The notes under the pieces: model-generated | What the model saw: the letters and a program-made list of their open reading frames with translations, nothing else | What the model was told of the DNA's origin: nothing | Databases searched by the model: none | In this document: positions 1 through 64,000 of the stretch, piece by piece | Position numbering within the stretch: the stretch's first letter is position 1 | How the letters are laid out: each line of letters begins with the position of its first letter | Source of the DNA: Maribacter sp. MMG018 | Lineage (GTDB): Bacteria > Bacteroidota > Bacteroidia > Flavobacteriales > Flavobacteriaceae | Reading direction: 5' to 3' | NCBI RefSeq assembly: GCF_018100785.1 | Contig: NZ_JAGJEC010000001.1 | Location: 496,001-560,000, forward strand | DNA: 64,000 nt | Position numbers and translations under genes: made by a program

Positions 1-498
1 CCATACATCCAAGCCAAGAATAGGCTGTCCTCCACAACCAACACCTGGCATAATCGGTGTATCTTGGTTCGGAGTAGAACAAATTTCCAGTTTACCTCCT
101 TTGTGAACACATAACCAAGCCCAACCAGAACCAAACCTGGTAGCTGCTGCAGCGCTAAATTTTTCTTTGAACCCTTCAAAAGAACCAAAGGCACTGTTTA
201 TTGCATCTGCCAACTCCCCTGTTGGAGCTCCACCTCCGTTTGGTGATAACATGGTCCAGAACAAAGAGTGATTGTAAAAACCACCTCCGTTATTTCTTAC
301 CGCACTGTTGTTCATGTCCAATCCGGTCAAAATATCTTCAATAGATTTTCCTTCTAAATCCGTACCCTCGATAGCGGCGTTCAATTTAGTAGTATATCCA
401 TTGTGATGTTTTGTGTGATGTATTTCCATAGTCCTTGCATCTATGTGCGGTTCTAAAGCATCATATGCATAGGGCAATTTTGGTAATTCAAAAGCCAT
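1..498 (-). CDS. sodA: Superoxide dismutase (Fe/Mn type), C-terminus outside window
   Basis: Converts superoxide to hydrogen peroxide and oxygen. The 166 codons present begin [20 protein letters not shown], the classical N-terminus of Fe/Mn superoxide dismutases. They include the first metal-binding histidine region (HHTKHHNGY), the NHSLFW histidine motif, the GSGWAWL stretch and, at the very edge, GLDVW with the aspartate ligand. The last histidine ligand (WEHAYY in the family) and about 35 residues lie outside the window. No twin-arginine or Sec signal is present, so the enzyme is cytoplasmic. Fe versus Mn preference cannot be settled from this fragment. The gene is transcribed away from the helicase gene at 619. 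Confidence 0.95.
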
Positions 499-534
499 AA
501 TTTTATTGTTTTTAGATTAATAATAATTCCAACT

Positions 535-542
535 CAAATTTA
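535..542 (-). promoter_or_regulatory. Probable -7 promoter element of the superoxide dismutase gene
   Basis: On the minus strand TAAATTTG matches the Bacteroidota -7 consensus TAnnTTTG and lies 36 bp before the start codon. No good TTTG-type -33 box is found at the usual 19-20 bp spacing, so this is a partial match only. Confidence 0.4.
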
Positions 543-618
543 GGTATTTTAACATTTATATTAACCCAATAATTTGTTAAGAACTGTTGTATAATCCTTA
601 TTTTGCAGGTAAAAACAA

Positions 619-3600
619 GTGCACGAAAGTTCCTTTAAGATATATAATGCTTCTGCTGGATCTGGCAAGACCTATGCCCTTTCCAAAGCCTATCTAAAGA
701 TAGTGCTTTCTTCTTCGAACAGTTTTAGACGAATTTTGGCTATTACCTTTACCAACAAGGCAGTAAACGAGATGAAGAGTCGTATTCTTCAAAATCTCTT
801 TCAGTTTAGCCAAGTCACTTCATTGGAAAAAGCCCCTCCGTTGTTCAAAGAACTTATGGCCGATCTGAACCTGACCGATTCCTCTCTTAGGAATTTAAGC
901 AAGCTTCGCTTAAAGGAAATTCTTCACAATTATGCTTTTTTTGACATCTCTACCATAGATAAATTTACCCACCGGGTAATACGCACTTTTGCCCGTGACC
1001 TTAAAATTCCTCAAAATTTTGAAGTAGTATTGGATGTGGACCTACTCTTGGACGAAGCGGTATCAAGAGTCATTGCAAGGGCCGGTGAAGACATGGACCT
1101 AACCAAAGTTCTGATGGATTTTGCCCTAGAAAAAATTGATGATGACAGAAGTTGGGACATCACCTATGACCTTACCAATATCGGAAAACTATTGTTCGAC
1201 GAGAACAATGCAAAACACATAAATGGTTTTTCGGACAAAACTATTTCCGATTTTCAGAAATTGCAAAAAAAGGTTCTATCAGAAATTAAGGCGGCCGAGA
1301 AAAAAGCCACAACAATCGCCGAAGAGACACTTTCATACATTGCCTCTACAGGCCTGGACGATACCGATTTTCCGAGACAAACATTGCCCAACCATTTTAA
1401 AAAAATACGCAACGGCCAATTCTCGCCCTCACAATTGTACAACAATAAGTTAGAAGAAAATTTAATAGCCCAGAAAATTGTCAAAGCCAATGTTTCGCTC
1501 CCTTCAGAAGATATAGCCGTCAATTTGTTACATTATTACCAAAACTTAAAAACCCTCATATACACCAGAAGTTTCTTTCAGAACATTTACAGAAACCTGG
1601 TTCCGTTGACCTTATTGAATGAAATAGAAAACGAGATAAAAAAAATTCAACAAGAAAAGGACCAGTTATCCATATCTGAGTTCAATGCAATTATATCAAA
1701 AGAGATCAAGGATCAACCCGCCCCTTTTATATACGAGCGTCTGGGTGAAAAATACCGCCATTATTTTATAGACGAGTTTCAAGACACCTCTGAAATGCAA
1801 TGGAAAAATCTGTTACCTCTGATCGGAAATGCTCTGGAAGGTGAAGATGAACAGGGAAACACGGGTTCTTTGTTTATAGTAGGCGATGCCAAACAAGCTA
1901 TTTACAGATGGCGAGGCGGAAAAGCGGAGCAATTTTTAACCCTAGTCACTAAAAACTCACAACCGTTCTCAATTGCCGCAGACACTCATGTGCTACCCAG
2001 AAACTATAGAAGTTTTGATGAAATTGTTCGGTTCAACAATACATTTTTTCAAAACGTAAGTCCGTTATTAGAGAATCCTGTATATAGGGCTTTCTTTGAA
2101 GAAGGCAACAAACAAGAGACCAACCAAAAAGAGGGCGGTTATGTAAAGTTGTCTTTTTTAGAGGAAGATGATGATGAAAACTACGCCCTAAAGACACTAG
2201 AGGCCATAAATGAATCTCTACAGAATGGTTTTAAATATGAGGACATCTGTATTATTATCCGTAAAAAGAAGCATGCGGCCATTATAGCTGAATATTTGAT
2301 GCAAAATCAAATTCCCGTTATATCCTCCGAGTCGCTACTGCTTTCTGCGAGTCCTAAAGTTCAGTTTTTACTATCGCTTTCCCAGCATGCCCTGTTCCCT
2401 ATGGAAGCTGAATACAGTTACCAAATTCTTCATTTTCTATCCAACAGAACAGAAACAGAACATGATTTTATAAATAAGAATTTACATAGTGTCGACAGAT
2501 TTCTAGAGAACACATTTGATTTCAATGTCAAAAAATTTATACGCAGTTCTGTTCTGGATGCCATGGAATACGCGATAAAAGCTTTTGAATTGGGATCAGG
2601 CTCGGATGCCCACTTACTTTCTTTTATGGACCTAATCTTTGAGGTGGAACAAAAAAAGGGAACAGATATACAGTCATTTCTTAATTATTGGGAAAAGAAG
2701 GGTGACAGCCTAAGCATAAGTACACCGGACAATGTCTCGGCCGTACAAATAATGACCATACACAAATCTAAGGGGTTAGAATTTCCTGTAGTGATTTTCC
2801 CCTATGCCAACTCGAATATCTTCGAAGAAATCGACCCTAAACTATGGATGCCGGTAGACCCGGAAACTTTTTTAGGTTTTGATGAGTTGTTGATAAGCAA
2901 AAAGAAAGAAGTAGCCGAATACGGTACTTCAGAAGCTTCTTTGTTCAACGAAGAACACAACAAACTACAATTAGACGCCTTTAACCTATTATATGTTGCG
3001 TTGACAAGAGCCGTTCAATCCCTATACATTATCAGCTTTAAACATCTTACAAAAGAGGGTAATTATAAAACGGATTACTACTCGGGCCTTTTTATACATT
3101 TTTTAGACAACAAAAAGCTCTGGAGCCCAGAAAAGCTAGAATACGAATTTGGCGCTGTTGCCATAAATAGGTCCATATCAGAAAAACAGACTTCCACTTT
3201 TGATATACCTTATATATATACCCACAAAGAAAATGCCGATTTTAGAATACACACCAAAGCCGGTATGCTTTGGGACACTGAAAGGGAAGAGGCTATAAAA
3301 CAAGGAAACATCATACATTATATATTGGGCGACATTAAGTGCGAAGATGATTTAACCCCTGCCTTGGACAAGGCTGTGCAAAATGGTATTCTTATCAGCA
3401 AAGAATATAATATAGTAGCACAAAAACTTTTAAAATTGGTACAACACCCAAACTTAAAAGAGTATTTTTCCATCGATTATAAGGTCTTGAACGAAAAAGA
3501 TATTTTAATGAAAGATGGAACCATTTTGAGACCCGACCGAGTCAACATCAAAAACAATCTGGTTTCTATAATAGATTACAAAACCGGTCAAAAGAACAAT

Positions 3601-3714
3601 AAATATTACGAACAATTAGAATCTTATGCCAACGCCTTTATGGATATGGGTTATGAAATTCGTGATAAAATCATAGTATATATAAATCAAAATATAACAG
3701 TAGAATCAATCTAA
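619..3714 (+). CDS. AddA-like UvrD-family helicase with C-terminal nuclease domain
   Basis: Predicted ATP-dependent DNA helicase/exonuclease acting on double-strand ends with the AddB-like protein at 6439. Superfamily 1 motifs are visible: Walker A ASAGSGKT (residues 11-18), the [11 protein letters not shown] motif [15 protein letters not shown] (motif III), [13 protein letters not shown] (motif V) and LLYVALTRA (motif VI). The C-terminus carries a RecB-type nuclease signature, GNIIHYILG then LRPDRV and IDYKTGQ. At 1031 residues it is shorter than Bacillus AddA, as usual for Bacteroidota versions. The start is GTG, chosen because the ATP-binding motif follows directly, as in relatives. kbl starts one base after its stop, so the two are probably co-transcribed. 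Confidence 0.9.
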
Positions 3715-3715
3715 A

Positions 3716-4909
3716 ATGTACGGAAAAATCAAGGAACATTTACAGCAAGAGCTGAACCAGATCAAAGAAGACGGTCTTTTTAAGGAAGAACGCATTATTG
3801 TAACACCACAAGATGCCGTAATCAAAATATCTACCGGTGAAGAGGTAATAAATTTTTGTGCCAATAATTATTTGGGACTTTCCTCTCACCCAGATGTAAT
3901 ACAGGCCGCCAAGGATACTATGGACACCCATGGCTTTGGTATGTCATCGGTACGATTTATATGTGGCACACAGGACATACACAAAGAACTGGAAAAAAAG
4001 ATAGCCGAGTTTTACGAAACAGAGGACACCATATTATATGCGGCTGCCTTCGATGCCAACGGTGGTGTCTTTGAACCTTTGTTAACGGCGGAAGATGCTA
4101 TTATCTCAGATTCTCTAAACCACGCTTCTATCATAGACGGAGTAAGGTTATGCAAGGCAAAACGCTATCGCTATGCCAATAGTGACATGGCAGACCTAGA
4201 AAAGCAATTGCAACAGGCCAATGCGGACAATGCACGTTTTAAAATAATTGTTACGGATGGTGTCTTTTCTATGGACGGCCTTGTAGCACCATTGGACAAA
4301 ATTTGTGACCTAGCGGACAAATATAACGCCCTTGTAATGATAGACGAATGCCATGCGGCAGGTTTTATAGGTCCAAAAGGCAAAGGAACCTTAGAAGAAA
4401 AAAATGTGATGGGGCGCATAGACATTATAACGGGCACCTTGGGTAAAGCCCTAGGTGGTGCCATGGGGGGTTACACTACCGGTAAAAAAGAAATTATAGA
4501 ACTTTTAAGACAACGCTCTAGACCGTATCTATTCTCAAACTCGCTGGCTCCCGCCATTGTTGGGGCCTCTATCAAGGTTTTTGACATGCTCTCAAATGAC
4601 ACCTCTCTAAGGGACACCTTGCAAAAAAACACCGAATATTTCAAAAAAGGGATGAAAGATGCCGGCTTTGACATCATTGATGGCGACTCTGCAATAGTTC
4701 CGGTTATGTTATATGACGCCAAACTCTCACAAACAATGGCGAATAAACTGCTAGAGAAGGGAATTTACGTCATTGGATTCTTTTATCCAGTGGTACCCAA
4801 GGGCAAAGCCCGTATAAGAGTACAGCTCTCAGCTGCTCATAAGAAGGAACATTTGGATGCTGCTATCAAGGCTTTTACAGAAGTCGGAAAAGAGTTGAAA
4901 ATCGTTTAA
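3716..4909 (+). CDS. kbl: Glycine C-acetyltransferase (2-amino-3-ketobutyrate CoA ligase)
   Basis: PLP-dependent alpha-oxoamine synthase that cleaves 2-amino-3-oxobutyrate with CoA to glycine and acetyl-CoA in threonine breakdown. The 397-residue length and the opening [20 protein letters not shown] match Kbl. Family landmarks are [30 protein letters not shown], the [18 protein letters not shown] segment holding the cofactor-binding aspartate and histidine, and [10 protein letters not shown] with the PLP lysine. It begins one base after the helicase stop. Threonine dehydrogenase, the usual pathway partner, is not in the window. Confidence 0.96.
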
Positions 4910-4957
4910 ATGCATGTTTTACAGTATTAACTGCGTTAAAAAAAATAGGAAATTGAT

Positions 4958-4988
4958 TTTGTTAATAATATTTAACAACTTACATTTG
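4958..4988 (+). promoter_or_regulatory. Consensus Bacteroidota promoter of the OmpA gene
   Basis: TTTG at 4958-4961, a 19-bp spacer and TACATTTG at 4981-4988 match the -33/-7 consensus of Bacteroidota primary sigma factor (TTTG-N19-TAnnTTTG). A strong promoter suits an abundant outer membrane protein. The leader to the ATG at 5023 would be about 30 nt and AT-rich. Confidence 0.85.
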
Positions 4989-5022
4989 CAGCTAATAAAC
5001 ACTTAAACTTAAAAATTTGAAC

Positions 5023-6366
5023 ATGAAACATCTTAGCAAATTATTAGTTGTTGTCCTACTTGTTGTAGGTTTTAACAACATACAAGCGCAAGACGAGAAT
5101 AATCCTTGGCAAGTACAGTTCGGGGTTAACGCTATTGACGTATATCCAACTGGGGATGTAAGTTCTTTTGGTAACGAATTCTTCAATGCGAACGATCACT
5201 GGAACATTTTGCCTTCTATCTCTTATGTAGGAGTTTCTAGAAGTGTTGGTGAAGGATTTTCTATTGGAGCAAGAGGTTCCTTGAACAAAATCAGCAAATT
5301 AGGTGATGTTAGCGTTGATGATCTTTCTCACTATGCTATAGATGGTACAATAAAATATGACTTCATCAAGAGACATACTGTTATCGATCCTTTTGTTGAG
5401 ATCGGTGGTGGTTATACTTGGATTGATGAAATCGGTGCTGGTACTGTAAACGGTGGTGTTGGTTTGAACATCTGGTTCACTGAAAACTTAGGTCTTACAC
5501 TTCAATCTTCTTACAAGCATGCTTTTGAAGATTACGGTTATCAACACTTCCAACACTTAGCTGGTATCTCTGTTAAATTTGGTGGTACAGATACTGATGG
5601 TGACGGTGTATATGACAAAGACGATGCTTGTCCAGAAGTTGCTGGTCTAGAAGCTTTCAACGGTTGTCCTGATTCTGACGGCGATGGTATAGAAGATAGC
5701 AAAGATAGCTGTCCTAACGAAGCTGGTTCTAAAGAAATGAACGGTTGTCCAGATGCTGACGGTGACGGTGTTGCCGATAAAGACGATGCTTGTCCTAACG
5801 AAGCTGGTCTTGCTGCTCTTGCAGGTTGTCCAGATGCTGACGGTGACGGTGTTGCCGATAAAGACGATGCTTGTCCTAACGAAGCTGGTCCTTCTGAAAA
5901 CAAAGGATGCCCATGGCCTGATACTGATGGTGACAGTGTTCTTGACAAAGACGATCAATGTCCAGAAGTTGCTGGTACTGTAGCTAACGCTGGTTGTCCA
6001 GAAGTAACTGAAGAAGTTCAAAAACAATTGAACGACTATGCTAGAACTATCTTGTTCGACACTGGTAAATCTTCTATCAAAGCTGAGTCAACTTCTGTAA
6101 TGGTTGATATCATCACAATCTTGAAAGAATATCCAAACGCTAAGTTTACCGTAGAAGGTCACACTGATAGCGTAGGTAGTGCTAAATTAAACCAAAGCCT
6201 TTCTGAATCTAGAGCTCTTTCTGTAAAAGAATTCTTAGTAGAAAAAGGTATTGAAGAATTTAGATTATCTGCTGTAGGATACGGTGAAGATAAGCCAATA
6301 GCTACTAACAACACTAGTGCTGGTAGAGCTCAAAACAGAAGGGTAGAAATCAATTTAGTAAAATAA
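5023..6366 (+). CDS. OmpA-family outer membrane protein with thrombospondin type-3 repeats
   Basis: Structural outer membrane protein that anchors the envelope to peptidoglycan. A signal peptide ([23 protein letters not shown]) leads into an N-terminal beta-barrel of about 165 residues. Next come roughly five calcium-binding thrombospondin type-3 repeats of the form DxDGDGVxDxxDxCP, then an OmpA C-terminal domain with the peptidoglycan motif [12 protein letters not shown] and NRRVEI. The frame stays open to a TTG at 5017, but the ATG at 5023 gives the better signal peptide. Codon use is visibly biased, as in highly expressed genes. It has its own consensus promoter and a strong terminator. 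Confidence 0.95.
5743..5890 (+). repeat. Perfect 67-bp direct repeat inside the OmpA thrombospondin region
   Basis: Positions 5743-5809 and 5824-5890 are identical over 67 bp with a period of 81 bp (27 residues, one thrombospondin type-3 unit). Exact identity, including third codon positions, indicates recent duplication or gene conversion of one unit. Confidence 0.9.
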
Positions 6367-6400
6367 GAGGACAAAAACCTTAAGTGTTTTAATAAATTAA

Positions 6401-6432
6401 AAGCTCCGCAAATTGCGGAGCTTTTTTATTTT
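6401..6432 (+). terminator. Rho-independent terminator after the OmpA gene
   Basis: AAGCTCCGC and GCGGAGCTT form a 9-bp GC-rich stem around a 5-nt loop (6401-6423), followed by a T-rich tail to 6432. It separates the OmpA gene from the nuclease gene that starts at 6439. Confidence 0.92.
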
Positions 6433-6438
6433 TACACC

Positions 6439-9177
6439 ATGCAAAGTTTTCTAGAAGAAGTTATAGATGATTTATACGGACAACAACGTAATATAACAGC
6501 ATATATTTACGTACTACCCAGCAAACGTGCCGGTACGTTCCTTAGAAACGCCATATCTAAAAAACTTGGCAAAACCATTATATCGCCCGATATATACAGC
6601 ATAGAAGAGTTTATAGAAAAAATATCCGGCTTATCGTACGCAAGCCAAACACAACAAATATTCGAACTTTATGATTCTTACCTAAAGGCAGGCCCTGAAG
6701 AAAAAGAACCGTTCGATTCTTATCTAAATTGGGCACAGACCCTTTTACAAGACTTTAATGAAATAGACAGATATTTAATAGATGCAAGTGACCTCTTCTC
6801 TGGCTTATCGGCTATACAAGAAGTAAATCATTGGTCTTTAAAAAGTGAAAAAACAACCCTTATGGAGAACTATCTCCATTTTTGGCAAAACCTGAATAGT
6901 ATATACGAACATTTTAACAACAATCTGTTAAACAAACAATTAGGACACCAAGGGTTGGTATATAGAAAAGCGGTCGAAAACATAGATTCTTATGTAAAAG
7001 ACGAGAAACAAAAACATGTTTTTCTAGGTTTTAACGCCCTTAATACTGCAGAAAGCAAAATAATACAAACCATTTTAGCAACTGGCGAATCTCATATTTA
7101 CTGGGATATAGACCCTTACTTCTTAAATGATAAGATACATGACGCAGGCCTGTTTATAAGAAAACATAAAGCCACTTGGCACCATTTCGCTTCCAATGAT
7201 ATTGAGGGTATCAGCAATCATTATCTTTCTTCAAAGAATATCGAAATCATCGGAGTACCCAAAAATATTGCCCAAGCAAAATATGTAGGTTCATTGCTTA
7301 CAAAACTACAAGAAGAAAAACCTGAATCACTTAAAAATACGGCAATAGTCCTCGGGGATGAATCATTACTGAATCCACTCATTAATTCTTTACCCGCAAC
7401 TATTCCATCCATCAATATAACCATGGGGCAAAAACTAGCCCTTTCAGGTTTGGCCAGCTTTTTCGATTCTTTTTTGGACCTTCATCTGACAAAAACCTCA
7501 AAAGGATGGTTCTATAAAGATTTTATATCCTTTCTCTCCCACTCCAATACCGGCTTGCTCTTAAACCACGTTGGAGTGGAAACAAACAAATTGATAACCT
7601 CCATCAATCTAAAAAACTGGACGTATATTAAAGACACCCATTTGGACATACTTTTTTCAAATAATGAAAAAATTAGATCCATATTCTTTGATCCGTACCA
7701 AAACCCAAAGCAGTTGATCGATAGGTGCCACTATCTAATTGAAAAATTCAAAGATGAATTTATAGCCACTTCAAACAAAATTGAATTAGAGCACCTGTAC
7801 AAGTTTCACAAACTATTTAACCAAATAGAGGAACTTACGACACAGTATCATTTCTTGACCACATTAAAAGGTTTTCATAATTTATACAAACAACTACTAT
7901 CCTCCGAAACAATGGATTTTCAGGGAGACCCATTAGAAGGTTTACAGGTAATGGGAATGCTGGAGAGCAGAAATATAGATTTTGAAACCATTATTCTAAC
8001 CTCAGTGAACGAAGGTATTCTACCCTCGGGCAAATCGAACAATTCTTTTATACCCTTTGATCTAAAAATAGAATATGGCCTACCCACCTATAAAGAGAAA
8101 GATGCAGTATATACCTATCACTTTTATAGGTTATTACAAAGGGCAAAAAACATATACCTTCTATACAATACAGAACCCGATGTTTTAGAAGGAGGTGAAA
8201 AAAGCAGGTTGATCACCCAATTGTTGACCGATGAAAACCGAACTGATATTGTTGAAAAAATTGCTGCTCCAAAAATAACTGTCATCCCAACAGAAAAGCA
8301 ACAAATCTCTAAAACACCAGATTTAGTTCAACTTATAAACGATTATACCCAAAAAGGTTTTTCTCCTAGTTCTTTGAGCAACTATATTAGAAATCCCATA
8401 GATTTCTATAAACAAAACCTTATGAATATTGCCGAAACCAACTCGGTAGAGGAACATGTGGCCGCCAATACCTTTGGTACCATCATACATGATACCTTAG
8501 AAGAACTATACACCCCCTTTATCGGTACGGAACTCAATGTAGAAAATTTACAAAATGCCAAAAATCAAATAAAGGGACTGGTCAAAATAAATTTTGAAAA
8601 AACATACTTGGACGGTAATATTACCTCTGGAAAAAATCTAATTGCCCACAACGTCATCATTAAATACATCGAAAATTTTATTGATGCCGAGATCAAAGAA
8701 CTAAAAACACAAAATATAAAGATCGTTGCCCTCGAACAGAAGTTGAAAGTCGAATTACATATTCCTGGTATAGAGCAACCGGTTATACTCAAAGGTAAGT
8801 TAGACAGGATAGATATCGCAAACGGTGTTACTAGGATAATAGATTTTAAAACAGGAAAAGTAGAACGTAGAAATGTAGAAATAACCGATTGGAAGGCGTT
8901 AATTGATGATTATGGCTACAGCAAGGCTTTTCAGCTACTCTGTTACTCGTACATGTTCTTAAAGACGCATACTGATACAAGCGAACTGAACGCAGCTATT
9001 ATATGCCTTAAAAACCTAAAATCGGGATTACTGCAATTTGCCCAAAAAGAATCGTCTCGTAGTAAAAAGAACATACTTATTAACCACGAGACGATAACTC
9101 TTTTTGAGGAACAACTTTTTTTGTTGATCAAAGAAATTTGTAACGCCGATATTCCGTTTATAGAAAAAGACGTTTAA
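6439..9177 (+). CDS. AddB-like PD-(D/E)XK nuclease/helicase-fold protein
   Basis: Likely partner of the AddA-like protein at 619 in double-strand-break end processing. The N-terminus has the inactive-helicase layout of AddB (VLPSKRAGTFLRNAI near residues 26-40), and the family motif SVNEGILPSGKSN is present mid-protein. The last 250 residues form the nuclease: GTIIHDTLEELY, LKGKLDRID and IIDFKTGK. In Bacillus AddB the nuclease is framed by iron-sulfur cysteines. The corresponding stretch here reads SNYIRNPIDFY, with asparagine where the first cysteine is expected, so a cluster is probably absent. 912 residues. It starts directly behind the OmpA terminator, so it needs its own promoter or read-through. 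Confidence 0.85.
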   Translation: MQSFLEEVIDDLYGQQRNITAYIYVLPSKRAGTFLRNAISKKLGKTIISPDIYSIEEFIEKISGLSYASQTQQIFELYDSYLKAGPEEKEPFDSYLNWAQTLLQDFNEIDRYLIDASDLFSGLSAIQEVNHWSLKSEKTTLMENYLHFWQNLNSIYEHFNNNLLNKQLGHQGLVYRKAVENIDSYVKDEKQKHVFLGFNALNTAESKIIQTILATGESHIYWDIDPYFLNDKIHDAGLFIRKHKATWHHFASNDIEGISNHYLSSKNIEIIGVPKNIAQAKYVGSLLTKLQEEKPESLKNTAIVLGDESLLNPLINSLPATIPSINITMGQKLALSGLASFFDSFLDLHLTKTSKGWFYKDFISFLSHSNTGLLLNHVGVETNKLITSINLKNWTYIKDTHLDILFSNNEKIRSIFFDPYQNPKQLIDRCHYLIEKFKDEFIATSNKIELEHLYKFHKLFNQIEELTTQYHFLTTLKGFHNLYKQLLSSETMDFQGDPLEGLQVMGMLESRNIDFETIILTSVNEGILPSGKSNNSFIPFDLKIEYGLPTYKEKDAVYTYHFYRLLQRAKNIYLLYNTEPDVLEGGEKSRLITQLLTDENRTDIVEKIAAPKITVIPTEKQQISKTPDLVQLINDYTQKGFSPSSLSNYIRNPIDFYKQNLMNIAETNSVEEHVAANTFGTIIHDTLEELYTPFIGTELNVENLQNAKNQIKGLVKINFEKTYLDGNITSGKNLIAHNVIIKYIENFIDAEIKELKTQNIKIVALEQKLKVELHIPGIEQPVILKGKLDRIDIANGVTRIIDFKTGKVERRNVEITDWKALIDDYGYSKAFQLLCYSYMFLKTHTDTSELNAAIICLKNLKSGLLQFAQKESSRSKKNILINHETITLFEEQLFLLIKEICNADIPFIEKDV

Positions 9178-9182
9178 CCTAT

Positions 9183-9893
9183 CTATTTTTTATCAGGTCT
9201 GGTAGGTCTCACCTCTATCTTACTTGGCAAGGTCCTTGGATGCATTTTTAAAAGGTCCAGCACCAATTCACCTATATCCTCCGGTTGAATTTTCCATGCA
9301 TCCTTTTCATCGGGTACGTTATGGTTAAAATTAGTGGCGACAGAACCTGGCATAATGGTAGATACCTTAATGTCGTACTTTCTTAAATCTAACATTGCTG
9401 CCTGTGTAAAACCTACCACGCCAAATTTAGAAGCATTATATCCGGCACCCGAAGCAAAAAAATTGGTTCCTGCCAAACTTGCCAATGTAATATAATACCC
9501 TTTAGTTTTTTTAAGTTCCTCTACAGAAGCTCTCAGAGTATGAAACGCACCGGTAAGATTGGTATCTATCATTTGATGCCAAGCCTCTTCCGTCATCTCA
9601 TCAATCGGAGCAAAATTACCGACCCCTGCATTCGCCAATACAACATCTAGCTGCCCCCAAGTTTCCACAATTTTTGAAACGGCTTTCTTCTCCTCTTCCA
9701 TTTTGGCCACATCGGAAACAATACCTAAAACCGAATCGTCGTTAAAATCCTTTAAGGCCTGATCCACACTTTTTTGGGACCTTCCGCTTATGGCAACTTT
9801 CATACCTTGAGACAACAATGTTTTAGCCACAGCAAAGCCAATACCTTTAGTACCTCCAGTAATGTAGGCTACTTTATTCTTCAAATCTTTCAT
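9183..9893 (-). CDS. Short-chain dehydrogenase/reductase (3-oxoacyl-ACP reductase-like)
   Basis: NAD(P)-dependent oxidoreductase of the classical SDR family, 236 residues. The Rossmann glycine motif TGGTKGIG is at residues 12-19. LANAGVGNF gives the NAG motif, the serine lies in ITLASLAG, and the catalytic YNASK follows. The C-terminus RPTRPDKK resembles Bacteroidota proteins annotated as sugar or fatty-acyl reductases. The substrate is not evident. The gene converges with the AddB-like gene, with only 5 bp between stops, and is divergent from the transporter at 10011. Confidence 0.88.
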   Translation of the reverse strand: MKDLKNKVAYITGGTKGIGFAVAKTLLSQGMKVAISGRSQKSVDQALKDFNDDSVLGIVSDVAKMEEEKKAVSKIVETWGQLDVVLANAGVGNFAPIDEMTEEAWHQMIDTNLTGAFHTLRASVEELKKTKGYYITLASLAGTNFFASGAGYNASKFGVVGFTQAAMLDLRKYDIKVSTIMPGSVATNFNHNVPDEKDAWKIQPEDIGELVLDLLKMHPRTLPSKIEVRPTRPDKK

Positions 9894-10010
9894 AAGTCCA
9901 ATATTAAAATTATTGCAAGTTACTACTTCTTCAATTTTAATGTTGTTGGTATGGATTACAAATTAACGGATATGATTTACTATATTTAAGACACACTAAA
10001 AACAAGTAAC

Positions 10011-11327
10011 ATGAACAGAATAGTCCTATGGTCCATTACGGTAGCTTTAGCCGGTTTTTTATTCGGATTTGACACCGTCGTAATTTCTGGAGCAGATAAA
10101 CAACTACAGGCCCTATGGGACAGTTCAGATTCTTTTCATGGTTGGGTGGTTATTTCCAGTGCTTTGTGGGGCACTGTACTTGGGGCATTGTTCGCTGGTA
10201 TACCTACCAATAAATTCGGCAGAAAAAACACGCTCATTTGGATCGGTATTCTTTTTACTGTTTCGGCCATAGGATCTGCCTTGTCCAACGACCCTATAAC
10301 CTTTGCGATTTTTAGGTTTATAGGTGGTATAGGTGTGGGTGTATCTACCATAGCGGCTCCTGCCTATATTTCTGAAATATCGCCCGCAAACAAAAGAGGG
10401 AAATTGGTCGGTTTTTACCAATTTAGTTTGGTTTTCGGAATTTTGATCGCGTTCGTTTCCAACTTTATGCTTAGTGGTCTAGGGGAAAATGCATGGCGAT
10501 GGATGGTAGGTGTAGAAGGCATTCCAGCCATTATATACACCCTATTCGTACTCACCGTACCAAAAAGCCCCCGATGGTTAATTACCCAGGGCAGAACTGA
10601 AGAAGCTAAAAAAGTGCTTCGTACGATAGATCCCGACGAAGATGTGGATGCCACGGTAGCCTTGATCCAACAAGACGATAAAAATAATGTAAGTGGAGAA
10701 TCTATTTTTATGAAAAAATATAGATTTCCCTTGATATTAGCCTTCTTAATTGCCTTTTTCAACCAAGTTTCCGGTATTAACGCATTTTTATATTATGCTC
10801 CCCGTATATTCGAAGAAGCAGGTTTAGGAGAGAGTACCGCCCTTTTAAGTAGTGTAGGCATTGGGATTACCAATATGTTGTTTACCCTTTTGGGCATTAA
10901 CCTTATAGACCGGTTAGGACGTAAGCAGTTAATGTACATAGGCTCTTTTGGCTATATTCTTTCATTGACCTTGGTCGCATGTGCCTTCTTTTTGGAGTGG
11001 GAAGGGTTAGCCGTACCTATTTTCCTTTTTATATTTATAGCCGCACATGCCGTTGGCCAAGGCAGTGTTATCTGGGTCTTTATATCTGAGGTGTTTCCCA
11101 ACCACTTGCGTGGAAGCGGTCAGGCATTTGGTTGCTCTGTGCACTGGATATTGGCGGCGGCCATACCAGCAGCAATTCCATTCCTGTTTTCTACAATCGG
11201 GGCCGGAACAGTATTCCTCTTCTTTGCAATTATGATGGTATTGCAACTTTTATGGGTGCATTTTATGATGCCGGAAACCAAAGGGGTATCGTTAGAAGAG
11301 CTGAGCAAAAAATTGGTAAAGGAGTAG
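10011..11327 (+). CDS. MFS sugar porter
   Basis: Inner membrane proton-coupled sugar transporter of the sugar porter family with 12 predicted membrane segments. Signature motifs are FGFDTVVISGA in helix 1, NKFGRKNTL after helix 2, PAYISEISPANKRGKLVG in the first half, QVSGINAFLYYAPRIFEEAG after helix 7 and the C-terminal PETKGVSLEEL. Its 438 residues are slightly shorter than XylE. Substrate (glucose, galactose or xylose) cannot be read from the sequence. No catabolic sugar gene adjoins it. Confidence 0.88.
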   Translation: MNRIVLWSITVALAGFLFGFDTVVISGADKQLQALWDSSDSFHGWVVISSALWGTVLGALFAGIPTNKFGRKNTLIWIGILFTVSAIGSALSNDPITFAIFRFIGGIGVGVSTIAAPAYISEISPANKRGKLVGFYQFSLVFGILIAFVSNFMLSGLGENAWRWMVGVEGIPAIIYTLFVLTVPKSPRWLITQGRTEEAKKVLRTIDPDEDVDATVALIQQDDKNNVSGESIFMKKYRFPLILAFLIAFFNQVSGINAFLYYAPRIFEEAGLGESTALLSSVGIGITNMLFTLLGINLIDRLGRKQLMYIGSFGYILSLTLVACAFFLEWEGLAVPIFLFIFIAAHAVGQGSVIWVFISEVFPNHLRGSGQAFGCSVHWILAAAIPAAIPFLFSTIGAGTVFLFFAIMMVLQLLWVHFMMPETKGVSLEELSKKLVKE

Positions 11328-11341
11328 TTTTACATTTTGCA

Positions 11342-11773
11342 CTAAATGGACAGGAAGCTATTACCCAGCTTAATGTCCTGTACCAAGTCTTGAATTCTGG
11401 TTTCTTTTAACCTTTTTACAAAGTCATTTTTAGAATCACTAAATAGATTATGTAAAGGACAAGGGTGTTTTGCATCACATTTATGTAGTGAAAGTACGCA
11501 CGTCTCTAACCTATATCCCCCATCAATTGCCGTAATAATATCTATTAAAAACCTATTACATTCTTCCTTGGTCATATAAAACCCGCCGTTGGGTCCACGT
11601 GTAGAAGAAATTAAATTTTCACGTGTTAATTCTTGCATCAATTTGGAGAGATACGCCTTTGGCACACCTGTTTGCTCACTTAAATCTTTGGCCAATATTT
11701 TATTTTCTTCCGAAGAGTTGGCAGCGAGATACAATACAGCGATCAATGCATACTTGGCAGAATTAGAAATCAT
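11342..11773 (-). CDS. Rrf2-family regulator with NsrR-like cysteines
   Basis: Winged-helix transcription regulator, 143 residues. The N-terminal part has the Rrf2 opening (SAKYALIAVLYLA), the recognition segment GVPKAYLSKLMQELT and the wing STRGPNGGF. Cysteines 92, 99 and 105 have the C-x6-C-x5-C spacing of iron-sulfur members such as the nitric-oxide sensor NsrR. It is transcribed divergently from the cytochrome c/nosZ genes, with 147 bp between them, so control of the nos genes by NO or iron-sulfur status is likely. The family is clear. The signal is inferred. Confidence 0.88.
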   Translation of the reverse strand: MISNSAKYALIAVLYLAANSSEENKILAKDLSEQTGVPKAYLSKLMQELTRENLISSTRGPNGGFYMTKEECNRFLIDIITAIDGGYRLETCVLSLHKCDAKHPCPLHNLFSDSKNDFVKRLKETRIQDLVQDIKLGNSFLSI

Positions 11774-11846
11774 ATTACAATTTTATCAAATTTAAAAATC
11801 TTTCCCTTTATCAATAATTAAAGATTAAAAGACTTTTTTATCCTTA

Positions 11847-11892
11847 ATATGACTAATGTCATATTTAATCGTAATCATGGGAGATAAATTTG
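11847..11892 (+). promoter_or_regulatory. CRP/FNR-like palindrome and -7 element ahead of the cytochrome c/nosZ genes
   Basis: ATATGAC-TAAT-GTCATAT (11847-11864) is a perfect 7-bp inverted repeat with the TGAC-N4-GTCA form of CRP/FNR-family sites. TAAATTTG (11885-11892) matches the Bacteroidota -7 box. With transcription starting about four bases later, the palindrome centre falls near -40/-41, the usual class II activator position. No TTTG -33 box is present, as expected for an activated promoter. The identity of the activator is unknown. Confidence 0.6.
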
Positions 11893-11920
11893 TTGTTATT
11901 AATTCGTAAATAACTATTCC

Positions 11921-12433
11921 ATGAAAAAAGTCTCAAAAAGTATATTGGCAATCCTTACCCTAGTTCTACTAAGTTGCGGAGGTAAGGAAGAAAAGAAAAA
12001 AGAAGGTTTCAGCGTTACACGTGAAAAAGCCAAGACCGAAAAGCCGGCCGAAGCTACGCCAACAACCAATACCACAACAGCATCTGAACGTATCGATTTA
12101 GACAACAAAGGTGTAGGTCCTATACAATCTGTAACATTGGCTCCAGAAATTGATCAGAACCTGGCTAAAAAAGGTGAAGAACTGTATAATCAAATGTGCT
12201 TGGCCTGTCACAGACCGAACAAAAAATTTATTGGTCCGGCACCCACTGGCATTTTAAAAAGACGTAGCCCCGAGTGGGTCATGAACATGATTCTTAATCC
12301 TGAGGTTATGGTCAAAGAAGACCCTTTGGCAAAAGACCTTATGGCAGAATTTAATGGCGCCCCAATGTCTAACCAAGGTCTGACCGAAGAACAGGCAAGA
12401 AGTATTCTAGAATTTTTTAGAACACTGGATTAA
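11921..12433 (+). CDS. Lipoprotein c-type cytochrome of the nos cluster
   Basis: Small monohaem cytochrome c, 170 residues, probably the periplasmic electron donor for nitrous oxide reductase. It has a lipoprotein signal ending LVLLSC (Cys19), a lysine/glutamate-rich linker, one CLACH haem site (residues 93-97) and a likely axial methionine in GAPMSNQGL. Clade II nos clusters often carry c-type cytochromes next to nosZ. The gene lies 66 bp upstream of nosZ on the same strand and follows the CRP/FNR-like site. Confidence 0.88.
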   Translation: MKKVSKSILAILTLVLLSCGGKEEKKKEGFSVTREKAKTEKPAEATPTTNTTTASERIDLDNKGVGPIQSVTLAPEIDQNLAKKGEELYNQMCLACHRPNKKFIGPAPTGILKRRSPEWVMNMILNPEVMVKEDPLAKDLMAEFNGAPMSNQGLTEEQARSILEFFRTLD

Positions 12434-12499
12434 TAAATAAGAAAAGTCCAACTATAAAAACTGTCATCGACAGATATAATAACCACAAATACAATTCCA

Positions 12500-14461
12500 A
12501 TGAAAAAATATTCAATTTATCTAAGTGCTATCCTAGGGTCGCTACTGACTCTTTCGGGATGTGGCAACCAAGACGGAAAAACGACGTCGAACGGAGCTCT
12601 CGCTTCAAATAATGCGGAAAAAGTATATGTTGCACCAGGTGAACAAGACGAGTTTTACGCCTTTATGTCCGGGGGATATAGTGGTAACCTCACCGTTTAC
12701 GGCCTTCCATCTGGGCGAATGTTCAAAGAAATTCCTGTTTTTTCACAATTTCCAACATCTGGTTATGGCTATTCGGAAGAAACCAAACCCATGCTCAATA
12801 CCTCTTTTGGTTTTATTCCCGCTGATGATGCCCACCATCCCGATATTTCACAGACCGACGGGGAACTAGATGGTAGATGGATTTTTATTAACGGTAACAA
12901 CACCCCTAGAATCGCCAGAATAAGCTTGAGTACTTTTGAGACCGAGGAGATTATTGAAATACCTAACAGTGCAGGTAACCATAGCTCTTCTTTTATAACA
13001 GAAAATACGGAGTATGTAGTGGCCGGTACTCGTTTTTCAGTGCCGATTCCCCAACGAGATATGCCGATTAAAGAATACAAAGGTAATTTTAAAGGATCTT
13101 TATCTTTTATCAGTGTTGATCCCGAAGATGGTAGAATGGACCTTAAGTTTCAAGTATTGATGCCAGGTTTCAACTACGACCTTTCGCATCCCGGCCGTGG
13201 AAAATCTCATGGATGGTTCTTTTTTACAACCTATAATACCGAAGAAGCAAATTCTCTGTTAGAGGTTAACGCATCTCAAAACGATAAGGATTTTATTGCC
13301 GCCATTAACTGGAAAAAAATTGAAGAATATATAGCAAATGGAGGCGGTACGACCATGCCGACAAATTACGCCCACAACGTTTACGACGAAACAACGCATA
13401 CAGCTACTTCTACCATGAAAAAAGAAGTATTGACCATAGATCCGACAAAAGTGCCGGGTGCCGTATACTTTTTACCTACACCAAAATCTCCTCATGGGGT
13501 AGATGTTGACCCAACGGGAGAATACATTATAGGTAACGGAAAACTTTCTGCCGACCTTACCATTCACTCGTTCGATAAAATGATCGCAGCAATTGAGAAC
13601 AAAAAATTTGATGGTGAGGCATACGGTATTCCTATCTTAAAGTTCGAAGATGTACTTGCCGGAACTGTAAAAAGTGGAGGATTAGGACCCTTACATACAG
13701 AATTTGATGGCGAAGGAAATGCGTATACCACATTCTTTATCTCTTCTGAGGTTGTTATGTGGAAACTTGGAACTTGGGAAGTTATTGATAGAAAACCAAC
13801 ATTCTATTCCGTAGGGCATTTAATGATTCCCGGTGGAAACTCTAAAAAGCCCTTTGGTAAATACGTAGTGGCAATGAACAAGATTACCAAAGACAGATAC
13901 TTGCCAACTGGACCAGAATTAGAACATTCTGCTCAGTTATACGATATTTCAGGTGATAAGATGGAGCTTATTTATGATTTTCCAACTCACGGAGAACCAC
14001 ATTATGCTGCGGGTATTCCTGCATCACTTTTGGCTCCTAAATCACAAAAAATCTATAAACTGGCAGAAAACGAACATCCATTTGCAGTGAAAAATATTCC
14101 GGATGCAAAAGTCGTAAGAGATGGTAATACGGTTCATGTATACATGGCAATGATCCGCAGCCACTTTACCCCTGACAATATTGAGGGCATTAAGGTTGGC
14201 GATAAGGTCTATTTTCATATTACCAACCATGAGCAAGATTTTGATGTCCCACACGGCTTTATGATGATCGGTGCCAATACTTCAGGATTGCTAATTATGC
14301 CAGGGCAGACCAAAACAACCCTTTGGGAACCCAAACAAGAAGGTGTATGGCCATTCTATTGTACCGATTTCTGTTCCGCTTTGCACCAAGAGATGCAAGG
14401 TTACGTAAGAGTTTCTCCCGCCAATTCCAATATAGATCTTTCATGGTCTGTGGGAGAATAG
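12500..14461 (+). CDS. nosZ: Nitrous oxide reductase, clade II, lipoprotein form
   Basis: Reduces N2O to N2 in the periplasm. The N-terminal seven-bladed propeller that holds the CuZ centre includes the histidine pair in DDAHHPDIS and the SPHGVDVDPTGEYI segment. The C-terminal cupredoxin domain holds CuA: His585 in DVPHGF, then C-T-D-F-C with Cys621 and Cys625, His629 and Met632. The signal peptide is a lipobox type (LTLSGC, Cys21) without twin arginines, so export is by Sec. That feature and the TDFCSALHQEM signature mark clade II (atypical) NosZ. 653 residues, full length. Confidence 0.97.
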   Translation: MKKYSIYLSAILGSLLTLSGCGNQDGKTTSNGALASNNAEKVYVAPGEQDEFYAFMSGGYSGNLTVYGLPSGRMFKEIPVFSQFPTSGYGYSEETKPMLNTSFGFIPADDAHHPDISQTDGELDGRWIFINGNNTPRIARISLSTFETEEIIEIPNSAGNHSSSFITENTEYVVAGTRFSVPIPQRDMPIKEYKGNFKGSLSFISVDPEDGRMDLKFQVLMPGFNYDLSHPGRGKSHGWFFFTTYNTEEANSLLEVNASQNDKDFIAAINWKKIEEYIANGGGTTMPTNYAHNVYDETTHTATSTMKKEVLTIDPTKVPGAVYFLPTPKSPHGVDVDPTGEYIIGNGKLSADLTIHSFDKMIAAIENKKFDGEAYGIPILKFEDVLAGTVKSGGLGPLHTEFDGEGNAYTTFFISSEVVMWKLGTWEVIDRKPTFYSVGHLMIPGGNSKKPFGKYVVAMNKITKDRYLPTGPELEHSAQLYDISGDKMELIYDFPTHGEPHYAAGIPASLLAPKSQKIYKLAENEHPFAVKNIPDAKVVRDGNTVHVYMAMIRSHFTPDNIEGIKVGDKVYFHITNHEQDFDVPHGFMMIGANTSGLLIMPGQTKTTLWEPKQEGVWPFYCTDFCSALHQEMQGYVRVSPANSNIDLSWSVGE

Positions 14462-14489
14462 TTTAATGGGGTTATCTATAGACCCAACC

Positions 14490-14525
14490 AAAAAGCAGGT
14501 CGCTTAAAGGGCCGGCCTGCTTTTT
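14490..14525 (+). terminator. Hairpin downstream of nosZ
   Basis: AAAAAGCAGG (14490-14499) and CCTGCTTTTT (14516-14525) form a 10-bp stem with a GC-rich loop, ending in a T-run. It may terminate transcripts partially, giving more nosZ than downstream assembly genes, or protect the 3' end of the nosZ mRNA. Confidence 0.75.
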
Positions 14526-14572
14526 ATTCTCAATAAGGTATTTCGAAAGATTTAATTTTAAGATAGTGTAAG

Positions 14573-15217
14573 ATGAAAAGGGCTAGTATAATAATGATCG
14601 TGGGTTCTTTATGTTTATTGGGGTTGTTTGCATTTCCTCTTTGGAACATAATGTTGGGAGCTCCACAATATCCCGACCCCTTAGGTATGAACATTCATAT
14701 TACGGGTATTCAGGGAGTTTCTGAATTCGACCTACAAAATATAGATGGCCTTAACCATTACATTGGCATGAAAACCATCCCCAAAGCCGATGAAATGTGG
14801 GAGTTCAATGTTTTCCCCATAGTAATTATCGCGATGGTCATTTTAGGCCTATTACTAGGTGGCTTGGGATTCATTGGTAAAATAGATCATAGGTATTTTC
14901 TAGGTTGGTTTGTATTAATGTCGGTCTTGGGAATTATGGGGATGTATGATTTTAACCTCTGGTTAACCGACTATGGATCTAACCTAGACCCACATGCCAT
15001 CATAAAAGTAATTAATGAAGATGGAACCCCTATGACCTATAAACCGCCTCTTTTTGGTTACAAAAAGTTGCTGAATTTTGATGTAAGTTCAATGCCCGCT
15101 ACAGGAGCATGGTTAATGTTCATAGGTATGACCCTTACCCTAGTTGCATTTTTCATAGGGTGGAAAAGTAAACAGTCCAGCTCATCCGACACAAATCATA
15201 AACCGGCAACACCATGA
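14573..15217 (+). CDS. Nos-cluster integral membrane protein of unknown function
   Basis: Not a family I can name with certainty. The 214-residue protein has about four predicted membrane segments (near residues 6-27, 82-104, 110-128 and 178-200), a periplasmic loop after the first (residues 30-80) and a short polar C-terminal tail. The position between nosZ and nosL recalls NosB, a membrane protein of clade II nos clusters, but homology is not demonstrated. The next gene's ATG overlaps its last codons by 4 bp, so translation is probably coupled and the function tied to NosZ maturation or electron supply. Confidence 0.75.
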   Translation: MKRASIIMIVGSLCLLGLFAFPLWNIMLGAPQYPDPLGMNIHITGIQGVSEFDLQNIDGLNHYIGMKTIPKADEMWEFNVFPIVIIAMVILGLLLGGLGFIGKIDHRYFLGWFVLMSVLGIMGMYDFNLWLTDYGSNLDPHAIIKVINEDGTPMTYKPPLFGYKKLLNFDVSSMPATGAWLMFIGMTLTLVAFFIGWKSKQSSSSDTNHKPATP

Positions 15218-15657
15218 AAAATTCAACAATCATTATAGGTATTCTGATCCTTCTGATGTCGGTTGCCTGCAATAATGGGCCCAAACCCATTGACTACGGG
15301 GCCGAAGGGTGTCATTTTTGTAGCATGACCATTGTAGATAAACAACATGCCGCACAGTTCGTAACCAAAAAAGGCAGAACCTATTCGTTCGACGCCTCTG
15401 AGTGTATGTTAAACCACTTAAAAGAAATAGATCGCACGACAGTAGCTCAATACTTGGTAAACGATTATAGCCATCCAGGTACGTTCGTAGATGCCACTAT
15501 CGCCACCTATCTGATCAGTAATAACATACCAAGCCCTATGGGCGAATATCTAACCGCTTTCAACAGCTTAGAATCGGCAAGCAAAGCAAAAGAAGACAAC
15601 GGCGGAGAACTGTTTACCTGGCCACAATTGTTAGCTAGGTTTGGGGTAACAAATTAA
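15214..15657 (+). CDS. nosL: NosL copper chaperone lipoprotein
   Basis: Outer or inner membrane lipoprotein that delivers copper for NosZ CuZ assembly. The signal peptide ends SVAC (Cys19). The copper motif CHFCSM supplies Cys33, Cys36 and Met38, followed by the family's AAQFVTKKGRTYSFDASECM. 147 residues is normal for NosL. It overlaps the preceding membrane protein gene by 4 bp. A second NosL domain lies in the fusion protein encoded downstream at 15809. Confidence 0.92.
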   Translation: MKNSTIIIGILILLMSVACNNGPKPIDYGAEGCHFCSMTIVDKQHAAQFVTKKGRTYSFDASECMLNHLKEIDRTTVAQYLVNDYSHPGTFVDATIATYLISNNIPSPMGEYLTAFNSLESASKAKEDNGGELFTWPQLLARFGVTN

Positions 15658-15710
15658 AAAATATCTTGCTACTGTTCCTTAAGGGTTCAGTAATCGCAGA
15701 TGCTGTTTTT

Positions 15711-15812
15711 ATGGCAACAATGGCTCTAAGCGCTATTATTTCAACACTCGTAAAATACGGCAGCCCCTATAAATGGCACTCAAATATTCATAAAAAAGAC
15801 CATTTCAGATGA
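15711..15812 (+). CDS. Possible small ORF between the two NosL genes
   Basis: A 33-codon frame starts ATGGCAACAATGGC and ends in a TGA that overlaps the next start (ATGA). The same frame stays open upstream to 15639 and would encode a hydrophobic stretch there, but only TTG is available as an earlier start. No family recognised. It could be a coupled small membrane peptide or chance. Confidence 0.25.
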   Translation: MATMALSAIISTLVKYGSPYKWHSNIHKKDHFR

Positions 15813-17197
15813 AACTCATAAAACTACATATTACAACCATACTATTTTTATTGTTTACCCAAATAGGTCTATCGCAGACACACTCTTGTACCCATTGCAA
15901 TATGGTCATAAAGAATAAGGCGTTTAAGGCCAAAATAGAAACCAAAACAGGTAAAACCCTGCATTTTGATGCGATTGAATGTTTGGTCAATTATCTCAAC
16001 CCTAAAAATGAAAAAACATTTAACAAGTTGTATGTAACCGATTATGACCAGCAACGGTATATCAACGCTGAAAATGCCTTTTATTTAAAAAGTGACGCCA
16101 TTAAAAGCCCCATGGGAGCCAATCTTTCCGCATATAGATCTTTAGAAAAGGCGACCAAAAAACAAGAAGAAAAAGAGGGAGAAATATTCACTTGGCTACA
16201 ATTAAGAGAGCGTTTTGTTTCTTCTGGGTTGGGTGCAACAAACCATTCGCACCATCATAACGCCAATTCGTATGCTCCCGTAGGTATTATGGGAGACCAC
16301 TTGCATCCTCAGGGAGGTCTAATGGTATCATTACGATACATGAATATGAATATGGACGGTAACCGAGAAGGAAACGACAAAATTTCCAACGACGCCATTT
16401 ATGAAAATTATATGGTGGCACCGCAAAAAATGACCATGCAAATGTATATGCTCGGTATCATGTATGCTCCTTCAGATAACTTAACGTTGATGCTGATGCA
16501 AAATTTCATATCCAAAAATATGGACCTTACCGCCCAAATGACAATGGATAACGGTATGCCAATGCTTACCGATTTTTCTACCTCATCTTCTGGTATTGGT
16601 GATCTTAAAGCAGGCTTTTTATACGGCCTAATATCTCATGAAAAATTTTCCTTACACTCCAACCTTACCCTTAATATTCCAATAGGTGATATCGAAAATA
16701 GGGATGATACCCCAATGATGGTTGATGCAAAACTACCATATGCAATGCAGTTGGGCTCTGGCACTTTTGACCTTACTATCGGTGCTACCCTAAAAGGAAA
16801 CTTCGGTGATTTTTCTTGGGGGGTACAGCCTCTGGCAACTATTAGAACCGGTGAGAATAGCCAAGATTATCGGTTTGGGAATCTATTTGAGCTCAACAGT
16901 TGGTTAGGATATGGTTTCTCTAAAACCATAAGTTCCTCATTAAGGTTGAGCGGCAGTACGGAAGGTGAGATTCACCATGCCGATTCTGACCTAAACCCTA
17001 TGATGGTGACCACAGCTGATACCAATAATTATGGCGGTGAAATTGTTAGGGGAGCGTTGGGGCTAAACGTTCTTTTATTAAAGAGCAAATTAGTGTTTAG
17101 CGCTGAAATTGTTTCGCCTTTGTACCAAAATTATAATGGCATGTTCATGAACGAAAAACTAACCCTAAATGGTGCGTTGAAATATACCATATTGTAA
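15809..17197 (+). CDS. NosL domain fused to a Met/His-rich outer membrane beta-barrel
   Basis: Two-part protein of 462 residues with a Sec signal (cleavage near GLSQ/THS) and no lipobox. Residues 25-135 form a second NosL-like domain with the copper motif CTHCNM. A histidine-rich linker (NHSHHH) follows. Residues 165-462 look like an outer membrane barrel with alternating amphipathic strands. It is unusually rich in methionine: MNMNMDG, MTMQMYMLGIMY and MTMDNGMPML. These motifs suggest copper binding. By context it may bring copper across the outer membrane for NosZ or hold it there. The family of the barrel is not certain (it resembles the phenol-degradation MetA/transporter-type barrels). 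Confidence 0.8.
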   Translation: MKLIKLHITTILFLLFTQIGLSQTHSCTHCNMVIKNKAFKAKIETKTGKTLHFDAIECLVNYLNPKNEKTFNKLYVTDYDQQRYINAENAFYLKSDAIKSPMGANLSAYRSLEKATKKQEEKEGEIFTWLQLRERFVSSGLGATNHSHHHNANSYAPVGIMGDHLHPQGGLMVSLRYMNMNMDGNREGNDKISNDAIYENYMVAPQKMTMQMYMLGIMYAPSDNLTLMLMQNFISKNMDLTAQMTMDNGMPMLTDFSTSSSGIGDLKAGFLYGLISHEKFSLHSNLTLNIPIGDIENRDDTPMMVDAKLPYAMQLGSGTFDLTIGATLKGNFGDFSWGVQPLATIRTGENSQDYRFGNLFELNSWLGYGFSKTISSSLRLSGSTEGEIHHADSDLNPMMVTTADTNNYGGEIVRGALGLNVLLLKSKLVFSAEIVSPLYQNYNGMFMNEKLTLNGALKYTIL

Positions 17198-17209
17198 ACG
17201 ATAAAGACC

Positions 17210-18451
17210 ATGAAACAAGTAGTGTTCTTATTAATTTTGATTTTCAACCTTCTTTCAGGGGTGTCGCAACAGCCAAAAAGAATTACTGTATGTGAAACTT
17301 GTGAATTAAAATCTATTGCCGAAGCAATTAAAACAGCTTCTGACCACGATACTCTTGTTATTAAAAAAGCGACCTATAAAGAATATAACATCTTGGTAGA
17401 TAGACCGCTGACCATTATTGGGGAAAACTACCCCGTGATAGATGGTGAGGACAAAGGGGAAATTATTCGCATAGTGTCGGACAATGTCACCATAGACGGA
17501 CTCTTCATTATCAACGTAGGTACAAGTTACACATCAGATTATGCCGCTATACGCGTGGTAAAGAGCGAAAACTTTGTGATACAGAACGTAGTGCTCGAAA
17601 AATTGTTTTTCGGCATCTATTTAGAAAAGTCCAACCACGGTAAAGTATATCACAACAAAATTGTTGGTGATGCCCAAGATGAATATAATTCGGGTAATGG
17701 CATTCAACTTTGGTACTCCCATAATATAGAGGTAAGCAATAACATTGTTCAAGGCGCAAGAGATGGTATCTACTTGGAATTTTCCCATAATGTTAAGATC
17801 CATAATAATAAAAGTACCGACAATCTAAGGTATGGTCTTCATTTTATGTTTTCAGATGATGATGTCTACACCAACAATGTCTTTGAGAACAATGGGGCCG
17901 GAGTGGCCGTAATGTTCTCTAAAAGAATTACCATGAAAGGCAATACTTTTAGAAAAAACTGGGGAACAGCTGCCTTTGGTGTATTGCTAAAAGAAATTAA
18001 CGATGCCGAAATAATCGAAAATACGTTTGAGGAAAACACTATTGGCATCCATATAGAAGGATCTAACCGAATCACTTATAAAGGAAACAATTTTATAAAA
18101 AACGGATGGGGCATTAAAGTGCTTGGGGCCTGTTATACCAACACCTTTAGTGCTAATAATTTTCTTTACAACAGTTTTGACATCTCTTATAACAGTAAGT
18201 TGAACGACAATGTTTTTGATGGTAATTATTGGAGCAATTATACAGGTTATGACCTGGACAAGAACGGTATTGGCGATGTTCCGTACCGGCCAGTAAAACT
18301 TTTTTCCTATGTAGTAAACCAAACCCCAGAAGCTATTATTTTACTACGGAGTCTATTTATGGACATCATTGATTTTTCTGAAAAAGTTTCTCCCGTTTTT
18401 ACCCCTGATAATTTAATGGATATTAACCCCCTAATGACAAAAGTACAATGA
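17210..18451 (+). CDS. nosD: NosD, periplasmic copper-insertion protein
   Basis: Right-handed beta-helix protein needed for CuZ assembly with NosF and NosY. It has a signal peptide ending GVSQ and many carbohydrate-binding/parallel-helix repeats such as GIYLEKSNHGKVYHN, GIQLWYSHNIEVSNN and GIHIEGSNRITYKGN. The late NosD motif YWSNYTGYDLDKNGIGDVPY is also present. 413 residues, full length. It overlaps nosF by four bases (ATGA). Confidence 0.95.
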   Translation: MKQVVFLLILIFNLLSGVSQQPKRITVCETCELKSIAEAIKTASDHDTLVIKKATYKEYNILVDRPLTIIGENYPVIDGEDKGEIIRIVSDNVTIDGLFIINVGTSYTSDYAAIRVVKSENFVIQNVVLEKLFFGIYLEKSNHGKVYHNKIVGDAQDEYNSGNGIQLWYSHNIEVSNNIVQGARDGIYLEFSHNVKIHNNKSTDNLRYGLHFMFSDDDVYTNNVFENNGAGVAVMFSKRITMKGNTFRKNWGTAAFGVLLKEINDAEIIENTFEENTIGIHIEGSNRITYKGNNFIKNGWGIKVLGACYTNTFSANNFLYNSFDISYNSKLNDNVFDGNYWSNYTGYDLDKNGIGDVPYRPVKLFSYVVNQTPEAIILLRSLFMDIIDFSEKVSPVFTPDNLMDINPLMTKVQ

Positions 18452-19158
18452 TTCATATAGAAGGTTTATGTAAGAAGTTTGGTAAAAACAAGGTGCTATC
18501 CGACCTTGACCTAAACATAGAAGAAGGGGGTGTTTTTGCCGTTCTTGGGCCCAATGGTTCTGGCAAAACCACCTTGATCAAAAGTGTGCTGGGCATGGTG
18601 GTACCAGATAAGGGCCGTATTTCTGTAATGGGCGAACCCATTAAAAAAAACTGGAAATACCGCAAAAAAATAGATTATCTGCCGCAAATAGCAAACTTTC
18701 CGGGCAACCTACGGGTTAAAGAACTAATACGAATGATCAAAGACCTTAGGCAGGGCGAAAGCAATGAAGAAAAGCTAATAACCTTGTTTAAACTAGAACC
18801 TTTTTTAGATAAAAAACTTTCCACCCTTTCTGGTGGTACCAAACAAAAAGTGAACATAGTTTTGGCCTTTATGTTCGATAGTCCTTTGCTTATACTGGAC
18901 GAGCCCACTACAGGGCTGGATCCCGCTTCCTTGATACACCTTAAAGAATTGATCCGTGAACAAAAACAAAAGAAGAAAACTATTTTGATCACCTCTCATA
19001 TTATGCAGTTCGTTGCAGAGGTTTCTGATATAATCATCTATTTGTTAGAAGGCGATATCTACTTTAAAGGGACCATTGCCGAACTAAAAACCAAGACCGC
19101 ACAAACTGATTTAGAACATGCCATCGCAAGCATAGCAACTACACCAGCCCATGTTTAA
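18448..19158 (+). CDS. nosF: NosF, ABC transporter ATPase for NosZ maturation
   Basis: Cytoplasmic ATPase of the NosDFY complex. Walker A GPNGSGKTT (about residues 35-43), the Q-loop region YLPQIANFPGNLRV, signature LSGGTKQKV, Walker B LLILDEPTTGLDP and the switch histidine in LITSHIM are all present. 236 residues. It overlaps nosD by 4 bp and nosY by 8 bp, so the three are translationally coupled. Confidence 0.95.
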   Translation: MIHIEGLCKKFGKNKVLSDLDLNIEEGGVFAVLGPNGSGKTTLIKSVLGMVVPDKGRISVMGEPIKKNWKYRKKIDYLPQIANFPGNLRVKELIRMIKDLRQGESNEEKLITLFKLEPFLDKKLSTLSGGTKQKVNIVLAFMFDSPLLILDEPTTGLDPASLIHLKELIREQKQKKKTILITSHIMQFVAEVSDIIIYLLEGDIYFKGTIAELKTKTAQTDLEHAIASIATTPAHV

Positions 19159-19933
19159 AATATTAAAATATAGTTTTTACGACCTTATACGTAGCCGTTG
19201 GAGCTATGTATACTTCCTCTTTTATCTATTATTAGGTTTTGTATTACTGTTTTTGAACAATGATATTTCTAAGGCAATCATTACCCTAATGAACGTTATT
19301 ATTATTCTAGTGCCCTTGATCAGTACTATTTTTGGCATAATGTATTTCTACAATTCAAAAGAGTTTACCGAATTGTTACTGGCCCAACCGATCAAACGAT
19401 CCTCTATTTTCTTGGGACAATACTTTGGTGTGGCCGGTTCTTTAACATTAAGTCTTGTTTTTGGCCTGGGTATACCATTTGTGCTATATGGCCTCTTTAA
19501 AAGTGATGCTATTTTCGACTTTACACTGCTATTGGTTACCGGAGCTTTCTTAACCTTGATCTTTACCGTATTATCATTTAATATTGCCCTCTCTAATGAG
19601 AACAAGATTAAAGGTTTTGGGTATGCCGTTTTGTTATGGCTATTTTTAGCGGTAATATATGATGGTCTGTTTCTTATGTCTTTGATCGTTTTTAAAGAAT
19701 ACCCTTTAGATGGTTTTTCTTTGGCGGCAACTATGTTCAACCCCATAGATCTTTCTAGAACCCTAATTCTTTTAAAATTGGATATTTCGGCCCTTTTGGG
19801 ATATACCGGAGCTGTTTTTAAAAAGTTTTTTGGTACGGACCAAGGACTTTTTATTTCTATGTTCATGCTTGTTTTATGGACCGTTCTACCTATTTGGCGA
19901 TTGGTGATAATCTCTAAGAAAAAAGATTTCTAA
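19151..19933 (+). CDS. nosY: NosY, membrane permease of the NosDFY complex
   Basis: Inner membrane subunit paired with NosF. 260 residues with six predicted membrane segments, starting with a short cytoplasmic helix (KYSFYDLIRSRWSYVYF). The segment FYNSKEFTELLLAQPIKRSSIF, typical of ABC-2 type permeases such as NosY, follows helix 2. The gene overlaps nosF by 8 bp. Confidence 0.92.
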   Translation: MFKILKYSFYDLIRSRWSYVYFLFYLLLGFVLLFLNNDISKAIITLMNVIIILVPLISTIFGIMYFYNSKEFTELLLAQPIKRSSIFLGQYFGVAGSLTLSLVFGLGIPFVLYGLFKSDAIFDFTLLLVTGAFLTLIFTVLSFNIALSNENKIKGFGYAVLLWLFLAVIYDGLFLMSLIVFKEYPLDGFSLAATMFNPIDLSRTLILLKLDISALLGYTGAVFKKFFGTDQGLFISMFMLVLWTVLPIWRLVIISKKKDF

Positions 19934-19948
19934 TTTAGTACCAATAAA

Positions 19949-21178
19949 ATGGCAAGACATATGGTACATCTTAAGAACCACACCCGAACGGCTCTGGTGT
20001 ATTTTGTCTTGGCCGCTTTTCTTGGTTGTGTTCTAAGGTTTTTTAGAGTCTTGGAAATTCCCGTAACCTATAAGTTTATTGTTCATACCCATTCGCACAT
20101 AGCTCTGTTAGGCTGGGTATACATGGCACTAACCACATTGCTCTACAAACTCTATTTAAGCAAATCGGGAGTTGATAAAAAATACAATAGAATTTATTGG
20201 TTTACACAGCTTACCATGGTTGGCATGCTACTGACCTTTCCATTTCAGGGTTATGCTTTTTTTTCTATCGTTTTCTCCACTCTTTTTTTATTCGCATCCT
20301 ATTGGTTTTCTTGGTTTTTTTATAGAAACATCCCTGCAAATCTTAAATCTTCCAAGTCCATAAGGTGTGCCATGGCCGCCATATTCTATTTACTGATTTC
20401 AAGTATTGGTCCGTGGGCATTGGGGGCAATTATGAGCATTCTTGGAAGCGAATCCGTCTGGTATCGCTTGGCCATTTATTTCTATCTTCATTTTCTATAT
20501 AACGGATGGATGATGATGGCATTGGTAGCCATCTTTATCTTCATTTTAGAAAAACACCGTATTAACATCCCAACAAATAAATTTAACCGATTCTTTTGGT
20601 TCTTAAACATAGGGATCGTGCTCTCTTTTCTGCTATCTACCTTATTCGCAGAGCCTACTATGGCCTTCTATATTTTTGGTGGTATAGGAGCTGTTTTACA
20701 ACTGTTGGCTTTTTACGATTTATTGCAGTTTATAATGGGCGTTCGTAAACAATTTACCGCATTATTTTCTAGATTTCATCAAAACACATTAAAGTTGGTT
20801 GTTGTATTGTGGGGTATAAAAATGCTCTTGCAATTATTGACGGCCATACCATATTTTACTCATTTGACAGTCACGTATCTAGATTTTACCATCGGCTATT
20901 TACACTGGACATTTTTAGGGGTGGTTACAATCTCATTGATGTTGTTTTTAAACCGATGTAAACTTCTGATCCTAAACAAGGGCTTTTTTTATTTGTATGT
21001 GGTAGGTTTTGCCTTTACAGAAACATTAATTTTCTATAAGGCCATTACATCTTGGTTATCTACACCCTTGTTTTCTTCGTACTATTTGATTTTGGCCCTT
21101 TCCAGCACACTTATTCTTGTCGCTCTTTTTGGATTATGGATAAAAAATAAGCCAAACACGATACTTAATAAAACTTAA
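19949..21178 (+). CDS. Polytopic membrane protein, possibly a degenerate haem-copper oxidase subunit I relative
   Basis: A 409-residue protein with about 12 predicted membrane segments, 15 bp after nosY and probably the last gene of the nos operon. Residues 46-50 read HTHSH and continue IALLGWVYM, resembling helix 2 of NorB-type subunits (VHTNLLIVW), where the histidine binds low-spin haem. HFLYNGWMM (His181) resembles the helix 6 copper-site motif HLWVEG. YLHWTFLGV (His319) resembles the helix 10 haem-ligand region. The helix 7 double histidine of active oxidases is missing. It might carry haem b and pass electrons rather than reduce oxygen or NO. This similarity was judged by eye and needs a profile search. 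Confidence 0.6.
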   Translation: MARHMVHLKNHTRTALVYFVLAAFLGCVLRFFRVLEIPVTYKFIVHTHSHIALLGWVYMALTTLLYKLYLSKSGVDKKYNRIYWFTQLTMVGMLLTFPFQGYAFFSIVFSTLFLFASYWFSWFFYRNIPANLKSSKSIRCAMAAIFYLLISSIGPWALGAIMSILGSESVWYRLAIYFYLHFLYNGWMMMALVAIFIFILEKHRINIPTNKFNRFFWFLNIGIVLSFLLSTLFAEPTMAFYIFGGIGAVLQLLAFYDLLQFIMGVRKQFTALFSRFHQNTLKLVVVLWGIKMLLQLLTAIPYFTHLTVTYLDFTIGYLHWTFLGVVTISLMLFLNRCKLLILNKGFFYLYVVGFAFTETLIFYKAITSWLSTPLFSSYYLILALSSTLILVALFGLWIKNKPNTILNKT

Positions 21179-21220
21179 ACGTCCTCAACTATTGATATAC
21201 CAAAACCTGAGGACGTTTAA
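21175..21220. terminator. Long perfect stem-loop at the end of the nos operon
   Basis: TTAAACGTCCTCA (21175-21187) and TGAGGACGTTTAA (21208-21220) pair over 13 bp around a 20-nt loop. The left arm includes the stop codon of the last nos gene. There is no T-run on the plus strand, so it may stabilise the 3' end or form a terminator without a U tract. It also stands between the converging ric and nos transcripts. Confidence 0.65.
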
Positions 21221-21257
21221 ACTAATGACCCAAAATATCATTGTACCTGAAATTGCT

Positions 21258-21605
21258 TTAAATCAGGTTTGCTATGATAATTAAAGCACTAAAAAGTAAG
21301 CTTATCAATAAGAGATTAAACGTAATTTTAGAATTTAATTGGGCCAGTACCGCAGCATTGTAGGCCATACACAAAATTGTTACGAAGAAAACCAATATCA
21401 TTTTATAAAGATCTTGCATATTGGACATAAGTAACAGCATTGCAGCAGCCGAACCTAAACAGCTTTGTGCAATAATGGCTATTGTAGAGTATCCGGTCTG
21501 CCGGCTTTTAAACTCTTCTAAGAGATTATTGTACACCTGAACTATTTTACTCCTTTTCCGATTTTTGTCGGAATATTCTATGGGATGCGATGCCGATGTT
21601 TTCAT
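21258..21605 (-). CDS. Small membrane protein of unknown function
   Basis: No family recognised. The 115-residue protein has a charged N-terminus (residues 1-35) and three predicted membrane segments, roughly residues 40-60, 65-88 and 93-115. It lies 49 bp downstream of ric on the same strand and may be co-transcribed with it, so a link to nitrosative or respiratory stress is possible but not shown. Confidence 0.6.
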   Translation of the reverse strand: MKTSASHPIEYSDKNRKRSKIVQVYNNLLEEFKSRQTGYSTIAIIAQSCLGSAAAMLLLMSNMQDLYKMILVFFVTILCMAYNAAVLAQLNSKITFNLLLISLLFSALIIIANLI

Positions 21606-21654
21606 GATAATCGATTTTCCGTTTTTTGATGCTTAAAAAAATAGGTCTGGGTAT

Positions 21655-22380
21655 TTAGACCATAGCCTTCATTTGTTTTTCCAATTCGTTCGCTTTGGTG
21701 AAAAGTATGTTGTTCTCTAGGTGAATGTGACGGTGCAGGTCTTCTTCAAACTCTTGTAATAACGAATATGTAACCTTATAAGTGGTACAGGCATCCGCGG
21801 GTGGAGTATAGCCATTGCTTAATTCTGCAATCGTCCTAAAACGTTCGCCTTCGTGATCGTGCTCGTCCATCATTGCATGGATCGGATTAGAAACACTACC
21901 AAAATGGGGTCTACTCAAGGTTTGGCCAGACTGTTTTGCCTCTACCATCTTACGTATAAATGGGAAGAGCACTAATTCTTCTTTTTTCATATGCATGGCC
22001 AGTTCCCCTGCAGAAACATTAAAAAGCTCTTTGATCTTAAAAAGTTCAGGATGTTTTTGCCCATGAACCCGACAAAGCTTATCTAAATATTGTTTTAATA
22101 CAGTGCTTTGTTTTTCAACATACCTATGATGTTTTTTCTCAATATAGTCAACAAGAAGGTCTAACGACCATGATTTAAAATCAATGGCGTCATTTGTGCT
22201 CTCTTGCATAGCTGCGTTCAATTCATTGGTTAACAGGTCTACACTTAAATTGTTTTTTGTGGCAACCTCTTCAAGTGTGCGGTTACCCCGACAGCAAAAA
22301 TCAATTTTGTGATTTTTAAAAACTTCGGCAGCTCTATAATCTTTAGCTACTATTTCACCTATGGTTTGGGTCTGTCTCAT
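21655..22380 (-). CDS. ric: Iron-sulfur cluster repair di-iron protein Ric (ScdA/YtfE)
   Basis: Repairs iron-sulfur clusters damaged by NO or peroxide. The N-terminal DUF542 domain carries KIDFCCRGNRTLEE (near residues 25-38). The C-terminal hemerythrin-like domain has the iron ligands in KKHHRYVE, HMKKEELVLFPF, MDEHDHEGERF and HRHIHLENNILF. 241 residues is typical. It is preceded by a GGAC-N6-GTCC palindrome shared with the Rrf2 gene upstream, so NO-responsive derepression is likely. Confidence 0.94.
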   Translation of the reverse strand: MRQTQTIGEIVAKDYRAAEVFKNHKIDFCCRGNRTLEEVATKNNLSVDLLTNELNAAMQESTNDAIDFKSWSLDLLVDYIEKKHHRYVEKQSTVLKQYLDKLCRVHGQKHPELFKIKELFNVSAGELAMHMKKEELVLFPFIRKMVEAKQSGQTLSRPHFGSVSNPIHAMMDEHDHEGERFRTIAELSNGYTPPADACTTYKVTYSLLQEFEEDLHRHIHLENNILFTKANELEKQMKAMV

Positions 22381-22412
22381 AATCTGTCTATTTATTGTTA
22401 GTACATAAATTA

Positions 22413-22426
22413 GGACAATTTTGTCC
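22413..22426. promoter_or_regulatory. Predicted Rrf2/NsrR operator upstream of ric
   Basis: GGACAATTTTGTCC is a perfect palindrome, 33 bp before the ric start. The same GGAC-N6-GTCC form recurs once more, at 22929-22942, upstream of the neighbouring Rrf2 gene. Confidence 0.65.
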
Positions 22427-22447
22427 GATTTAATTTTAAATTTTTTT

Positions 22448-22882
22448 TTAGCGTCGCAAATAAGTTAGTTCCTGCTCTAGCCCCATGGTCATATCATATA
22501 AGGTGGTGCTTTCCAACATATTCTTTAACTCGGCACGTATCTGAACAAATCTATTGTGAACAGGGCAAGGTTCTTTGGCATTACATCTCTTTAGCCCAAG
22601 CCCACAGCCTTCATATACATTGTTACCATCTATGGCATATACGATCTGAGAAAGTTTTATTTGTGAAATGTTATTTTTTGAAATCTCAAAACCGCCAGAC
22701 GAACCCTTTATGGATTCTACAATGTCATTCTTAGAGAGCTGTTGTAAAACTTTGGCAGTAAAAGCCACTGGAGAATCAATTTTTTCTGCTATTTCCTTTA
22801 AACTCACACGCGTACCCTCTAGCGATTTTAATGCTATATAGATGGATGCCCTTATGCCGTATTCACATGCTTTTGAAAACAT
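22448..22882 (-). CDS. Rrf2-family regulator (NsrR-like)
   Basis: Winged-helix regulator of 144 residues. The opening SKACEYGIRASIYIA, the recognition helix SPVAFTAKVLQQLS and the wing KGSSGGFEI are Rrf2 features. Cysteines 93, 100 and 106 (C-x6-C-x5-C) match iron-sulfur members. It lies directly upstream of ric on the same strand, with its own promoter, and a palindrome identical in form precedes each of the two genes. It most likely represses ric and itself and is released by NO. It is a distant paralogue of the regulator at 11342. Confidence 0.9.
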   Translation of the reverse strand: MFSKACEYGIRASIYIALKSLEGTRVSLKEIAEKIDSPVAFTAKVLQQLSKNDIVESIKGSSGGFEISKNNISQIKLSQIVYAIDGNNVYEGCGLGLKRCNAKEPCPVHNRFVQIRAELKNMLESTTLYDMTMGLEQELTYLRR

Positions 22883-22904
22883 TTTTTCTCTTTGTTTTAC
22901 GATA

Positions 22905-22942
22905 CAAAGATATACTATTTTTTAATTCGGACTAATTTGTCC
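22905..22942 (-). promoter_or_regulatory. Promoter and operator of the second Rrf2 gene
   Basis: On the minus strand TATCTTTG (22912-22905) matches the -7 consensus. The palindrome GGAC-TAATTT-GTCC (22929-22942) covers the place of the -33 box, 19 bp upstream. A repressor there would block RNA polymerase, consistent with autoregulation. Confidence 0.65.
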
Positions 22943-23046
22943 TAATTAATTTTAAGCTTAGTACATACCATAAAGTAGTTATTTCGATTCTAAAACAGTA
23001 TCAAATCTCATTTGTGTGAGCATACAGCACCTTTTTAAGATATATT

Positions 23047-23526
23047 CTATAACACCTTGAACATAATATACGTGTCTACTAAACCAAGTTTTCTATGTCT
23101 AAACCCGTTAGGCGTTGTTCCTATAATTTTAAAACCATATTTTTTCCATAGTTCAACGGCACTTTTGTTTGTACTGACCACAATGTTAAACTGAATGGCC
23201 AAAAAATTATTCTTTTTGGCAAACTTCAACGAATGCTCACATAATTGTCGCCCTATTCCTTTTCCTTGTGCGTTGGGGTGTACCATATAACTACAATTGG
23301 CAATATGGTTTCCTAAATCTATCTGATTAGGTTTTATTATATAAGTTCCCAAAATTTTACCGTTCTCTTCATATACGAACGTATTCATGTAATCGGCAAA
23401 CCAATGTTTCTGAATATCTTTTTCTGCTGTGTCCGGGCTAAAAACATAAGTGTCACCAGTTGCGATAACTTGGGAGAATATTTCCCATACCGCCTTATAA
23501 TCGTTTTTTGTCGCCTTTCTGATCAT
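23047..23526 (-). CDS. GNAT-family N-acetyltransferase
   Basis: 159-residue acetyltransferase. It begins MIRKATKNDYKAVWEIF, the standard GNAT start, and has the acetyl-CoA loop PNAQGKGIGRQLCEHSLKF followed by NIVVSTNKSAVELWKKYGF. The reading frame is open for 27 more codons upstream, but that part overlaps a decayed gene in another frame and lacks GNAT features. The substrate is unknown. Relatives include phosphinothricin-type acetyltransferases, though the name should not be taken literally. Confidence 0.88.
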   Translation of the reverse strand: MIRKATKNDYKAVWEIFSQVIATGDTYVFSPDTAEKDIQKHWFADYMNTFVYEENGKILGTYIIKPNQIDLGNHIANCSYMVHPNAQGKGIGRQLCEHSLKFAKKNNFLAIQFNIVVSTNKSAVELWKKYGFKIIGTTPNGFRHRKLGLVDTYIMFKVL

Positions 23527-23737
23527 TGTGTAAGTTTTTAATGTTGTAGATATGAAAACCGTGAATAAAACAATGCAAAACAGCCCCGACCACAACGGGT
23601 ATAGCATCTATTGCAAGATTATAAACAATTTACATAACACTAGAAACAAAGTTCCATGTTCTTAACTTTATAATGTTCTTATTTGATAAAGCATATAAAG
23701 CCACACCGAGAGCCGAAAAACCAATTAAATTAATCAT
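23495..23737 (-). pseudogene. Decayed YgjV-like small membrane protein with an in-frame stop
   Basis: Starting at an ATG at 23737, one frame encodes about 80 residues: MINLIGFSALGVALYALSNK, then KLRTWNFVSSVM, a TAA stop at 23632-23630, and then IVYNLAIDAIPVVVGAVLHC and further coding-like sequence to a TAA at 23497-23495. The pattern (KLRxxN, IY, AIPV) resembles the YgjV family, where a tyrosine would be expected at the stop. Its 3' end overlaps the acetyltransferase start. The family call is by eye. The single stop is read directly. Confidence 0.6.
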
Positions 23738-23867
23738 TCTTTAAATGAATTAGAGTTCTATCCCTATAATTGGCTTCTGAGATAACATTCTCAATTTTAT
23801 CCAATTGCTCAAAATTATTGGTAAACTCTCTTGTGTCCTACAATAATCTTAAATGAAAACCATACAT
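23730..23867 (-). pseudogene. Remnant of a second small gene, interrupted by TAG
   Basis: The frame ATG-TAT-GGT-TTT ends at TAG after nine codons and then continues as DTREFTNNFEQLDKIENVIS and EANYRDRTLIHLKND to a TAA overlapping the ATG of the YgjV-like remnant (ATGATTAA). The composition looks coding and no start codon follows the TAG until a TTG. No family recognised. Both neighbours in tandem appear inactivated. Confidence 0.4.
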
Positions 23868-23904
23868 AAACGAACCTATTAGAAATATACCTTTCTATAA
23901 CTGA

Positions 23905-23935
23905 GAAAAAAGAGCTTTGACTCCTCTAAAGAGTC
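23905..23935 (-). terminator. Possible terminator of the pca operon
   Basis: On the minus strand GACTC-TTTAGAG-GAGTC forms a short stem, with a T-run seven bases later. It lies about 40 bp after the pcaF stop. The stem is weak. Confidence 0.3.
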
Positions 23936-23976
23936 CTAGAAAAATTTCTAAAAAAATTAATATACCGCAAAGTTAC

Positions 23977-25185
23977 CTATTTGATTCTTTCAATAATTAT
24001 AGCGTAACCCATACCAACGCCTACACACATAGTTGCCAATCCGTATTTTCCACCAGAACGAATTAATTGATTTGTTGCAGCCTGAATAATACGAGTGCCT
24101 GACATTCCTAAAGGGTGCCCTAGAGCAATAGCACCTCCATTAGGATTTATTCTTGTATCGTCATCAGCTAAACCAAGTTCACGTATGCAAGCTAATGCTT
24201 GCGAGGAAAATGCTTCATTGAACTCCATGACATCCATATCACTTAACTTTAAACCAGCTTTTAGTAAGGCTTTTTTGGTGGCATACACAGGACCTATTCC
24301 CATAATTCTTGGTTCTACACCAACCACGGCAGAAGCCACGATTCTTGCTTTTGGGGTTAAATTGTACTTTTTCAAAGCATCTTCAGAAACAACTAACATT
24401 GCAGCTGCACCGTCATTTAACCCTGATGAATTACCAGCTGTAACAGTACCATCTTTTTTGAATACGGTTCTTAAAGTAGATAGTTTTTCTAAAGTTGTAC
24501 TAGGACGTATAAATTCGTCCTGGTCCACAACCATCGGATCTCCTTTTCTCTGTGGAATATCTACTGGGCAAATCTCTTCAGCCAAGATTCCGTTTTGTTG
24601 TGCTTTGGAAGCTTTCATTTGAGAATTGTATGCAAACAGATCTTGATCTTCGCGGCTAATGTTGAATAGCTCAGCTAAGTTTTCAGCAGTAACGCCCATA
24701 GCATCTGTACCGTACATTTCTTTTAATTTAGGATTCACAAAACGCCATCCGAAACTGGAATCCTCCATTTTTGAATCATTACCAAATGCTATAGAAGCCT
24801 TTGACATCACGTAGGGTCCACGAGACATATGCTCCATACCGCCTACAATAAAAACATCACCGTCACCGGCTTTAATTGCTCTATTGGCTTGAACTACAGT
24901 AGACATACCCGATGAGCATAATCGATTAACCGTTTCTCCTGGTACTGAATATGGAATACCTGCCAGAAGCAATGCCATACGGGCAACATTTCGGTTGTCT
25001 TCGCCTGCTTGGTTATGACACCCTAAAATAACGTCATCGATAACATCTTTGGGCAAGTTTGGATATTTTTCAAGTAAAGCTTTTATGGGGATCGCTGCCA
25101 AATCATCTGCTCTGATTGGAGCCAGAGCACCTCTAAAACTTCCTATTGGTGTTCTTAATGCGTCAACTATATATGCTTCTTTCAT
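23977..25185 (-). CDS. pcaF: 3-oxoadipyl-CoA thiolase (acetyl-CoA acyltransferase)
   Basis: Final step of the beta-ketoadipate pathway: cleaves 3-oxoadipyl-CoA to succinyl-CoA and acetyl-CoA. 402 residues. The start MKEAYIVDALRTPIGSFRGA is typical of PcaF/PaaJ. The acyl-binding cysteine is in NRLCSSGMSTV, the active-site histidine in GGAIALGHPLGMSGTR and the second cysteine in ATMCVGVGMG. It is the last gene of a seven-gene operon, 4 bp after pcaIJ. Sequence alone does not exclude a general thiolase, but context makes PcaF the best call. Confidence 0.93.
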   Translation of the reverse strand: MKEAYIVDALRTPIGSFRGALAPIRADDLAAIPIKALLEKYPNLPKDVIDDVILGCHNQAGEDNRNVARMALLLAGIPYSVPGETVNRLCSSGMSTVVQANRAIKAGDGDVFIVGGMEHMSRGPYVMSKASIAFGNDSKMEDSSFGWRFVNPKLKEMYGTDAMGVTAENLAELFNISREDQDLFAYNSQMKASKAQQNGILAEEICPVDIPQRKGDPMVVDQDEFIRPSTTLEKLSTLRTVFKKDGTVTAGNSSGLNDGAAAMLVVSEDALKKYNLTPKARIVASAVVGVEPRIMGIGPVYATKKALLKAGLKLSDMDVMEFNEAFSSQALACIRELGLADDDTRINPNGGAIALGHPLGMSGTRIIQAATNQLIRSGGKYGLATMCVGVGMGYAIIIERIK

Positions 25186-25189
25186 TCTT

Positions 25190-26533
25190 TTATAATTTTT
25201 CTACAAATTTTGCGTCAGTTTTTTCTCGAACCTCCTCCAAACTACTTCCAGGCAGTATTTCTACAAGTGTCAATTGACCCGCTATAAATTTGAAAACCGC
25301 TAATTCGGTAATTAACATATCTACACAGTTGAAATCTGTAATAGGTAAGCTACATTTTTCAACCACTTTAGAAGCCCCATCTCTATCTGTATGTCTTAAG
25401 GTGACTATTAATTTTTTTGCTCCAGAGGCCAAATCCATAGCGCCGCCAACCCCTAGTAGAGGTTTTCCTGGAACCGTCCAATTCGCCAAATTTCCTGCAG
25501 CATCTACTTCTAGTCCGCCCATTATAGCAACATCTATATGGCCGCCGCGAATCATGGCAAAACTATCGGCACTATCGAAATAACTACTTCCTGGTAAAGC
25601 GGTTACTGGCACTTTACCTGCATTTACCGGGTAAAACATTGCGCCACCGCCATCTTTCGGTTCAGGACCAACGCCTAACATACCGTTTTCCGTATGTAGT
25701 ATAATACCATCTTCTGGTTTAATCAAGTCTGCTACTAAAGTAGGAATGCCAATACCCAGATTTACCACGTCACCCTTTTTCAATTCGGCAAATGCTCGTT
25801 TCGCCATATTCATCCGTTTTTCATCAACTACTTTGGAGGAACCTACCGATGCCGAAGAACCTAAATCTTCTTCGGTCAATTTTCGTTCTACCAAAAAATC
25901 GACATAACAACCAGGTGTATGAATTTCATTCGGATCTAATTCTCCAACAGGAACAATCTCCTGAACTTCAGCTATAACGATATCTGCAGCGGTAGCCATG
26001 GCTCTGTTGAAATTCTGCTCGGTCATTCTGTATTGAAGATTGCCTGCCGTATCTGCTTTCCAAGCACGAATGATGGCTACATTACCTCGTATGCCTTCAA
26101 TAAAGACCTGTTCTTTACCGTTCAGTATTTTAGTTTCTCGTCCTTCGGCAATTAGAGTGCCTGCCGAAGTTGGTGTATAAAATCCGCCAATGCCTGCGCC
26201 ACCTGCTCTTATGGCTTCGGCTAAAGTGCCTTGTGGCAGTAATTCATAGTCTACGCGACCTTCTTGTGCAGCCAAGACCGCTTCTCGGTTAGAAGTAAAA
26301 AAAGAACCTATCATTTTTTTCAACTGTCCGTTATTCAACAAACGGCCACCACCCATATTAGGTTCGCCTACATTATTGGCTATAAAGGTTAAGTCTTTGG
26401 TTTTTGTTTTAGCCAATTCATGAATGATATTTACAGGGTTTCCCGTCATACCAAAGCCTCCGCCTAAAATAACATCCCCATCCTTTACTAAACTTGCAGC
26501 CTTTTCGGCTGATATTATAGGAACTATTTTCAT
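25190..26533 (-). CDS. pcaIJ: 3-oxoadipate:succinyl-CoA transferase, alpha and beta subunits fused
   Basis: Transfers CoA from succinyl-CoA to 3-oxoadipate. Residues 1-225 correspond to the alpha subunit, with [19 protein letters not shown] and [15 protein letters not shown]. Residues 240-447 correspond to beta, with [15 protein letters not shown] and [11 protein letters not shown], where the glutamate is the catalytic residue that forms the CoA thioester. Most bacteria encode these as two genes. Here a linker of about 20 residues joins them. 447 residues. It is 12 bp after pobA and 4 bp before pcaF. Confidence 0.92.
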
Positions 26534-26545
26534 AATTGTTTGTCG

Positions 26546-27739
26546 CTAATATTCATAGGTTTCAAAAGGTAGTCCTACATAATTTTCTGCAATGGTAGTT
26601 CTACTGGCTTTTGACATTTTCAGATAATCGAATTTCGCCTTCTGTAACTTATAATTATAAGAACCATGTTCCTCTTGTTTATGAAAAAGTGTGGTCATGA
26701 AATTAGAAAAATCTTGTGCTCTCCATATTCTACGTAGCGCCATTTGCGTGTAGTTATCTATGTCATCTGTAGAATTATGCTTGTAAAAACTTACCAGACC
26801 ATCTACCAAATGTTTTACATCGGCAATTGCTAGATTCAGCCCTTTTCCGCCAGTTGGAGGAACAATATGAGCAGCATCTCCAGCTAAAAACAAACGACCT
26901 GAACTTAGATTGTCAATCATGTGACTACGCATTGGGGTAATACTCTTATCGAATATAGGGCCTGCTTTAAGCTCAAATCCTGGTGTCGCCAAGCGTGTTG
27001 ATAGTTCGCTCCAGATACGGTCGTCCGACCAATCGTCAGGTGATTCTCCATTGGGTACTTGTACATACAATCTACTAACGGTTTCAGAACGGAGACTGTG
27101 CAAGGCAAATCCATTTTCATGGTAAGCGTAAATCAGTTCATCTGTTGAAGGTGCAACATTTGCCAAAATACCCAGCCAGCTAAACGGATAGGTGATATCA
27201 TAAGAGCGATAGTTGTCTTTAGGCATTGTCTTTCTACCTACACCATGAAAACCGTCACAAGCTGCAACAAAGTCACATTCTAAAATTCCGTCTTCACCAG
27301 CATGTTTAAAATGAATTTTCGGGTTCTTTGTATCAAAATCTACAATTTCGCTAGCACCGGCTTCAAAATAAAGTTCTTCATCAGCATCCAACCAAGCATC
27401 GGTCATATCCTTTACAACTTCTTGTTGTCCGTAAATAGTGATTTTTCGTCCTCCGGTAAGTTCGGCGAAAGGAATATGTACCCGTTCGGAATCAAAACTC
27501 AAATTAACCCCATCGTGCTCAATACCTTCTTTCTTCAAACGGTCGGCCAAGCCCAGATCATTCATGATATCAACAGTGTTCTGTTCGAGCAAACCTGCGC
27601 GAACACGCCCTTCAACATATTCTCGGCTGCGAAGTTCTAGAATAACGGATGAAATTCCATTTCTTTTCAACCAGTGCGCTAATGTCAACCCCGCCGGACC
27701 AGCTCCTATAATTCCTACTTGTGTTTTAATTTTTTTCAT
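26546..27739 (-). CDS. pobA: 4-hydroxybenzoate 3-monooxygenase
   Basis: FAD-dependent NADPH hydroxylase that makes protocatechuate from 4-hydroxybenzoate. 397 residues. The FAD motif GAGPAGLTLA is at residues 11-20, and the PobA-specific segment REYVEGRVRAGLLEQ follows. The DG motif lies in CDFVAACDGFHGVGR and the second FAD motif in LAGDAAHIVPPTGGKGLNLA. Its place inside the pca operon, between pcaDC and pcaIJ, shows that 4-hydroxybenzoate is a main entry substrate. Confidence 0.96.
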   Translation of the reverse strand: MKKIKTQVGIIGAGPAGLTLAHWLKRNGISSVILELRSREYVEGRVRAGLLEQNTVDIMNDLGLADRLKKEGIEHDGVNLSFDSERVHIPFAELTGGRKITIYGQQEVVKDMTDAWLDADEELYFEAGASEIVDFDTKNPKIHFKHAGEDGILECDFVAACDGFHGVGRKTMPKDNYRSYDITYPFSWLGILANVAPSTDELIYAYHENGFALHSLRSETVSRLYVQVPNGESPDDWSDDRIWSELSTRLATPGFELKAGPIFDKSITPMRSHMIDNLSSGRLFLAGDAAHIVPPTGGKGLNLAIADVKHLVDGLVSFYKHNSTDDIDNYTQMALRRIWRAQDFSNFMTTLFHKQEEHGSYNYKLQKAKFDYLKMSKASRTTIAENYVGLPFETYEY

Positions 27740-27748
27740 TTGGTGCTA

Positions 27749-28879
27749 TTAAAGTTTGATGTTATTTTCTTGAAATACCTCTTCGGCAGAGTGCATGGCA
27801 TCATTAGCTGCTGGCAAGCCACAATAAATACCTGATTGCAATATGACTTCTTTGATTTCAGCTGCCGATACACCATTGTTGAAAGCTGCCTTTACATGCA
27901 TTTTAAACTCCGCTTTTCGATTTAAAGGAATCAACATTGAAAGCGTTATTAAGCTTCGGTGGTGTTTTGATAATCCTGGTCTGGTCCAAATTTCGCCCCA
28001 TGCATAGTGAGATATAAATTCTTGAAAATCGGTATTAAACTTGTTTTTATTGCCGTTCGCCCTATCTACATGTTCGCTGCCCAAGACCGTTCTGCGTACG
28101 TGCATACCTCTATCAAAAGTGAATTCACCCACTATAAAGTTGATAAGCGTCTCCGCATAGTCAAATGGTAATTCGGTACTTGGTAAATGTCGCGCATGAA
28201 ATACTTTCATCTTTGCACCGGGAATCTCTTCTTGTATTTTTTGGGCAGCAGCTACATTGGTTACCACATCTTCATCACCCGTAATGATCAAGGTTTCTAA
28301 AGGTATCGTTTTAACAACCTCCCTGAAATCAGCGGCACCAATTGCAGCGCAACAGGCTGCATAGCCTGCAGGTTTGTTTGCCAAAAACATCGTGGTCATT
28401 TCTGCTACACGGGATGTATTGTTCTTGCGAAAGCCATCGGTGAACCATTTCTCCATAGTACCCTCAACAATAGAAGTCATTCCGTTTTCGGTAATGGTTT
28501 TTATGCGTTCGTTCCAACTTTCTACCGTTCCGATTCTTGAATCGGTATTACTGATAATTAGTTTATTTAGTCTCTCTGGATGGTTAATGCCTAACCATTG
28601 ACCTATGAGTCCTCCCATAGATAATCCACAAAAATGCACTTTGTCAATGTTCAGTTCGTTCAAAAGATCGATAACATCGTTTCCTAATTGCTCAATGCTA
28701 TATGGGCCTTTCGTAGATTCACTTTGACCGTGACCTCGGGTATCATATTGTAACACCCTGAAATAAGGTAATAGATACGGCACCAGTTCATCCCACATTT
28801 CCATGGTAGCCCCTAAAGAATTGGAGAACATTAAAACAGGACTATTTGGTGTGCCTTGTATTTTATAGTTGGTTTTCAT
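27749..28879 (-). CDS. pcaDC: Bifunctional 3-oxoadipate enol-lactonase / 4-carboxymuconolactone decarboxylase
   Basis: Fusion catalysing two consecutive steps of protocatechuate breakdown. Residues 1-250 are an alpha/beta hydrolase (PcaD) with the nucleophile Ser87 in CGLSMGGLIG, the aspartate in TGDEDVVTN and a late histidine in ARHLPS. Residues 253-376 are a carboxymuconolactone decarboxylase (PcaC) with RRTVLGSEHVDRA, the WGEIWTRPGL segment and LQSGIYCGLPAA. Similar fusions are called PcaL in actinobacteria. 376 residues. The 4-bp gap to pcaB and 9-bp gap to pobA support one operon. Confidence 0.93.
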   Translation of the reverse strand: MKTNYKIQGTPNSPVLMFSNSLGATMEMWDELVPYLLPYFRVLQYDTRGHGQSESTKGPYSIEQLGNDVIDLLNELNIDKVHFCGLSMGGLIGQWLGINHPERLNKLIISNTDSRIGTVESWNERIKTITENGMTSIVEGTMEKWFTDGFRKNNTSRVAEMTTMFLANKPAGYAACCAAIGAADFREVVKTIPLETLIITGDEDVVTNVAAAQKIQEEIPGAKMKVFHARHLPSTELPFDYAETLINFIVGEFTFDRGMHVRRTVLGSEHVDRANGNKNKFNTDFQEFISHYAWGEIWTRPGLSKHHRSLITLSMLIPLNRKAEFKMHVKAAFNNGVSAAEIKEVILQSGIYCGLPAANDAMHSAEEVFQENNIKL

Positions 28880-28883
28880 AGTG

Positions 28884-30194
28884 TTACGAATAGGCTTTTA
28901 ATAGATTCTTAACCCAAATGATGCTATTGCCAATCGCATTTTTTGGTTGAAATAATTTGTCGATATTTTCTATCTGCGGATGCATTTCCAACACCACTTC
29001 TTTTAAATGTCTTCTCTGTTGGGTAGCTATCTTACATGCCTTTTTAACCGATTCGTGAGCTTGCATTTTTCCAAGAGTTTTGGATAGTTGGAAAGACACT
29101 TTTTCAGCATATATTAAACCATTTGTGATTTCTATGTTTTGAAGCATACGTTCCTTGTCTACTTCTAAATCTCCAATTAAATCTACCGCCTTCTCCAACG
29201 AACCTGCTGTTAAACTCATCAATTGCGAAAGAGTTTCCCATTCGGTATGCCAGAGCCCGGCAGAGCGTTCGTGTTCTTGTGGCATGGCAGAAAGCATGGT
29301 AGAAATCAAACCCGGGGTTCGGGCGGCATTGCTCAATATAAGTGCACAACCAACGGGGTTCCGTTTGTGTGGCATGGTACTAGAGCCTCCCTTACCTTCA
29401 GCAGCTCCTTCGAAAACCTCAGCTACCTCTGTTTGCATTAAAAGTGAAATATCTTTTGCTATTTTACCCAATGAACCTGATAGGATGCCTAAGAAAGAAG
29501 CGAATTCAACCAACGAATCACGTTGCGTTTGCCATGGAAACGATGGTGATAACCCCAATAATTTTGCAAAAACGAATTGAACATCGGTTGTAATATTGGT
29601 ATTACCGCTTCCTACAGCTCCGCCCAGTTGAATACACAAAAGGCGACTTTTTAAATCATATAATCTTGATTTGCTGCGGGAAATGCTTTCTAACCATCCA
29701 GCTGTTTTGAGGCCGAAGGTCATGGGTTTTGCCTGTTGCAACAAGGTTCTCCCCATCACAATAGTATCTATATGTTTTTTGGTCAAATCAATCAAAATAG
29801 TTTCGAGACTATTTAGTTTGACTTCTAACCATTCAATATATTCCTTGCTTGTACTTATAGTGGCCGTATCGATAATATCTTGACTCGTAGCCCCTAAATG
29901 AACATACTTAGAGGCTTCAAAATCACTGTTTTTTATAAGTTTCGTCAACTGCTTTACCAAGGGTATTGCAACATTGCCCCCTAAAACCACATCATTCTTC
30001 AAGGCATTAATATCAATGGCATCAACCACACAGCAATCAGCAATTGTCTTGGCCGCCGCTTCTGGTATAATACCCACTTTTGCCTGAGCCATCGCCAAAG
30101 CAGCTTCGACCCTCAATAATTGCGAGACTGCATATCGGTCTTCAAAGAGCTCAGATAATTCTCTGGTATAAAATGTTTCAGCGTATAGAGACAT
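28884..30194 (-). CDS. pcaB: 3-carboxy-cis,cis-muconate cycloisomerase
   Basis: Converts 3-carboxy-cis,cis-muconate to 4-carboxymuconolactone. Member of the fumarase/aspartase superfamily with the signature GGSSTMPHKRNPVGC. The N-terminal part carries the HLGATSQDIIDTA substrate loop, and the C-terminal carboxymuconate-type extension is present. 436 residues, normal for PcaB. The gene lies between pcaG and pcaDC with short gaps. Confidence 0.95.
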   Translation of the reverse strand: MSLYAETFYTRELSELFEDRYAVSQLLRVEAALAMAQAKVGIIPEAAAKTIADCCVVDAIDINALKNDVVLGGNVAIPLVKQLTKLIKNSDFEASKYVHLGATSQDIIDTATISTSKEYIEWLEVKLNSLETILIDLTKKHIDTIVMGRTLLQQAKPMTFGLKTAGWLESISRSKSRLYDLKSRLLCIQLGGAVGSGNTNITTDVQFVFAKLLGLSPSFPWQTQRDSLVEFASFLGILSGSLGKIAKDISLLMQTEVAEVFEGAAEGKGGSSTMPHKRNPVGCALILSNAARTPGLISTMLSAMPQEHERSAGLWHTEWETLSQLMSLTAGSLEKAVDLIGDLEVDKERMLQNIEITNGLIYAEKVSFQLSKTLGKMQAHESVKKACKIATQQRRHLKEVVLEMHPQIENIDKLFQPKNAIGNSIIWVKNLLKAYS

Positions 30195-30208
30195 AACAAT
30201 TTTTCTGA

Positions 30209-30745
30209 TTATAATTGAAAGAAGACGGTTTCGTGATTTCCCTGCATATAAATATCAAATACATAGCGGCCGTCTTCTTTTTTGGCGATTATGGTTTTCC
30301 TACGGTCTTCTGGAATACTATTCAACGTCTCATCAGTAGCGTTTAACGTTTCTTCGTCTTCAAAATAGATTCGTGTGTAGGAATGCAATAACTGCCCGCG
30401 CATGAATATAATTACATTGATAAAAGGTGCTTGGCCATCTACTGATTTTGGCTTCACCGTAGTAAAGGAAAATTTATTGCCTTCATCCGTACCTGTACCA
30501 TATCTACCGAATAATCGACGTTCACCATCATTCTGCCAAAGCTCTAGCATAGCATCGTCAACTGATTTACCCTCGGCATCATAGACTGTTCCAATTATTT
30601 GTACAACATTACCTTCATCATTCTTGTCAACCATCATTCCATCCACTATACCGGGAAAATTATAACCATATTGACCTGGTGTTAATCCATATGCAAAATA
30701 AGGACCTATGGTTTGGGAAGGGGTCTGTAGTTTTTTAGCACTCAT
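30209..30745 (-). CDS. pcaG: Protocatechuate 3,4-dioxygenase, alpha subunit
   Basis: Forms the intradiol ring-cleavage dioxygenase with PcaH. 178 residues. It has the family start TPSQTIGPYFAYGLTP and the segment IIGTVYDAEGKSVDDAMLEL. The iron-ligand tyrosines and histidines of the beta subunit are absent, as expected for alpha: the usual HIH position reads NVIIFMRG. It lies 9 bp after pcaH. Confidence 0.94.
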   Translation of the reverse strand: MSAKKLQTPSQTIGPYFAYGLTPGQYGYNFPGIVDGMMVDKNDEGNVVQIIGTVYDAEGKSVDDAMLELWQNDGERRLFGRYGTGTDEGNKFSFTTVKPKSVDGQAPFINVIIFMRGQLLHSYTRIYFEDEETLNATDETLNSIPEDRRKTIIAKKEDGRYVFDIYMQGNHETVFFQL

Positions 30746-30754
30746 AATTTTAGG

Positions 30755-31462
30755 TTATAAATTCTCGAATGGAGTTGCGTTCTCACCTCTTAAAACAATA
30801 TCAAATCGATACCCTAAAGCGAAACTGGGCTCAGTGTGGTCGAGATCAAAAGTGGACACCAATAAATCTCTCCCTTTTGTTGGTACGGCATTAAAAATAG
30901 GGTCATACTTGCATAATGGATCGTTAGGGAAATACATTTGAGTAATCAATCGACTAGAGATGTCCCCACCGAACAAGGATAAATGAATATGCGCCGGCCG
31001 CCAAGCATTGTAGTGGTTTCCCCAAGGGTATGCCCCAGGTTTAATTGTATAGAACCTATACTTACCGTTTGCATCTGTCATACATCTTCCCGTACCCAAA
31101 AAATTTGGGTCTAAAGGTGCATCATGCTGGTCTACTTTATGTACATATCTACCTGCAGAATTTGCTTGCCAAATTTCTATCAAGGTATGTGGCAATGGTT
31201 GCCCCTTCTCGTTTGTTACGGTACCATGCACCACAATACGTTCTCCTAAAGGTTCGGCAACCTTAATTGCATTTTTTGTTAAATCATGGTCTAAGGCACC
31301 AATTTCAAAATCCTTGAACAAGGGCCCCGTACTTTCGGACAATGACTTTTTCGGAAGAACAAGGGCCCTTGATGGCGCCCTTAAAAGAGTTGATTTATAA
31401 CCTTTATCCAAATAAGATGGCTGAACTTCCATATCAAATCCCTGTTGGGCCATTTCACTCAT
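30755..31462 (-). CDS. pcaH: Protocatechuate 3,4-dioxygenase, beta subunit
   Basis: Catalytic subunit that opens the ring of protocatechuate to 3-carboxy-cis,cis-muconate. 235 residues. VHGTVTNEKGQPLPHTLIEI starts the intradiol core. The non-haem Fe(III) ligands are the tyrosines in the GRYVHK and NHYNAW stretches and the histidines of RPAHIHLSLFG. First gene of the operon, divergent from the AraC regulator at 31655. Confidence 0.95.
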   Translation of the reverse strand: MSEMAQQGFDMEVQPSYLDKGYKSTLLRAPSRALVLPKKSLSESTGPLFKDFEIGALDHDLTKNAIKVAEPLGERIVVHGTVTNEKGQPLPHTLIEIWQANSAGRYVHKVDQHDAPLDPNFLGTGRCMTDANGKYRFYTIKPGAYPWGNHYNAWRPAHIHLSLFGGDISSRLITQMYFPNDPLCKYDPIFNAVPTKGRDLLVSTFDLDHTEPSFALGYRFDIVLRGENATPFENL

Positions 31463-31593
31463 GACTAACTATTTTTTTATTCTACCGACTAAATTATATG
31501 CATCATAAAAAGAACTATTGGACATATTTATTTTATTATTGTACTTTTTAAACATTTATGTTTTGATTATACCAAAAATATATTCATAACTTA

Positions 31594-31629
31594 CTATATA
31601 TAAATGGTTAAGACTATTTATATATATAG
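31594..31629. promoter_or_regulatory. AT-rich inverted repeat between pcaH and the AraC gene
   Basis: CTATATATAAAT (31594-31605) is mirrored by ATTTATATATATAG (31616-31629), around a 10-nt spacer, just before the AraC gene start. It may be a regulator site in the shared control region. AT-rich palindromes also arise by chance, so support is modest. Confidence 0.35.
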
Positions 31630-31654
31630 CATATACTTGTTTTAAATACACATT

Positions 31655-32524
31655 ATGAGTAACATTTTACGATTTCGAGGATTGTATGGGGACCAGCACC
31701 TATCTTTTGTTAGCGATTTTATTCACATAGAACCCTTACAAGAACGAAGTAAGATATACTCATGGGAGATCAAAGAGCACTTTCATTCTAATTTGATACA
31801 AATCTTCATTATTGAATCTAGTGAGGGCACTTTATTTTCCGAAGGAAAAAAAATCAACTTAAAAGCACCATGTGTTGTTACGGTTCCATCCAATGTACTA
31901 CACGGATTTAATTTTGAACCAAAAATTACTGGCGATGTTATAACTATTTCTCAATCTTTTTTTCAGACACTACTGACCGAAAAGCCGTATATCACGAAAG
32001 AAATGGGGAAGCTATCTTGTTTAAACTTAAAAAATAAACCAGAAGTGTTAGCAGACTTGTTGAAGTTGAAATCCAAAATACAACAAGAAATATTCGATGA
32101 GGCCCCCGAAAAATCACTGGCCCTAAAAATTTATTTCGAGTTGTTTTATCTAGAACTATACCGCTCCACTTTACGAAGCACCTCCGAAGCCCTAATTAGC
32201 AAAAACAAGAACCTTGCCTATTTTCAACAATTTCAAGTACTCATAAGAAAACATGCCCAAAACCTACCTAGTATCAGAACTTTTGCAAAAGCTTTAGGAA
32301 TTACCCAAACCCACCTTAACCGGGTTTGCCACACCGTTGCCGGCACCTCTGCCCTAAAGGTTGTACAGGATTTTACTATCAACGAAGCCAAAAAATACTT
32401 GTTGAATACATCTTATTCTATTTCCGAGATATCGTATTTTTTAAATTTCAACGACCCTGCCTACTTTAGTCGATTGTTCAAAAAACGGGTGGGTGTACCA
32501 CCAGGAGAATTTAGAAAGGGATAA
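31655..32524 (+). CDS. AraC-family regulator, probable activator of the pca operon
   Basis: 289 residues. The N-terminal half is a cupin-like sensor (EHFHSNLIQIFIIESSEGTLF). The C-terminal 100 residues hold two helix-turn-helix motifs, SIRTFAKALGITQTHLNRV and SISEISYFLNFNDPAYFSR, ending FKKRVGVPPGEFRK. It is divergent from pcaH with a 192-bp shared region. AraC-type activators of pobA and pca genes responding to 4-hydroxybenzoate or protocatechuate are known in other bacteria, so that role is likely here. Confidence 0.88.
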   Translation: MSNILRFRGLYGDQHLSFVSDFIHIEPLQERSKIYSWEIKEHFHSNLIQIFIIESSEGTLFSEGKKINLKAPCVVTVPSNVLHGFNFEPKITGDVITISQSFFQTLLTEKPYITKEMGKLSCLNLKNKPEVLADLLKLKSKIQQEIFDEAPEKSLALKIYFELFYLELYRSTLRSTSEALISKNKNLAYFQQFQVLIRKHAQNLPSIRTFAKALGITQTHLNRVCHTVAGTSALKVVQDFTINEAKKYLLNTSYSISEISYFLNFNDPAYFSRLFKKRVGVPPGEFRKG

Positions 32525-32628
32525 TTACTACACTATGACCTTTAGCGCCAGTCATACAATCAAATTATAAAATACCCACTTTAGTTAGTATCAATAAAAA
32601 TCTTCAATTCACAAACCATAAAACTTAC

Positions 32629-33396
32629 TTATGAACTTTTTTTCAATGCTATACTAATTTCTTCACATGTCGCCTGAAGATGCGGTAAAACATTAGAGAC
32701 CAGTTCCTCATTGTTGAATCTACTGGTTTGCACAAGAATATTTATAGCATACTTTACTTTGTTGCCCTTAGAAAAAATTGGAGCGGAAATCGAACGCAAA
32801 CCTGCTTCTAATTCTTGATCGACCAAAGACCATTTTTGAAGTTTTACCTTTTCCAGTTCTCTTTTTAAATGCTCCTTACTCATGATAGAATTAATAGTGT
32901 ATTGTTTGTATTCTATGTTATCAAGGGCATTTGTTAAATGCAGATCGTTCATGGCCCATAGAACACGGCCCATTGAAGTTACATGGGCAGGTAATCTTGA
33001 TCCTACCCCTAGTGAAACCGTCATTATTCTAGACACCTGCTGCCTAGCTATATATATTACTTCTAAGCCGTCTAAAGTAGCCAAAGAACAAGATTCGCCA
33101 ACCTCAAGGGATAATTTTTTCATTAAAGGACCGGCTAATTCTGAAATATCGAGAGAAGACATATACCGATACCCCAGATCTAGCACTTTTGATGTTAATT
33201 CAAAATATTTGCCGTTAGTGGACATGTAACCTAAATAACAATAAGTTAACAGAAACCTTCTTGCGGCAGCTCTTGTTAATCCAGTTATTTCGGCAACTTC
33301 AGATAATGTCATCGACTTTCTGTCCGCAGAAAAAGCCGTTAAAACCTTTAAACCTTTGTCTAATGACTGTACGTAATCCGTTTTCTTTATATCCAA
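32629..33396 (-). CDS. IclR-family regulator of aromatic catabolism
   Basis: 255 residues from the TTG start at 33396. It has an N-terminal winged helix (YVQSLDKGLKVLTAF, TLSEVAEITGLTRAAARRFL) and a C-terminal effector domain with SLGVGSRLPAHVTSMGRVLW, typical of the PcaR/PcaU/PobR branch. The frame is open to an ATG at 33495, but a consensus promoter (33423-33453) sits inside that extension and the extra 33 residues are unlike IclR proteins. It is divergent from the TonB receptor and close to the pca operon, so it probably controls the locus starting at 33599, the pca genes, or both. Confidence 0.88.
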   Translation of the reverse strand: MDIKKTDYVQSLDKGLKVLTAFSADRKSMTLSEVAEITGLTRAAARRFLLTYCYLGYMSTNGKYFELTSKVLDLGYRYMSSLDISELAGPLMKKLSLEVGESCSLATLDGLEVIYIARQQVSRIMTVSLGVGSRLPAHVTSMGRVLWAMNDLHLTNALDNIEYKQYTINSIMSKEHLKRELEKVKLQKWSLVDQELEAGLRSISAPIFSKGNKVKYAINILVQTSRFNNEELVSNVLPHLQATCEEISIALKKSS

Positions 33397-33418
33397 TTTT
33401 AAACAAAAATAAATTATT

Positions 33419-33453
33419 CGAACAAATATAAAACCTATTGTATTATCATCAAA
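33419..33453 (-). promoter_or_regulatory. Promoter of the IclR gene with operator half-site
   Basis: On the minus strand TTTG (33453-33450), a 19-bp spacer and TATATTTG (33430-33423) match the Bacteroidota consensus, giving a leader of about 22 nt to the TTG start. The half-site TTTGTTCG (33426-33419) overlaps the -7 box and equals one arm of the palindrome at 33545-33567, suggesting autoregulation. Confidence 0.7.
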
Positions 33454-33544
33454 TATTTTATCTAGAAATAGAGTATTCTCAATTTTAACATACAAATATT
33501 TGCATATTAATTAATTAATAATAATATTTATCCGAAATAAAAAC

Positions 33545-33567
33545 TTTTGTTCGCATATAGAACAAAA
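33545..33567. promoter_or_regulatory. Predicted IclR operator upstream of the TonB receptor
   Basis: TTTTGTTC-GCATATA-GAACAAAA is a perfect 8-bp inverted repeat, 32 bp before the receptor start. The GTTCG core resembles the GTTCG-containing sites described for PobR/PcaU-type IclR proteins. Its half-site recurs at the IclR gene's own promoter. Confidence 0.6.
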
Positions 33568-33598
33568 ATAGATAACAATTCCAACTAAACTATTACTC

Positions 33599-36352
33599 AT
33601 GAAACACTTAATGATTTATTTTATAATGGTGATCTTTACCGGTAATGCCTTGGCGCAAACAGAAATAAACGGAACGGTTACCGATGTGCAAAATGAACCC
33701 TTAATAGGGGCAACTGTAATCATAAAAGGAACAACCGACGGAATAGCAACCGATTTTGATGGCAAGTTTCAACTTTCAACAGATCTACCTTTACCAATAA
33801 CATTAACTATTTCCTATATAGGCTTCAACTCTAAAGATGTAATAGTAGAGAAGGGCGGTGATATTGGTAATATTGCCCTAGAAGAAGGAGAGATGCTCGA
33901 AGAGGTAATAGTTTCCGCTTCAAGGGCTCCGGAAAAAGTTATTGAAGCAGTGGCCTCGGTAACTTCATTAGGCCCTGCTCAAATAGCGGCCACACCATCG
34001 AATGGAGATCCAACAGAATTATTGAGAAACGTACAAGGGGTTAATTTGGTACGAAGTGGGACCCAGTTTTCAAATATAGAATTGAGAGGATCTACCACTG
34101 TAAATGAAACCAACACACTAATACTAAAAGACTACATGCCATTAACAACACCCGTTGATAAATCAACAGAGTCACGAAACAGCTCATTGTCCTCCTTAGA
34201 CATTGCCAGAGTCGAAGTAGTTAGAGGTCCGGTCGGTGCCTTGTACGGGCCAAATGTAACCTCTGGTGTGGTGCACTTTATTACTAAAGACCCATTTAAA
34301 TACCCAGGGTTAGACGTTGCAGTAGGAGTTGGAGACAGAAGTGCAACCAATTATAGTTTACGATATGCTGGTAACAACGGTAAAAAGTTTGGCTGGAAAC
34401 TTTTAACATCATATTCAAAATCAACTGATTTTGCAATTGCAGGTGAAGGTCTTATAGATGCCAATGGCAACCCCGTAGTTAGACCAAAAAACATGGAGAC
34501 ATTGGGCGGTAAAACATTCTATAATGTTGAAAATTTAGACCAAGAAGTAAGCAATTGGTTTGTAGAAGGTACTTTGGCTTATAAGTTCTCTGATAAGGTA
34601 AAATTGAATTACCTGTTTTCTCTTGCTAGATCTGTGGGTAATTCAAGAAATCAAACTGGACAGAATTATAGAGGTATGCAGCGATACGAACAGCAGTTAA
34701 GAATTGATGCCGGTAATTTCTTCGCTGCACTTTATCACCGCCATAGTTTCGGAAACATTGATAGTGATGGCAACCTCAACCGACTAAAAAATCACATTTT
34801 TACTGTAGGCTATAGTAATCCGCCCAATGTAGACAGAGATGGAGACGGTATCAATGAAACACGGGTAACCGATCCAATTGGGGCAACCGATTATTATGAT
34901 ATTAGCGCTCAATACACTATTAACACAAACGACAATCTCCGAATGATCGTAGGTGCAGATTCAAAAATAAGCCCTTCAATTGAGTCTCCAGCTGTTTATG
35001 GCATTAACGACAAAAGTAATGGAGGAGATAATTCTTTCAATATTTATGGGGGCTATATTTCCGGTAAATATAAAGTTACCGACAAACTGGCGGTAAGTGC
35101 AACGGGTAGGGTTGATCATTACTCGGCATACAAAGAAACCGCATTTTCACCAAGAATTGGCATGGTATACAATCCAAGTGATAAAACTGGTCTTAGGCTG
35201 AGCTTTAGTAGGGCGTTCGAATCTCAAAGTCAATTAAGAACTTGGTTAGACTTTCCAATTCCTGTTCCTTCCACTTTTCCCGAAACACATATTGCTGGGG
35301 TAGGAACTCCTGTTACCTATAATAACCCAGTAACCAAGTTCGCTTTTGGAAATGTAACCGGTGCAGGAACCTATCAATTTCAAGATATTGTAAACGCTTT
35401 GGCGGCAAATGCAGGTATTACAGCGCCTTCTGTTTCAGGCACTATTGATTCTCAATTAACATCTTCTGTGTTCTCTGGACCAGGAGCGGCCGGTGTAGGT
35501 GCCTCCACAGGGCCTATTTCCAATATAAACCAAGCCGGACAACCTAAAGTATCATTGAAAACCGTGAATCAATTCGAAATAGGATATAGCACCGTTCTCG
35601 AAGAGAAACTGAAGATTAATGTTGATTTATATTATTCTATTTCCGAAAATTTCCAACCTGCAGGATCAATACCAATCTCAGCAGGTTCACAATTAAATTT
35701 AGCCAATGTTCAAGCACAAATAGAAGCACAAGTACCGGCTGGCAATGATAGAGATGCCCTGCTCAATGCTCTATACAGCCAACTAGGCACACCTAGCAAC
35801 AGTAGTGTTCCTGGCTACGGATTGGTCATCTCCGATTTGGCACAGGCCAACGGATGGGAGTTTGATGCCGGTTTTCCAACTTTTGGTAACGAATCTGCAA
35901 AGTACATAGGTGCCGATATCGGATTAACGTATTATATTACACCAAAATTGATTGGTTCTGCAAACTACTCATACGTATCTAAAAATATCTGGACACCAGA
36001 AGATCTTGGCGAAACAAATCAAAACTATCAGTTCTACCTTAATTCACCGACGAGTAGAGTAAACTTAGGTTTGCGATACGGTGGCGAAAAAGGTTTCTAT
36101 GGTTCTATTAGTATGAACTATGCCTCAGAGTACGAAGGCAAACAAGGTGACGGTAGAGTATTCACAGGCGTAAACCCCGCCCGTACCATTGTTGACTCTA
36201 GAATTGGCTATAAAACATTAATGTTCAATGAAAAAGCCAAAGTAGATTTTGGGTTAAGTGTACAAAACTTATTTGACAAAAAATACTCTCACTTTGTTAA
36301 CCTACCAGAATTAAGAAGATTTACCATGTTTAATGTTAGAGTTAGTTTGTAA
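33599..36352 (+). CDS. TonB-dependent outer membrane receptor
   Basis: Active importer across the outer membrane, 917 residues. The signal peptide ends GNALAQ. Residues 22-100 form a carboxypeptidase-like beta-sandwich (GTVTDVQNEPLIGATVIIKG). The plug has VSASRAPEKVIEAVASVT as TonB-box/plug start and RVEVVRGPVGALYGPNVTSG. The barrel ends with the hydrophobic-aromatic pattern RFTMFNVRVSL. No SusD partner follows, so it is not a classical glycan-utilisation SusC. Its position, first in a sulfatase/aromatic cluster and beside the IclR gene, suggests a sulfated aromatic or similar ligand. Confidence 0.92.
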   Translation: MKHLMIYFIMVIFTGNALAQTEINGTVTDVQNEPLIGATVIIKGTTDGIATDFDGKFQLSTDLPLPITLTISYIGFNSKDVIVEKGGDIGNIALEEGEMLEEVIVSASRAPEKVIEAVASVTSLGPAQIAATPSNGDPTELLRNVQGVNLVRSGTQFSNIELRGSTTVNETNTLILKDYMPLTTPVDKSTESRNSSLSSLDIARVEVVRGPVGALYGPNVTSGVVHFITKDPFKYPGLDVAVGVGDRSATNYSLRYAGNNGKKFGWKLLTSYSKSTDFAIAGEGLIDANGNPVVRPKNMETLGGKTFYNVENLDQEVSNWFVEGTLAYKFSDKVKLNYLFSLARSVGNSRNQTGQNYRGMQRYEQQLRIDAGNFFAALYHRHSFGNIDSDGNLNRLKNHIFTVGYSNPPNVDRDGDGINETRVTDPIGATDYYDISAQYTINTNDNLRMIVGADSKISPSIESPAVYGINDKSNGGDNSFNIYGGYISGKYKVTDKLAVSATGRVDHYSAYKETAFSPRIGMVYNPSDKTGLRLSFSRAFESQSQLRTWLDFPIPVPSTFPETHIAGVGTPVTYNNPVTKFAFGNVTGAGTYQFQDIVNALAANAGITAPSVSGTIDSQLTSSVFSGPGAAGVGASTGPISNINQAGQPKVSLKTVNQFEIGYSTVLEEKLKINVDLYYSISENFQPAGSIPISAGSQLNLANVQAQIEAQVPAGNDRDALLNALYSQLGTPSNSSVPGYGLVISDLAQANGWEFDAGFPTFGNESAKYIGADIGLTYYITPKLIGSANYSYVSKNIWTPEDLGETNQNYQFYLNSPTSRVNLGLRYGGEKGFYGSISMNYASEYEGKQGDGRVFTGVNPARTIVDSRIGYKTLMFNEKAKVDFGLSVQNLFDKKYSHFVNLPELRRFTMFNVRVSL

Positions 36353-36360
36353 TTAGTTAA

Positions 36361-36400
36361 GAACACCTGTGAATATTACCCATAGGTGTTCTTTATAACT
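36361..36400 (+). terminator. Hairpin after the TonB receptor gene
   Basis: GAACACCT (36361-36368) and AGGTGTTC (36384-36391) form an 8-bp stem with a 15-nt loop, followed by TTTATAACTTT. It probably reduces transcription into the sulfotransferase gene. Confidence 0.6.
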
Positions 36401-36415
36401 TTAAAACAAGATAAA

Positions 36416-38266
36416 ATGCAAAAAACAATAATAATATTGGCCCTTTTTATTTGTCATTTTGGGACTTCTCAAAAAATAAAAGAAAAACCCAGACCTCCTG
36501 AATTGGAAAAACTTGTTTTCAGATTAATGACCGTTCCAAATGCAGTTGACAGTAACGGTGATGGTGACCTTTCTATCGAAGAAGTACTAGCGGCACCTAA
36601 ACAATTATTAAAGTTAGATAAAAATGGTGATGGAATTTTAGATTCAAATGAAATAGGTGCATGGGAAGAACAATTACCTTTAGTACGCAATCATAATATT
36701 ACCAATTATATTGACGTAAATGGTGATGTTATCATATCCGCAGAAGAAATTAGAAATGCTTCATCCTCATTAAAATTATTAGATGCCGATGGCAACTGGC
36801 ATATCAGTAAAAAGGAAATAGAATTTAACAAACCCCCTCTTTTTCCGCTTTTTAGTAATTCTAGAATGCCTTTGAAAACATGGAAAAGGTTTAGGGGATA
36901 TATAACAGAGCTCGAAGGTCCTATCCCCCCAGGAAAGAACAAGCATGCCTACAAAGGTTACACATTGATACATGAATCAGGTGATGCCACTTTAACCCAA
37001 CAATCAGACAAAACCTATTTGTTAGATGAAAAGGGGAAAAAGGTTCATGAATGGAAACATAACGGATACTCCCCTGAAGCTTCTGTCGCCTATCTTTTAC
37101 CCAATAGTCAATTATTAAGAACATATAGCAAACATCATTGGCATAAGGACAAAAAATTCCCTGTAGGTGCTACATCGACTATTGAATTGGTTGATTGGGA
37201 AGGAAATGTTCTATGGGACTTTACGATGAGTGTAGCTGAAAAATATAGTTTTCATCATGATGTAGAAGCATTGCCAAATGGGAATATTTTAGCGATTAGA
37301 CATAACGCCTTCACGGTTGAAGAAGCTAAAGCAATGGGTTGGAATGCAGATTTAGGTAAAAGGGCCGCCTATATGATAACCAAGGATAAGACTAAGAAAA
37401 ATGGGCTCGTTTGGATGAGTAATGTTTTAGAATTAAAACCAAACCTAGTAGACGGCAGTACAGAAATTGTCTGGCAATGGAATAGTTGGGACCATCTAGT
37501 TCAAAATAAATATCCTAAGAAACAAAACTTCGGGAACATAACAGATTCTGGTAAAATACATATAAACTACCTTGATTTAGACAAAGACGTACCATATAAC
37601 GTTGGACAATTTTTTCATCTAAATACAGTAGATTATAATGCGGACTTAGACCTAATTATGTTGAGTTCTCCGACTTATGGAGAATTTTGGATTATAGATC
37701 ATAGTACCACTACCGAAGAAGCTGCAGGCAGTACAGGAGGAAAATATAAAAAAGGAGGCGACATAATTTACCGTTGGGGCAATGATGAAGCATTTGGGAA
37801 AGACATTCGAGACAATTCAACGTTGTATTGGCAACACAACGTGCATTGGATACCAGATGGTTTACCTGGCGCGGGCAATATCCTAATTTTTAATAATGGC
37901 CAACGTCGCACACTAGATGGCAAATTCGTTAAAGAAACAAAAACAACCGGTTTTGGTAGTACATACTCTAACATTTTGGAAGTTAAACTTCCAATGGATG
38001 AAACTGGAAACTTTAACCCGAACAAGAAAACCAAAATAGTTTGGTCTTGGGCCAACCCAGATAAGACCTGGTTCTATTCTCCGTTTATGAGCGGAGTTCA
38101 ACGATTACCTAACGGTAACACCATTTTCAATAGTGCTTATGATAAATACATTATAGAAGTAACACCTAATGGGAAGAAAGTTGAAGATTATAGAGTGCAA
38201 GGTTGGGGAAGATTGTATCGCATATATAAATATGGCGATGATTACCCTGGGCTTAAATTTAAATAA
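36416..38266 (+). CDS. Aryl-sulfate sulfotransferase with N-terminal EF-hands
   Basis: 616 residues with a signal peptide (cleavage near GTSQ), so periplasmic or surface-exposed. Residues 45-140 hold four EF-hand loops of calcium type (DSNGDGDLSIEE, DKNGDGILDSNE and two more degenerate ones). The rest is an arylsulfotransferase propeller (ASST family): HHDVEALPNGNILAIRHNA, WQWNSWDHLVQ, HLNTVDYN, PDGLPGAGNILIFNNG and SGVQRLPNGNTIFNS. ASST moves sulfate from a phenolic sulfate to another phenol without PAPS. The ATG at 36416 was chosen because the earlier GTG at 36386 lies in the terminator stem. Confidence 0.86.
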   Translation: MQKTIIILALFICHFGTSQKIKEKPRPPELEKLVFRLMTVPNAVDSNGDGDLSIEEVLAAPKQLLKLDKNGDGILDSNEIGAWEEQLPLVRNHNITNYIDVNGDVIISAEEIRNASSSLKLLDADGNWHISKKEIEFNKPPLFPLFSNSRMPLKTWKRFRGYITELEGPIPPGKNKHAYKGYTLIHESGDATLTQQSDKTYLLDEKGKKVHEWKHNGYSPEASVAYLLPNSQLLRTYSKHHWHKDKKFPVGATSTIELVDWEGNVLWDFTMSVAEKYSFHHDVEALPNGNILAIRHNAFTVEEAKAMGWNADLGKRAAYMITKDKTKKNGLVWMSNVLELKPNLVDGSTEIVWQWNSWDHLVQNKYPKKQNFGNITDSGKIHINYLDLDKDVPYNVGQFFHLNTVDYNADLDLIMLSSPTYGEFWIIDHSTTTEEAAGSTGGKYKKGGDIIYRWGNDEAFGKDIRDNSTLYWQHNVHWIPDGLPGAGNILIFNNGQRRTLDGKFVKETKTTGFGSTYSNILEVKLPMDETGNFNPNKKTKIVWSWANPDKTWFYSPFMSGVQRLPNGNTIFNSAYDKYIIEVTPNGKKVEDYRVQGWGRLYRIYKYGDDYPGLKFK

Positions 38267-38675
38267 ATGGCAATCATCAATTCTATCTATGCCAAGACAA
38301 AAACGTAATTGCAATTCAAAGGCTTTACATCCTATAAATTATGTTGGATGGTTCAAGCATCTCGGGTTTAGGGAGCAATTGTGGTAAAACATCTACACCT
38401 TATACAAATACATGAGTCAACATTTTACAATGGTTCCCTGGTTTTAGAACAGATTCAATGTGCGATTATTTAATAGGGATAATGATAAAGGACAACGGTA
38501 TTCTTAAGAAAGGTAAGAACAGAATTATGAATAAGTATTAAAAAACATTGTTACAGAGGACTCAAGTATTCCTAAGAAGAAATTTCGGACGATATAACTG
38601 TCTTTCGAAAACGGTCGCTGTTGGCAAATAGTATTTAGTATCAAAAAAGATTATTTCTAATTAACCAAGGAAATA
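38267..38675. other. Gene-free stretch, probably decayed sequence
   Basis: No intact ORF with family features on either strand. Short frames are broken by many stops. It leads into a sulfatase-like remnant, so it may be the rest of that dead gene, but I could not recognise sulfatase N-terminal motifs here. Confidence 0.5.
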
Positions 38676-38870
38676 TGGGGCTTAAGAAAAGAAGATTGGA
38701 AAATTGCAAATCAAAAAGATGTTTCAAAAAAAGGATTCTTTCAACTTTTTAACTTAAAACAAGATATGTATGAACAACAAAACTTCGCTAGTGAATATCT
38801 AGAAATGTGTTCCAATCTAATTCAAGATCGGAAGTTTAGAAATAGATGTATTGTTTTTAGAAAATTTTGA
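38676..38870 (+). pseudogene. C-terminal remnant of an S1-type sulfatase
   Basis: One frame of 64 codons up to a TGA reads WGLRKEDWKIANQK and then FFQLFNLKQDMYEQQNFASE. This matches the C-terminal pattern of formylglycine sulfatases (R-x-x-DWK, then LYNLxxDPxExxNLA). No start codon or upstream catalytic part is intact. Two other sulfate-acting genes flank it, so a lost sulfatase of the same cluster is likely. Confidence 0.55.
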
Positions 38871-38891
38871 ATAATTAAAAACACAGAATAA

Positions 38892-39743
38892 TTGAAAAAA
38901 TCAAGAACTAAAGTAGTGCTCTTAGGTACTGGTACCCCAGTAATGGTGAGTGGTCGCTATCAAAGTTCATTAGCAATAATTGTTGATGAGACTTCATATA
39001 TCGTTGATTGTGGTAGTGGTATTCTAGAACGCCTTTCAAATGCCCGCGCAAGGGGCATTAAAGGACTGGAAAATAAAAAATTAACACGTTTGTTCATTAC
39101 CCATTTTCATCCAGATCATACCGTAGGCCTGCCTGCGTTTATGATTTGTCCCTGGAATGCGGAAAGATGGGATACACTTAAAATTTTCGGGCCCAAGGGT
39201 ATTGAAAAAAAAGTGAATGGGCTATTGGACGTTTTTGAAGATGGCATCAATGAACATCTAAATAGTAACCCAAAATTTATGTCTCCTATAGATATAGAAC
39301 CAAAAGCATATACACAAGGCATTATTTATAAAGATGATTTGGTCAAAGTTGAGGCCATTCCAGTTGAACATGGTAATTTGGAGGCATATGCCTTCAAATT
39401 TATTACTCCAGACAAAACAATAGTAGTTTCCGGTGATACCTGTCCCAGAGGAGAACTATATGAAAAAGCCATGGACTGTGATATTTTGGTTCATGAAGTT
39501 TATTGCGAAAGTGCAATAAAAAAAGGAAAAGGAGTCGTACAAGAATATTTTAAAAGAGTACATACTGGTGGTGTTGAATTGGGAAAAGTAGCCAATAGAA
39601 TAAAACCAAAAAAGTTAGTCTTGACCCATCAGATTGCATATGGTCTTTCTAATGAAGAGGCAGAAAAACAGATTTTAAAAGAAGTTCAAATGAATTTTTC
39701 AGGAGAGGTAATCTATGGTAATGATTTAGACGTGATCGAATAA
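38892..39743 (+). CDS. Metallo-beta-lactamase-fold hydrolase, arylsulfatase AtsA/RNase Z type
   Basis: 283 residues from a TTG start; a stop codon directly precedes it in frame. The start KVVLLGTGTPV and the zinc motif THFHPDHTVG (His71, His73, Asp75, His76) place it in the RNase Z-like group. Further ligands are in VEHGN, SGDTCP and LTHQIA. The segment LPAFMICPW followed by LKIFGPKG resembles the subgroup of the MBL-fold arylsulfatase AtsA of Pseudoalteromonas carrageenovora (sulfatase family S4). There is no signal peptide, so it would act in the cytoplasm. Context favours arylsulfatase over tRNA processing, but activity is inferred. Confidence 0.72.
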   Translation: MKKSRTKVVLLGTGTPVMVSGRYQSSLAIIVDETSYIVDCGSGILERLSNARARGIKGLENKKLTRLFITHFHPDHTVGLPAFMICPWNAERWDTLKIFGPKGIEKKVNGLLDVFEDGINEHLNSNPKFMSPIDIEPKAYTQGIIYKDDLVKVEAIPVEHGNLEAYAFKFITPDKTIVVSGDTCPRGELYEKAMDCDILVHEVYCESAIKKGKGVVQEYFKRVHTGGVELGKVANRIKPKKLVLTHQIAYGLSNEEAEKQILKEVQMNFSGEVIYGNDLDVIE

Positions 39744-39750
39744 AAAGATA

Positions 39751-41505
39751 ATGATTTCAATACCAATTATAAATAGAGTAAAGCATTACAACTTTAAGTT
39801 GTTCCAGTCTGACTTAATTTCTGGGCTAACTGTTGGCGTAATGATAGTACCTCAGGGCATGGCTTACGCTATGCTTGCCGGTGTACCTCCTATTTATGGA
39901 TTGTACGGTGCCATAGTCCCACTTTTTTTGTATGCTATTTTTGGTACATCACATGCTATGGCCATAGGGCCCGTAGCAATTTCATCATTGTTAATTTTTG
40001 CAGGCATAAGTGAAATAGCGGTGCCCGGTTCTCCCGAATTTATTTCATTCGTGATTTTGTCCGGTTTTTTTATAGGGCTCCTTAAGCTTCTAACTAGTAT
40101 AATGCGATTAGGGTTTTTGGTCAATTTTTTATCAAAACCTGTGATTATTGGTTTTACTTCCGCTGCAGCAATAATTATAGCCATTAGTCAAGTGAAGTAT
40201 GTGCTTGGTGTACATATTCCGACAAGTTCATCTTTATTAAGTACTATTCAGGGTTTAAGTTCAGAAATAGATAACACTAATGTGGCAACGGCATTGGTTT
40301 GCATTAGTGGTATTACATTAATGTTATTATTAAAAAAGCTGAACAAAAAAATACCTGGCGCCTTATTGGTTGTGATATTGAGTGTAGCGGTAGTCTCTCT
40401 ATTCCATTTAGAAGACTATGGCATTACAATTGTTAAAGAAGTACCTAAGGGTTTCCCTTCTTTTTTAGTGCCAAACTTCACCATAGAAAATATTCGTTTG
40501 GTAATGCCTACGGTCTTGACCGTAACAGTAATCAGCATTGTAGAGTCAATAAGTATTGCCAAGGTTTGGGAGTCTAAATATAATGCAACTCAAGATCCAA
40601 AAAATAGATATAAGATAGATGCAAACCAAGAATTATTTGCCCTTGGTATTGCTAAAATTGGTGGTTCCTTTTTTCAAGCTTTGCCTTCTTCAGGAAGCTT
40701 TACTCGCTCAGCAATAAACCATGAGAGCGGAGCAAAAACACAAATTTCATCAATAATTACTGCGCTTTTCGTCACGCTGGTATTGTTGTTTTTTACGCCG
40801 CTATTTTATTATTTGCCCCAAGCCATATTGGCTGCTATTATTTTAGTATCCGTTGTGGGGCTGTTTGAATACAAAGAGGCATTTTCATTATGGAAAACCC
40901 ATAGAAGCGACTTCTATATGCTGTTGACTTCTTTTATATTAACACTTGTAGTTGGTATTAAAGAAGGGGTGTTTGCCGGTATATTTTTATCCATTATTGT
41001 TGTTGTTTATCGCTTGGCAAAACCAGACATCCTTGTGTTGGGCAAATTACCAAACACAAGCCATTTTAGATGTATTCACAGATATCCTGAAGCTGAGCAA
41101 GTCAAAAATTGTAAAATCATTCGATTCAACGGTCAACTATTCTTTGCTAATAGTGATTATTTGAAAGATTTTATTGTAAGCGTCATAACTGAAAACAGTA
41201 ACATCAAAGTACTCATCATAGATGCTTCGAATATTCATGATGTAGATTCTACAGGAATAAAAATGCTAAAAGAAGTTAAAGAGCTTCTGGAAGCAAAAGA
41301 CATCCATTTTTATTTTGCTAATACGATAGGTTCTTTTAGAGACCGGCTACATAGGGCTGGTTTAACACAAAAAATAGTCGGTAAAAATCATTTTATGTCA
41401 ATTCTGGAGGCCGTTGAATATTCTCAAGAACAAATTCCCGAACAAGAAAAAACAATGAATAACAACGTGGTCTATGCAATCTCATCCGTAACCACCAAAT
41501 TTTAA
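39751..41505 (+). CDS. SulP-family anion transporter with STAS domain
   Basis: 584 residues. The membrane domain starts DLISGLTVGVMIVPQGMAYA and YGLYGAIVPLFLYAIFGTS, signature sequences of SulP proteins, and has 12-14 predicted membrane segments. The C-terminal STAS domain (about residues 440-560) has IDASNIHDVDSTGIKML. SulP proteins carry sulfate, bicarbonate or dicarboxylates. In this operon, 7 bp after the MBL hydrolase and 6 bp before an aromatic-acid porter, sulfate exchange linked to ester hydrolysis is a reasonable guess. Confidence 0.9.
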   Translation: MISIPIINRVKHYNFKLFQSDLISGLTVGVMIVPQGMAYAMLAGVPPIYGLYGAIVPLFLYAIFGTSHAMAIGPVAISSLLIFAGISEIAVPGSPEFISFVILSGFFIGLLKLLTSIMRLGFLVNFLSKPVIIGFTSAAAIIIAISQVKYVLGVHIPTSSSLLSTIQGLSSEIDNTNVATALVCISGITLMLLLKKLNKKIPGALLVVILSVAVVSLFHLEDYGITIVKEVPKGFPSFLVPNFTIENIRLVMPTVLTVTVISIVESISIAKVWESKYNATQDPKNRYKIDANQELFALGIAKIGGSFFQALPSSGSFTRSAINHESGAKTQISSIITALFVTLVLLFFTPLFYYLPQAILAAIILVSVVGLFEYKEAFSLWKTHRSDFYMLLTSFILTLVVGIKEGVFAGIFLSIIVVVYRLAKPDILVLGKLPNTSHFRCIHRYPEAEQVKNCKIIRFNGQLFFANSDYLKDFIVSVITENSNIKVLIIDASNIHDVDSTGIKMLKEVKELLEAKDIHFYFANTIGSFRDRLHRAGLTQKIVGKNHFMSILEAVEYSQEQIPEQEKTMNNNVVYAISSVTTKF

Positions 41506-41511
41506 AAGATC

Positions 41512-42849
41512 ATGACCACATTAGATATAAACCAAATAATAGATAAGGCTAAAGCCACGCCATTTCTAGTTCACATAGTTGTTCTTGGATGTTTGTGCTC
41601 AATTATTGAAGGTTTTGAGATGATAGTTTTGGGTATGATTATACCAAATCTTGCAAAGGATTGGGGCTTAAAACCAGAAGACTTCGAATATGCACATCTA
41701 GCCGTTCTATTCGGAATTTTAGCAGGCTCTATTTTTGCCGGAATCCTCATGGATAAAATTGGCCGAAGAAAATCAATGCTACTTATGTTTGGTCTGGGTA
41801 CTATTGGTATGGGGGTAAGTTTTTTCCTTGAAAATATGACACAGCTGATTATACTAAGGTTTTTGACAGGATTGGGGGCCGGAGGTTCGTTGCCGATCGC
41901 GTTGGCAATAGTAACCGAATATTCTCCTAAAAAGGTTAGAAACATGTTAGCCGTATTGGTATATGCCGGAGCCCCATTTGCCACTACCGTTGGCGGGTAT
42001 ATAGGTCCTCATTTCATTGAAATGTACGATTGGAAGGGGATGTTTCTTTTAGGCTTTATGATGTCTTTGCCAATTTTTCTTTGGATGGTCTTTTTCTTAC
42101 CTGAATCATTAAAATACCTAGTAGCCAAAGAGAAAAATACAGAGAAGGCAAAAAAATTATTAATCAAAGTTGATAGCTCCATAACTATTGCCGAAACGGA
42201 TCGACTGTTTATCAATGAAAAATCGATTGCAAAAAGTCCTATTGGAGCACTGTTTTCTGAAGGTAGGTCTATTGTTACCTTCTTATTATGGATTGCATTT
42301 ATTGGCGGTCAGTTCATCGTTTATTTTATGTCGCTATGGCTACCGACAATTTTACAAAATAATGGTTGGGAACAAAATCTAAGTTTAAACGCAATCGGTC
42401 ATTACTATTTAGGTGCTGGAATTGGTGGAATTATTATTGGCTGGATGGCAGACCGATGGGGGTCCGCAAAAGTTTTGGCCATAGCTTTTCCTCTTGCCGC
42501 ATTGCTATATTTTTGGTTAGGACAAGTTGTTGACGACCCGGATATGTGGTTTATCATAGCGCCATTTGCAGGAGCCGTAAGTGTTGGTGCAATGATGGCA
42601 AAAGCTCCCTTTGCTGCTAGTCTTTATCCAACAACAATTAGAGGAACAGGTATAGGTACGGCAATGGGCGTTGGTCGTATCGGTGGTTTGCTGACTCCTG
42701 GGGTTGGTGCCGCATTGGTAGCCGCCAACGTGACTGCTGCCCAATTTTATAACATAGCTACAATTGCCCCGATAATATGTGCTAGTGCAATACTCGTCAT
42801 TTTGTTGATTACCAGGAAAAAGAAATTCGGCATAGATAATATTCAATAA
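41512..42849 (+). CDS. MFS transporter, aromatic acid:H+ symporter type
   Basis: 445 residues with 12 predicted membrane segments. IIEGFEMIVLGMIIPNLAKDW in helix 1 and LMDKIGRRKSMLLMFG after helix 2 fit the AAHS family (PcaK/BenK/VanK-like). The second half has GWMADRWGSAKVLA and YPTTIRGTGIGTAMGVGRIGG. It likely brings a substituted benzoate or related aromatic acid through the inner membrane. It is 6 bp after the SulP gene and 29 bp before the aldehyde dehydrogenase. Confidence 0.88.
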   Translation: MTTLDINQIIDKAKATPFLVHIVVLGCLCSIIEGFEMIVLGMIIPNLAKDWGLKPEDFEYAHLAVLFGILAGSIFAGILMDKIGRRKSMLLMFGLGTIGMGVSFFLENMTQLIILRFLTGLGAGGSLPIALAIVTEYSPKKVRNMLAVLVYAGAPFATTVGGYIGPHFIEMYDWKGMFLLGFMMSLPIFLWMVFFLPESLKYLVAKEKNTEKAKKLLIKVDSSITIAETDRLFINEKSIAKSPIGALFSEGRSIVTFLLWIAFIGGQFIVYFMSLWLPTILQNNGWEQNLSLNAIGHYYLGAGIGGIIIGWMADRWGSAKVLAIAFPLAALLYFWLGQVVDDPDMWFIIAPFAGAVSVGAMMAKAPFAASLYPTTIRGTGIGTAMGVGRIGGLLTPGVGAALVAANVTAAQFYNIATIAPIICASAILVILLITRKKKFGIDNIQ

Positions 42850-42878
42850 ATTCAATTATACCCTAAAAACACCAAAAT

Positions 42879-44330
42879 ATGTATAGTTCTTATATAAATG
42901 GAAAATGGACTGCTATGGGCGAGAATTTTGAAACCACCAGCCCAGTAACCAATAAACCATTCGCTACTGTTATTGGTTGCGATGCAGAAGATGCTAGGGC
43001 GGCCATCAAAGCAGCGAAAACGGCATTTCCATTATGGTCAGGTTTGAGTGCTGAAGAGCGTAGTCATTACCTGATCAAAGTAGCGGAAGCTCTTGAGGAA
43101 ATGGTTGAGGAGATTGAAGATATATTAATAGATGAGGTTGGCTCTTGGATCGGGAAAGCAAAATTTGAATGCCTTACCACACCTAAGTTATTTCGTGCAG
43201 CAGCAGACCTTACTAAAACCGTAAAAGGTTATGAGCTAGTATCGCCTGCTGGCAAAAAGAGCATGGTAGTAAAAGAACCTATGGGAGTGGTCAGTGTTAT
43301 CACACCGTGGAATATGCCCTTAAACCTTTCATCAAGAACCACATCTAGTATTCTAGCGGTAGGTAATACCGTAATATTAAAGCCTGCCGAATTATCTCCT
43401 TTGTCAGGAGGATGGGTTTTGGCAAAAGCCTTTGAAAAAGCTGGTGTTCCTAAAGGTGTATTTAATGTTCTTTTGTGCTCCAAACAAAATGTAGAGAAAG
43501 TTGGTGATGTTATGGTTACGGACCCCTCTATTAAGGCCATAAGTTTTACGGGGTCCACAGGTGTGGGTAAGCATATCGCTGCAAAAGCCGGAAGTCTTTT
43601 AAAAAAGGTTAGTATGGAGCTCGGCGGTAAAGATGCGATGATTATTTTAGACGATGCGGATTTAGATATAGCCGTAAACGCAGCTGTTTTTGCCTCCTTT
43701 AATCATTCTGGTCAAATCTGTATGGGTACCAAGCGTATCTATGTACATGAAAAACTAACTACCGAATTTACTGACCGTTTTGTTGCTAAAACTAAGAAAC
43801 TTGGTTACGGTGATGTGCGAGATTTAAATAAGCCCATTGCTCCCCTGATCAATGAAACCCAAATTAGGAAAATTGACGAACAAGTAATAGATGCAGTTGC
43901 TAAAGGAGCAACTGTTTTAGCTGGCGGAAAAAGAGATGGCATGTATTACCTGCCCACAATTCTTACTGGGGTAACTTCCAATATGAGCACTTTTGACGAA
44001 GAAGCCTTTGGTCCTTTAGTATCTATATACGTTTTTTCAACTATCGAAGAAGCTATTGATCAAGTGAATGCCTCTAAATATGGTCTTTCAGGCGCTGTAA
44101 TTACTAAAGATACAGTTAAAGGGTATGAAGTAGCCAGGAAAATTGAAAGTGGAATGTGCCATGTAAATGACGGTACTATCTATGCTGAAGCTTTAGCCCC
44201 TTTTGGGGGTGTTAAAAATAGTGGTATCGGGCGTTACGGTGGTCAAGCGTCAATAGATAGTTTTACGACAACGAAATGGATTACAATTGCCGATAAAGGT
44301 ATTCAATATCCACCAGCATTCATGGAATAA
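42879..44330 (+). CDS. Aldehyde dehydrogenase, benzaldehyde/vanillin type
   Basis: NAD(P)-dependent oxidation of an aldehyde to the acid. 483 residues. Catalytic features are the glutamate in SMELGGKDAMI and the cysteine in HSGQICMGTKR, with the asparagine in TPWNMPL. The end of the protein, FGGVKNSGIGRYGGQASIDSF, follows the pattern of benzaldehyde and vanillin dehydrogenases. Given pobA nearby, 4-hydroxybenzaldehyde is a likely substrate, giving 4-hydroxybenzoate. The gene is 12 bp before the SDR gene. Confidence 0.9.
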   Translation: MYSSYINGKWTAMGENFETTSPVTNKPFATVIGCDAEDARAAIKAAKTAFPLWSGLSAEERSHYLIKVAEALEEMVEEIEDILIDEVGSWIGKAKFECLTTPKLFRAAADLTKTVKGYELVSPAGKKSMVVKEPMGVVSVITPWNMPLNLSSRTTSSILAVGNTVILKPAELSPLSGGWVLAKAFEKAGVPKGVFNVLLCSKQNVEKVGDVMVTDPSIKAISFTGSTGVGKHIAAKAGSLLKKVSMELGGKDAMIILDDADLDIAVNAAVFASFNHSGQICMGTKRIYVHEKLTTEFTDRFVAKTKKLGYGDVRDLNKPIAPLINETQIRKIDEQVIDAVAKGATVLAGGKRDGMYYLPTILTGVTSNMSTFDEEAFGPLVSIYVFSTIEEAIDQVNASKYGLSGAVITKDTVKGYEVARKIESGMCHVNDGTIYAEALAPFGGVKNSGIGRYGGQASIDSFTTTKWITIADKGIQYPPAFME

Positions 44331-44342
44331 AAATAAAACAAA

Positions 44343-45107
44343 ATGAACAAAACAATAATAATAACGGGGTGTTCTTCAGGAATAGGAGCAGAAACAGCAA
44401 GGCAGCTTAAAGCACAAGGCATGACCGTAGTCGGCTTCGACTTAAAAAAACCCGAAGCTAACGTCGACGTATATATTCCTATGGACTTAAGTGATTATTC
44501 CTCTATTGATAAGGCCGTAGAAGCACTAAAAGTAAAAGGTGATGCACTATATAACGTAGCAGGGGTTCCCCCAACATTACCTACTGATATCCAAATTAAA
44601 GTGAATTTTTTTGGACTGCGCCATTTTACCAACCTTATGATTCCTAAATTAAATTCGAACGCTTCAATTATAAATTTAGCTTCATTGGCTGGTGCTAATT
44701 GGCTTAATAATATAGATCACATTAATTCTTTGTTCGCAATTGAAAACCCAGATGAAGCAGAACAGTTTTTAATAGAAAATAATTTGAACGATGTAGCTAC
44801 CTATGCCTTTTCAAAAGAGGCCGTCATTGCATGGTCCCTTAAAGTATCGGATAAATGGAAAGAAAAAGGTATCACTGTAAAATCTGTAAGTCCAGGTCCA
44901 ATAAAAACACCTATTCTTAAAGATTTTGAAGCAACAATCGTAAAAAAACAAGTAAGTCTTCCTGAGGAATATAAAGGTGAGACAAGAGATATTGCCGCAA
45001 TGCTTTGTTTTTTATGTAGTGATGGTGGTAGATGGGTTAATGGCACAGATATTCTTATGGATGGAGGCTTAAAGGCTTCAAGGTTGAAATCATCATTGTT
45101 CAATTAA
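44343..45107 (+). CDS. Short-chain dehydrogenase, coniferyl/aryl-alcohol dehydrogenase type
   Basis: 254 residues. The cofactor motif TGCSSGIGAETA is at residues 8-19, and the second strand ends VVGFDLKKPE, whose aspartate favours NAD. The catalytic serine lies in INLASLAGANW and the motif YAFSK follows. The pattern DVYIPMDLSD and the long insertion before the tyrosine match coniferyl-alcohol dehydrogenase/3-alpha-HSD proteins. It probably oxidises an aryl alcohol to the aldehyde used by the preceding gene product. Confidence 0.85.
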   Translation: MNKTIIITGCSSGIGAETARQLKAQGMTVVGFDLKKPEANVDVYIPMDLSDYSSIDKAVEALKVKGDALYNVAGVPPTLPTDIQIKVNFFGLRHFTNLMIPKLNSNASIINLASLAGANWLNNIDHINSLFAIENPDEAEQFLIENNLNDVATYAFSKEAVIAWSLKVSDKWKEKGITVKSVSPGPIKTPILKDFEATIVKKQVSLPEEYKGETRDIAAMLCFLCSDGGRWVNGTDILMDGGLKASRLKSSLFN

Positions 45108-45117
45108 AATAATTGGT

Positions 45118-46917
45118 ATGTCTTTAAATAAAGTTTTTACGGTAATTTTCATTTTGGTATTTGCAGGTTTTACATTGACTAGTTGCGAATCAAAGAAAAA
45201 GAATGATGAGAAAAAAAATGTAATAACTACAACAATTGAATTGCCAAACCGACCAAATATTTTATGGTTGGTCACTGAAGATATGGGGTCATATATACCT
45301 TCTTTTGGCGACTCTACAATTGCAACTCCCAACTTAAGCCGCTTGGCCAAAGAAGGAGTGGTGTATCCTAACCTGTTCTCTCCCTCCGGAGTATGTGCGC
45401 CTAGTAGGGCGGCAATTACTACGGGAATGTACCCAACAAGTATAGGGGCCAATAATATGCGTACCATTTTGCATACCAAGATGACAGGTTTGCCCGCCTA
45501 TGGGGCAGTGCCTCCACCTGAAACGCGTATGGTAAGCGAACTTCTTCGAATGAACGGGTATTATTGCTCAAACAACTATAAAGAGGATTATCAATTTAAA
45601 GCCCCAAAAACTGCTTGGGACGAAAGTAGTCCGTATGCCCATTGGCGAAATCGAAATAAGGACCAACCTTTTTTCGCGGTGTTCAATTTTACGGAAACAC
45701 ATGAGTCTGGATTATTTGAACCCTATGGTCATAGAAAAATTGAAACGAGACATTATCACTCGGGAGACACTACCTATACTTGGGGAGAGGATAAATTAAA
45801 ATTACAAAAAAAACCGTACATAGCTTGGGGAGCTAGTCGATTTACTGAAGAAGAGACGCCGGTGAACTTGCCCAAAAACACAAAGTTTTCTATTCCCCCA
45901 TATTTGCCCAATACCCCTATAGTACATAGGGATATGTGGAAATTATATAATAACATAGCCGAAATGGACAAACAAGTTGGAGCCATTTTAAAGCAATTGG
46001 AAGATGATGGATTATTGGAAAATACCATCATTTTTTTCTATGGCGATCATGGAGGGCCAATGCCAAGGGAAAAGCGGCTAATTTATGATTTAGGGCTGAA
46101 AACGCCTATGATTATTAGGTTTCCAAACAAGCAACGCTCAGAAACAAGAGATAATCAATTACTCAGTTTTGTAGATTTTGCCCCTACCTTACTTTCTTTG
46201 GCCGACATTGAACCACCAGCTTATATTCAAGGACAAGCTTTTTTAGGAAAGTACAAAGCCAAGGAAGAACGAAACTATATATATGGGGCCGCAGATCGTT
46301 TCGATGGGGTTACCGACGCCATACGTGCCGTTAGAGATAGCCAATATAAATACATACGTAATTATAGACCTGATCAAGGGTATTATTTGCCTGTAAAATT
46401 CAGGGAAAAGATACCTACAATGCAAGAGTTGTTACGACTACGTGATGATGGAAAATTAGATAGTATACAATTACAATGGTTTCGTAAAAAGAAGCCCCAT
46501 GAAGAACTTTATGATTGTTCGGCTGATCCATACGAGCTAAATAATTTGGCTCAAGACCCTTCTTATCAAGGTAAACTTGTTGAATTGCGAACAGAATTGG
46601 ACCGTTGGTTATCTAAAATTGGAGATGAGCCCAATCTTCCTGAAAAAGAACTGATTGCCAAGTTGTGGAATGGGGCAAAAAAACAGCCAACAACCTCAAA
46701 ACCAAAACTTACGTTTTCTGATAATAAATTAACTATTAGCTGTGCTACCATAGGAGCTTCCATAGGTTATAAAATTATTCCTGAAAATGGTAAAACACCA
46801 AAAACATGGTCAATATATCAGAAACCATTAAACCTTCCTAAACATGCTAAAATAGTTGTGCAAGCGTATAGAATAGGATATGTGCCAAGCGACATTGTTA
46901 CTGAAAACAGAATCTAA
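45118..46917 (+). CDS. Formylglycine-dependent sulfatase (S1), lipoprotein
   Basis: 599 residues, exported lipoprotein (LTSC lipobox, Cys23). The sulfatase core starts NRPNILWLVTEDMGSY, and the maturation motif C-A-P-S-R holds Cys93, which must be converted to formylglycine. Further active-site features are FYGDHGGPMPREK and the C-terminal LYDCSADPYELNNLA. Residues 530-599 form a small beta domain like chitobiase C-terminal domains (KIIPENGKTPKTWSIY). The sub-family resembles heparan N-sulfatase-like S1 groups, but the substrate is not readable. No maturase gene is in the window. It is 10 bp after the SDR gene. Confidence 0.9.
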   Translation: MSLNKVFTVIFILVFAGFTLTSCESKKKNDEKKNVITTTIELPNRPNILWLVTEDMGSYIPSFGDSTIATPNLSRLAKEGVVYPNLFSPSGVCAPSRAAITTGMYPTSIGANNMRTILHTKMTGLPAYGAVPPPETRMVSELLRMNGYYCSNNYKEDYQFKAPKTAWDESSPYAHWRNRNKDQPFFAVFNFTETHESGLFEPYGHRKIETRHYHSGDTTYTWGEDKLKLQKKPYIAWGASRFTEEETPVNLPKNTKFSIPPYLPNTPIVHRDMWKLYNNIAEMDKQVGAILKQLEDDGLLENTIIFFYGDHGGPMPREKRLIYDLGLKTPMIIRFPNKQRSETRDNQLLSFVDFAPTLLSLADIEPPAYIQGQAFLGKYKAKEERNYIYGAADRFDGVTDAIRAVRDSQYKYIRNYRPDQGYYLPVKFREKIPTMQELLRLRDDGKLDSIQLQWFRKKKPHEELYDCSADPYELNNLAQDPSYQGKLVELRTELDRWLSKIGDEPNLPEKELIAKLWNGAKKQPTTSKPKLTFSDNKLTISCATIGASIGYKIIPENGKTPKTWSIYQKPLNLPKHAKIVVQAYRIGYVPSDIVTENRI

Positions 46918-46923
46918 CAGATG

Positions 46924-46943
46924 AGAACCATGGTTCTTTTTTT
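46924..46943 (+). terminator. Possible terminator after the sulfatase gene
   Basis: AGAACCATGGTTCT is a perfect palindrome followed by T6, 7 bp after the sulfatase stop. As a hairpin it would have only a 4-5 bp stem. The rest of the gap to 47160 shows nothing recognisable. Confidence 0.45.
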
Positions 46944-47159
46944 ATTCAAAATGCAACTATTTACTGGGTAAAAAAATCCATAAGCCAATAAAAACAACTG
47001 TTAGGAAAAACTATTATTAATAAAAGATGTTTTGCGATTTATAATATAAAAGCATAATGCCAAGAATAAAATTTCTGGATATCTAAAAAAGGCGCTACGT
47101 CGATAGAGTTATTCAAAAAATGATAAATGGTCTTGTCACATTGCTGAATTTTAAAATAT

Positions 47160-48845
47160 ATGTATACGATGATTAAAAATATTATTACAATTTCATTAGT
47201 TGGGATTGTTACTTTAAGTTGTGTTACGAACAAGAGGATTGATAAAGTTTCAGTGAATGAAATAAATGAGTACTCAAATCCAATTTTACAAGGTTTCTAC
47301 CCCGACCCAAGTATATGTAAAGCCGGTAGTAATTACTACATGGTACATTCAACCTTTGCCTATTTTCCAGGAATTCCAATTTTTGAAAGTAATGACCTTG
47401 TGAACTGGACACAAATTGGAAATGTATTAGACAGACCGGAGCAATTAGATTTAGAGGGGTTAGATGTGTCAAGAGGAGTTTTTGCCCCGGCAATCAGTTA
47501 TCACAAAGGAATTTATTATTTAGTAGGCACAATAGTTAAAGGAGGAAATAATTTTATTGTTTCCGCAACCGATCCAGCCGGTCCTTGGTCCAATCCGATA
47601 TGGATACCCGAAGTAAAAGGAATAGACCCTTCACTTTTTTTTGATAATGAGAAAACTTTTATTGTATACAACAGTGTCCCTCCAGATGGAAAACCAATGT
47701 ATAAAGGACATAGGACTATAAGAATGTATGAGTTCGATATAGAAAAAGGAAAAGTTTTAGGGGCACCTATAATTTTGGTAAATGGTGGTTCGGATATTTC
47801 CAAAAAACCAAACTGGATCGAAGGTCCACATATCTACAAAAGAAATAAGTATTACTATTTAATGGCTGCCGAAGGTGGAACTTATGAAAATCATTCAGAA
47901 GTTGTTTTTCGAAGTAAAAATGTAACTGGGCCATATACAAGTTATGAAAATAATCCAATTCTAACCCAGCGTCATTTAGACCCAAATAGACCAAACCCAA
48001 TTGTTTCAACTGGACATGCGGATATAGTAGAAGATAATTATGGAAATTGGTGGGGTGTTTTTTTAGGATGTAGACCTTACGAAGGCAATTATTATAACAC
48101 TGGTAGAGAAACATTTATGGCGCCTGTAAAATGGGTAGATAACTGGCCTATTTTTGATTTAGGTGGAGATATTGTAAAGAGAAGTTATCCAACACCCAAT
48201 AATGCAAAAAAACAAAAGCAATCATTTAAAAACAGTGGAAAATATATATACAAAGAAGAGTTCGAAAAATCGGAACTTGGTTATGAATGGTTGTTTTTAA
48301 GAACACCAAGAGAAAAGTGGCACACTATTTCCAATGGTACTATTTCAATTAAAACAAGGCCGGAAAGTGCTTCCAAAAAACAAAATCCAAGTTTTATAGG
48401 ATACCGACAGCAACATATAAATGGGAGTGTAAGTGCAGAAATGGACTTTAAAACACTTAAAGAAAACGAAAAATCCGGATTAGTAATTTTTCAAAACGAG
48501 ACACATTATTACTACATGTGTAAATCAATTTCCAATGATAGGCCCGTAGTTCAGTTATTTCAATCTAAAAAAGACACATTAGAACTCTTAATTGAAAAAC
48601 CTGTAATCTCAAAAAGTTCATTACAGCTAAAGATAGAAGCAAATGGAGCGCATTACAATTTCTATTATGCTGACGAAAATGAAAATTGGAAACCATTACA
48701 ATTAGATGTAGATGCACGTTTTTTAAGTACTCAAGAAGCAGGTGGTTTTGTAGGTGCTATTTATGGTATGTACACGACTTCGTTAGGAGAGAAAAGTGAT
48801 AACACTGCTAGATTCAATTGGTTCGAAATTGAAAACTTGGATTAA
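47160..48845 (+). CDS. Glycoside hydrolase family 43, lipoprotein
   Basis: 561 residues from ATG 47160 (a second ATG is at 47169). The lipobox is VTLSC. The five-bladed propeller includes the general-base aspartate in QGFYPDPSI (Asp49), the middle aspartate in GIDPSLFFD and the catalytic glutamate in WIEGPHIYK. GHADIVEDNYGNWW and the C-terminal beta-sandwich (residues 365-561) match beta-xylosidase/arabinofuranosidase members. The protein is likely anchored in the outer membrane or periplasm. With the xylose-type transporter downstream it suggests use of a pentose-containing glycan or glycoside. Confidence 0.93.
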   Translation: MYTMIKNIITISLVGIVTLSCVTNKRIDKVSVNEINEYSNPILQGFYPDPSICKAGSNYYMVHSTFAYFPGIPIFESNDLVNWTQIGNVLDRPEQLDLEGLDVSRGVFAPAISYHKGIYYLVGTIVKGGNNFIVSATDPAGPWSNPIWIPEVKGIDPSLFFDNEKTFIVYNSVPPDGKPMYKGHRTIRMYEFDIEKGKVLGAPIILVNGGSDISKKPNWIEGPHIYKRNKYYYLMAAEGGTYENHSEVVFRSKNVTGPYTSYENNPILTQRHLDPNRPNPIVSTGHADIVEDNYGNWWGVFLGCRPYEGNYYNTGRETFMAPVKWVDNWPIFDLGGDIVKRSYPTPNNAKKQKQSFKNSGKYIYKEEFEKSELGYEWLFLRTPREKWHTISNGTISIKTRPESASKKQNPSFIGYRQQHINGSVSAEMDFKTLKENEKSGLVIFQNETHYYYMCKSISNDRPVVQLFQSKKDTLELLIEKPVISKSSLQLKIEANGAHYNFYYADENENWKPLQLDVDARFLSTQEAGGFVGAIYGMYTTSLGEKSDNTARFNWFEIENLD

Positions 48846-49169
48846 ATGTTGATTAAAAGAACTTTCCTTCTTTTTACTTGACCTCAAACCCGTAATAGCA
48901 ATAAACAAAAATCATTAAGGTTCTTCCTTTCTATGACATGTAGAATTACCCTTAATATTTATTATCAAAACAGTAATAATTTAAAGGAGGGACTAACCTA
49001 TTTCAAGTCAAAAAAATGCATGAGGTAATAACTCAGGAATATTTCTTAAAACCAAAAGGGAAAAATATGACAATGTCAAATTCAGTTAAAAACTTATATA
49101 AATCGCTCAAAAAATAGCAATTCCGCAACCAAAAGTTGTTTGAAAATATTAATCAATCTAATTAAAATC
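48846..49169. other. Intergenic stretch without a convincing gene
   Basis: The 324 bp between the glycosidase and transporter genes hold only a 33-codon frame (49016-49117) with no recognised features, and no clear hairpin or promoter box. Confidence 0.5.
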
Positions 49170-50585
49170 ATGGGAACATCAGCAAACAAAGGTTATTTAA
49201 TAAAACTAACAATAGTCGCAACACTTGGCGGTTTGTTGTTCGGATATGATACAGCAGTAATTTCAGGAACTGTTAGTTCTTTAGAAAATTTCTTTGTTCT
49301 TCCTTTCGGTTTAAATGAAATGGATGCTAATGCTCGATTAGGGTTTGTTGTTTCCAGTGCCTTAATTGGTTGTGTCATCGGAGGAATATGCGGAGGAATA
49401 ATCAGCAAAAAATTGGGACGTAAAAATGGCTTAATTTTGGCTGCATTGTTGTTTTTAGTGTCTGCAATAGGATCTTCAATGCCCGAACTATTTATCGAGT
49501 CAATAGGAAGCGCGGATCACACGTACATTTATATTTTTGTTATTTATAGAATTATAGGTGGCATTGGTGTTGGTTTAGCATCTATGCTTTCTCCATTGTA
49601 CATTGCTGAAATTGCACCAGCTAAAATAAGAGGTAAACTGGTTTCATTGAATCAGTTTGCTATTATATTTGGAATGTTAGTGGTGTATTTTGTCAACTTT
49701 TACATTGCAAAACAAGGAGATGATTCTTGGTTGAATTCTATTGGATGGCGTTGGATGTTTGCTTCGGAAACCATTCCTGCAACACTGTTTTTAATTATGC
49801 TATTTTTTGTGCCTGATACTCCGAGGTCATTAATGTTGAAATCAAAAACAGAGAAAGCCATGGAAGTTTTAACAAAAGTAAATGGCTCAAAAGAGGCAAA
49901 GAAAATATTCATAGAAATTGAAAATACTGTAACCAGGCATTCTGGAAAATTATTTTCTTTTGGAATAGCAGTAATTACAATTGGAACATTACTTTCTGTT
50001 TTTCAACAGTTTGTTGGCATCAATGTGGTGTTATATTATGCTCCAGAGATTTTTAAAAGTATGGGCTCTGGAACCGATACAGCATTATTGCAGACAATTA
50101 TTGTTGGTTCCGTCAACTTAATATTTACAGTATTAGCAATAACGACAGTAGATAAATATGGAAGAAAACCATTGATGATTATTGGTGCTATTGGTATGGC
50201 TATTTCTATGTTTGCTTTAGGGACAACTTTTTTTTCCCAATCTATTGGAGTGGGAGCATTATTATTTATGCTTATTTATGTAGCAAGTTTTGCCATGAGT
50301 TGGGGGCCTGTTTGTTGGGTTTTGTTGTCAGAGATATTTCCAAATAAAATTAGAGGCAGGGCATTGGCAGTTGCCGTAGCAGCACAATGGATTTCCAACT
50401 ATTTAGTTTCTTGGACTTTTCCAATGATGGATAAAAACACTTATTTATTAGATAAGTTTAATCATGGATTTGCTTATTGGATTTATGGATCAATGAGTTT
50501 GTTGGCAATAATTTTAGTATGGAAATTTGTACCGGAAACGAAAGGAAAAACATTAGAGGAAATAGAGAAATTTTGGAAGAAATAA
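49170..50585 (+). CDS. MFS sugar porter (xylose:H+ symporter-like)
   Basis: 471 residues from the ATG at 49170. The upstream TTG at 49140 would add ten residues without family support. Motifs are LFGYDTAVISGTVSSL, SKKLGRKNGLILA, LYIAEIAPAKIRGKLVSLNQ, QQFVGINVVLYYAPEIFKS and FVPETKGKTLEEIEKFWKK, all typical of XylE-type sugar porters with 12 membrane segments. It follows a GH43 glycosidase on the same strand, so it probably imports the released sugar. Confidence 0.9.
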   Translation: MGTSANKGYLIKLTIVATLGGLLFGYDTAVISGTVSSLENFFVLPFGLNEMDANARLGFVVSSALIGCVIGGICGGIISKKLGRKNGLILAALLFLVSAIGSSMPELFIESIGSADHTYIYIFVIYRIIGGIGVGLASMLSPLYIAEIAPAKIRGKLVSLNQFAIIFGMLVVYFVNFYIAKQGDDSWLNSIGWRWMFASETIPATLFLIMLFFVPDTPRSLMLKSKTEKAMEVLTKVNGSKEAKKIFIEIENTVTRHSGKLFSFGIAVITIGTLLSVFQQFVGINVVLYYAPEIFKSMGSGTDTALLQTIIVGSVNLIFTVLAITTVDKYGRKPLMIIGAIGMAISMFALGTTFFSQSIGVGALLFMLIYVASFAMSWGPVCWVLLSEIFPNKIRGRALAVAVAAQWISNYLVSWTFPMMDKNTYLLDKFNHGFAYWIYGSMSLLAIILVWKFVPETKGKTLEEIEKFWKK

Positions 50586-50717
50586 AAGAGCACCTAATTC
50601 CAATAAATTTCCATAACAATTACTACTATATTCAATTGTATGGCCAAGAAATAGTTCAGATTTTATACTACAGAAAAGTATAAAAGAAGCGTTTACTATA
50701 TAGGTTTTCTCTTTACT

Positions 50718-51923
50718 CTAAAGTTTGCCCTCATAGGCAATCAAGGCCTTCCAAATAGCTATAAATTCTTGTATTCCTTCTTTGTCCAGTTCTGTATTCA
50801 CCAACAATAGTTTTCCAGTCTTGGTTTGTTCATTAAAAAACATATGGGTGGCCACACCTGGGTCTCCTCCGGTGTGTCCAATTTGCCCTTTTGCAGACAT
50901 CCCCATAAACACCCCCATATTGTATTCATCATTATATTCATTATCGCTTCTGTCTTTATGGTTTTGGTCTGTCAATCGAGGTTCGAACAGCATTCTATAG
51001 CTTTCTTCGGATAAAATTTTTCCATTTCCAGAATACCCCTTAATAATTTCAGATAGGTATTTTGCCAAATCATGAACAGAGGTAATAAGTCCGCCATCAG
51101 GGTAATTCACCAACATATAAAATGCCAGTTCCGTATCCGGATCTGCATATAGTTTTGAATGCATAGATAAATCTATCGCTTCAAAAGACCATCCGGAATC
51201 GGACATGTTTAAAGGGTCAAAAATATATTTCTTCGTAAACTCCGAAAAAGATATCCCCGTTGCGCGTTCTAGCACATACGCGGCCAAACCCGCTCCAATA
51301 TTAGAGTAATTGAACATGCCTCCTGGCGGATACTTAGAAAATGTTTTCTTCTTATACCATCTTCCGTCCTCACTTAAAATTGCTTTTAGAAAATCTCCTA
51401 ATGGCATCATCTCATCAGGATTCAAAAAATTGTCGCTTACTTTGGCGTTCCCATTTTCGAAATCTTTTAGTATATACCCCTTATCTTCATATTCAGATGG
51501 GTCTTTTATACCCGAAGTATGACTTGCTAACTGACGAATAGTTATTTCAGTATTCTTAAATTTAGGATGCACCACCTTAAAAGGCAGGTAGTCGTTTATA
51601 GGGTCATCTAATTGAAGTTTACCCAATTCTTGCGCTTTCAACAAGGCCACCCCAATAAAGGTTTTAGAGATAGAACCAATATTCTGAAGCGTATTTTGCG
51701 TGTATTGTTTATTTGCTTTTTTATCGGCAAAACCAAATCCGTTTTCATACAGTGTACCGTCTTCATTAACGATCGCTACTGAAAACCCCACCAATGGTCC
51801 GTTCGTGGAAATTTGTTCCAATTCTTTGGTTAGTTTATTGGATATAGAATCGTTTTCCTGGGCATAGGTATTACCCATACATAGTGAAAAGAGAAAAAGT
51901 AGCCTGATTTTTTTTGCTATCAT
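50718..51923 (-). CDS. Serine hydrolase of the beta-lactamase/class C family
   Basis: 401 residues with a signal peptide ending NTYAQ. The SxxK motif is S-I-S-K at residues 84-87, the tyrosine motif is in FNYSNIGAG and the third motif is HTGGDPG. These belong to class C beta-lactamase-like proteins, which include esterases, D-aminopeptidases and peptidoglycan enzymes. A true antibiotic resistance role is not implied. The gene stands alone between the sugar porter, which converges on it, and a tRNA. Confidence 0.85.
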   Translation of the reverse strand: MIAKKIRLLFLFSLCMGNTYAQENDSISNKLTKELEQISTNGPLVGFSVAIVNEDGTLYENGFGFADKKANKQYTQNTLQNIGSISKTFIGVALLKAQELGKLQLDDPINDYLPFKVVHPKFKNTEITIRQLASHTSGIKDPSEYEDKGYILKDFENGNAKVSDNFLNPDEMMPLGDFLKAILSEDGRWYKKKTFSKYPPGGMFNYSNIGAGLAAYVLERATGISFSEFTKKYIFDPLNMSDSGWSFEAIDLSMHSKLYADPDTELAFYMLVNYPDGGLITSVHDLAKYLSEIIKGYSGNGKILSEESYRMLFEPRLTDQNHKDRSDNEYNDEYNMGVFMGMSAKGQIGHTGGDPGVATHMFFNEQTKTGKLLLVNTELDKEGIQEFIAIWKALIAYEGKL

Positions 51924-52000
51924 AATTGTAACTAATTGATTGATGTATAATTAGTTGCAATTTAACCATTAAAACATATATGGTTTGATGGAAAATGACA

Positions 52001-52034
52001 AAACAAAAAGGCCCCCAATTTCTTGGGAGCCTTT
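52001..52034 (-). terminator. Terminator of the tRNA-Ala transcript
   Basis: On the minus strand AAAGGCTCCCAA-GAAA-TTGGGGGCCTTT forms a 12-bp stem with a GAAA tetraloop, followed by TTGTTTTG. It lies 3 bp past the tRNA 3' end. Confidence 0.88.
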
Positions 52035-52037
52035 ACG

Positions 52038-52111
52038 TGGAGAATACCGGATTCGAACCGGTGACCTCTTGCCTGCCAGGCAAGCGCTCTAGCCAACTGA
52101 GCTAATCCCCC
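52038..52111 (-). tRNA. tRNA-Ala (anticodon GGC)
   Basis: 74 nt that fold into a full cloverleaf: acceptor stem GGGGGAT/ATTCTCC including the G3-U70 pair that defines alanine tRNA, D arm GCTC-AGTTGGCTA-GAGC, anticodon stem CTTGC/GCAAG with loop CTGGCAG (anticodon GGC), and T arm ACCGG-TTCGAAT-CCGGT. CCA is not fully encoded: only the discriminator A is present. Confidence 0.97.
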
Positions 52112-52165
52112 TTTTTTTTTGGAACGTCAAAGGAAATACATTTTTCGAACCTATCAAAATACATC

Positions 52166-52963
52166 TTAATCTTTCTTCGTACTTAATATCAAAACGGGGA
52201 TGGGTACAGAAAATTCAGATTTTAAAATGGTGCTTTTTTCCCAAAGCTTCTTAAAGAATCCTCTCTTTCTTCTAAAAACACATAACAAGTCTGGATGTTT
52301 AGATTGAAAATGCTCCAAAACCCCTAAATAGGTCGTAGCATTTTCAGAAATGGTAAGTTGCGAGCTGATATCCATCAATGCCGTATTTACCCTTAGGTCG
52401 TCATCTGAATATCCAGGTGTTTTTACTAGTAATAAGTTGACCTCAGATCTATGTTTTCTTGTAATGGACACCAATGGATCCAGTATTCTCTTTCGTTTCA
52501 AAATACCCGATTTAAAGGCCACCAATACGTTTTTAAACGTAGTATATTTTGTGCCTTTTGGTACTACCAGTGTTGGTATGTTGGTTTGTTTAACAATACG
52601 ACCAGAGGTATGCCCCAAATACAGTTCCTCTTGTATATCATTACTTCTAGGGGCCATAATAATCAAATCGATTCCTAAATTTTTGTCTATTTCTTTAAGG
52701 CCATCTACCAACTCCCCATTAAAAGAAGCTATTTTAATCGCTACTTTTTTAGAGTCTATCTCATTTATGACTCCTTTAAGGCGTTCTTTACCACTAGCGG
52801 CAATTTTTTCTGAAACATTGGACAAGGTTCCTGTTTTTGCCGAAGCGCTAAAGACTTCCATTACGTAGATATTTGCTCCAAAATCTGTTGCAAAATCAAC
52901 GGCATATTGTAAGGTTGTTTTGGCATCTTGCGAAGTACCTATGGGCACAAGAATATTCTTCAT
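52166..52963 (-). CDS. Universal stress protein with two Usp domains
   Basis: 265 residues. The first UspA domain starts MKNILVPIGTSQDAKTTLQYAVDFA and has the nucleotide-binding type segment GHTSGRIVKQTNIPTLVVPK near residues 113-134. The second half (from about residue 142, FKNVLVAFKSG) is a divergent second domain. Cytoplasmic stress protein, exact role unknown. It is divergent from the acetyltransferase at 53015 with a 51-bp shared control region. Confidence 0.88.
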   Translation of the reverse strand: MKNILVPIGTSQDAKTTLQYAVDFATDFGANIYVMEVFSASAKTGTLSNVSEKIAASGKERLKGVINEIDSKKVAIKIASFNGELVDGLKEIDKNLGIDLIIMAPRSNDIQEELYLGHTSGRIVKQTNIPTLVVPKGTKYTTFKNVLVAFKSGILKRKRILDPLVSITRKHRSEVNLLLVKTPGYSDDDLRVNTALMDISSQLTISENATTYLGVLEHFQSKHPDLLCVFRRKRGFFKKLWEKSTILKSEFSVPIPVLILSTKKD

Positions 52964-53014
52964 GATAATTTTGTTGGTTATTACCCTAAATTTACAATTT
53001 TAAAATTTCATTTT

Positions 53015-53515
53015 ATGATTAGGTCTGCAAAGTTATCGGAAATTAAGGAGATTCTGTCAATGACAAATGCATGTAGAATACATATGGAGTCTAAAAACAT
53101 TTTCCAATGGACTACCTCATATCCTTCTGAATCAGCATTCACCAAAGACATTGAGCGTGGTGAACTTTTTGTTCTAGAACATGAAAACCACATTATTGGC
53201 TCTATTGTTATTTCCTCATTAATGGACGAGGAATATGAACATATTACTTGGCTCACCCCAAATTCTAAAAACATATACATTCATAGATTGGCGGTACATC
53301 CTTCTTTTCAAGGCAAGGGTTTTGCCCAACAATTAATGACATTTGCAGAAGATTATGCAATAAAGAACAATTTTGTTTCTGTTCGGTTGGATACCTTTAG
53401 CCAAAATAAAAGAAACCAAAAGTTTTATGAAACCAGAGGCTATCAAAAACTGGGAGACGTTTATTTCCCCCAACAGAGCGAACACCCTTTTCATTGCTAT
53501 GAACTTATAGTCTGA
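53015..53515 (+). CDS. GNAT-family N-acetyltransferase
   Basis: 166 residues. The start MIRSAKLSEIKEILSMTNAC was preferred because the frame's earlier ATG (52928) would overlap the divergent stress-protein gene. The acetyl-CoA loop HPSFQGKGFAQQLMTFAEDYA is followed by VRLDTFSQNKRNQKFYETRGY. The substrate is unknown. The MATE gene follows 7 bp later. Confidence 0.88.
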   Translation: MIRSAKLSEIKEILSMTNACRIHMESKNIFQWTTSYPSESAFTKDIERGELFVLEHENHIIGSIVISSLMDEEYEHITWLTPNSKNIYIHRLAVHPSFQGKGFAQQLMTFAEDYAIKNNFVSVRLDTFSQNKRNQKFYETRGYQKLGDVYFPQQSEHPFHCYELIV

Positions 53516-53522
53516 ACATACA

Positions 53523-54857
53523 TTGAAAACTACCGTTAATTTTAAAAACATAAACAACCTGGCCATACCTGCGACCATTGCGGGCATTGCGGAACCGCTA
53601 CTCTCTATCACAGATACGGCCATTGTTGGAAATATTCCCGTGGACGGACTGGAGTCTTTGGCCGCGGCCGGTATAGTAGGCTCTTTTCTATCTATGTTAA
53701 TATGGGTGCTCGGCCAGACCCGTAGTGCCATTTCCGCAATTATTTCGCAATACCTCGGAGCAGGAAAACTGGATGAAGTAAAAACCCTGCCCGCACAGGC
53801 CATTTTCTTGAACATTGCCCTGAGCATTCTAATATTGCTTTCGACCGTTTTTATTATCCGAGAGATTTTTGAACTCTTAAACGCTACGGGTAAAATTCTA
53901 GAATACTGTATCAGTTATTATTCCATTAGAGTTTGGGGCTTTCCGTTAACGCTATTTGTTTTCGCCGTAATGGGTATTTTTAGAGGGTTGCAGAACACCT
54001 ATTGGCCCATGGTAATAGCCATTACCGGTGCCGTACTGAATGTGGTTTTCGACCTTGTATTGGTATACGGTATAGAGGGGTTCATAGAGCCTTTATATTT
54101 AGATGGTGCCGCTTATGCCAGTTTAATTTCACAAGCGATCATGGCCATTATGGCCTTTTGGCTTCTCTGGAAAAAAACGGATATAAGCCTGGTTCTTACC
54201 TTTCCCTTACATCCAGAGTTAGGACGGCTGGTTATTATGAGCCTTAACCTTTTTGTAAGGGCCTTGGCCTTGAACACCGCCCTTATCCTCGCTGTTAGAG
54301 AAGCAACGGCCCTTGGCGAAAAGTATATCGGGGCACATACCATTGCTATAAATCTCTGGCTCTTTTCCGCATTTTTTATAGACGGTTATGGTGCTGCCGG
54401 AAATATCATGGGAGGAAGACTTCTTGGAGAAAAAAATTACGACGGACTCTGGCTCTTGGCTAAAAAAATAGTGACTTATGGGCTTTATGTTAGTCTCGTG
54501 TTAATGCTCACTTCATTTATATTCTACAAGCCCATAGGGGCACTATTTTCTAATGAAGATGTTGTTTTGGAGACCTTCTATGGTATTTTCTTCATTATTA
54601 TTCTAGGACTTCCAATGAATACCATTGCCTTTGTTCTAGATGGTGTTTTTAAAGGTCTGGGGGAAATGAAGTATCTAAGGAACACCTTATTGGCCGCCAC
54701 TTTTTTAGGCTTTATCCCTACCTTGTTCTTGGGAAAATATTTACACTGGGGCCTAACAGGTATATGGATTGCTTTTACCGTCTGGATGTTGATCAGGGGA
54801 GGTGCATTGGTCTGGAAATTTAGAAGAAAGTTTCGACCACTTTTACAAAACACTTAA
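53523..54857 (+). CDS. MATE-family efflux transporter
   Basis: 444 residues with 12 predicted membrane segments, starting at TTG since no ATG is available between the preceding stop and the first conserved helix. The opening NLAIPATIAGIAEPLLSITD and the paired half GYGAAGNIMGGRLLGEKNYD are typical of DinF-type MATE proteins, which export cationic drugs by Na+ or H+ exchange. It is 7 bp after the acetyltransferase gene and 21 bp before the hydratase gene. Confidence 0.9.
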   Translation: MKTTVNFKNINNLAIPATIAGIAEPLLSITDTAIVGNIPVDGLESLAAAGIVGSFLSMLIWVLGQTRSAISAIISQYLGAGKLDEVKTLPAQAIFLNIALSILILLSTVFIIREIFELLNATGKILEYCISYYSIRVWGFPLTLFVFAVMGIFRGLQNTYWPMVIAITGAVLNVVFDLVLVYGIEGFIEPLYLDGAAYASLISQAIMAIMAFWLLWKKTDISLVLTFPLHPELGRLVIMSLNLFVRALALNTALILAVREATALGEKYIGAHTIAINLWLFSAFFIDGYGAAGNIMGGRLLGEKNYDGLWLLAKKIVTYGLYVSLVLMLTSFIFYKPIGALFSNEDVVLETFYGIFFIIILGLPMNTIAFVLDGVFKGLGEMKYLRNTLLAATFLGFIPTLFLGKYLHWGLTGIWIAFTVWMLIRGGALVWKFRRKFRPLLQNT

Positions 54858-54878
54858 TTTTGACTAAAATATAAGTAC

Positions 54879-55652
54879 ATGAGAACAGATAGAAACAACG
54901 GTAGCCTTTATACAAAGATCGATGGTAAGGTGGCAACAATAGAGTTTGGCCATCCTGCAAGCAATTCTTTTGTGTCCGAGCTATTGGACAGGCTTACAAA
55001 AGAATTTGAAAAACTATCTGACAACGAAGAAGTAAACCTAATTGTTCTTAAATCTGAAGGGGACAGGGCTTTTTGTGCCGGTGCCTCGTTCGATGAGCTA
55101 TTGGCCGTCTCTACTTTTGAGGAGGCAAAAACATTCTTTAGCGGCTTTGCCCATGTCATAAATGCCATGCGCCAATGCAAGAAAATTATTGTGGGCAGGA
55201 TACACGGCAAAACCGTTGGTGGCGGAGTAGGCTTGGTGGCGGCCTGCGATTATGCATTCGCCAACGTAAATGCCTCCATTAAACTTTCTGAACTTAGTAT
55301 AGGAATAGCCCCATTGGTAATAGCCCCGGCAGTTGAACGAAAAATCGGTGTAGCCGCCCTAGGAGAACTGTCACTTGCACCTACAGAGTGGAAAACAGCA
55401 TATTGGGCCCAAGAAAAAGGTCTCTTTGCAAAGGTTTTTGAAACAACCCAAGAACTGGATAAAGAGTTGGATTTCTTTACCCATAAATTGTCTGGTTACA
55501 ACGCCGAAGGACTAATGGAATGGAAAAAAGTACTATGGCAAAATACCGATCATTGGCAATCGCTGCTAACCCAAAGGGCTGCCATAACCGGTAAGCTGGC
55601 CCTGTCCGAATTTACCAAAAATGCCCTATCTAAATTTAAAAACAAACAATAA
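54879..55652 (+). CDS. Enoyl-CoA hydratase/isomerase family protein
   Basis: 257 residues of the crotonase fold. The oxyanion-hole segments are EGDRAFCAGASFDEL and GKTVGGGVGLVAACDYAFA, and the acidic position lies in KLSELSIGIAPLVIAPA. Bacteroidota proteins of this type act in fatty acid, phenylacetate or leucine breakdown. The exact reaction is not decided by the sequence. The position behind a MATE exporter gives no hint. Confidence 0.86.
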   Translation: MRTDRNNGSLYTKIDGKVATIEFGHPASNSFVSELLDRLTKEFEKLSDNEEVNLIVLKSEGDRAFCAGASFDELLAVSTFEEAKTFFSGFAHVINAMRQCKKIIVGRIHGKTVGGGVGLVAACDYAFANVNASIKLSELSIGIAPLVIAPAVERKIGVAALGELSLAPTEWKTAYWAQEKGLFAKVFETTQELDKELDFFTHKLSGYNAEGLMEWKKVLWQNTDHWQSLLTQRAAITGKLALSEFTKNALSKFKNKQ

Positions 55653-55689
55653 CCGAAACAGCATATCGTTCTGTTTCTAAATAATTTTT

Positions 55690-55803
55690 ATGGAGTTCTT
55701 TCAATTTTTAAACGGTAACCTAGTATTTCCTATTCTAGCACTTTTTGTTTTTGTTATCTATTTTGTGAACAGAATACGATCTAGGCGAAAATATAAAAGG
55801 TAA
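55690..55803 (+). CDS. 37-residue single-pass membrane protein
   Basis: Frame MEFFQFLNGNLVFPILALFV, continuing with a hydrophobic segment and a strongly basic tail (NRIRSRRKYKR), which fits a small inner membrane protein with its C-terminus inside. It lies 37 bp after the hydratase gene on the same strand. No family recognised. Confidence 0.5.
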   Translation: MEFFQFLNGNLVFPILALFVFVIYFVNRIRSRRKYKR

Positions 55804-55857
55804 ATTTTTATTGCACGCAACTTTTCAAGGTTCGTGTCTCTTTATATAAACAATTAC

Positions 55858-56283
55858 ATGTTTGCACGACTCTCCTTAACGCTACTTTTTCTATTCATAA
55901 TGGCCTGCAATGGCCATAAAGAAACTGAGCAGGAAGAATGTGCAATGGTCGTATGCACAGAAATTTACGTTACCCTAACCGTTTCTGTAAAAAACACTTC
56001 AGGAGATATTATTGCACTCGATAGTTTTGAAGTCGTAGATACGGATACGGGCAAAAACCTTACTGAAAACTACAGCGACCCTGAATATCAATATTATAAA
56101 GAACAGGGCCTCTACCCTATTTTTAGTGACAAATACCATGAGCAATACAAAAATTCAGAAGCCGTTATTTCTTTTAAGGGCTATGTCTCCAACAATAAAG
56201 TAGTGGACCAAGAGTTTATTGTGGGGGCCGATTGTTGCCATGTAAATTTAATTTCCGGGCCATCGGAGATTGTTCTAGATTAA
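55858..56283 (+). CDS. Small lipoprotein of unknown function
   Basis: 141 residues from ATG 55858. The signal peptide MFARLSLTLLFLFIMAC gives a lipobox (Cys17). An earlier GTG at 55834 would put eight residues ahead of it and is less likely. The mature part has four cysteines (ECAMVVC and DCCHV) and beta-strand-like sequence, suggesting a small disulfide-stabilised beta-sandwich. Not recognised. Confidence 0.7.
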   Translation: MFARLSLTLLFLFIMACNGHKETEQEECAMVVCTEIYVTLTVSVKNTSGDIIALDSFEVVDTDTGKNLTENYSDPEYQYYKEQGLYPIFSDKYHEQYKNSEAVISFKGYVSNNKVVDQEFIVGADCCHVNLISGPSEIVLD

Positions 56284-56315
56284 TTTCTTTCCTATAAATC
56301 CTTTCAAAGTTTCGC

Positions 56316-56323
56316 TACCTTTG
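56316..56323 (+). promoter_or_regulatory. -7 promoter element of queD
   Basis: TACCTTTG matches TAnnTTTG and lies 17 bp before the queD ATG. No clear -33 TTTG at the usual spacing. Confidence 0.5.
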
Positions 56324-56340
56324 CCCCATAATTAAATGCT

Positions 56341-56796
56341 ATGAGCAAGATTCGTATTACCAAGCAGTTCAATTTTGAGACCGGGCATGCCTTATATGGT
56401 TATGATGGAAAATGTAGAAATGTACACGGGCATAGTTATAAACTTTCTGTAACGGTAATCGGCCGACCTATTACAGATGTATCCCATGTAAAATTGGGAA
56501 TGGTAATAGATTTTGGCGATCTTAAAAAGATCGTAAAAGAAGAAATAGTGGATGTTTATGACCACGCTACCGTATTCAATAAAAATACGCCCCATATAGA
56601 GCTCGCCAAAGAACTGACCGACAGAGGACACAATGTGATCTTGGCAGACTACCAACCCACCAGTGAAAATATGGTCATCGATTTTGCCGCCAAGATAAAA
56701 TCACGGCTACCGGAAAATATCGAGCTTTTTTCATTAAAATTACAGGAAACCGATTCTTCTTTTGCGGAATGGTTTGCCAGTGACAATCAAGGGTAA
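56341..56796 (+). CDS. queD: 6-carboxy-5,6,7,8-tetrahydropterin synthase (QueD/PTPS family)
   Basis: 151 residues. Zinc-binding histidines are in ETGHALYGY and NVHGHSYKLSV, with the catalytic cysteine in GKCRNVHGH. The segments MVIDFGDLKKIVKEEIVDVYDH and LQETDSSFAEWF are typical of the family. It probably makes the queuosine precursor from dihydroneopterin triphosphate. A pterin-synthase role cannot be fully excluded. lpxH follows 20 bp later. Confidence 0.9.
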   Translation: MSKIRITKQFNFETGHALYGYDGKCRNVHGHSYKLSVTVIGRPITDVSHVKLGMVIDFGDLKKIVKEEIVDVYDHATVFNKNTPHIELAKELTDRGHNVILADYQPTSENMVIDFAAKIKSRLPENIELFSLKLQETDSSFAEWFASDNQG

Positions 56797-56816
56797 CATT
56801 GCTATCTTTACCTAAC

Positions 56817-57581
56817 ATGACCACAATAGAACTCCCAGAAGGAAAAAAAGTATATTTCGCGAGTGACAACCACTTGGGAGCTCCGACAATGGACAAAAGT
56901 TTTCCGAGAGAGAAAAAATTTGTTGCATGGCTAGAACAAATAAAGCACGACGCCGGTGCTATTTTTTTATTGGGCGATCTTTTCGATTTTTGGTTCGAAT
57001 ACAAAACTGTAGTACCAAAGGGTTTTACCAGAACTTTTGGCAAATTGGCGGAGCTGTCAGATGCAGGAATACCTATCTTCTATTTTGTAGGCAACCATGA
57101 TCTTTGGATGAACGGCTATTTTGAAGAAGAGCTTAATATCCCCGTCTTTCACAGACCTCAGCAATATCTAATTAATGGGGTTTCCTTTTTTATTGGACAC
57201 GGTGATGGTCTTGGCCCTCATGACAAGGGATACAAAAGAATGAAAAAAGTTTTTACCAACCCTGTGGCCAAATGGTTCTTTAGATGGCTTCACCCAGATT
57301 TAGGGGTGCGATTGGCGCAATACTTCTCTGTTAAGAACAAACTGATTTCCGGTGATGAAGACGCTAAATTCTTAGGAGAGGATAAAGAATGGTTGGTACA
57401 ATATGCCAAACGAAAATTGGAAACACGGCACTATGACCACTTTATTTTTGGACATCGACACTTACCCTTGGAAATAACCCTTTCTCAAACATCAAAATAT
57501 ACCAATACAGGCGATTGGATACATTATTATACCTATGCCGAGTTTGATGGACAACAACTTCAATTGAAGAAATTTGAATAA
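56817..57581 (+). CDS. lpxH: UDP-2,3-diacylglucosamine diphosphatase (LpxH type)
   Basis: Hydrolyses UDP-diacylglucosamine to lipid X in lipid A synthesis, on the inner face of the cytoplasmic membrane. 254 residues from ATG 56817. The earlier TTG at 56799 starts 2 bp after queD and lacks support. Metal-binding motifs of calcineurin-like phosphoesterases: FASDNHLGAP, LLGDLFDFWFEY, FVGNHDLW, IGHGDGLG and FGHRH. Other LpxH-like families exist in Bacteroidota, so the symbol rests on motif pattern and length. Confidence 0.85.
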   Translation: MTTIELPEGKKVYFASDNHLGAPTMDKSFPREKKFVAWLEQIKHDAGAIFLLGDLFDFWFEYKTVVPKGFTRTFGKLAELSDAGIPIFYFVGNHDLWMNGYFEEELNIPVFHRPQQYLINGVSFFIGHGDGLGPHDKGYKRMKKVFTNPVAKWFFRWLHPDLGVRLAQYFSVKNKLISGDEDAKFLGEDKEWLVQYAKRKLETRHYDHFIFGHRHLPLEITLSQTSKYTNTGDWIHYYTYAEFDGQQLQLKKFE

Positions 57582-57779
57582 CTGCTTCATAAAAAGAGGC
57601 TTCTTGTGACACAAATGTTTTGTAATCCTTTTCTTACAACATTTTTATAGACTTTCACAACATAAATGACATACTTCGTTATTTAGCATCTACCTTTAAG
57701 GTATCATAGAGTTATTATTTATACTTATTTAAAAAGTATTTGGTTATCCAAATCTTAATTACCTACTTTAAAAAAGAAC

Positions 57780-57802
57780 GGCCCTTACAAAGGGCCTTTT
57801 TT
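57780..57802. terminator. Bidirectional terminator between lpxH and the MFS gene
   Basis: GGCCCTT-ACA-AAGGGCC forms a 7-bp stem followed by T6 on the plus strand, with a T-rich stretch also on the minus strand. It ends 15 bp before the stop of the converging MFS gene and about 200 bp after lpxH. The sequence between lpxH and this site shows no gene. Confidence 0.85.
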
Positions 57803-57816
57803 ATGCAAGAAATACA

Positions 57817-59088
57817 TTATTCCTCTTTCTCGTGTTCCTCTATATCTTTCAGTAAATCCAACTTTCTAAAGGTAGGCGAAGAAAAAGCGGTCAGCCCCAC
57901 GGTTAACAAAGTCATGCTTCCTCCAAATACAACGGCGGTCACCGTCCCCATAAGTTTGGCGGTAAGTCCACTTTCAAAAGCTCCCAGCTCATTTGACGAA
58001 CCTACGAACATAGAATTTACCGAAGCTACCCTTCCCCTCATATTGTCCGGTGTCTTTAGCTGAAGGATCGTTTGCCTAATAATCATAGAAATACCATCGA
58101 CGGACCCACTTATGAACAGGGCAATGACCGACAACCAAAAATAAGTGGACAGGCCAAAGACAATAATACAGATTCCGAATCCGAATATGGCCCACAATAA
58201 TTTTTTCCCGGCATTTTTATGCAACGGAAAACGGGTAGACCCTAACATGGTAATAGATGCCCCGACGGCAGGTGCCGCCCTAAGTATACCAAAACCTTCG
58301 GAGCCTACATGAAGAATATCTTGTGCAAAAACAGGTAATAAAGCAACGGCACCGCCAAAAAGTACTGCAACCATATCCAAGGTCAAAGCCCCAAAAACAG
58401 CTTTGTTGCTAAATACAAAATGAAGCCCCTCGCGTAAACTCTGAAAAATGGGTTCGCCTATCTTAGGGTTTAGAATCGGTTTTTTCGGAATTTGAAAAAG
58501 TGTGATCAAGGCCAAAACAGAAAAACCAAAAATGACGCACATAGACCAATGCACCCCAATAATACTTATGGAAAAACCGGCCAATGCGGGGCCTAAAACA
58601 GATCCTAATTGCCACGTAGAACTGCTCCAAGTAGCTGCATTCGGATATATTCTCTTTGGTACGATCAGCGCTATCAACGAAAAAATGGTAGGGCCAATAA
58701 AAGCCCTTACAAACCCACCTAAAAACACTAAGGCGTAAATACCATACAAAATTGTTTTGGTTCCAAATTTGGTGTCTATAGATGGCCAACTTAAAACAAA
58801 CAAGCCAAAACTAATGATAGAGAAGCCAAAAATACATTTCACCAATAGATTTCGTTTCTCTTTCTGATCCACGACATGCCCCGCAAAAAGGGCCATACTC
58901 ACTGCCGGTATTACCTCCATTAAACCAATAATTCCTAAAGAAAGGGGGTCTTTTGTCAACGAGTATACTTGCCACTCTATCACAATAAACTGCATAGACC
59001 ATGCAAAGACCATAGAAAAGCGTACCAATAAAAAAATATTGAACTCTCTAAACCTTAATGCCGCATACGGATCAATATTCTTGTTCAT
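57817..59088 (-). CDS. MFS transporter (EntS-like exporter group)
   Basis: 423 residues with 12 predicted membrane segments. FLLVRFSMVFAWSMQFIVIEW in helix 1, AGHVVDQKEKRNLLV after helix 2 and ATWSSSTWQLGSVLGPALAG in helix 5 fit the MFS_3/EntS-type group, as does MRGRVASVNSMFVGSSNELG later. The transported substance is unknown. It is the last gene of a minus-strand run recJ-VOC-MFS, with a 3-bp gap after the VOC gene. Confidence 0.87.
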   Translation of the reverse strand: MNKNIDPYAALRFREFNIFLLVRFSMVFAWSMQFIVIEWQVYSLTKDPLSLGIIGLMEVIPAVSMALFAGHVVDQKEKRNLLVKCIFGFSIISFGLFVLSWPSIDTKFGTKTILYGIYALVFLGGFVRAFIGPTIFSLIALIVPKRIYPNAATWSSSTWQLGSVLGPALAGFSISIIGVHWSMCVIFGFSVLALITLFQIPKKPILNPKIGEPIFQSLREGLHFVFSNKAVFGALTLDMVAVLFGGAVALLPVFAQDILHVGSEGFGILRAAPAVGASITMLGSTRFPLHKNAGKKLLWAIFGFGICIIVFGLSTYFWLSVIALFISGSVDGISMIIRQTILQLKTPDNMRGRVASVNSMFVGSSNELGAFESGLTAKLMGTVTAVVFGGSMTLLTVGLTAFSSPTFRKLDLLKDIEEHEKEE

Positions 59089-59091
59089 TTA

Positions 59092-59478
59092 TTAAATGGT
59101 AATTTCTATTCTGTTTGCCTCTGGATCCAATATTATACTTTCATAGTAACCGTCACCCGTGGTTCTTGGGTTTCCTTCTACGGTAAACCCATCGTTTCTT
59201 AATTGTTCCGTAAGGGCATCCACTTTTTCCTTAGTACCCACAGAAATCGCAAAATGGGCGAGGCCCAATAGATCACTACTCCCCTCAAGAGATTTAAAAA
59301 CGGTAGGTTTGTGCATTAGCTCTAACCTTACCCCTTCCTTAAAACCCAAAAAATAAGAAGTAAACTCTTTTTGGGGGTTATGGTATAATTCCCCTGCAAT
59401 TGCATTAAAGTACTTCTCATAAAAATTGCGCATCAACTCCAGATCCTTCACCCATATGGCAATGTGCTCTATTTTCAT
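59092..59478 (-). CDS. VOC-family (glyoxalase-like) protein
   Basis: 128 residues with two beta-alpha-beta-beta-beta modules. The first starts MKIEHIAIWVKDLELMRNFYE with a metal-type histidine, and the second starts HFAISVGTKEKVDALTE and ends with the glutamate in EANRIEITI. These match lactoylglutathione lyase-like proteins, but the substrate is not evident. The start ATG overlaps the recJ stop (ATGA). Confidence 0.87.
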   Translation of the reverse strand: MKIEHIAIWVKDLELMRNFYEKYFNAIAGELYHNPQKEFTSYFLGFKEGVRLELMHKPTVFKSLEGSSDLLGLAHFAISVGTKEKVDALTEQLRNDGFTVEGNPRTTGDGYYESIILDPEANRIEITI

Positions 59479-61163
59479 TGAATATCTTTAAGTTTAAGCT
59501 GGATGCTTACATTGCCCTGCCATTCATTTTCATCAATGGAGAATACCGCGTTAAAAGGTTTTCTGCCTGTTACCAATGGTAGTTTATGCCCCAGGTTAAA
59601 ACCTATGGCATTTATCTTATGGCTATCATGTTGGGTAACCGATAATTTTAAATGTGCTCCTTCTTGCCCTACTGTTTTTCCATAACCCGTATCCGTTAAA
59701 TTTTCAGCCATAAATACGGGAGACATATTTCCAGGACCAAAGGGGGCGAACTGTTTTAAAATTCGTAGTAGTTTGGGGGTAATATCCTTTAGTTCTATAA
59801 TGGCATCTACCGTAATTTCAGGCGTAAGAAGAACAGGGTCTATGGTTTTACGCACTACTTCTTCGAACTTGGACTTAAAAACTTCGTATTGTTCTTCCAA
59901 CAAAGTGAGTCCTGCTGCATATTTATGCCCCCCAAACTGCTCTATACACTCAGAACAGCCCTCAAGGGCATTGTACACATCAAAACCTTTTACGGACCGT
60001 GCCGATGCCGCTAGCTTCTCTCCACTCTTGGTAAATACCAAGGTGGGTCTATAATACGTTTCCATTAACCGGGAAGCTACAATGCCTATGACCCCTTTGT
60101 GCCAGTCTTCTTGAAACACCACCGAAGTATAACGATCTTCTTCTTTGTTTTTTTGAATCTGGTTTAGAGCCGCTACGGTAATTTCTTGATCCAACCCTCT
60201 TCTATCGGTATTGAATTTCTCTATCTCGGCGGCAAATTTTGAAGCTTGCAGCATATCTGTTTCGGTCAAAAGATTTACGGCATGTTGGCCATGTTTCATT
60301 CTTCCGGCCGCGTTGATCCTTGGTGCTATTATAAAAACAACATCGGTAATCGTCAGTTCCGATTTATTAATCTGATCTATAATCGCCTTAAACCCCGGTC
60401 TTGACTGCTGATTGATAACCTGTAGGCCATAAAAAGATAGTATTCGATTCTCTCCGGTTATCGGAACTATATCCGCCCCGATCGCAGTAGCCACTAAATC
60501 AAGGCAATAGAAAACATCGTCTATTGTTTCTCCCTTATGGGCACCAAGTGCCTGAATTAATTTAAAACCGACCCCACAACCACATAATTCATCGAACGGA
60601 TAAGTACAATCTTCTCGTTTTGGATCTAAAACCGCTACTGCATTCGGTAATGTTTTACCGGGTCTATGATGATCGCAAATGATAAAATCGATTCCTTTTT
60701 CCTTCGCATAGGCCACCTTGTCGATAGCTTTGATACCACAATCCAATGCAATGATCAAGGAGAATCCGTTATCCTCGGCGAAATCAATTCCTTTGTAAGA
60801 TACCCCATACCCTTCGTCGTAACGATCGGGAATGTACGTGGCCACATTGGGGTAATAAGATTGTAGGTATGAGGAAACCAGGGCAACGGCCGTTGTACCA
60901 TCAACATCATAATCGCCATAAACGAGAATATTCTCATTATTGGCTATCGCCTCTTCTATTCGTGTCACGGCAATATCCATATCTTTCATTAAGAAAGGGT
61001 CATGAAGATCGCTTAACTGTGGCCTAAAGAATTTCTTGGCTTCTTCGAAATTGGTAATACCTCTTTGTAACAATAACTGCGCTACCAAATCATCGACCTG
61101 TAGCTCATTGGCCAAAAAGTCGATGTCCTCTTGTTTTGGTTTGGGTTTAATAGTCCAGCGCAT
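59475..61163 (-). CDS. recJ: Single-stranded-DNA-specific exonuclease RecJ
   Basis: 5'-3' exonuclease in recombination and mismatch repair, 562 residues. DHH-family motifs are YGDYDVDGTTAVAL (Asp84, Asp86, Asp88), the ALDCGIKAID segment and DHHRPG. The DHHA1 domain has GIVASRLMETYYRPTLVF and GGHKYAAGLTL, and an OB-fold closes the protein. It overlaps the VOC gene by 4 bp. Confidence 0.96.
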   Translation of the reverse strand: MRWTIKPKPKQEDIDFLANELQVDDLVAQLLLQRGITNFEEAKKFFRPQLSDLHDPFLMKDMDIAVTRIEEAIANNENILVYGDYDVDGTTAVALVSSYLQSYYPNVATYIPDRYDEGYGVSYKGIDFAEDNGFSLIIALDCGIKAIDKVAYAKEKGIDFIICDHHRPGKTLPNAVAVLDPKREDCTYPFDELCGCGVGFKLIQALGAHKGETIDDVFYCLDLVATAIGADIVPITGENRILSFYGLQVINQQSRPGFKAIIDQINKSELTITDVVFIIAPRINAAGRMKHGQHAVNLLTETDMLQASKFAAEIEKFNTDRRGLDQEITVAALNQIQKNKEEDRYTSVVFQEDWHKGVIGIVASRLMETYYRPTLVFTKSGEKLAASARSVKGFDVYNALEGCSECIEQFGGHKYAAGLTLLEEQYEVFKSKFEEVVRKTIDPVLLTPEITVDAIIELKDITPKLLRILKQFAPFGPGNMSPVFMAENLTDTGYGKTVGQEGAHLKLSVTQHDSHKINAIGFNLGHKLPLVTGRKPFNAVFSIDENEWQGNVSIQLKLKDIQ

Positions 61164-61174
61164 GCAATCGACTA

Positions 61175-61603
61175 CTAATTATGGTGAAAAATGGTCTTGA
61201 TATCCAGTTCTGCAAATTTTCTGAACATTTCCATAACACCACAATATCTTTCTACGGAAAGATCTACTGCTCTCTGAAGCTTTTTCTCGTTGAGGTCCTT
61301 ACCATGAAAATGGTATTCTATTACCACTTTATCATAATATTTTGGGTGCTCGTCGGTAAGATCGGCAATGGTTTCAATATGAAAATCTTCCACATCCAAT
61401 TTCATTTTCTTGATAAGCGCGGCAACGTCCAAACCTGAACAACCTGCCAATGCAGATAACATTAATGCCTTGGGTCTGTACCCACTACCGTCACCTCCGT
61501 CTTCCTTGGCAATATCTATTTTTAATGAATGTCCGGATGGGTTATTGCTTTCAAAAGCCATGTTGCCCAACCATTTCGTGCTGATATGATTTGTCGTGCT
61601 CAT
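61175..61603 (-). CDS. OsmC-family peroxiredoxin-like protein
   Basis: 142 residues from the ATG at 61603. The frame is open to 61678, but the extension overlaps the divergent gene start. The first redox cysteine lies in LAGCSGLDVAALIKKM and the second in VERYCGVMEMFRK. OsmC proteins reduce organic hydroperoxides. It is divergent from the AhpD-like gene at 61663, which fits a shared peroxide role, and sits 11 bp upstream of recJ. Confidence 0.88.
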   Translation of the reverse strand: MSTTNHISTKWLGNMAFESNNPSGHSLKIDIAKEDGGDGSGYRPKALMLSALAGCSGLDVAALIKKMKLDVEDFHIETIADLTDEHPKYYDKVVIEYHFHGKDLNEKKLQRAVDLSVERYCGVMEMFRKFAELDIKTIFHHN

Positions 61604-61662
61604 AATTTTTTGTTTCTTGTAGGTTACAAAAATACTACAAATACAATCTAAAAGCGCATAAT

Positions 61663-62265
61663 ATGGCATTGGTAACACCTCTAGACCCGAATCATGACCC
61701 AGAAACGAAAGAATTGGCAGAATTCTTTAACGAAACCCTCGGGTTTTGCCCCAATTCCGTTTTGACCATGCAGCACAGACCTGCCATTTCTAAAGCCTTT
61801 ATAAACCTCAACAAGGCGGTAATGGCCAATGAAGGCAGGGTTACTTCTGCCCTAAAAAGGATGATCGCATGGGTAAGCAGTAACGCTACAGGTTGCAGAT
61901 ATTGCCAAGCACATGCCATACGGGCCGCGGAACGTTACGGAGCCGAACAGGAACAGTTGGACAATATATGGGAATACAGGACACACCCCGCATTCTCGGA
62001 AGCAGAACGGGCAGCGCTAGATTTTTCTGTACAGGCCTCTCAAGTACCCAACGCAGTAGATGCAGAAATAAAAGAGCGTCTTTACAAGCATTGGGATGAA
62101 GGTGAAATTGTTGAAATGTTAGGTGTTATCTCTCTTTTCGGGTACCTTAACCGTTGGAACGATTCTATGGGAACAACTATAGAAAAAGGGGCCGTTGAAA
62201 GTGCCGATCAATATTTGGGCAAACATGGTTGGGAAAAGGGCAAACATGACGGATCCGTTTATTAA
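61663..62265 (+). CDS. Carboxymuconolactone decarboxylase/AhpD-family peroxidase-related protein
   Basis: 200 residues. The thiol motif C-R-Y-C-Q-A-H (CxxC-x2-H) with following AIRAAERYG marks the AhpD-like group rather than true PcaC. It probably reduces peroxides together with a thioredoxin-like partner. The C-terminus ends YLGKHGWEKGKHDG, common in this subfamily. A link to aromatic breakdown is not implied despite the family name. Confidence 0.88.
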   Translation: MALVTPLDPNHDPETKELAEFFNETLGFCPNSVLTMQHRPAISKAFINLNKAVMANEGRVTSALKRMIAWVSSNATGCRYCQAHAIRAAERYGAEQEQLDNIWEYRTHPAFSEAERAALDFSVQASQVPNAVDAEIKERLYKHWDEGEIVEMLGVISLFGYLNRWNDSMGTTIEKGAVESADQYLGKHGWEKGKHDGSVY

Positions 62266-62415
62266 CCAAATAAAACTTCCTTTTATAAAAGGCGCTAAAC
62301 AACTCATAAAGCCTATTCGCCTCCGCATTTGATTACTTGATTAAGAATCGACCGGAAGGCTGTTATAAATCATTTTTAATTAGGAAAATTTTAAAAAAAT
62401 ATAAACCTTTGCTAC

Positions 62416-62784
62416 GTGAAAACGGCAGCAATCATATTGTCATTATTTTTATTCTCCAAGCCATTAATTCCATTTATGGAATATGCCGCTTTCTATGATT
62501 ACATTAAAAATGAACTTTGTGTAAACAGAGAAAAGCCAGAGTTAAAATGTAATGGAAAATGCTATTTGATGAAAAAATTAGCAGAGGCTTCCGATTCCGA
62601 CTCAGAAAAGGGCAATGAAAAAAATCATTCTCTGGCTACAGAATATTCCATTGTCTACTTTCAAGAAATTAATTCATATATATCCCCGTTCTTAAAAGAA
62701 CAAAATGAAAAAGTAGAATCTCCGTATAATAAACTTTATAAGTTCGATTATATGGGTTTTGTTTTTCATCCTCCCCTCGTTTAA
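62416..62784 (+). CDS. Small exported CNGKC-motif protein of unknown function
   Basis: 122 residues from a GTG start. The N-terminal 20 residues are hydrophobic (AAIILSLFLFSKPLIPF), a signal or anchor. Cysteines 35, 45 and 49 sit in ELCVNREKPELKCNGKCYLM, a conserved pattern I associate with Bacteroidota proteins near metal-uptake genes. Lysine/acid-rich linker and C-terminal aromatic segment follow. The CxxxC pair suggests metal or redox function. The start is supported by a TTTGC-type -7 box at about 62408. The lipoprotein at 63114 lies downstream on the same strand. Confidence 0.6.
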   Translation: MKTAAIILSLFLFSKPLIPFMEYAAFYDYIKNELCVNREKPELKCNGKCYLMKKLAEASDSDSEKGNEKNHSLATEYSIVYFQEINSYISPFLKEQNEKVESPYNKLYKFDYMGFVFHPPLV

Positions 62785-63113
62785 TTTCTTTTTCAGTAAA
62801 TAGAAACGCAAACACTGTAAATCACCACAAATGTGTTGAGTCAAAGATTAGTTTTTGGCCATATGCGCTTATGTGCTTCCCACAAATACTTGTTTACAGG
62901 TATTTGGCATAATTACCATGCCGTAGCATAAAAGCTACTTGGGTTTGCGGTGACTCTAGATGAATTTTCTATTTACATTATAGTAGCGGGCAACGACAGC
63001 AATTTTGATTATTGCGGCCAAATGAACGGAACATTCCATTTATTTCTAAACGGGTGCCGTTCCAGCACTTAGCGCTACCCTATTTTCAACAGTTTTAATT
63101 AAAAAGGCATTAG
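62785..63113 (+). other. 329-bp non-coding stretch with many possible RNA helices
   Basis: No ORF with coding character. GAGTCA (62838-62843) can pair with TGACTC (62951-62956) and would enclose CATAT/ATGTG (62870s region), CAAATAC/GTATTTG (62883-62906) and GTAGC/GCTAC (62923-62938), a closed multi-branch arrangement. Further short hairpins follow, such as GCAAT/ATTGC and AACGG/CCGTT. It could be an untranslated leader or small RNA. No known riboswitch class was recognised. Confidence 0.35.
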
Positions 63114-64000
63114 ATGAGACTTTTACATTTGTATGTAATTGCGGTGTTCGTTATGGTTGTTTCTTGCACCATAGACAAAACGGATTATGAGGCTGAAATA
63201 AGTACAGAAACTACAGAATATATTGATTTTGAAGAAGCAACTTCTATAACCAGTGGAGATTACACCATTAGTATAGAGGCGTTGAACGGTTCTTTATATA
63301 AGGGCTATAACGAGCTTCGCTTAAAGATCACCAATACACAGACAAATGTTGATCTCGAGAATTCGGAAGTTGCTTTTTTACCGATAATGACAGATGCCAA
63401 CGGCAATAAGGTCTCTTGTCCTCATGAATACAATTTGCCCTTTGATGCAACAGAGGAATATTACAAGGGGTATGCCGTGTTTACCGATGAGAGCGATACA
63501 ACGGTAAGTTGGCAATTGTACATTGGCTTTGTAGACAATGATCAATCGTACATGATCGATCATACCATTACTGTTGAAGAACAAACGAACCTTAACCTAA
63601 ACATGACGGCGTTTACGGGCAATGACAACGAGCAATATTTTATTGCCCTGGTATCCCCTCAAAGTCCGAATGTTGCAGAAAACGATTTGGTTGCAGGTAT
63701 ATATAAATACAACCAACCCACGGATCCCTCAGGAACTTTTCCCGACCCATCACAGTTTTCATATTCCATAGTGCAAAACCACACCTTACTGCTAGATCCT
63801 AGAATGCCAGAACCTTCAATGGGGAACCATTCATCACCAAACAATGAGGATCTAACACAACAAAGCGACGGTTTATACCATGGGGTCGTGAACTATACCA
63901 TGACAGGAAACTGGACATTGAACTTTATCCTACAGGATGAAAATGGACAGACCATCAAGGGCACCGAGGTTTCTACCGAGTTTACCCCGGGTATCGAAGG
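63114..64000 (+). CDS. Lipoprotein with possible YtkA/FixH-like domains, cut by the window end
   Basis: 295 codons of an open frame run off the window. The signal peptide MRLLHLYVIAVFVMVVSC is a lipobox type (Cys18). The mature part appears to be made of two or more beta-sandwich modules. One ends DPRMPEPSMGNHSSPN and VNYTMTGNWTLNFIL, recalling YtkA/FixH-like domains found in metal-related periplasmic proteins. This is a visual match only. It follows the CNGKC protein on the same strand. Confidence 0.65.
   Translation, partial: MRLLHLYVIAVFVMVVSCTIDKTDYEAEISTETTEYIDFEEATSITSGDYTISIEALNGSLYKGYNELRLKITNTQTNVDLENSEVAFLPIMTDANGNKVSCPHEYNLPFDATEEYYKGYAVFTDESDTTVSWQLYIGFVDNDQSYMIDHTITVEEQTNLNLNMTAFTGNDNEQYFIALVSPQSPNVAENDLVAGIYKYNQPTDPSGTFPDPSQFSYSIVQNHTLLLDPRMPEPSMGNHSSPNNEDLTQQSDGLYHGVVNYTMTGNWTLNFILQDENGQTIKGTEVSTEFTPGIE

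Follow-up and report, generated by a model that had tools for sequence, protein, structure and literature searches.

A putative catabolic island of about 25 kb, probably transferred recently, with a possible breakdown route for aromatic compounds in Maribacter sp. MMG018

Described systems and layout of the locus

In Pseudomonas, coniferyl alcohol is catabolized through CalA and CalB, an SDR and an aldehyde dehydrogenase (ALDH) that feed aromatic acid pathways. AssT-type enzymes transfer sulfate and are not known to hydrolyze sulfate esters. Known pob/pca operons encode the beta-ketoadipate enzyme set. As for formylglycine sulfatases, the passages of PMC12549532 on subfamily S1_8 name galactose-2-sulfate of lambda-carrageenan as the target of S1_8A-C and, for the subfamily, refer to activities on exo-xylose-2-sulfate and N-sulfoglucosamine, and P32_S1_8 is presented in the relevant part of PMC9096561 as an ulvan exo-2-sulfo-xylose sulfatase.

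Probable counterparts of these systems lie close together in the window, i.e. the whole 64,000-nucleotide stretch that was analyzed. On the minus strand (23977..31462) a seven-gene operon was identified: pcaH, pcaG, pcaB, a pcaDC fusion, pobA, a pcaIJ fusion and pcaF. PobA, PcaGH, PcaB, PcaC, PcaD, PcaIJ and PcaF are thus all encoded, in seven ORFs of which two are fusions, and each ORF exceeds at least one curated NCBIfam cut-off; pobA passes that of NF006091 and stays below the narrower TIGR02360 (483 vs 539). By these family matches the operon is predicted to encode every step by which 4-hydroxybenzoate reaches the TCA cycle. The preliminary description of this DNA had placed a pob/pca operon next to the locus, with an IclR regulator between. 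The enzyme set is that of known pob/pca operons; the difference is that here it belongs to a shared island together with the other genes.

Two regulators separate the operon from the plus-strand locus. One is of the AraC type and HpaA-like (31655..32524, plus strand; TIGR02297 161 bits, below the cut-off of 275). The other is an IclR regulator of the PcaR/PcaU/PobR type (32629..33495, minus strand; TIGR02431 282.4 bits, just below the cut-off of 284.75), in which the family match begins at residue 39, so that translation probably starts further downstream than the TTG. An inverted repeat with perfect 8-bp arms, TTTTGTTC-N7-GAACAAAA (33545..33567), lies 31 bp upstream of the receptor gene. It is one of six inverted-repeat pairs listed in an A+T-rich stretch, and in Zobellia its arm positions are kept (7/8 and 8/8) while the spacer is changed; we infer that it is a candidate operator. 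An operator common to the receptor and pca promoters was also considered and rejected: the pattern tried gave 44 matches for 36.8 expected, none of them upstream of pcaH.

The preliminary description had reported nine consecutive plus-strand genes and remnants from 33599 to 46917, and gene order, positions and gaps of 6-29 bp are as it claimed: eight intact ORFs and one degenerate stretch. They encode a TonB-dependent receptor (33599..36352; Plug, barrel and CarbopepD_reg domains); a protein with EF-hand and arylsulfotransferase-type beta-propeller, hereafter ASST (36386..38266; PF05935 E 2.5e-14); an MBL-fold hydrolase (38892..39743); a SulP anion transporter with a STAS domain (39751..41505; PF00916, PF01740, TIGR00815 above cut-off); an MFS porter of the aromatic acid:H+ symport type (41512..42849; best model TIGR00895, 281 bits, below the cut-off of 419); an ALDH of the aromatic-aldehyde type (42879..44330); an SDR of the coniferyl-alcohol dehydrogenase family (44343..45107); and a formylglycine sulfatase, S1 (45118..46917). 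Gaps from the MBL gene to S1 are 7, 6, 29, 12 and 10 bp. The family names given earlier are borne out at the superfamily or family level (Pfam, NCBIfam), several curated equivalog cut-offs not being reached. The receptor scores 118 bits against a SusC cut-off of 368, and the scan of ten ORFs between 33599 and 50585 gave no SusD-like protein, so that no SusC/SusD pair was found. The degenerate stretch (38267..38891, plus strand, 625 bp) has stops in all six frames and is likewise degenerate in Zobellia. Its longest open piece (38667-38867) has no Pfam match; sulfatases account for six of its seven PDB matches at E up to 10 (best E 0.068). The piece weakly resembles sulfatase C-termini, and the stretch may be a sulfatase remnant.

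A block shared with Zobellia uliginosa

A search for the same gene order in other marine Flavobacteriaceae, proposed as a check in the preliminary description, found it in another genus. Contig NZ_FTOB01000001.1 of Zobellia uliginosa DSM 2061 carries the genes of the locus in identical order, with 97.4% nucleotide identity over window positions 23980-38647 and 98.5% over 38710-48875; individual pob/pca genes are 98.3-99.3% identical. The block ends with a gene that the preliminary description had left out, encoding a GH43 with a GH43_C2 domain (47160..48845, plus strand; domain match, 98.7% identity to Z. uliginosa). Just past it, outside the 97-98% block, is a XylE-type D-xylose transporter (49140..50585, plus strand; NF007484 above cut-off), about 87% identical to Zobellia over the 1262 of 1446 bases covered by the Zobellia stretch. 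Within the 80 kb of Zobellia compared, nothing before 23980 matches, and beyond GH43 only XylE does, at 86.7%. For the right flank (52166-64000), four matching pieces of 69-75% identity lie elsewhere on this Zobellia contig, at a distance of about 600 kb.

In the sister species (G002), the match to the window stops at 23813 and resumes at 51994, with about 0.6 kb between; some 28 kb are absent from it at the equivalent site. Part of this difference may be loss in G002, because the interval includes a beta-lactamase-type gene (50718-51923) that has relatives at E <= 1e-60 in half of the genus, 18 of 36 genomes with its own included. A tRNA-Ala gene (52037-52111) lies close to the right edge of the interval absent from G002. 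No integrase was seen among the proteins scanned, which covered the small ORFs in part.

Divergence from Zobellia is mainly synonymous: dN/dS is 0.04-0.25 in 18 of 19 genes, single values being rough given the few changes per gene, and none of the six changes in pcaG is nonsynonymous. At synonymous sites, the pca, AraC and MBL-to-GH43 parts differ from Zobellia by 0.024-0.075, the iclR, receptor and ASST genes by 0.126-0.176 and XylE by 0.57; the higher values in the middle of the island suggest recombination with another version of it. In GC content the island (37.8%) is closer to the remainder of the window (38.4%) than to the Zobellia stretch (42.5%), a point against an origin in Zobellia.

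Chance co-location of these genes was rejected because another genus has a near-identical block with unchanged gene order. Vertical inheritance was rejected as well, given the 69-75% identity of the matched pieces of the right flank, the absence of the block from the equivalent site in the sister species and an SDR not found in the other genomes of the same genus that were sampled (at least 20). Judging from these comparisons, region 23,980-48,875, about 25 kb from pcaF to GH43, is best read as a catabolic island that was transferred recently.

Of the 395 genomes sampled from the order, three have the MBL gene at E <= 1e-30: its own, that of Zobellia and one with a 41% relative. Among nine Zobellia genomes searched at E <= 1e-15, the gene is present in one, G036, taken to be Z. 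uliginosa DSM 2061 since the contig coordinates agree. Around the MBL relative in genome G354, no other island homologue was found within 31 kb at E 1e-8. For the SDR, a search of 395 genomes from the phylum at E <= 1e-40 gave two, its own and Zobellia, a count from which members may be missing since the SDR superfamily is large and up to six candidates were scored per genome; among 120 relatives at E <= 1e-30, two have it. On plasmids, SDR relatives occur in 105 of 72,556 records, 93 of them from Rhizobium, with 38-42% identity among the 25 matches listed. In two of the three plasmid loci inspected (Polymorphobacter and Rhizobium), a homologous ALDH adjoins the SDR; in the third no ALDH is annotated beside it and the stretch stops at the record end. 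In the Polymorphobacter cluster the pair is accompanied by a TonB-dependent receptor and an MFS porter, neither homologous to those of the island at E 1e-5, and neither MBL nor ASST has a plasmid match at E 1e-30. These plasmid neighborhoods show that the alcohol-aldehyde pair recurs; the rest of the set was not seen in them. Relatives of ASST include four proteobacterial MAG loci, with neighbors known as ORFs only; among six loci with an ASST relative (L009-L014), one holds another island homologue, a 32% ALDH.

Functional assignment of the island genes

The SDR exceeds the cut-off of NF009092, coniferyl-alcohol dehydrogenase (265 vs 242 bits); its best PDB match is a 3-alpha-hydroxysteroid dehydrogenase. 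Salicylaldehyde, vanillin and 4-hydroxybenzaldehyde dehydrogenases are among the best PDB matches of the ALDH, for which the best NCBIfam model, succinate-semialdehyde dehydrogenase, is below cut-off and no listed NCBIfam cut-off is reached. The MFS porter gives 227 bits with NF053517, the PcaK 4-hydroxybenzoate transporter (cut-off 770). The island thus shares with coniferyl-alcohol catabolism an SDR of that family and an adjoining aromatic-type ALDH; it differs in belonging to a flavobacterium and in having sulfate-ester genes and a TonB-dependent receptor. The earlier idea that an aromatic alcohol is oxidized via the aldehyde to an acid that feeds pob/pca is supported by the complete pob/pca operon, the SDR score, the ALDH relatives, the type of the MFS porter and the plasmid pairs. 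Catabolism of an aromatic alcohol or aldehyde by the island is the part of the reading that holds, and we consider it quite probable.

Three aryl-sulfate enzymes had been proposed. Two of these assignments stand at the family level, the AssT-like propeller and the MBL protein with its arylsulfatase relative; the third does not, the S1 sulfatase being S1_8-like. ASST matches PF05935 with 53.5 bits (cut-off 24.2). As a single sequence it finds no PDB chain at E 0.001; a profile of 12 ASST sequences finds AssT (PDB 3elq) at E 4e-7. The active-site residues of AssT we take to be H356, N358, R374 and H436. In the profile alignment, H411 and N413 of ASST fall on H356 and N358, R374 is replaced, and H484, which all 12 sequences share, is offset from H436 by one residue; conservation of the nucleophile depends on allowing a gap of one residue, YWQH then matching YTQH. 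The predicted model is modest (mean pLDDT 64.9). Its eleven best fold matches are Cpz4 (PDB 9kf4/9kf6) and AssT, with TM-scores of 0.38-0.57, the AssT H436N mutant being named among the fold matches, and many other propellers follow behind them. ASST remains distant from both proteins and has an extra N-terminal EF-hand region.

The best PDB match of the MBL protein is 8gyg, labelled 'Arysulfatase' (E 5.3e-22, over residues 9-280), with the HxHxDH motif kept. The two are distant, and the island protein has no visible signal peptide (compartments were read from N-termini, without a signal-peptide program). GntH and RNase Z models are matched too, none above cut-off. On this basis the MBL protein is a candidate arylsulfatase, presumably cytoplasmic, the assignment being a broad one.

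S1 has a CAPSR motif and a lipobox-like N-terminus. In the PDB its first five matches all belong to S1_8 (S1_8A, C and B; 244-208 bits), and SGSH follows at 107. Its best NCBIfam model, NF010322, is named arylsulfatase and scores 121 bits against a cut-off of 481. The term S1_8-like is based on the closest solved relatives rather than on the SulfAtlas classifier; these relatives are not aryl-sulfate enzymes, the S1_8 activities described in the papers cited above being on sugars. Action on a sugar 2-O-sulfate is therefore more likely for S1 than action on an aryl sulfate. What sets it apart from the S1_8 carbohydrate 2-O-sulfatases (ulvan P32_S1_8, lambda-carrageenan S1_8A-C) is its place, 10 bp behind a dehydrogenase of the aromatic-alcohol type. 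This short distance favors a single transcript for SDR and S1, and the 242-bp gap between S1 and GH43 sets the latter apart. A T-tailed hairpin after S1, conserved in Zobellia, was rejected as a terminator: its fold is no more stable than that of shuffled sequences (z -0.13), and it is not among 14 terminator-like sites (12.6 expected).

Among 349 genomes of the family, 31 have homologues of S1 (E <= 1e-110), its own and Zobellia included. The 35 places gave 30 loci with 1.5-kb flanks; apart from the island and its Zobellia copy, 25 are close (65-75%) and three distant (43-48%). A 26th close place, in G895, has no such locus and was read as L072. A polysaccharide-type gene was found within 1.5 kb in 17 of the 25 close loci (blastp E <= 1e-8), counting the Pfam-named classes GH88, GH3, GH2, GH106, PL28, other lyase or sulfatase and SASA-type esterase; one of the 25 has a GMC oxidoreductase alone, and seven have none of these classes. 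No homologue of any other island gene occurs in the 28 loci. Relatives of GH43 (E <= 1e-60) are present in 3 of 27 S1-bearing genomes: its own, Zobellia and one 36% match, more than 2 Mb from S1, so that none was found in 24 of the 25 others. PL28 ulvan lyase is present in two of eight genomes tested and absent from the own genome, Z. uliginosa, sister species G002, G895, G046 and G120. The link of S1 with ulvan is therefore not complete, PL28 being the sole ulvan lyase family covered.

Proposed route and alternative explanations

Our main reading, to which we give a probability of about 0.5, is that an island of about 25 kb was transferred recently and would provide a breakdown route for an aromatic compound, probably a phenolic sulfate. 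The mechanism that we infer from its gene content would run as follows. The TonB-dependent receptor would import an aromatic alcohol or aldehyde, probably as phenolic sulfate, across the outer membrane, and the periplasmic AssT-like propeller would shift the sulfo group between phenols. The MFS porter, and perhaps SulP, would carry the substrate inward, the cytoplasmic MBL enzyme would strip the sulfate, and SulP would release the freed sulfate outward. SDR and ALDH would convert alcohol to aldehyde to acid, at the level of 4-hydroxybenzoate or protocatechuate, and the pob/pca enzymes, controlled by the IclR regulator, would channel the aromatic acid into the TCA cycle. S1 would cleave a sugar 2-O-sulfate, not an aryl sulfate. 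That the aromatic substrate is sulfated is plausible, the odds being balanced, and rests on the MBL, ASST and SulP genes; one compound of this kind, lanosol-4,7-disulfate (a brominated benzyl-alcohol sulfate), appears in the pertinent part of PMC9322897 as a major metabolite of the red alga Vertebrata lanosa. Weighing against the main reading are the transferase nature of AssT-type enzymes, the replaced and offset active-site residues of ASST and its modest model, the breadth of the MBL assignment, the succinate-semialdehyde and 3-alpha-hydroxysteroid dehydrogenase matches of ALDH and SDR, a Polymorphobacter receptor and porter of other descent at E 1e-5, and the pattern tried, which gave no operator in common with the pca promoter.

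The genes might instead form two side-by-side modules with the island alone in common: one for an aromatic alcohol, from the receptor to the SDR plus pob/pca, and one (S1_8-like sulfatase, GH43, XylE) that would free xylose from an algal sulfated glycan and import it. That S1 is nearest to S1_8 enzymes, among them the ulvan exo-2-sulfo-xylose sulfatase (in the parts of PMC9096561 and, for the subfamily, PMC12549532 that concern them), that a GH, PL, esterase or sulfatase gene accompanies most close S1 loci, and that GH43 and XylE come next after S1 all speak for such a division. It is harder to reconcile with an S1 gene that follows the SDR as if co-operonic and a GH43 set further off, with the rarity of GH43 relatives in S1-bearing genomes, with a XylE outside the near-identical block and with the lack of PL28 in the own genome; we regard it as a tentative alternative, well short of even odds. 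The substrate could also be unsulfated, the island then serving lignin-monomer-type aryl alcohols and aldehydes, with MBL and propeller doing other jobs. No sulfatase is annotated near the SDR-ALDH pair in the Polymorphobacter and Rhizobium plasmid stretches shown, and both the GntH and RNase Z matches of MBL and the distant AssT similarity of the propeller fit this idea. The presence of two independent sulfate-ester-type folds and a SulP in one gene run makes it unlikely. More doubtful still is a single system for one sulfated phenolic glycoside, in which the S1_8-like enzyme would remove a pentosyl 2-O-sulfate, GH43 cut off the sugar, XylE import it, MBL and the AssT-like protein handle the phenol sulfate, and the aryl alcohol pass to SDR, ALDH and pob/pca. 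For such a whole-molecule pathway moving between genera as one block, no match was found in the literature searched. Nor was a description of such a locus found there, which is weak evidence, several of the searches being aimed at S1_8 and ulvan.

Marine algae produce phenolics, of which some are sulfated; we found little on the consumption of these compounds by Bacteroidota. In our main reading the island would be a compact union of uptake, sulfate handling, side-chain oxidation and ring cleavage that recently crossed a genus border. One block in two hosts, with a sister species lacking it as a natural control, offers a testable handle on this consumption.

Uneven divergence within the island

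Synonymous divergence from Zobellia uliginosa is uneven along the island, the near-identical block of about 25 kb common to both genomes (23,980-48,875). It reaches 0.126-0.176 for iclR, the receptor and the EF-hand arylsulfotransferase gene (32629-38266), compared with 0.024-0.075 for the pca genes, the AraC gene and the genes from the MBL-fold hydrolase to GH43. By this higher divergence, the segment 32629-38266 looks as if it had been exchanged with another version of the island.

Relatives of the sulfate-ester genes and a separate ORF

Two relatives of the EF-hand arylsulfotransferase lie in tandem on a proteobacterial MAG contig (L012, 6277-9793), and relatives are present in three gammaproteobacterial MAGs as well. 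At L073 (2722-10774), a homologue of the S1_8-like sulfatase (45118-46917) is preceded by a run of four ORFs that resemble the window's S1_8-like sulfatase at 22-30% identity; this array is followed by a GMC-oxidoreductase-type gene, common to two other homologue loci (L071 and L072). Elsewhere in the window, an ORF at 15809-17197 has matches to NosL and Phenol_MetA_deg.

Right edge and site of the island

At 48994-50401, the XylE gene has an intermediate identity to Zobellia (87%), below that of the island (98%) and above that of the matched right-flank pieces in 52166-64000 (69-75%). It lies about 1.2 kb from the end of the island match in Zobellia, versus about 0.1 kb in the window. The interval missing in the sister species G002 (23814-51993) ends close to tRNA-Ala (52037-52111). 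Its site may be a variable hotspot, because in another compared genome (G026) the gene at 19949-21178 and the beta-lactamase-type gene at 50718-51923 have relatives that lie about 10 kb from each other.
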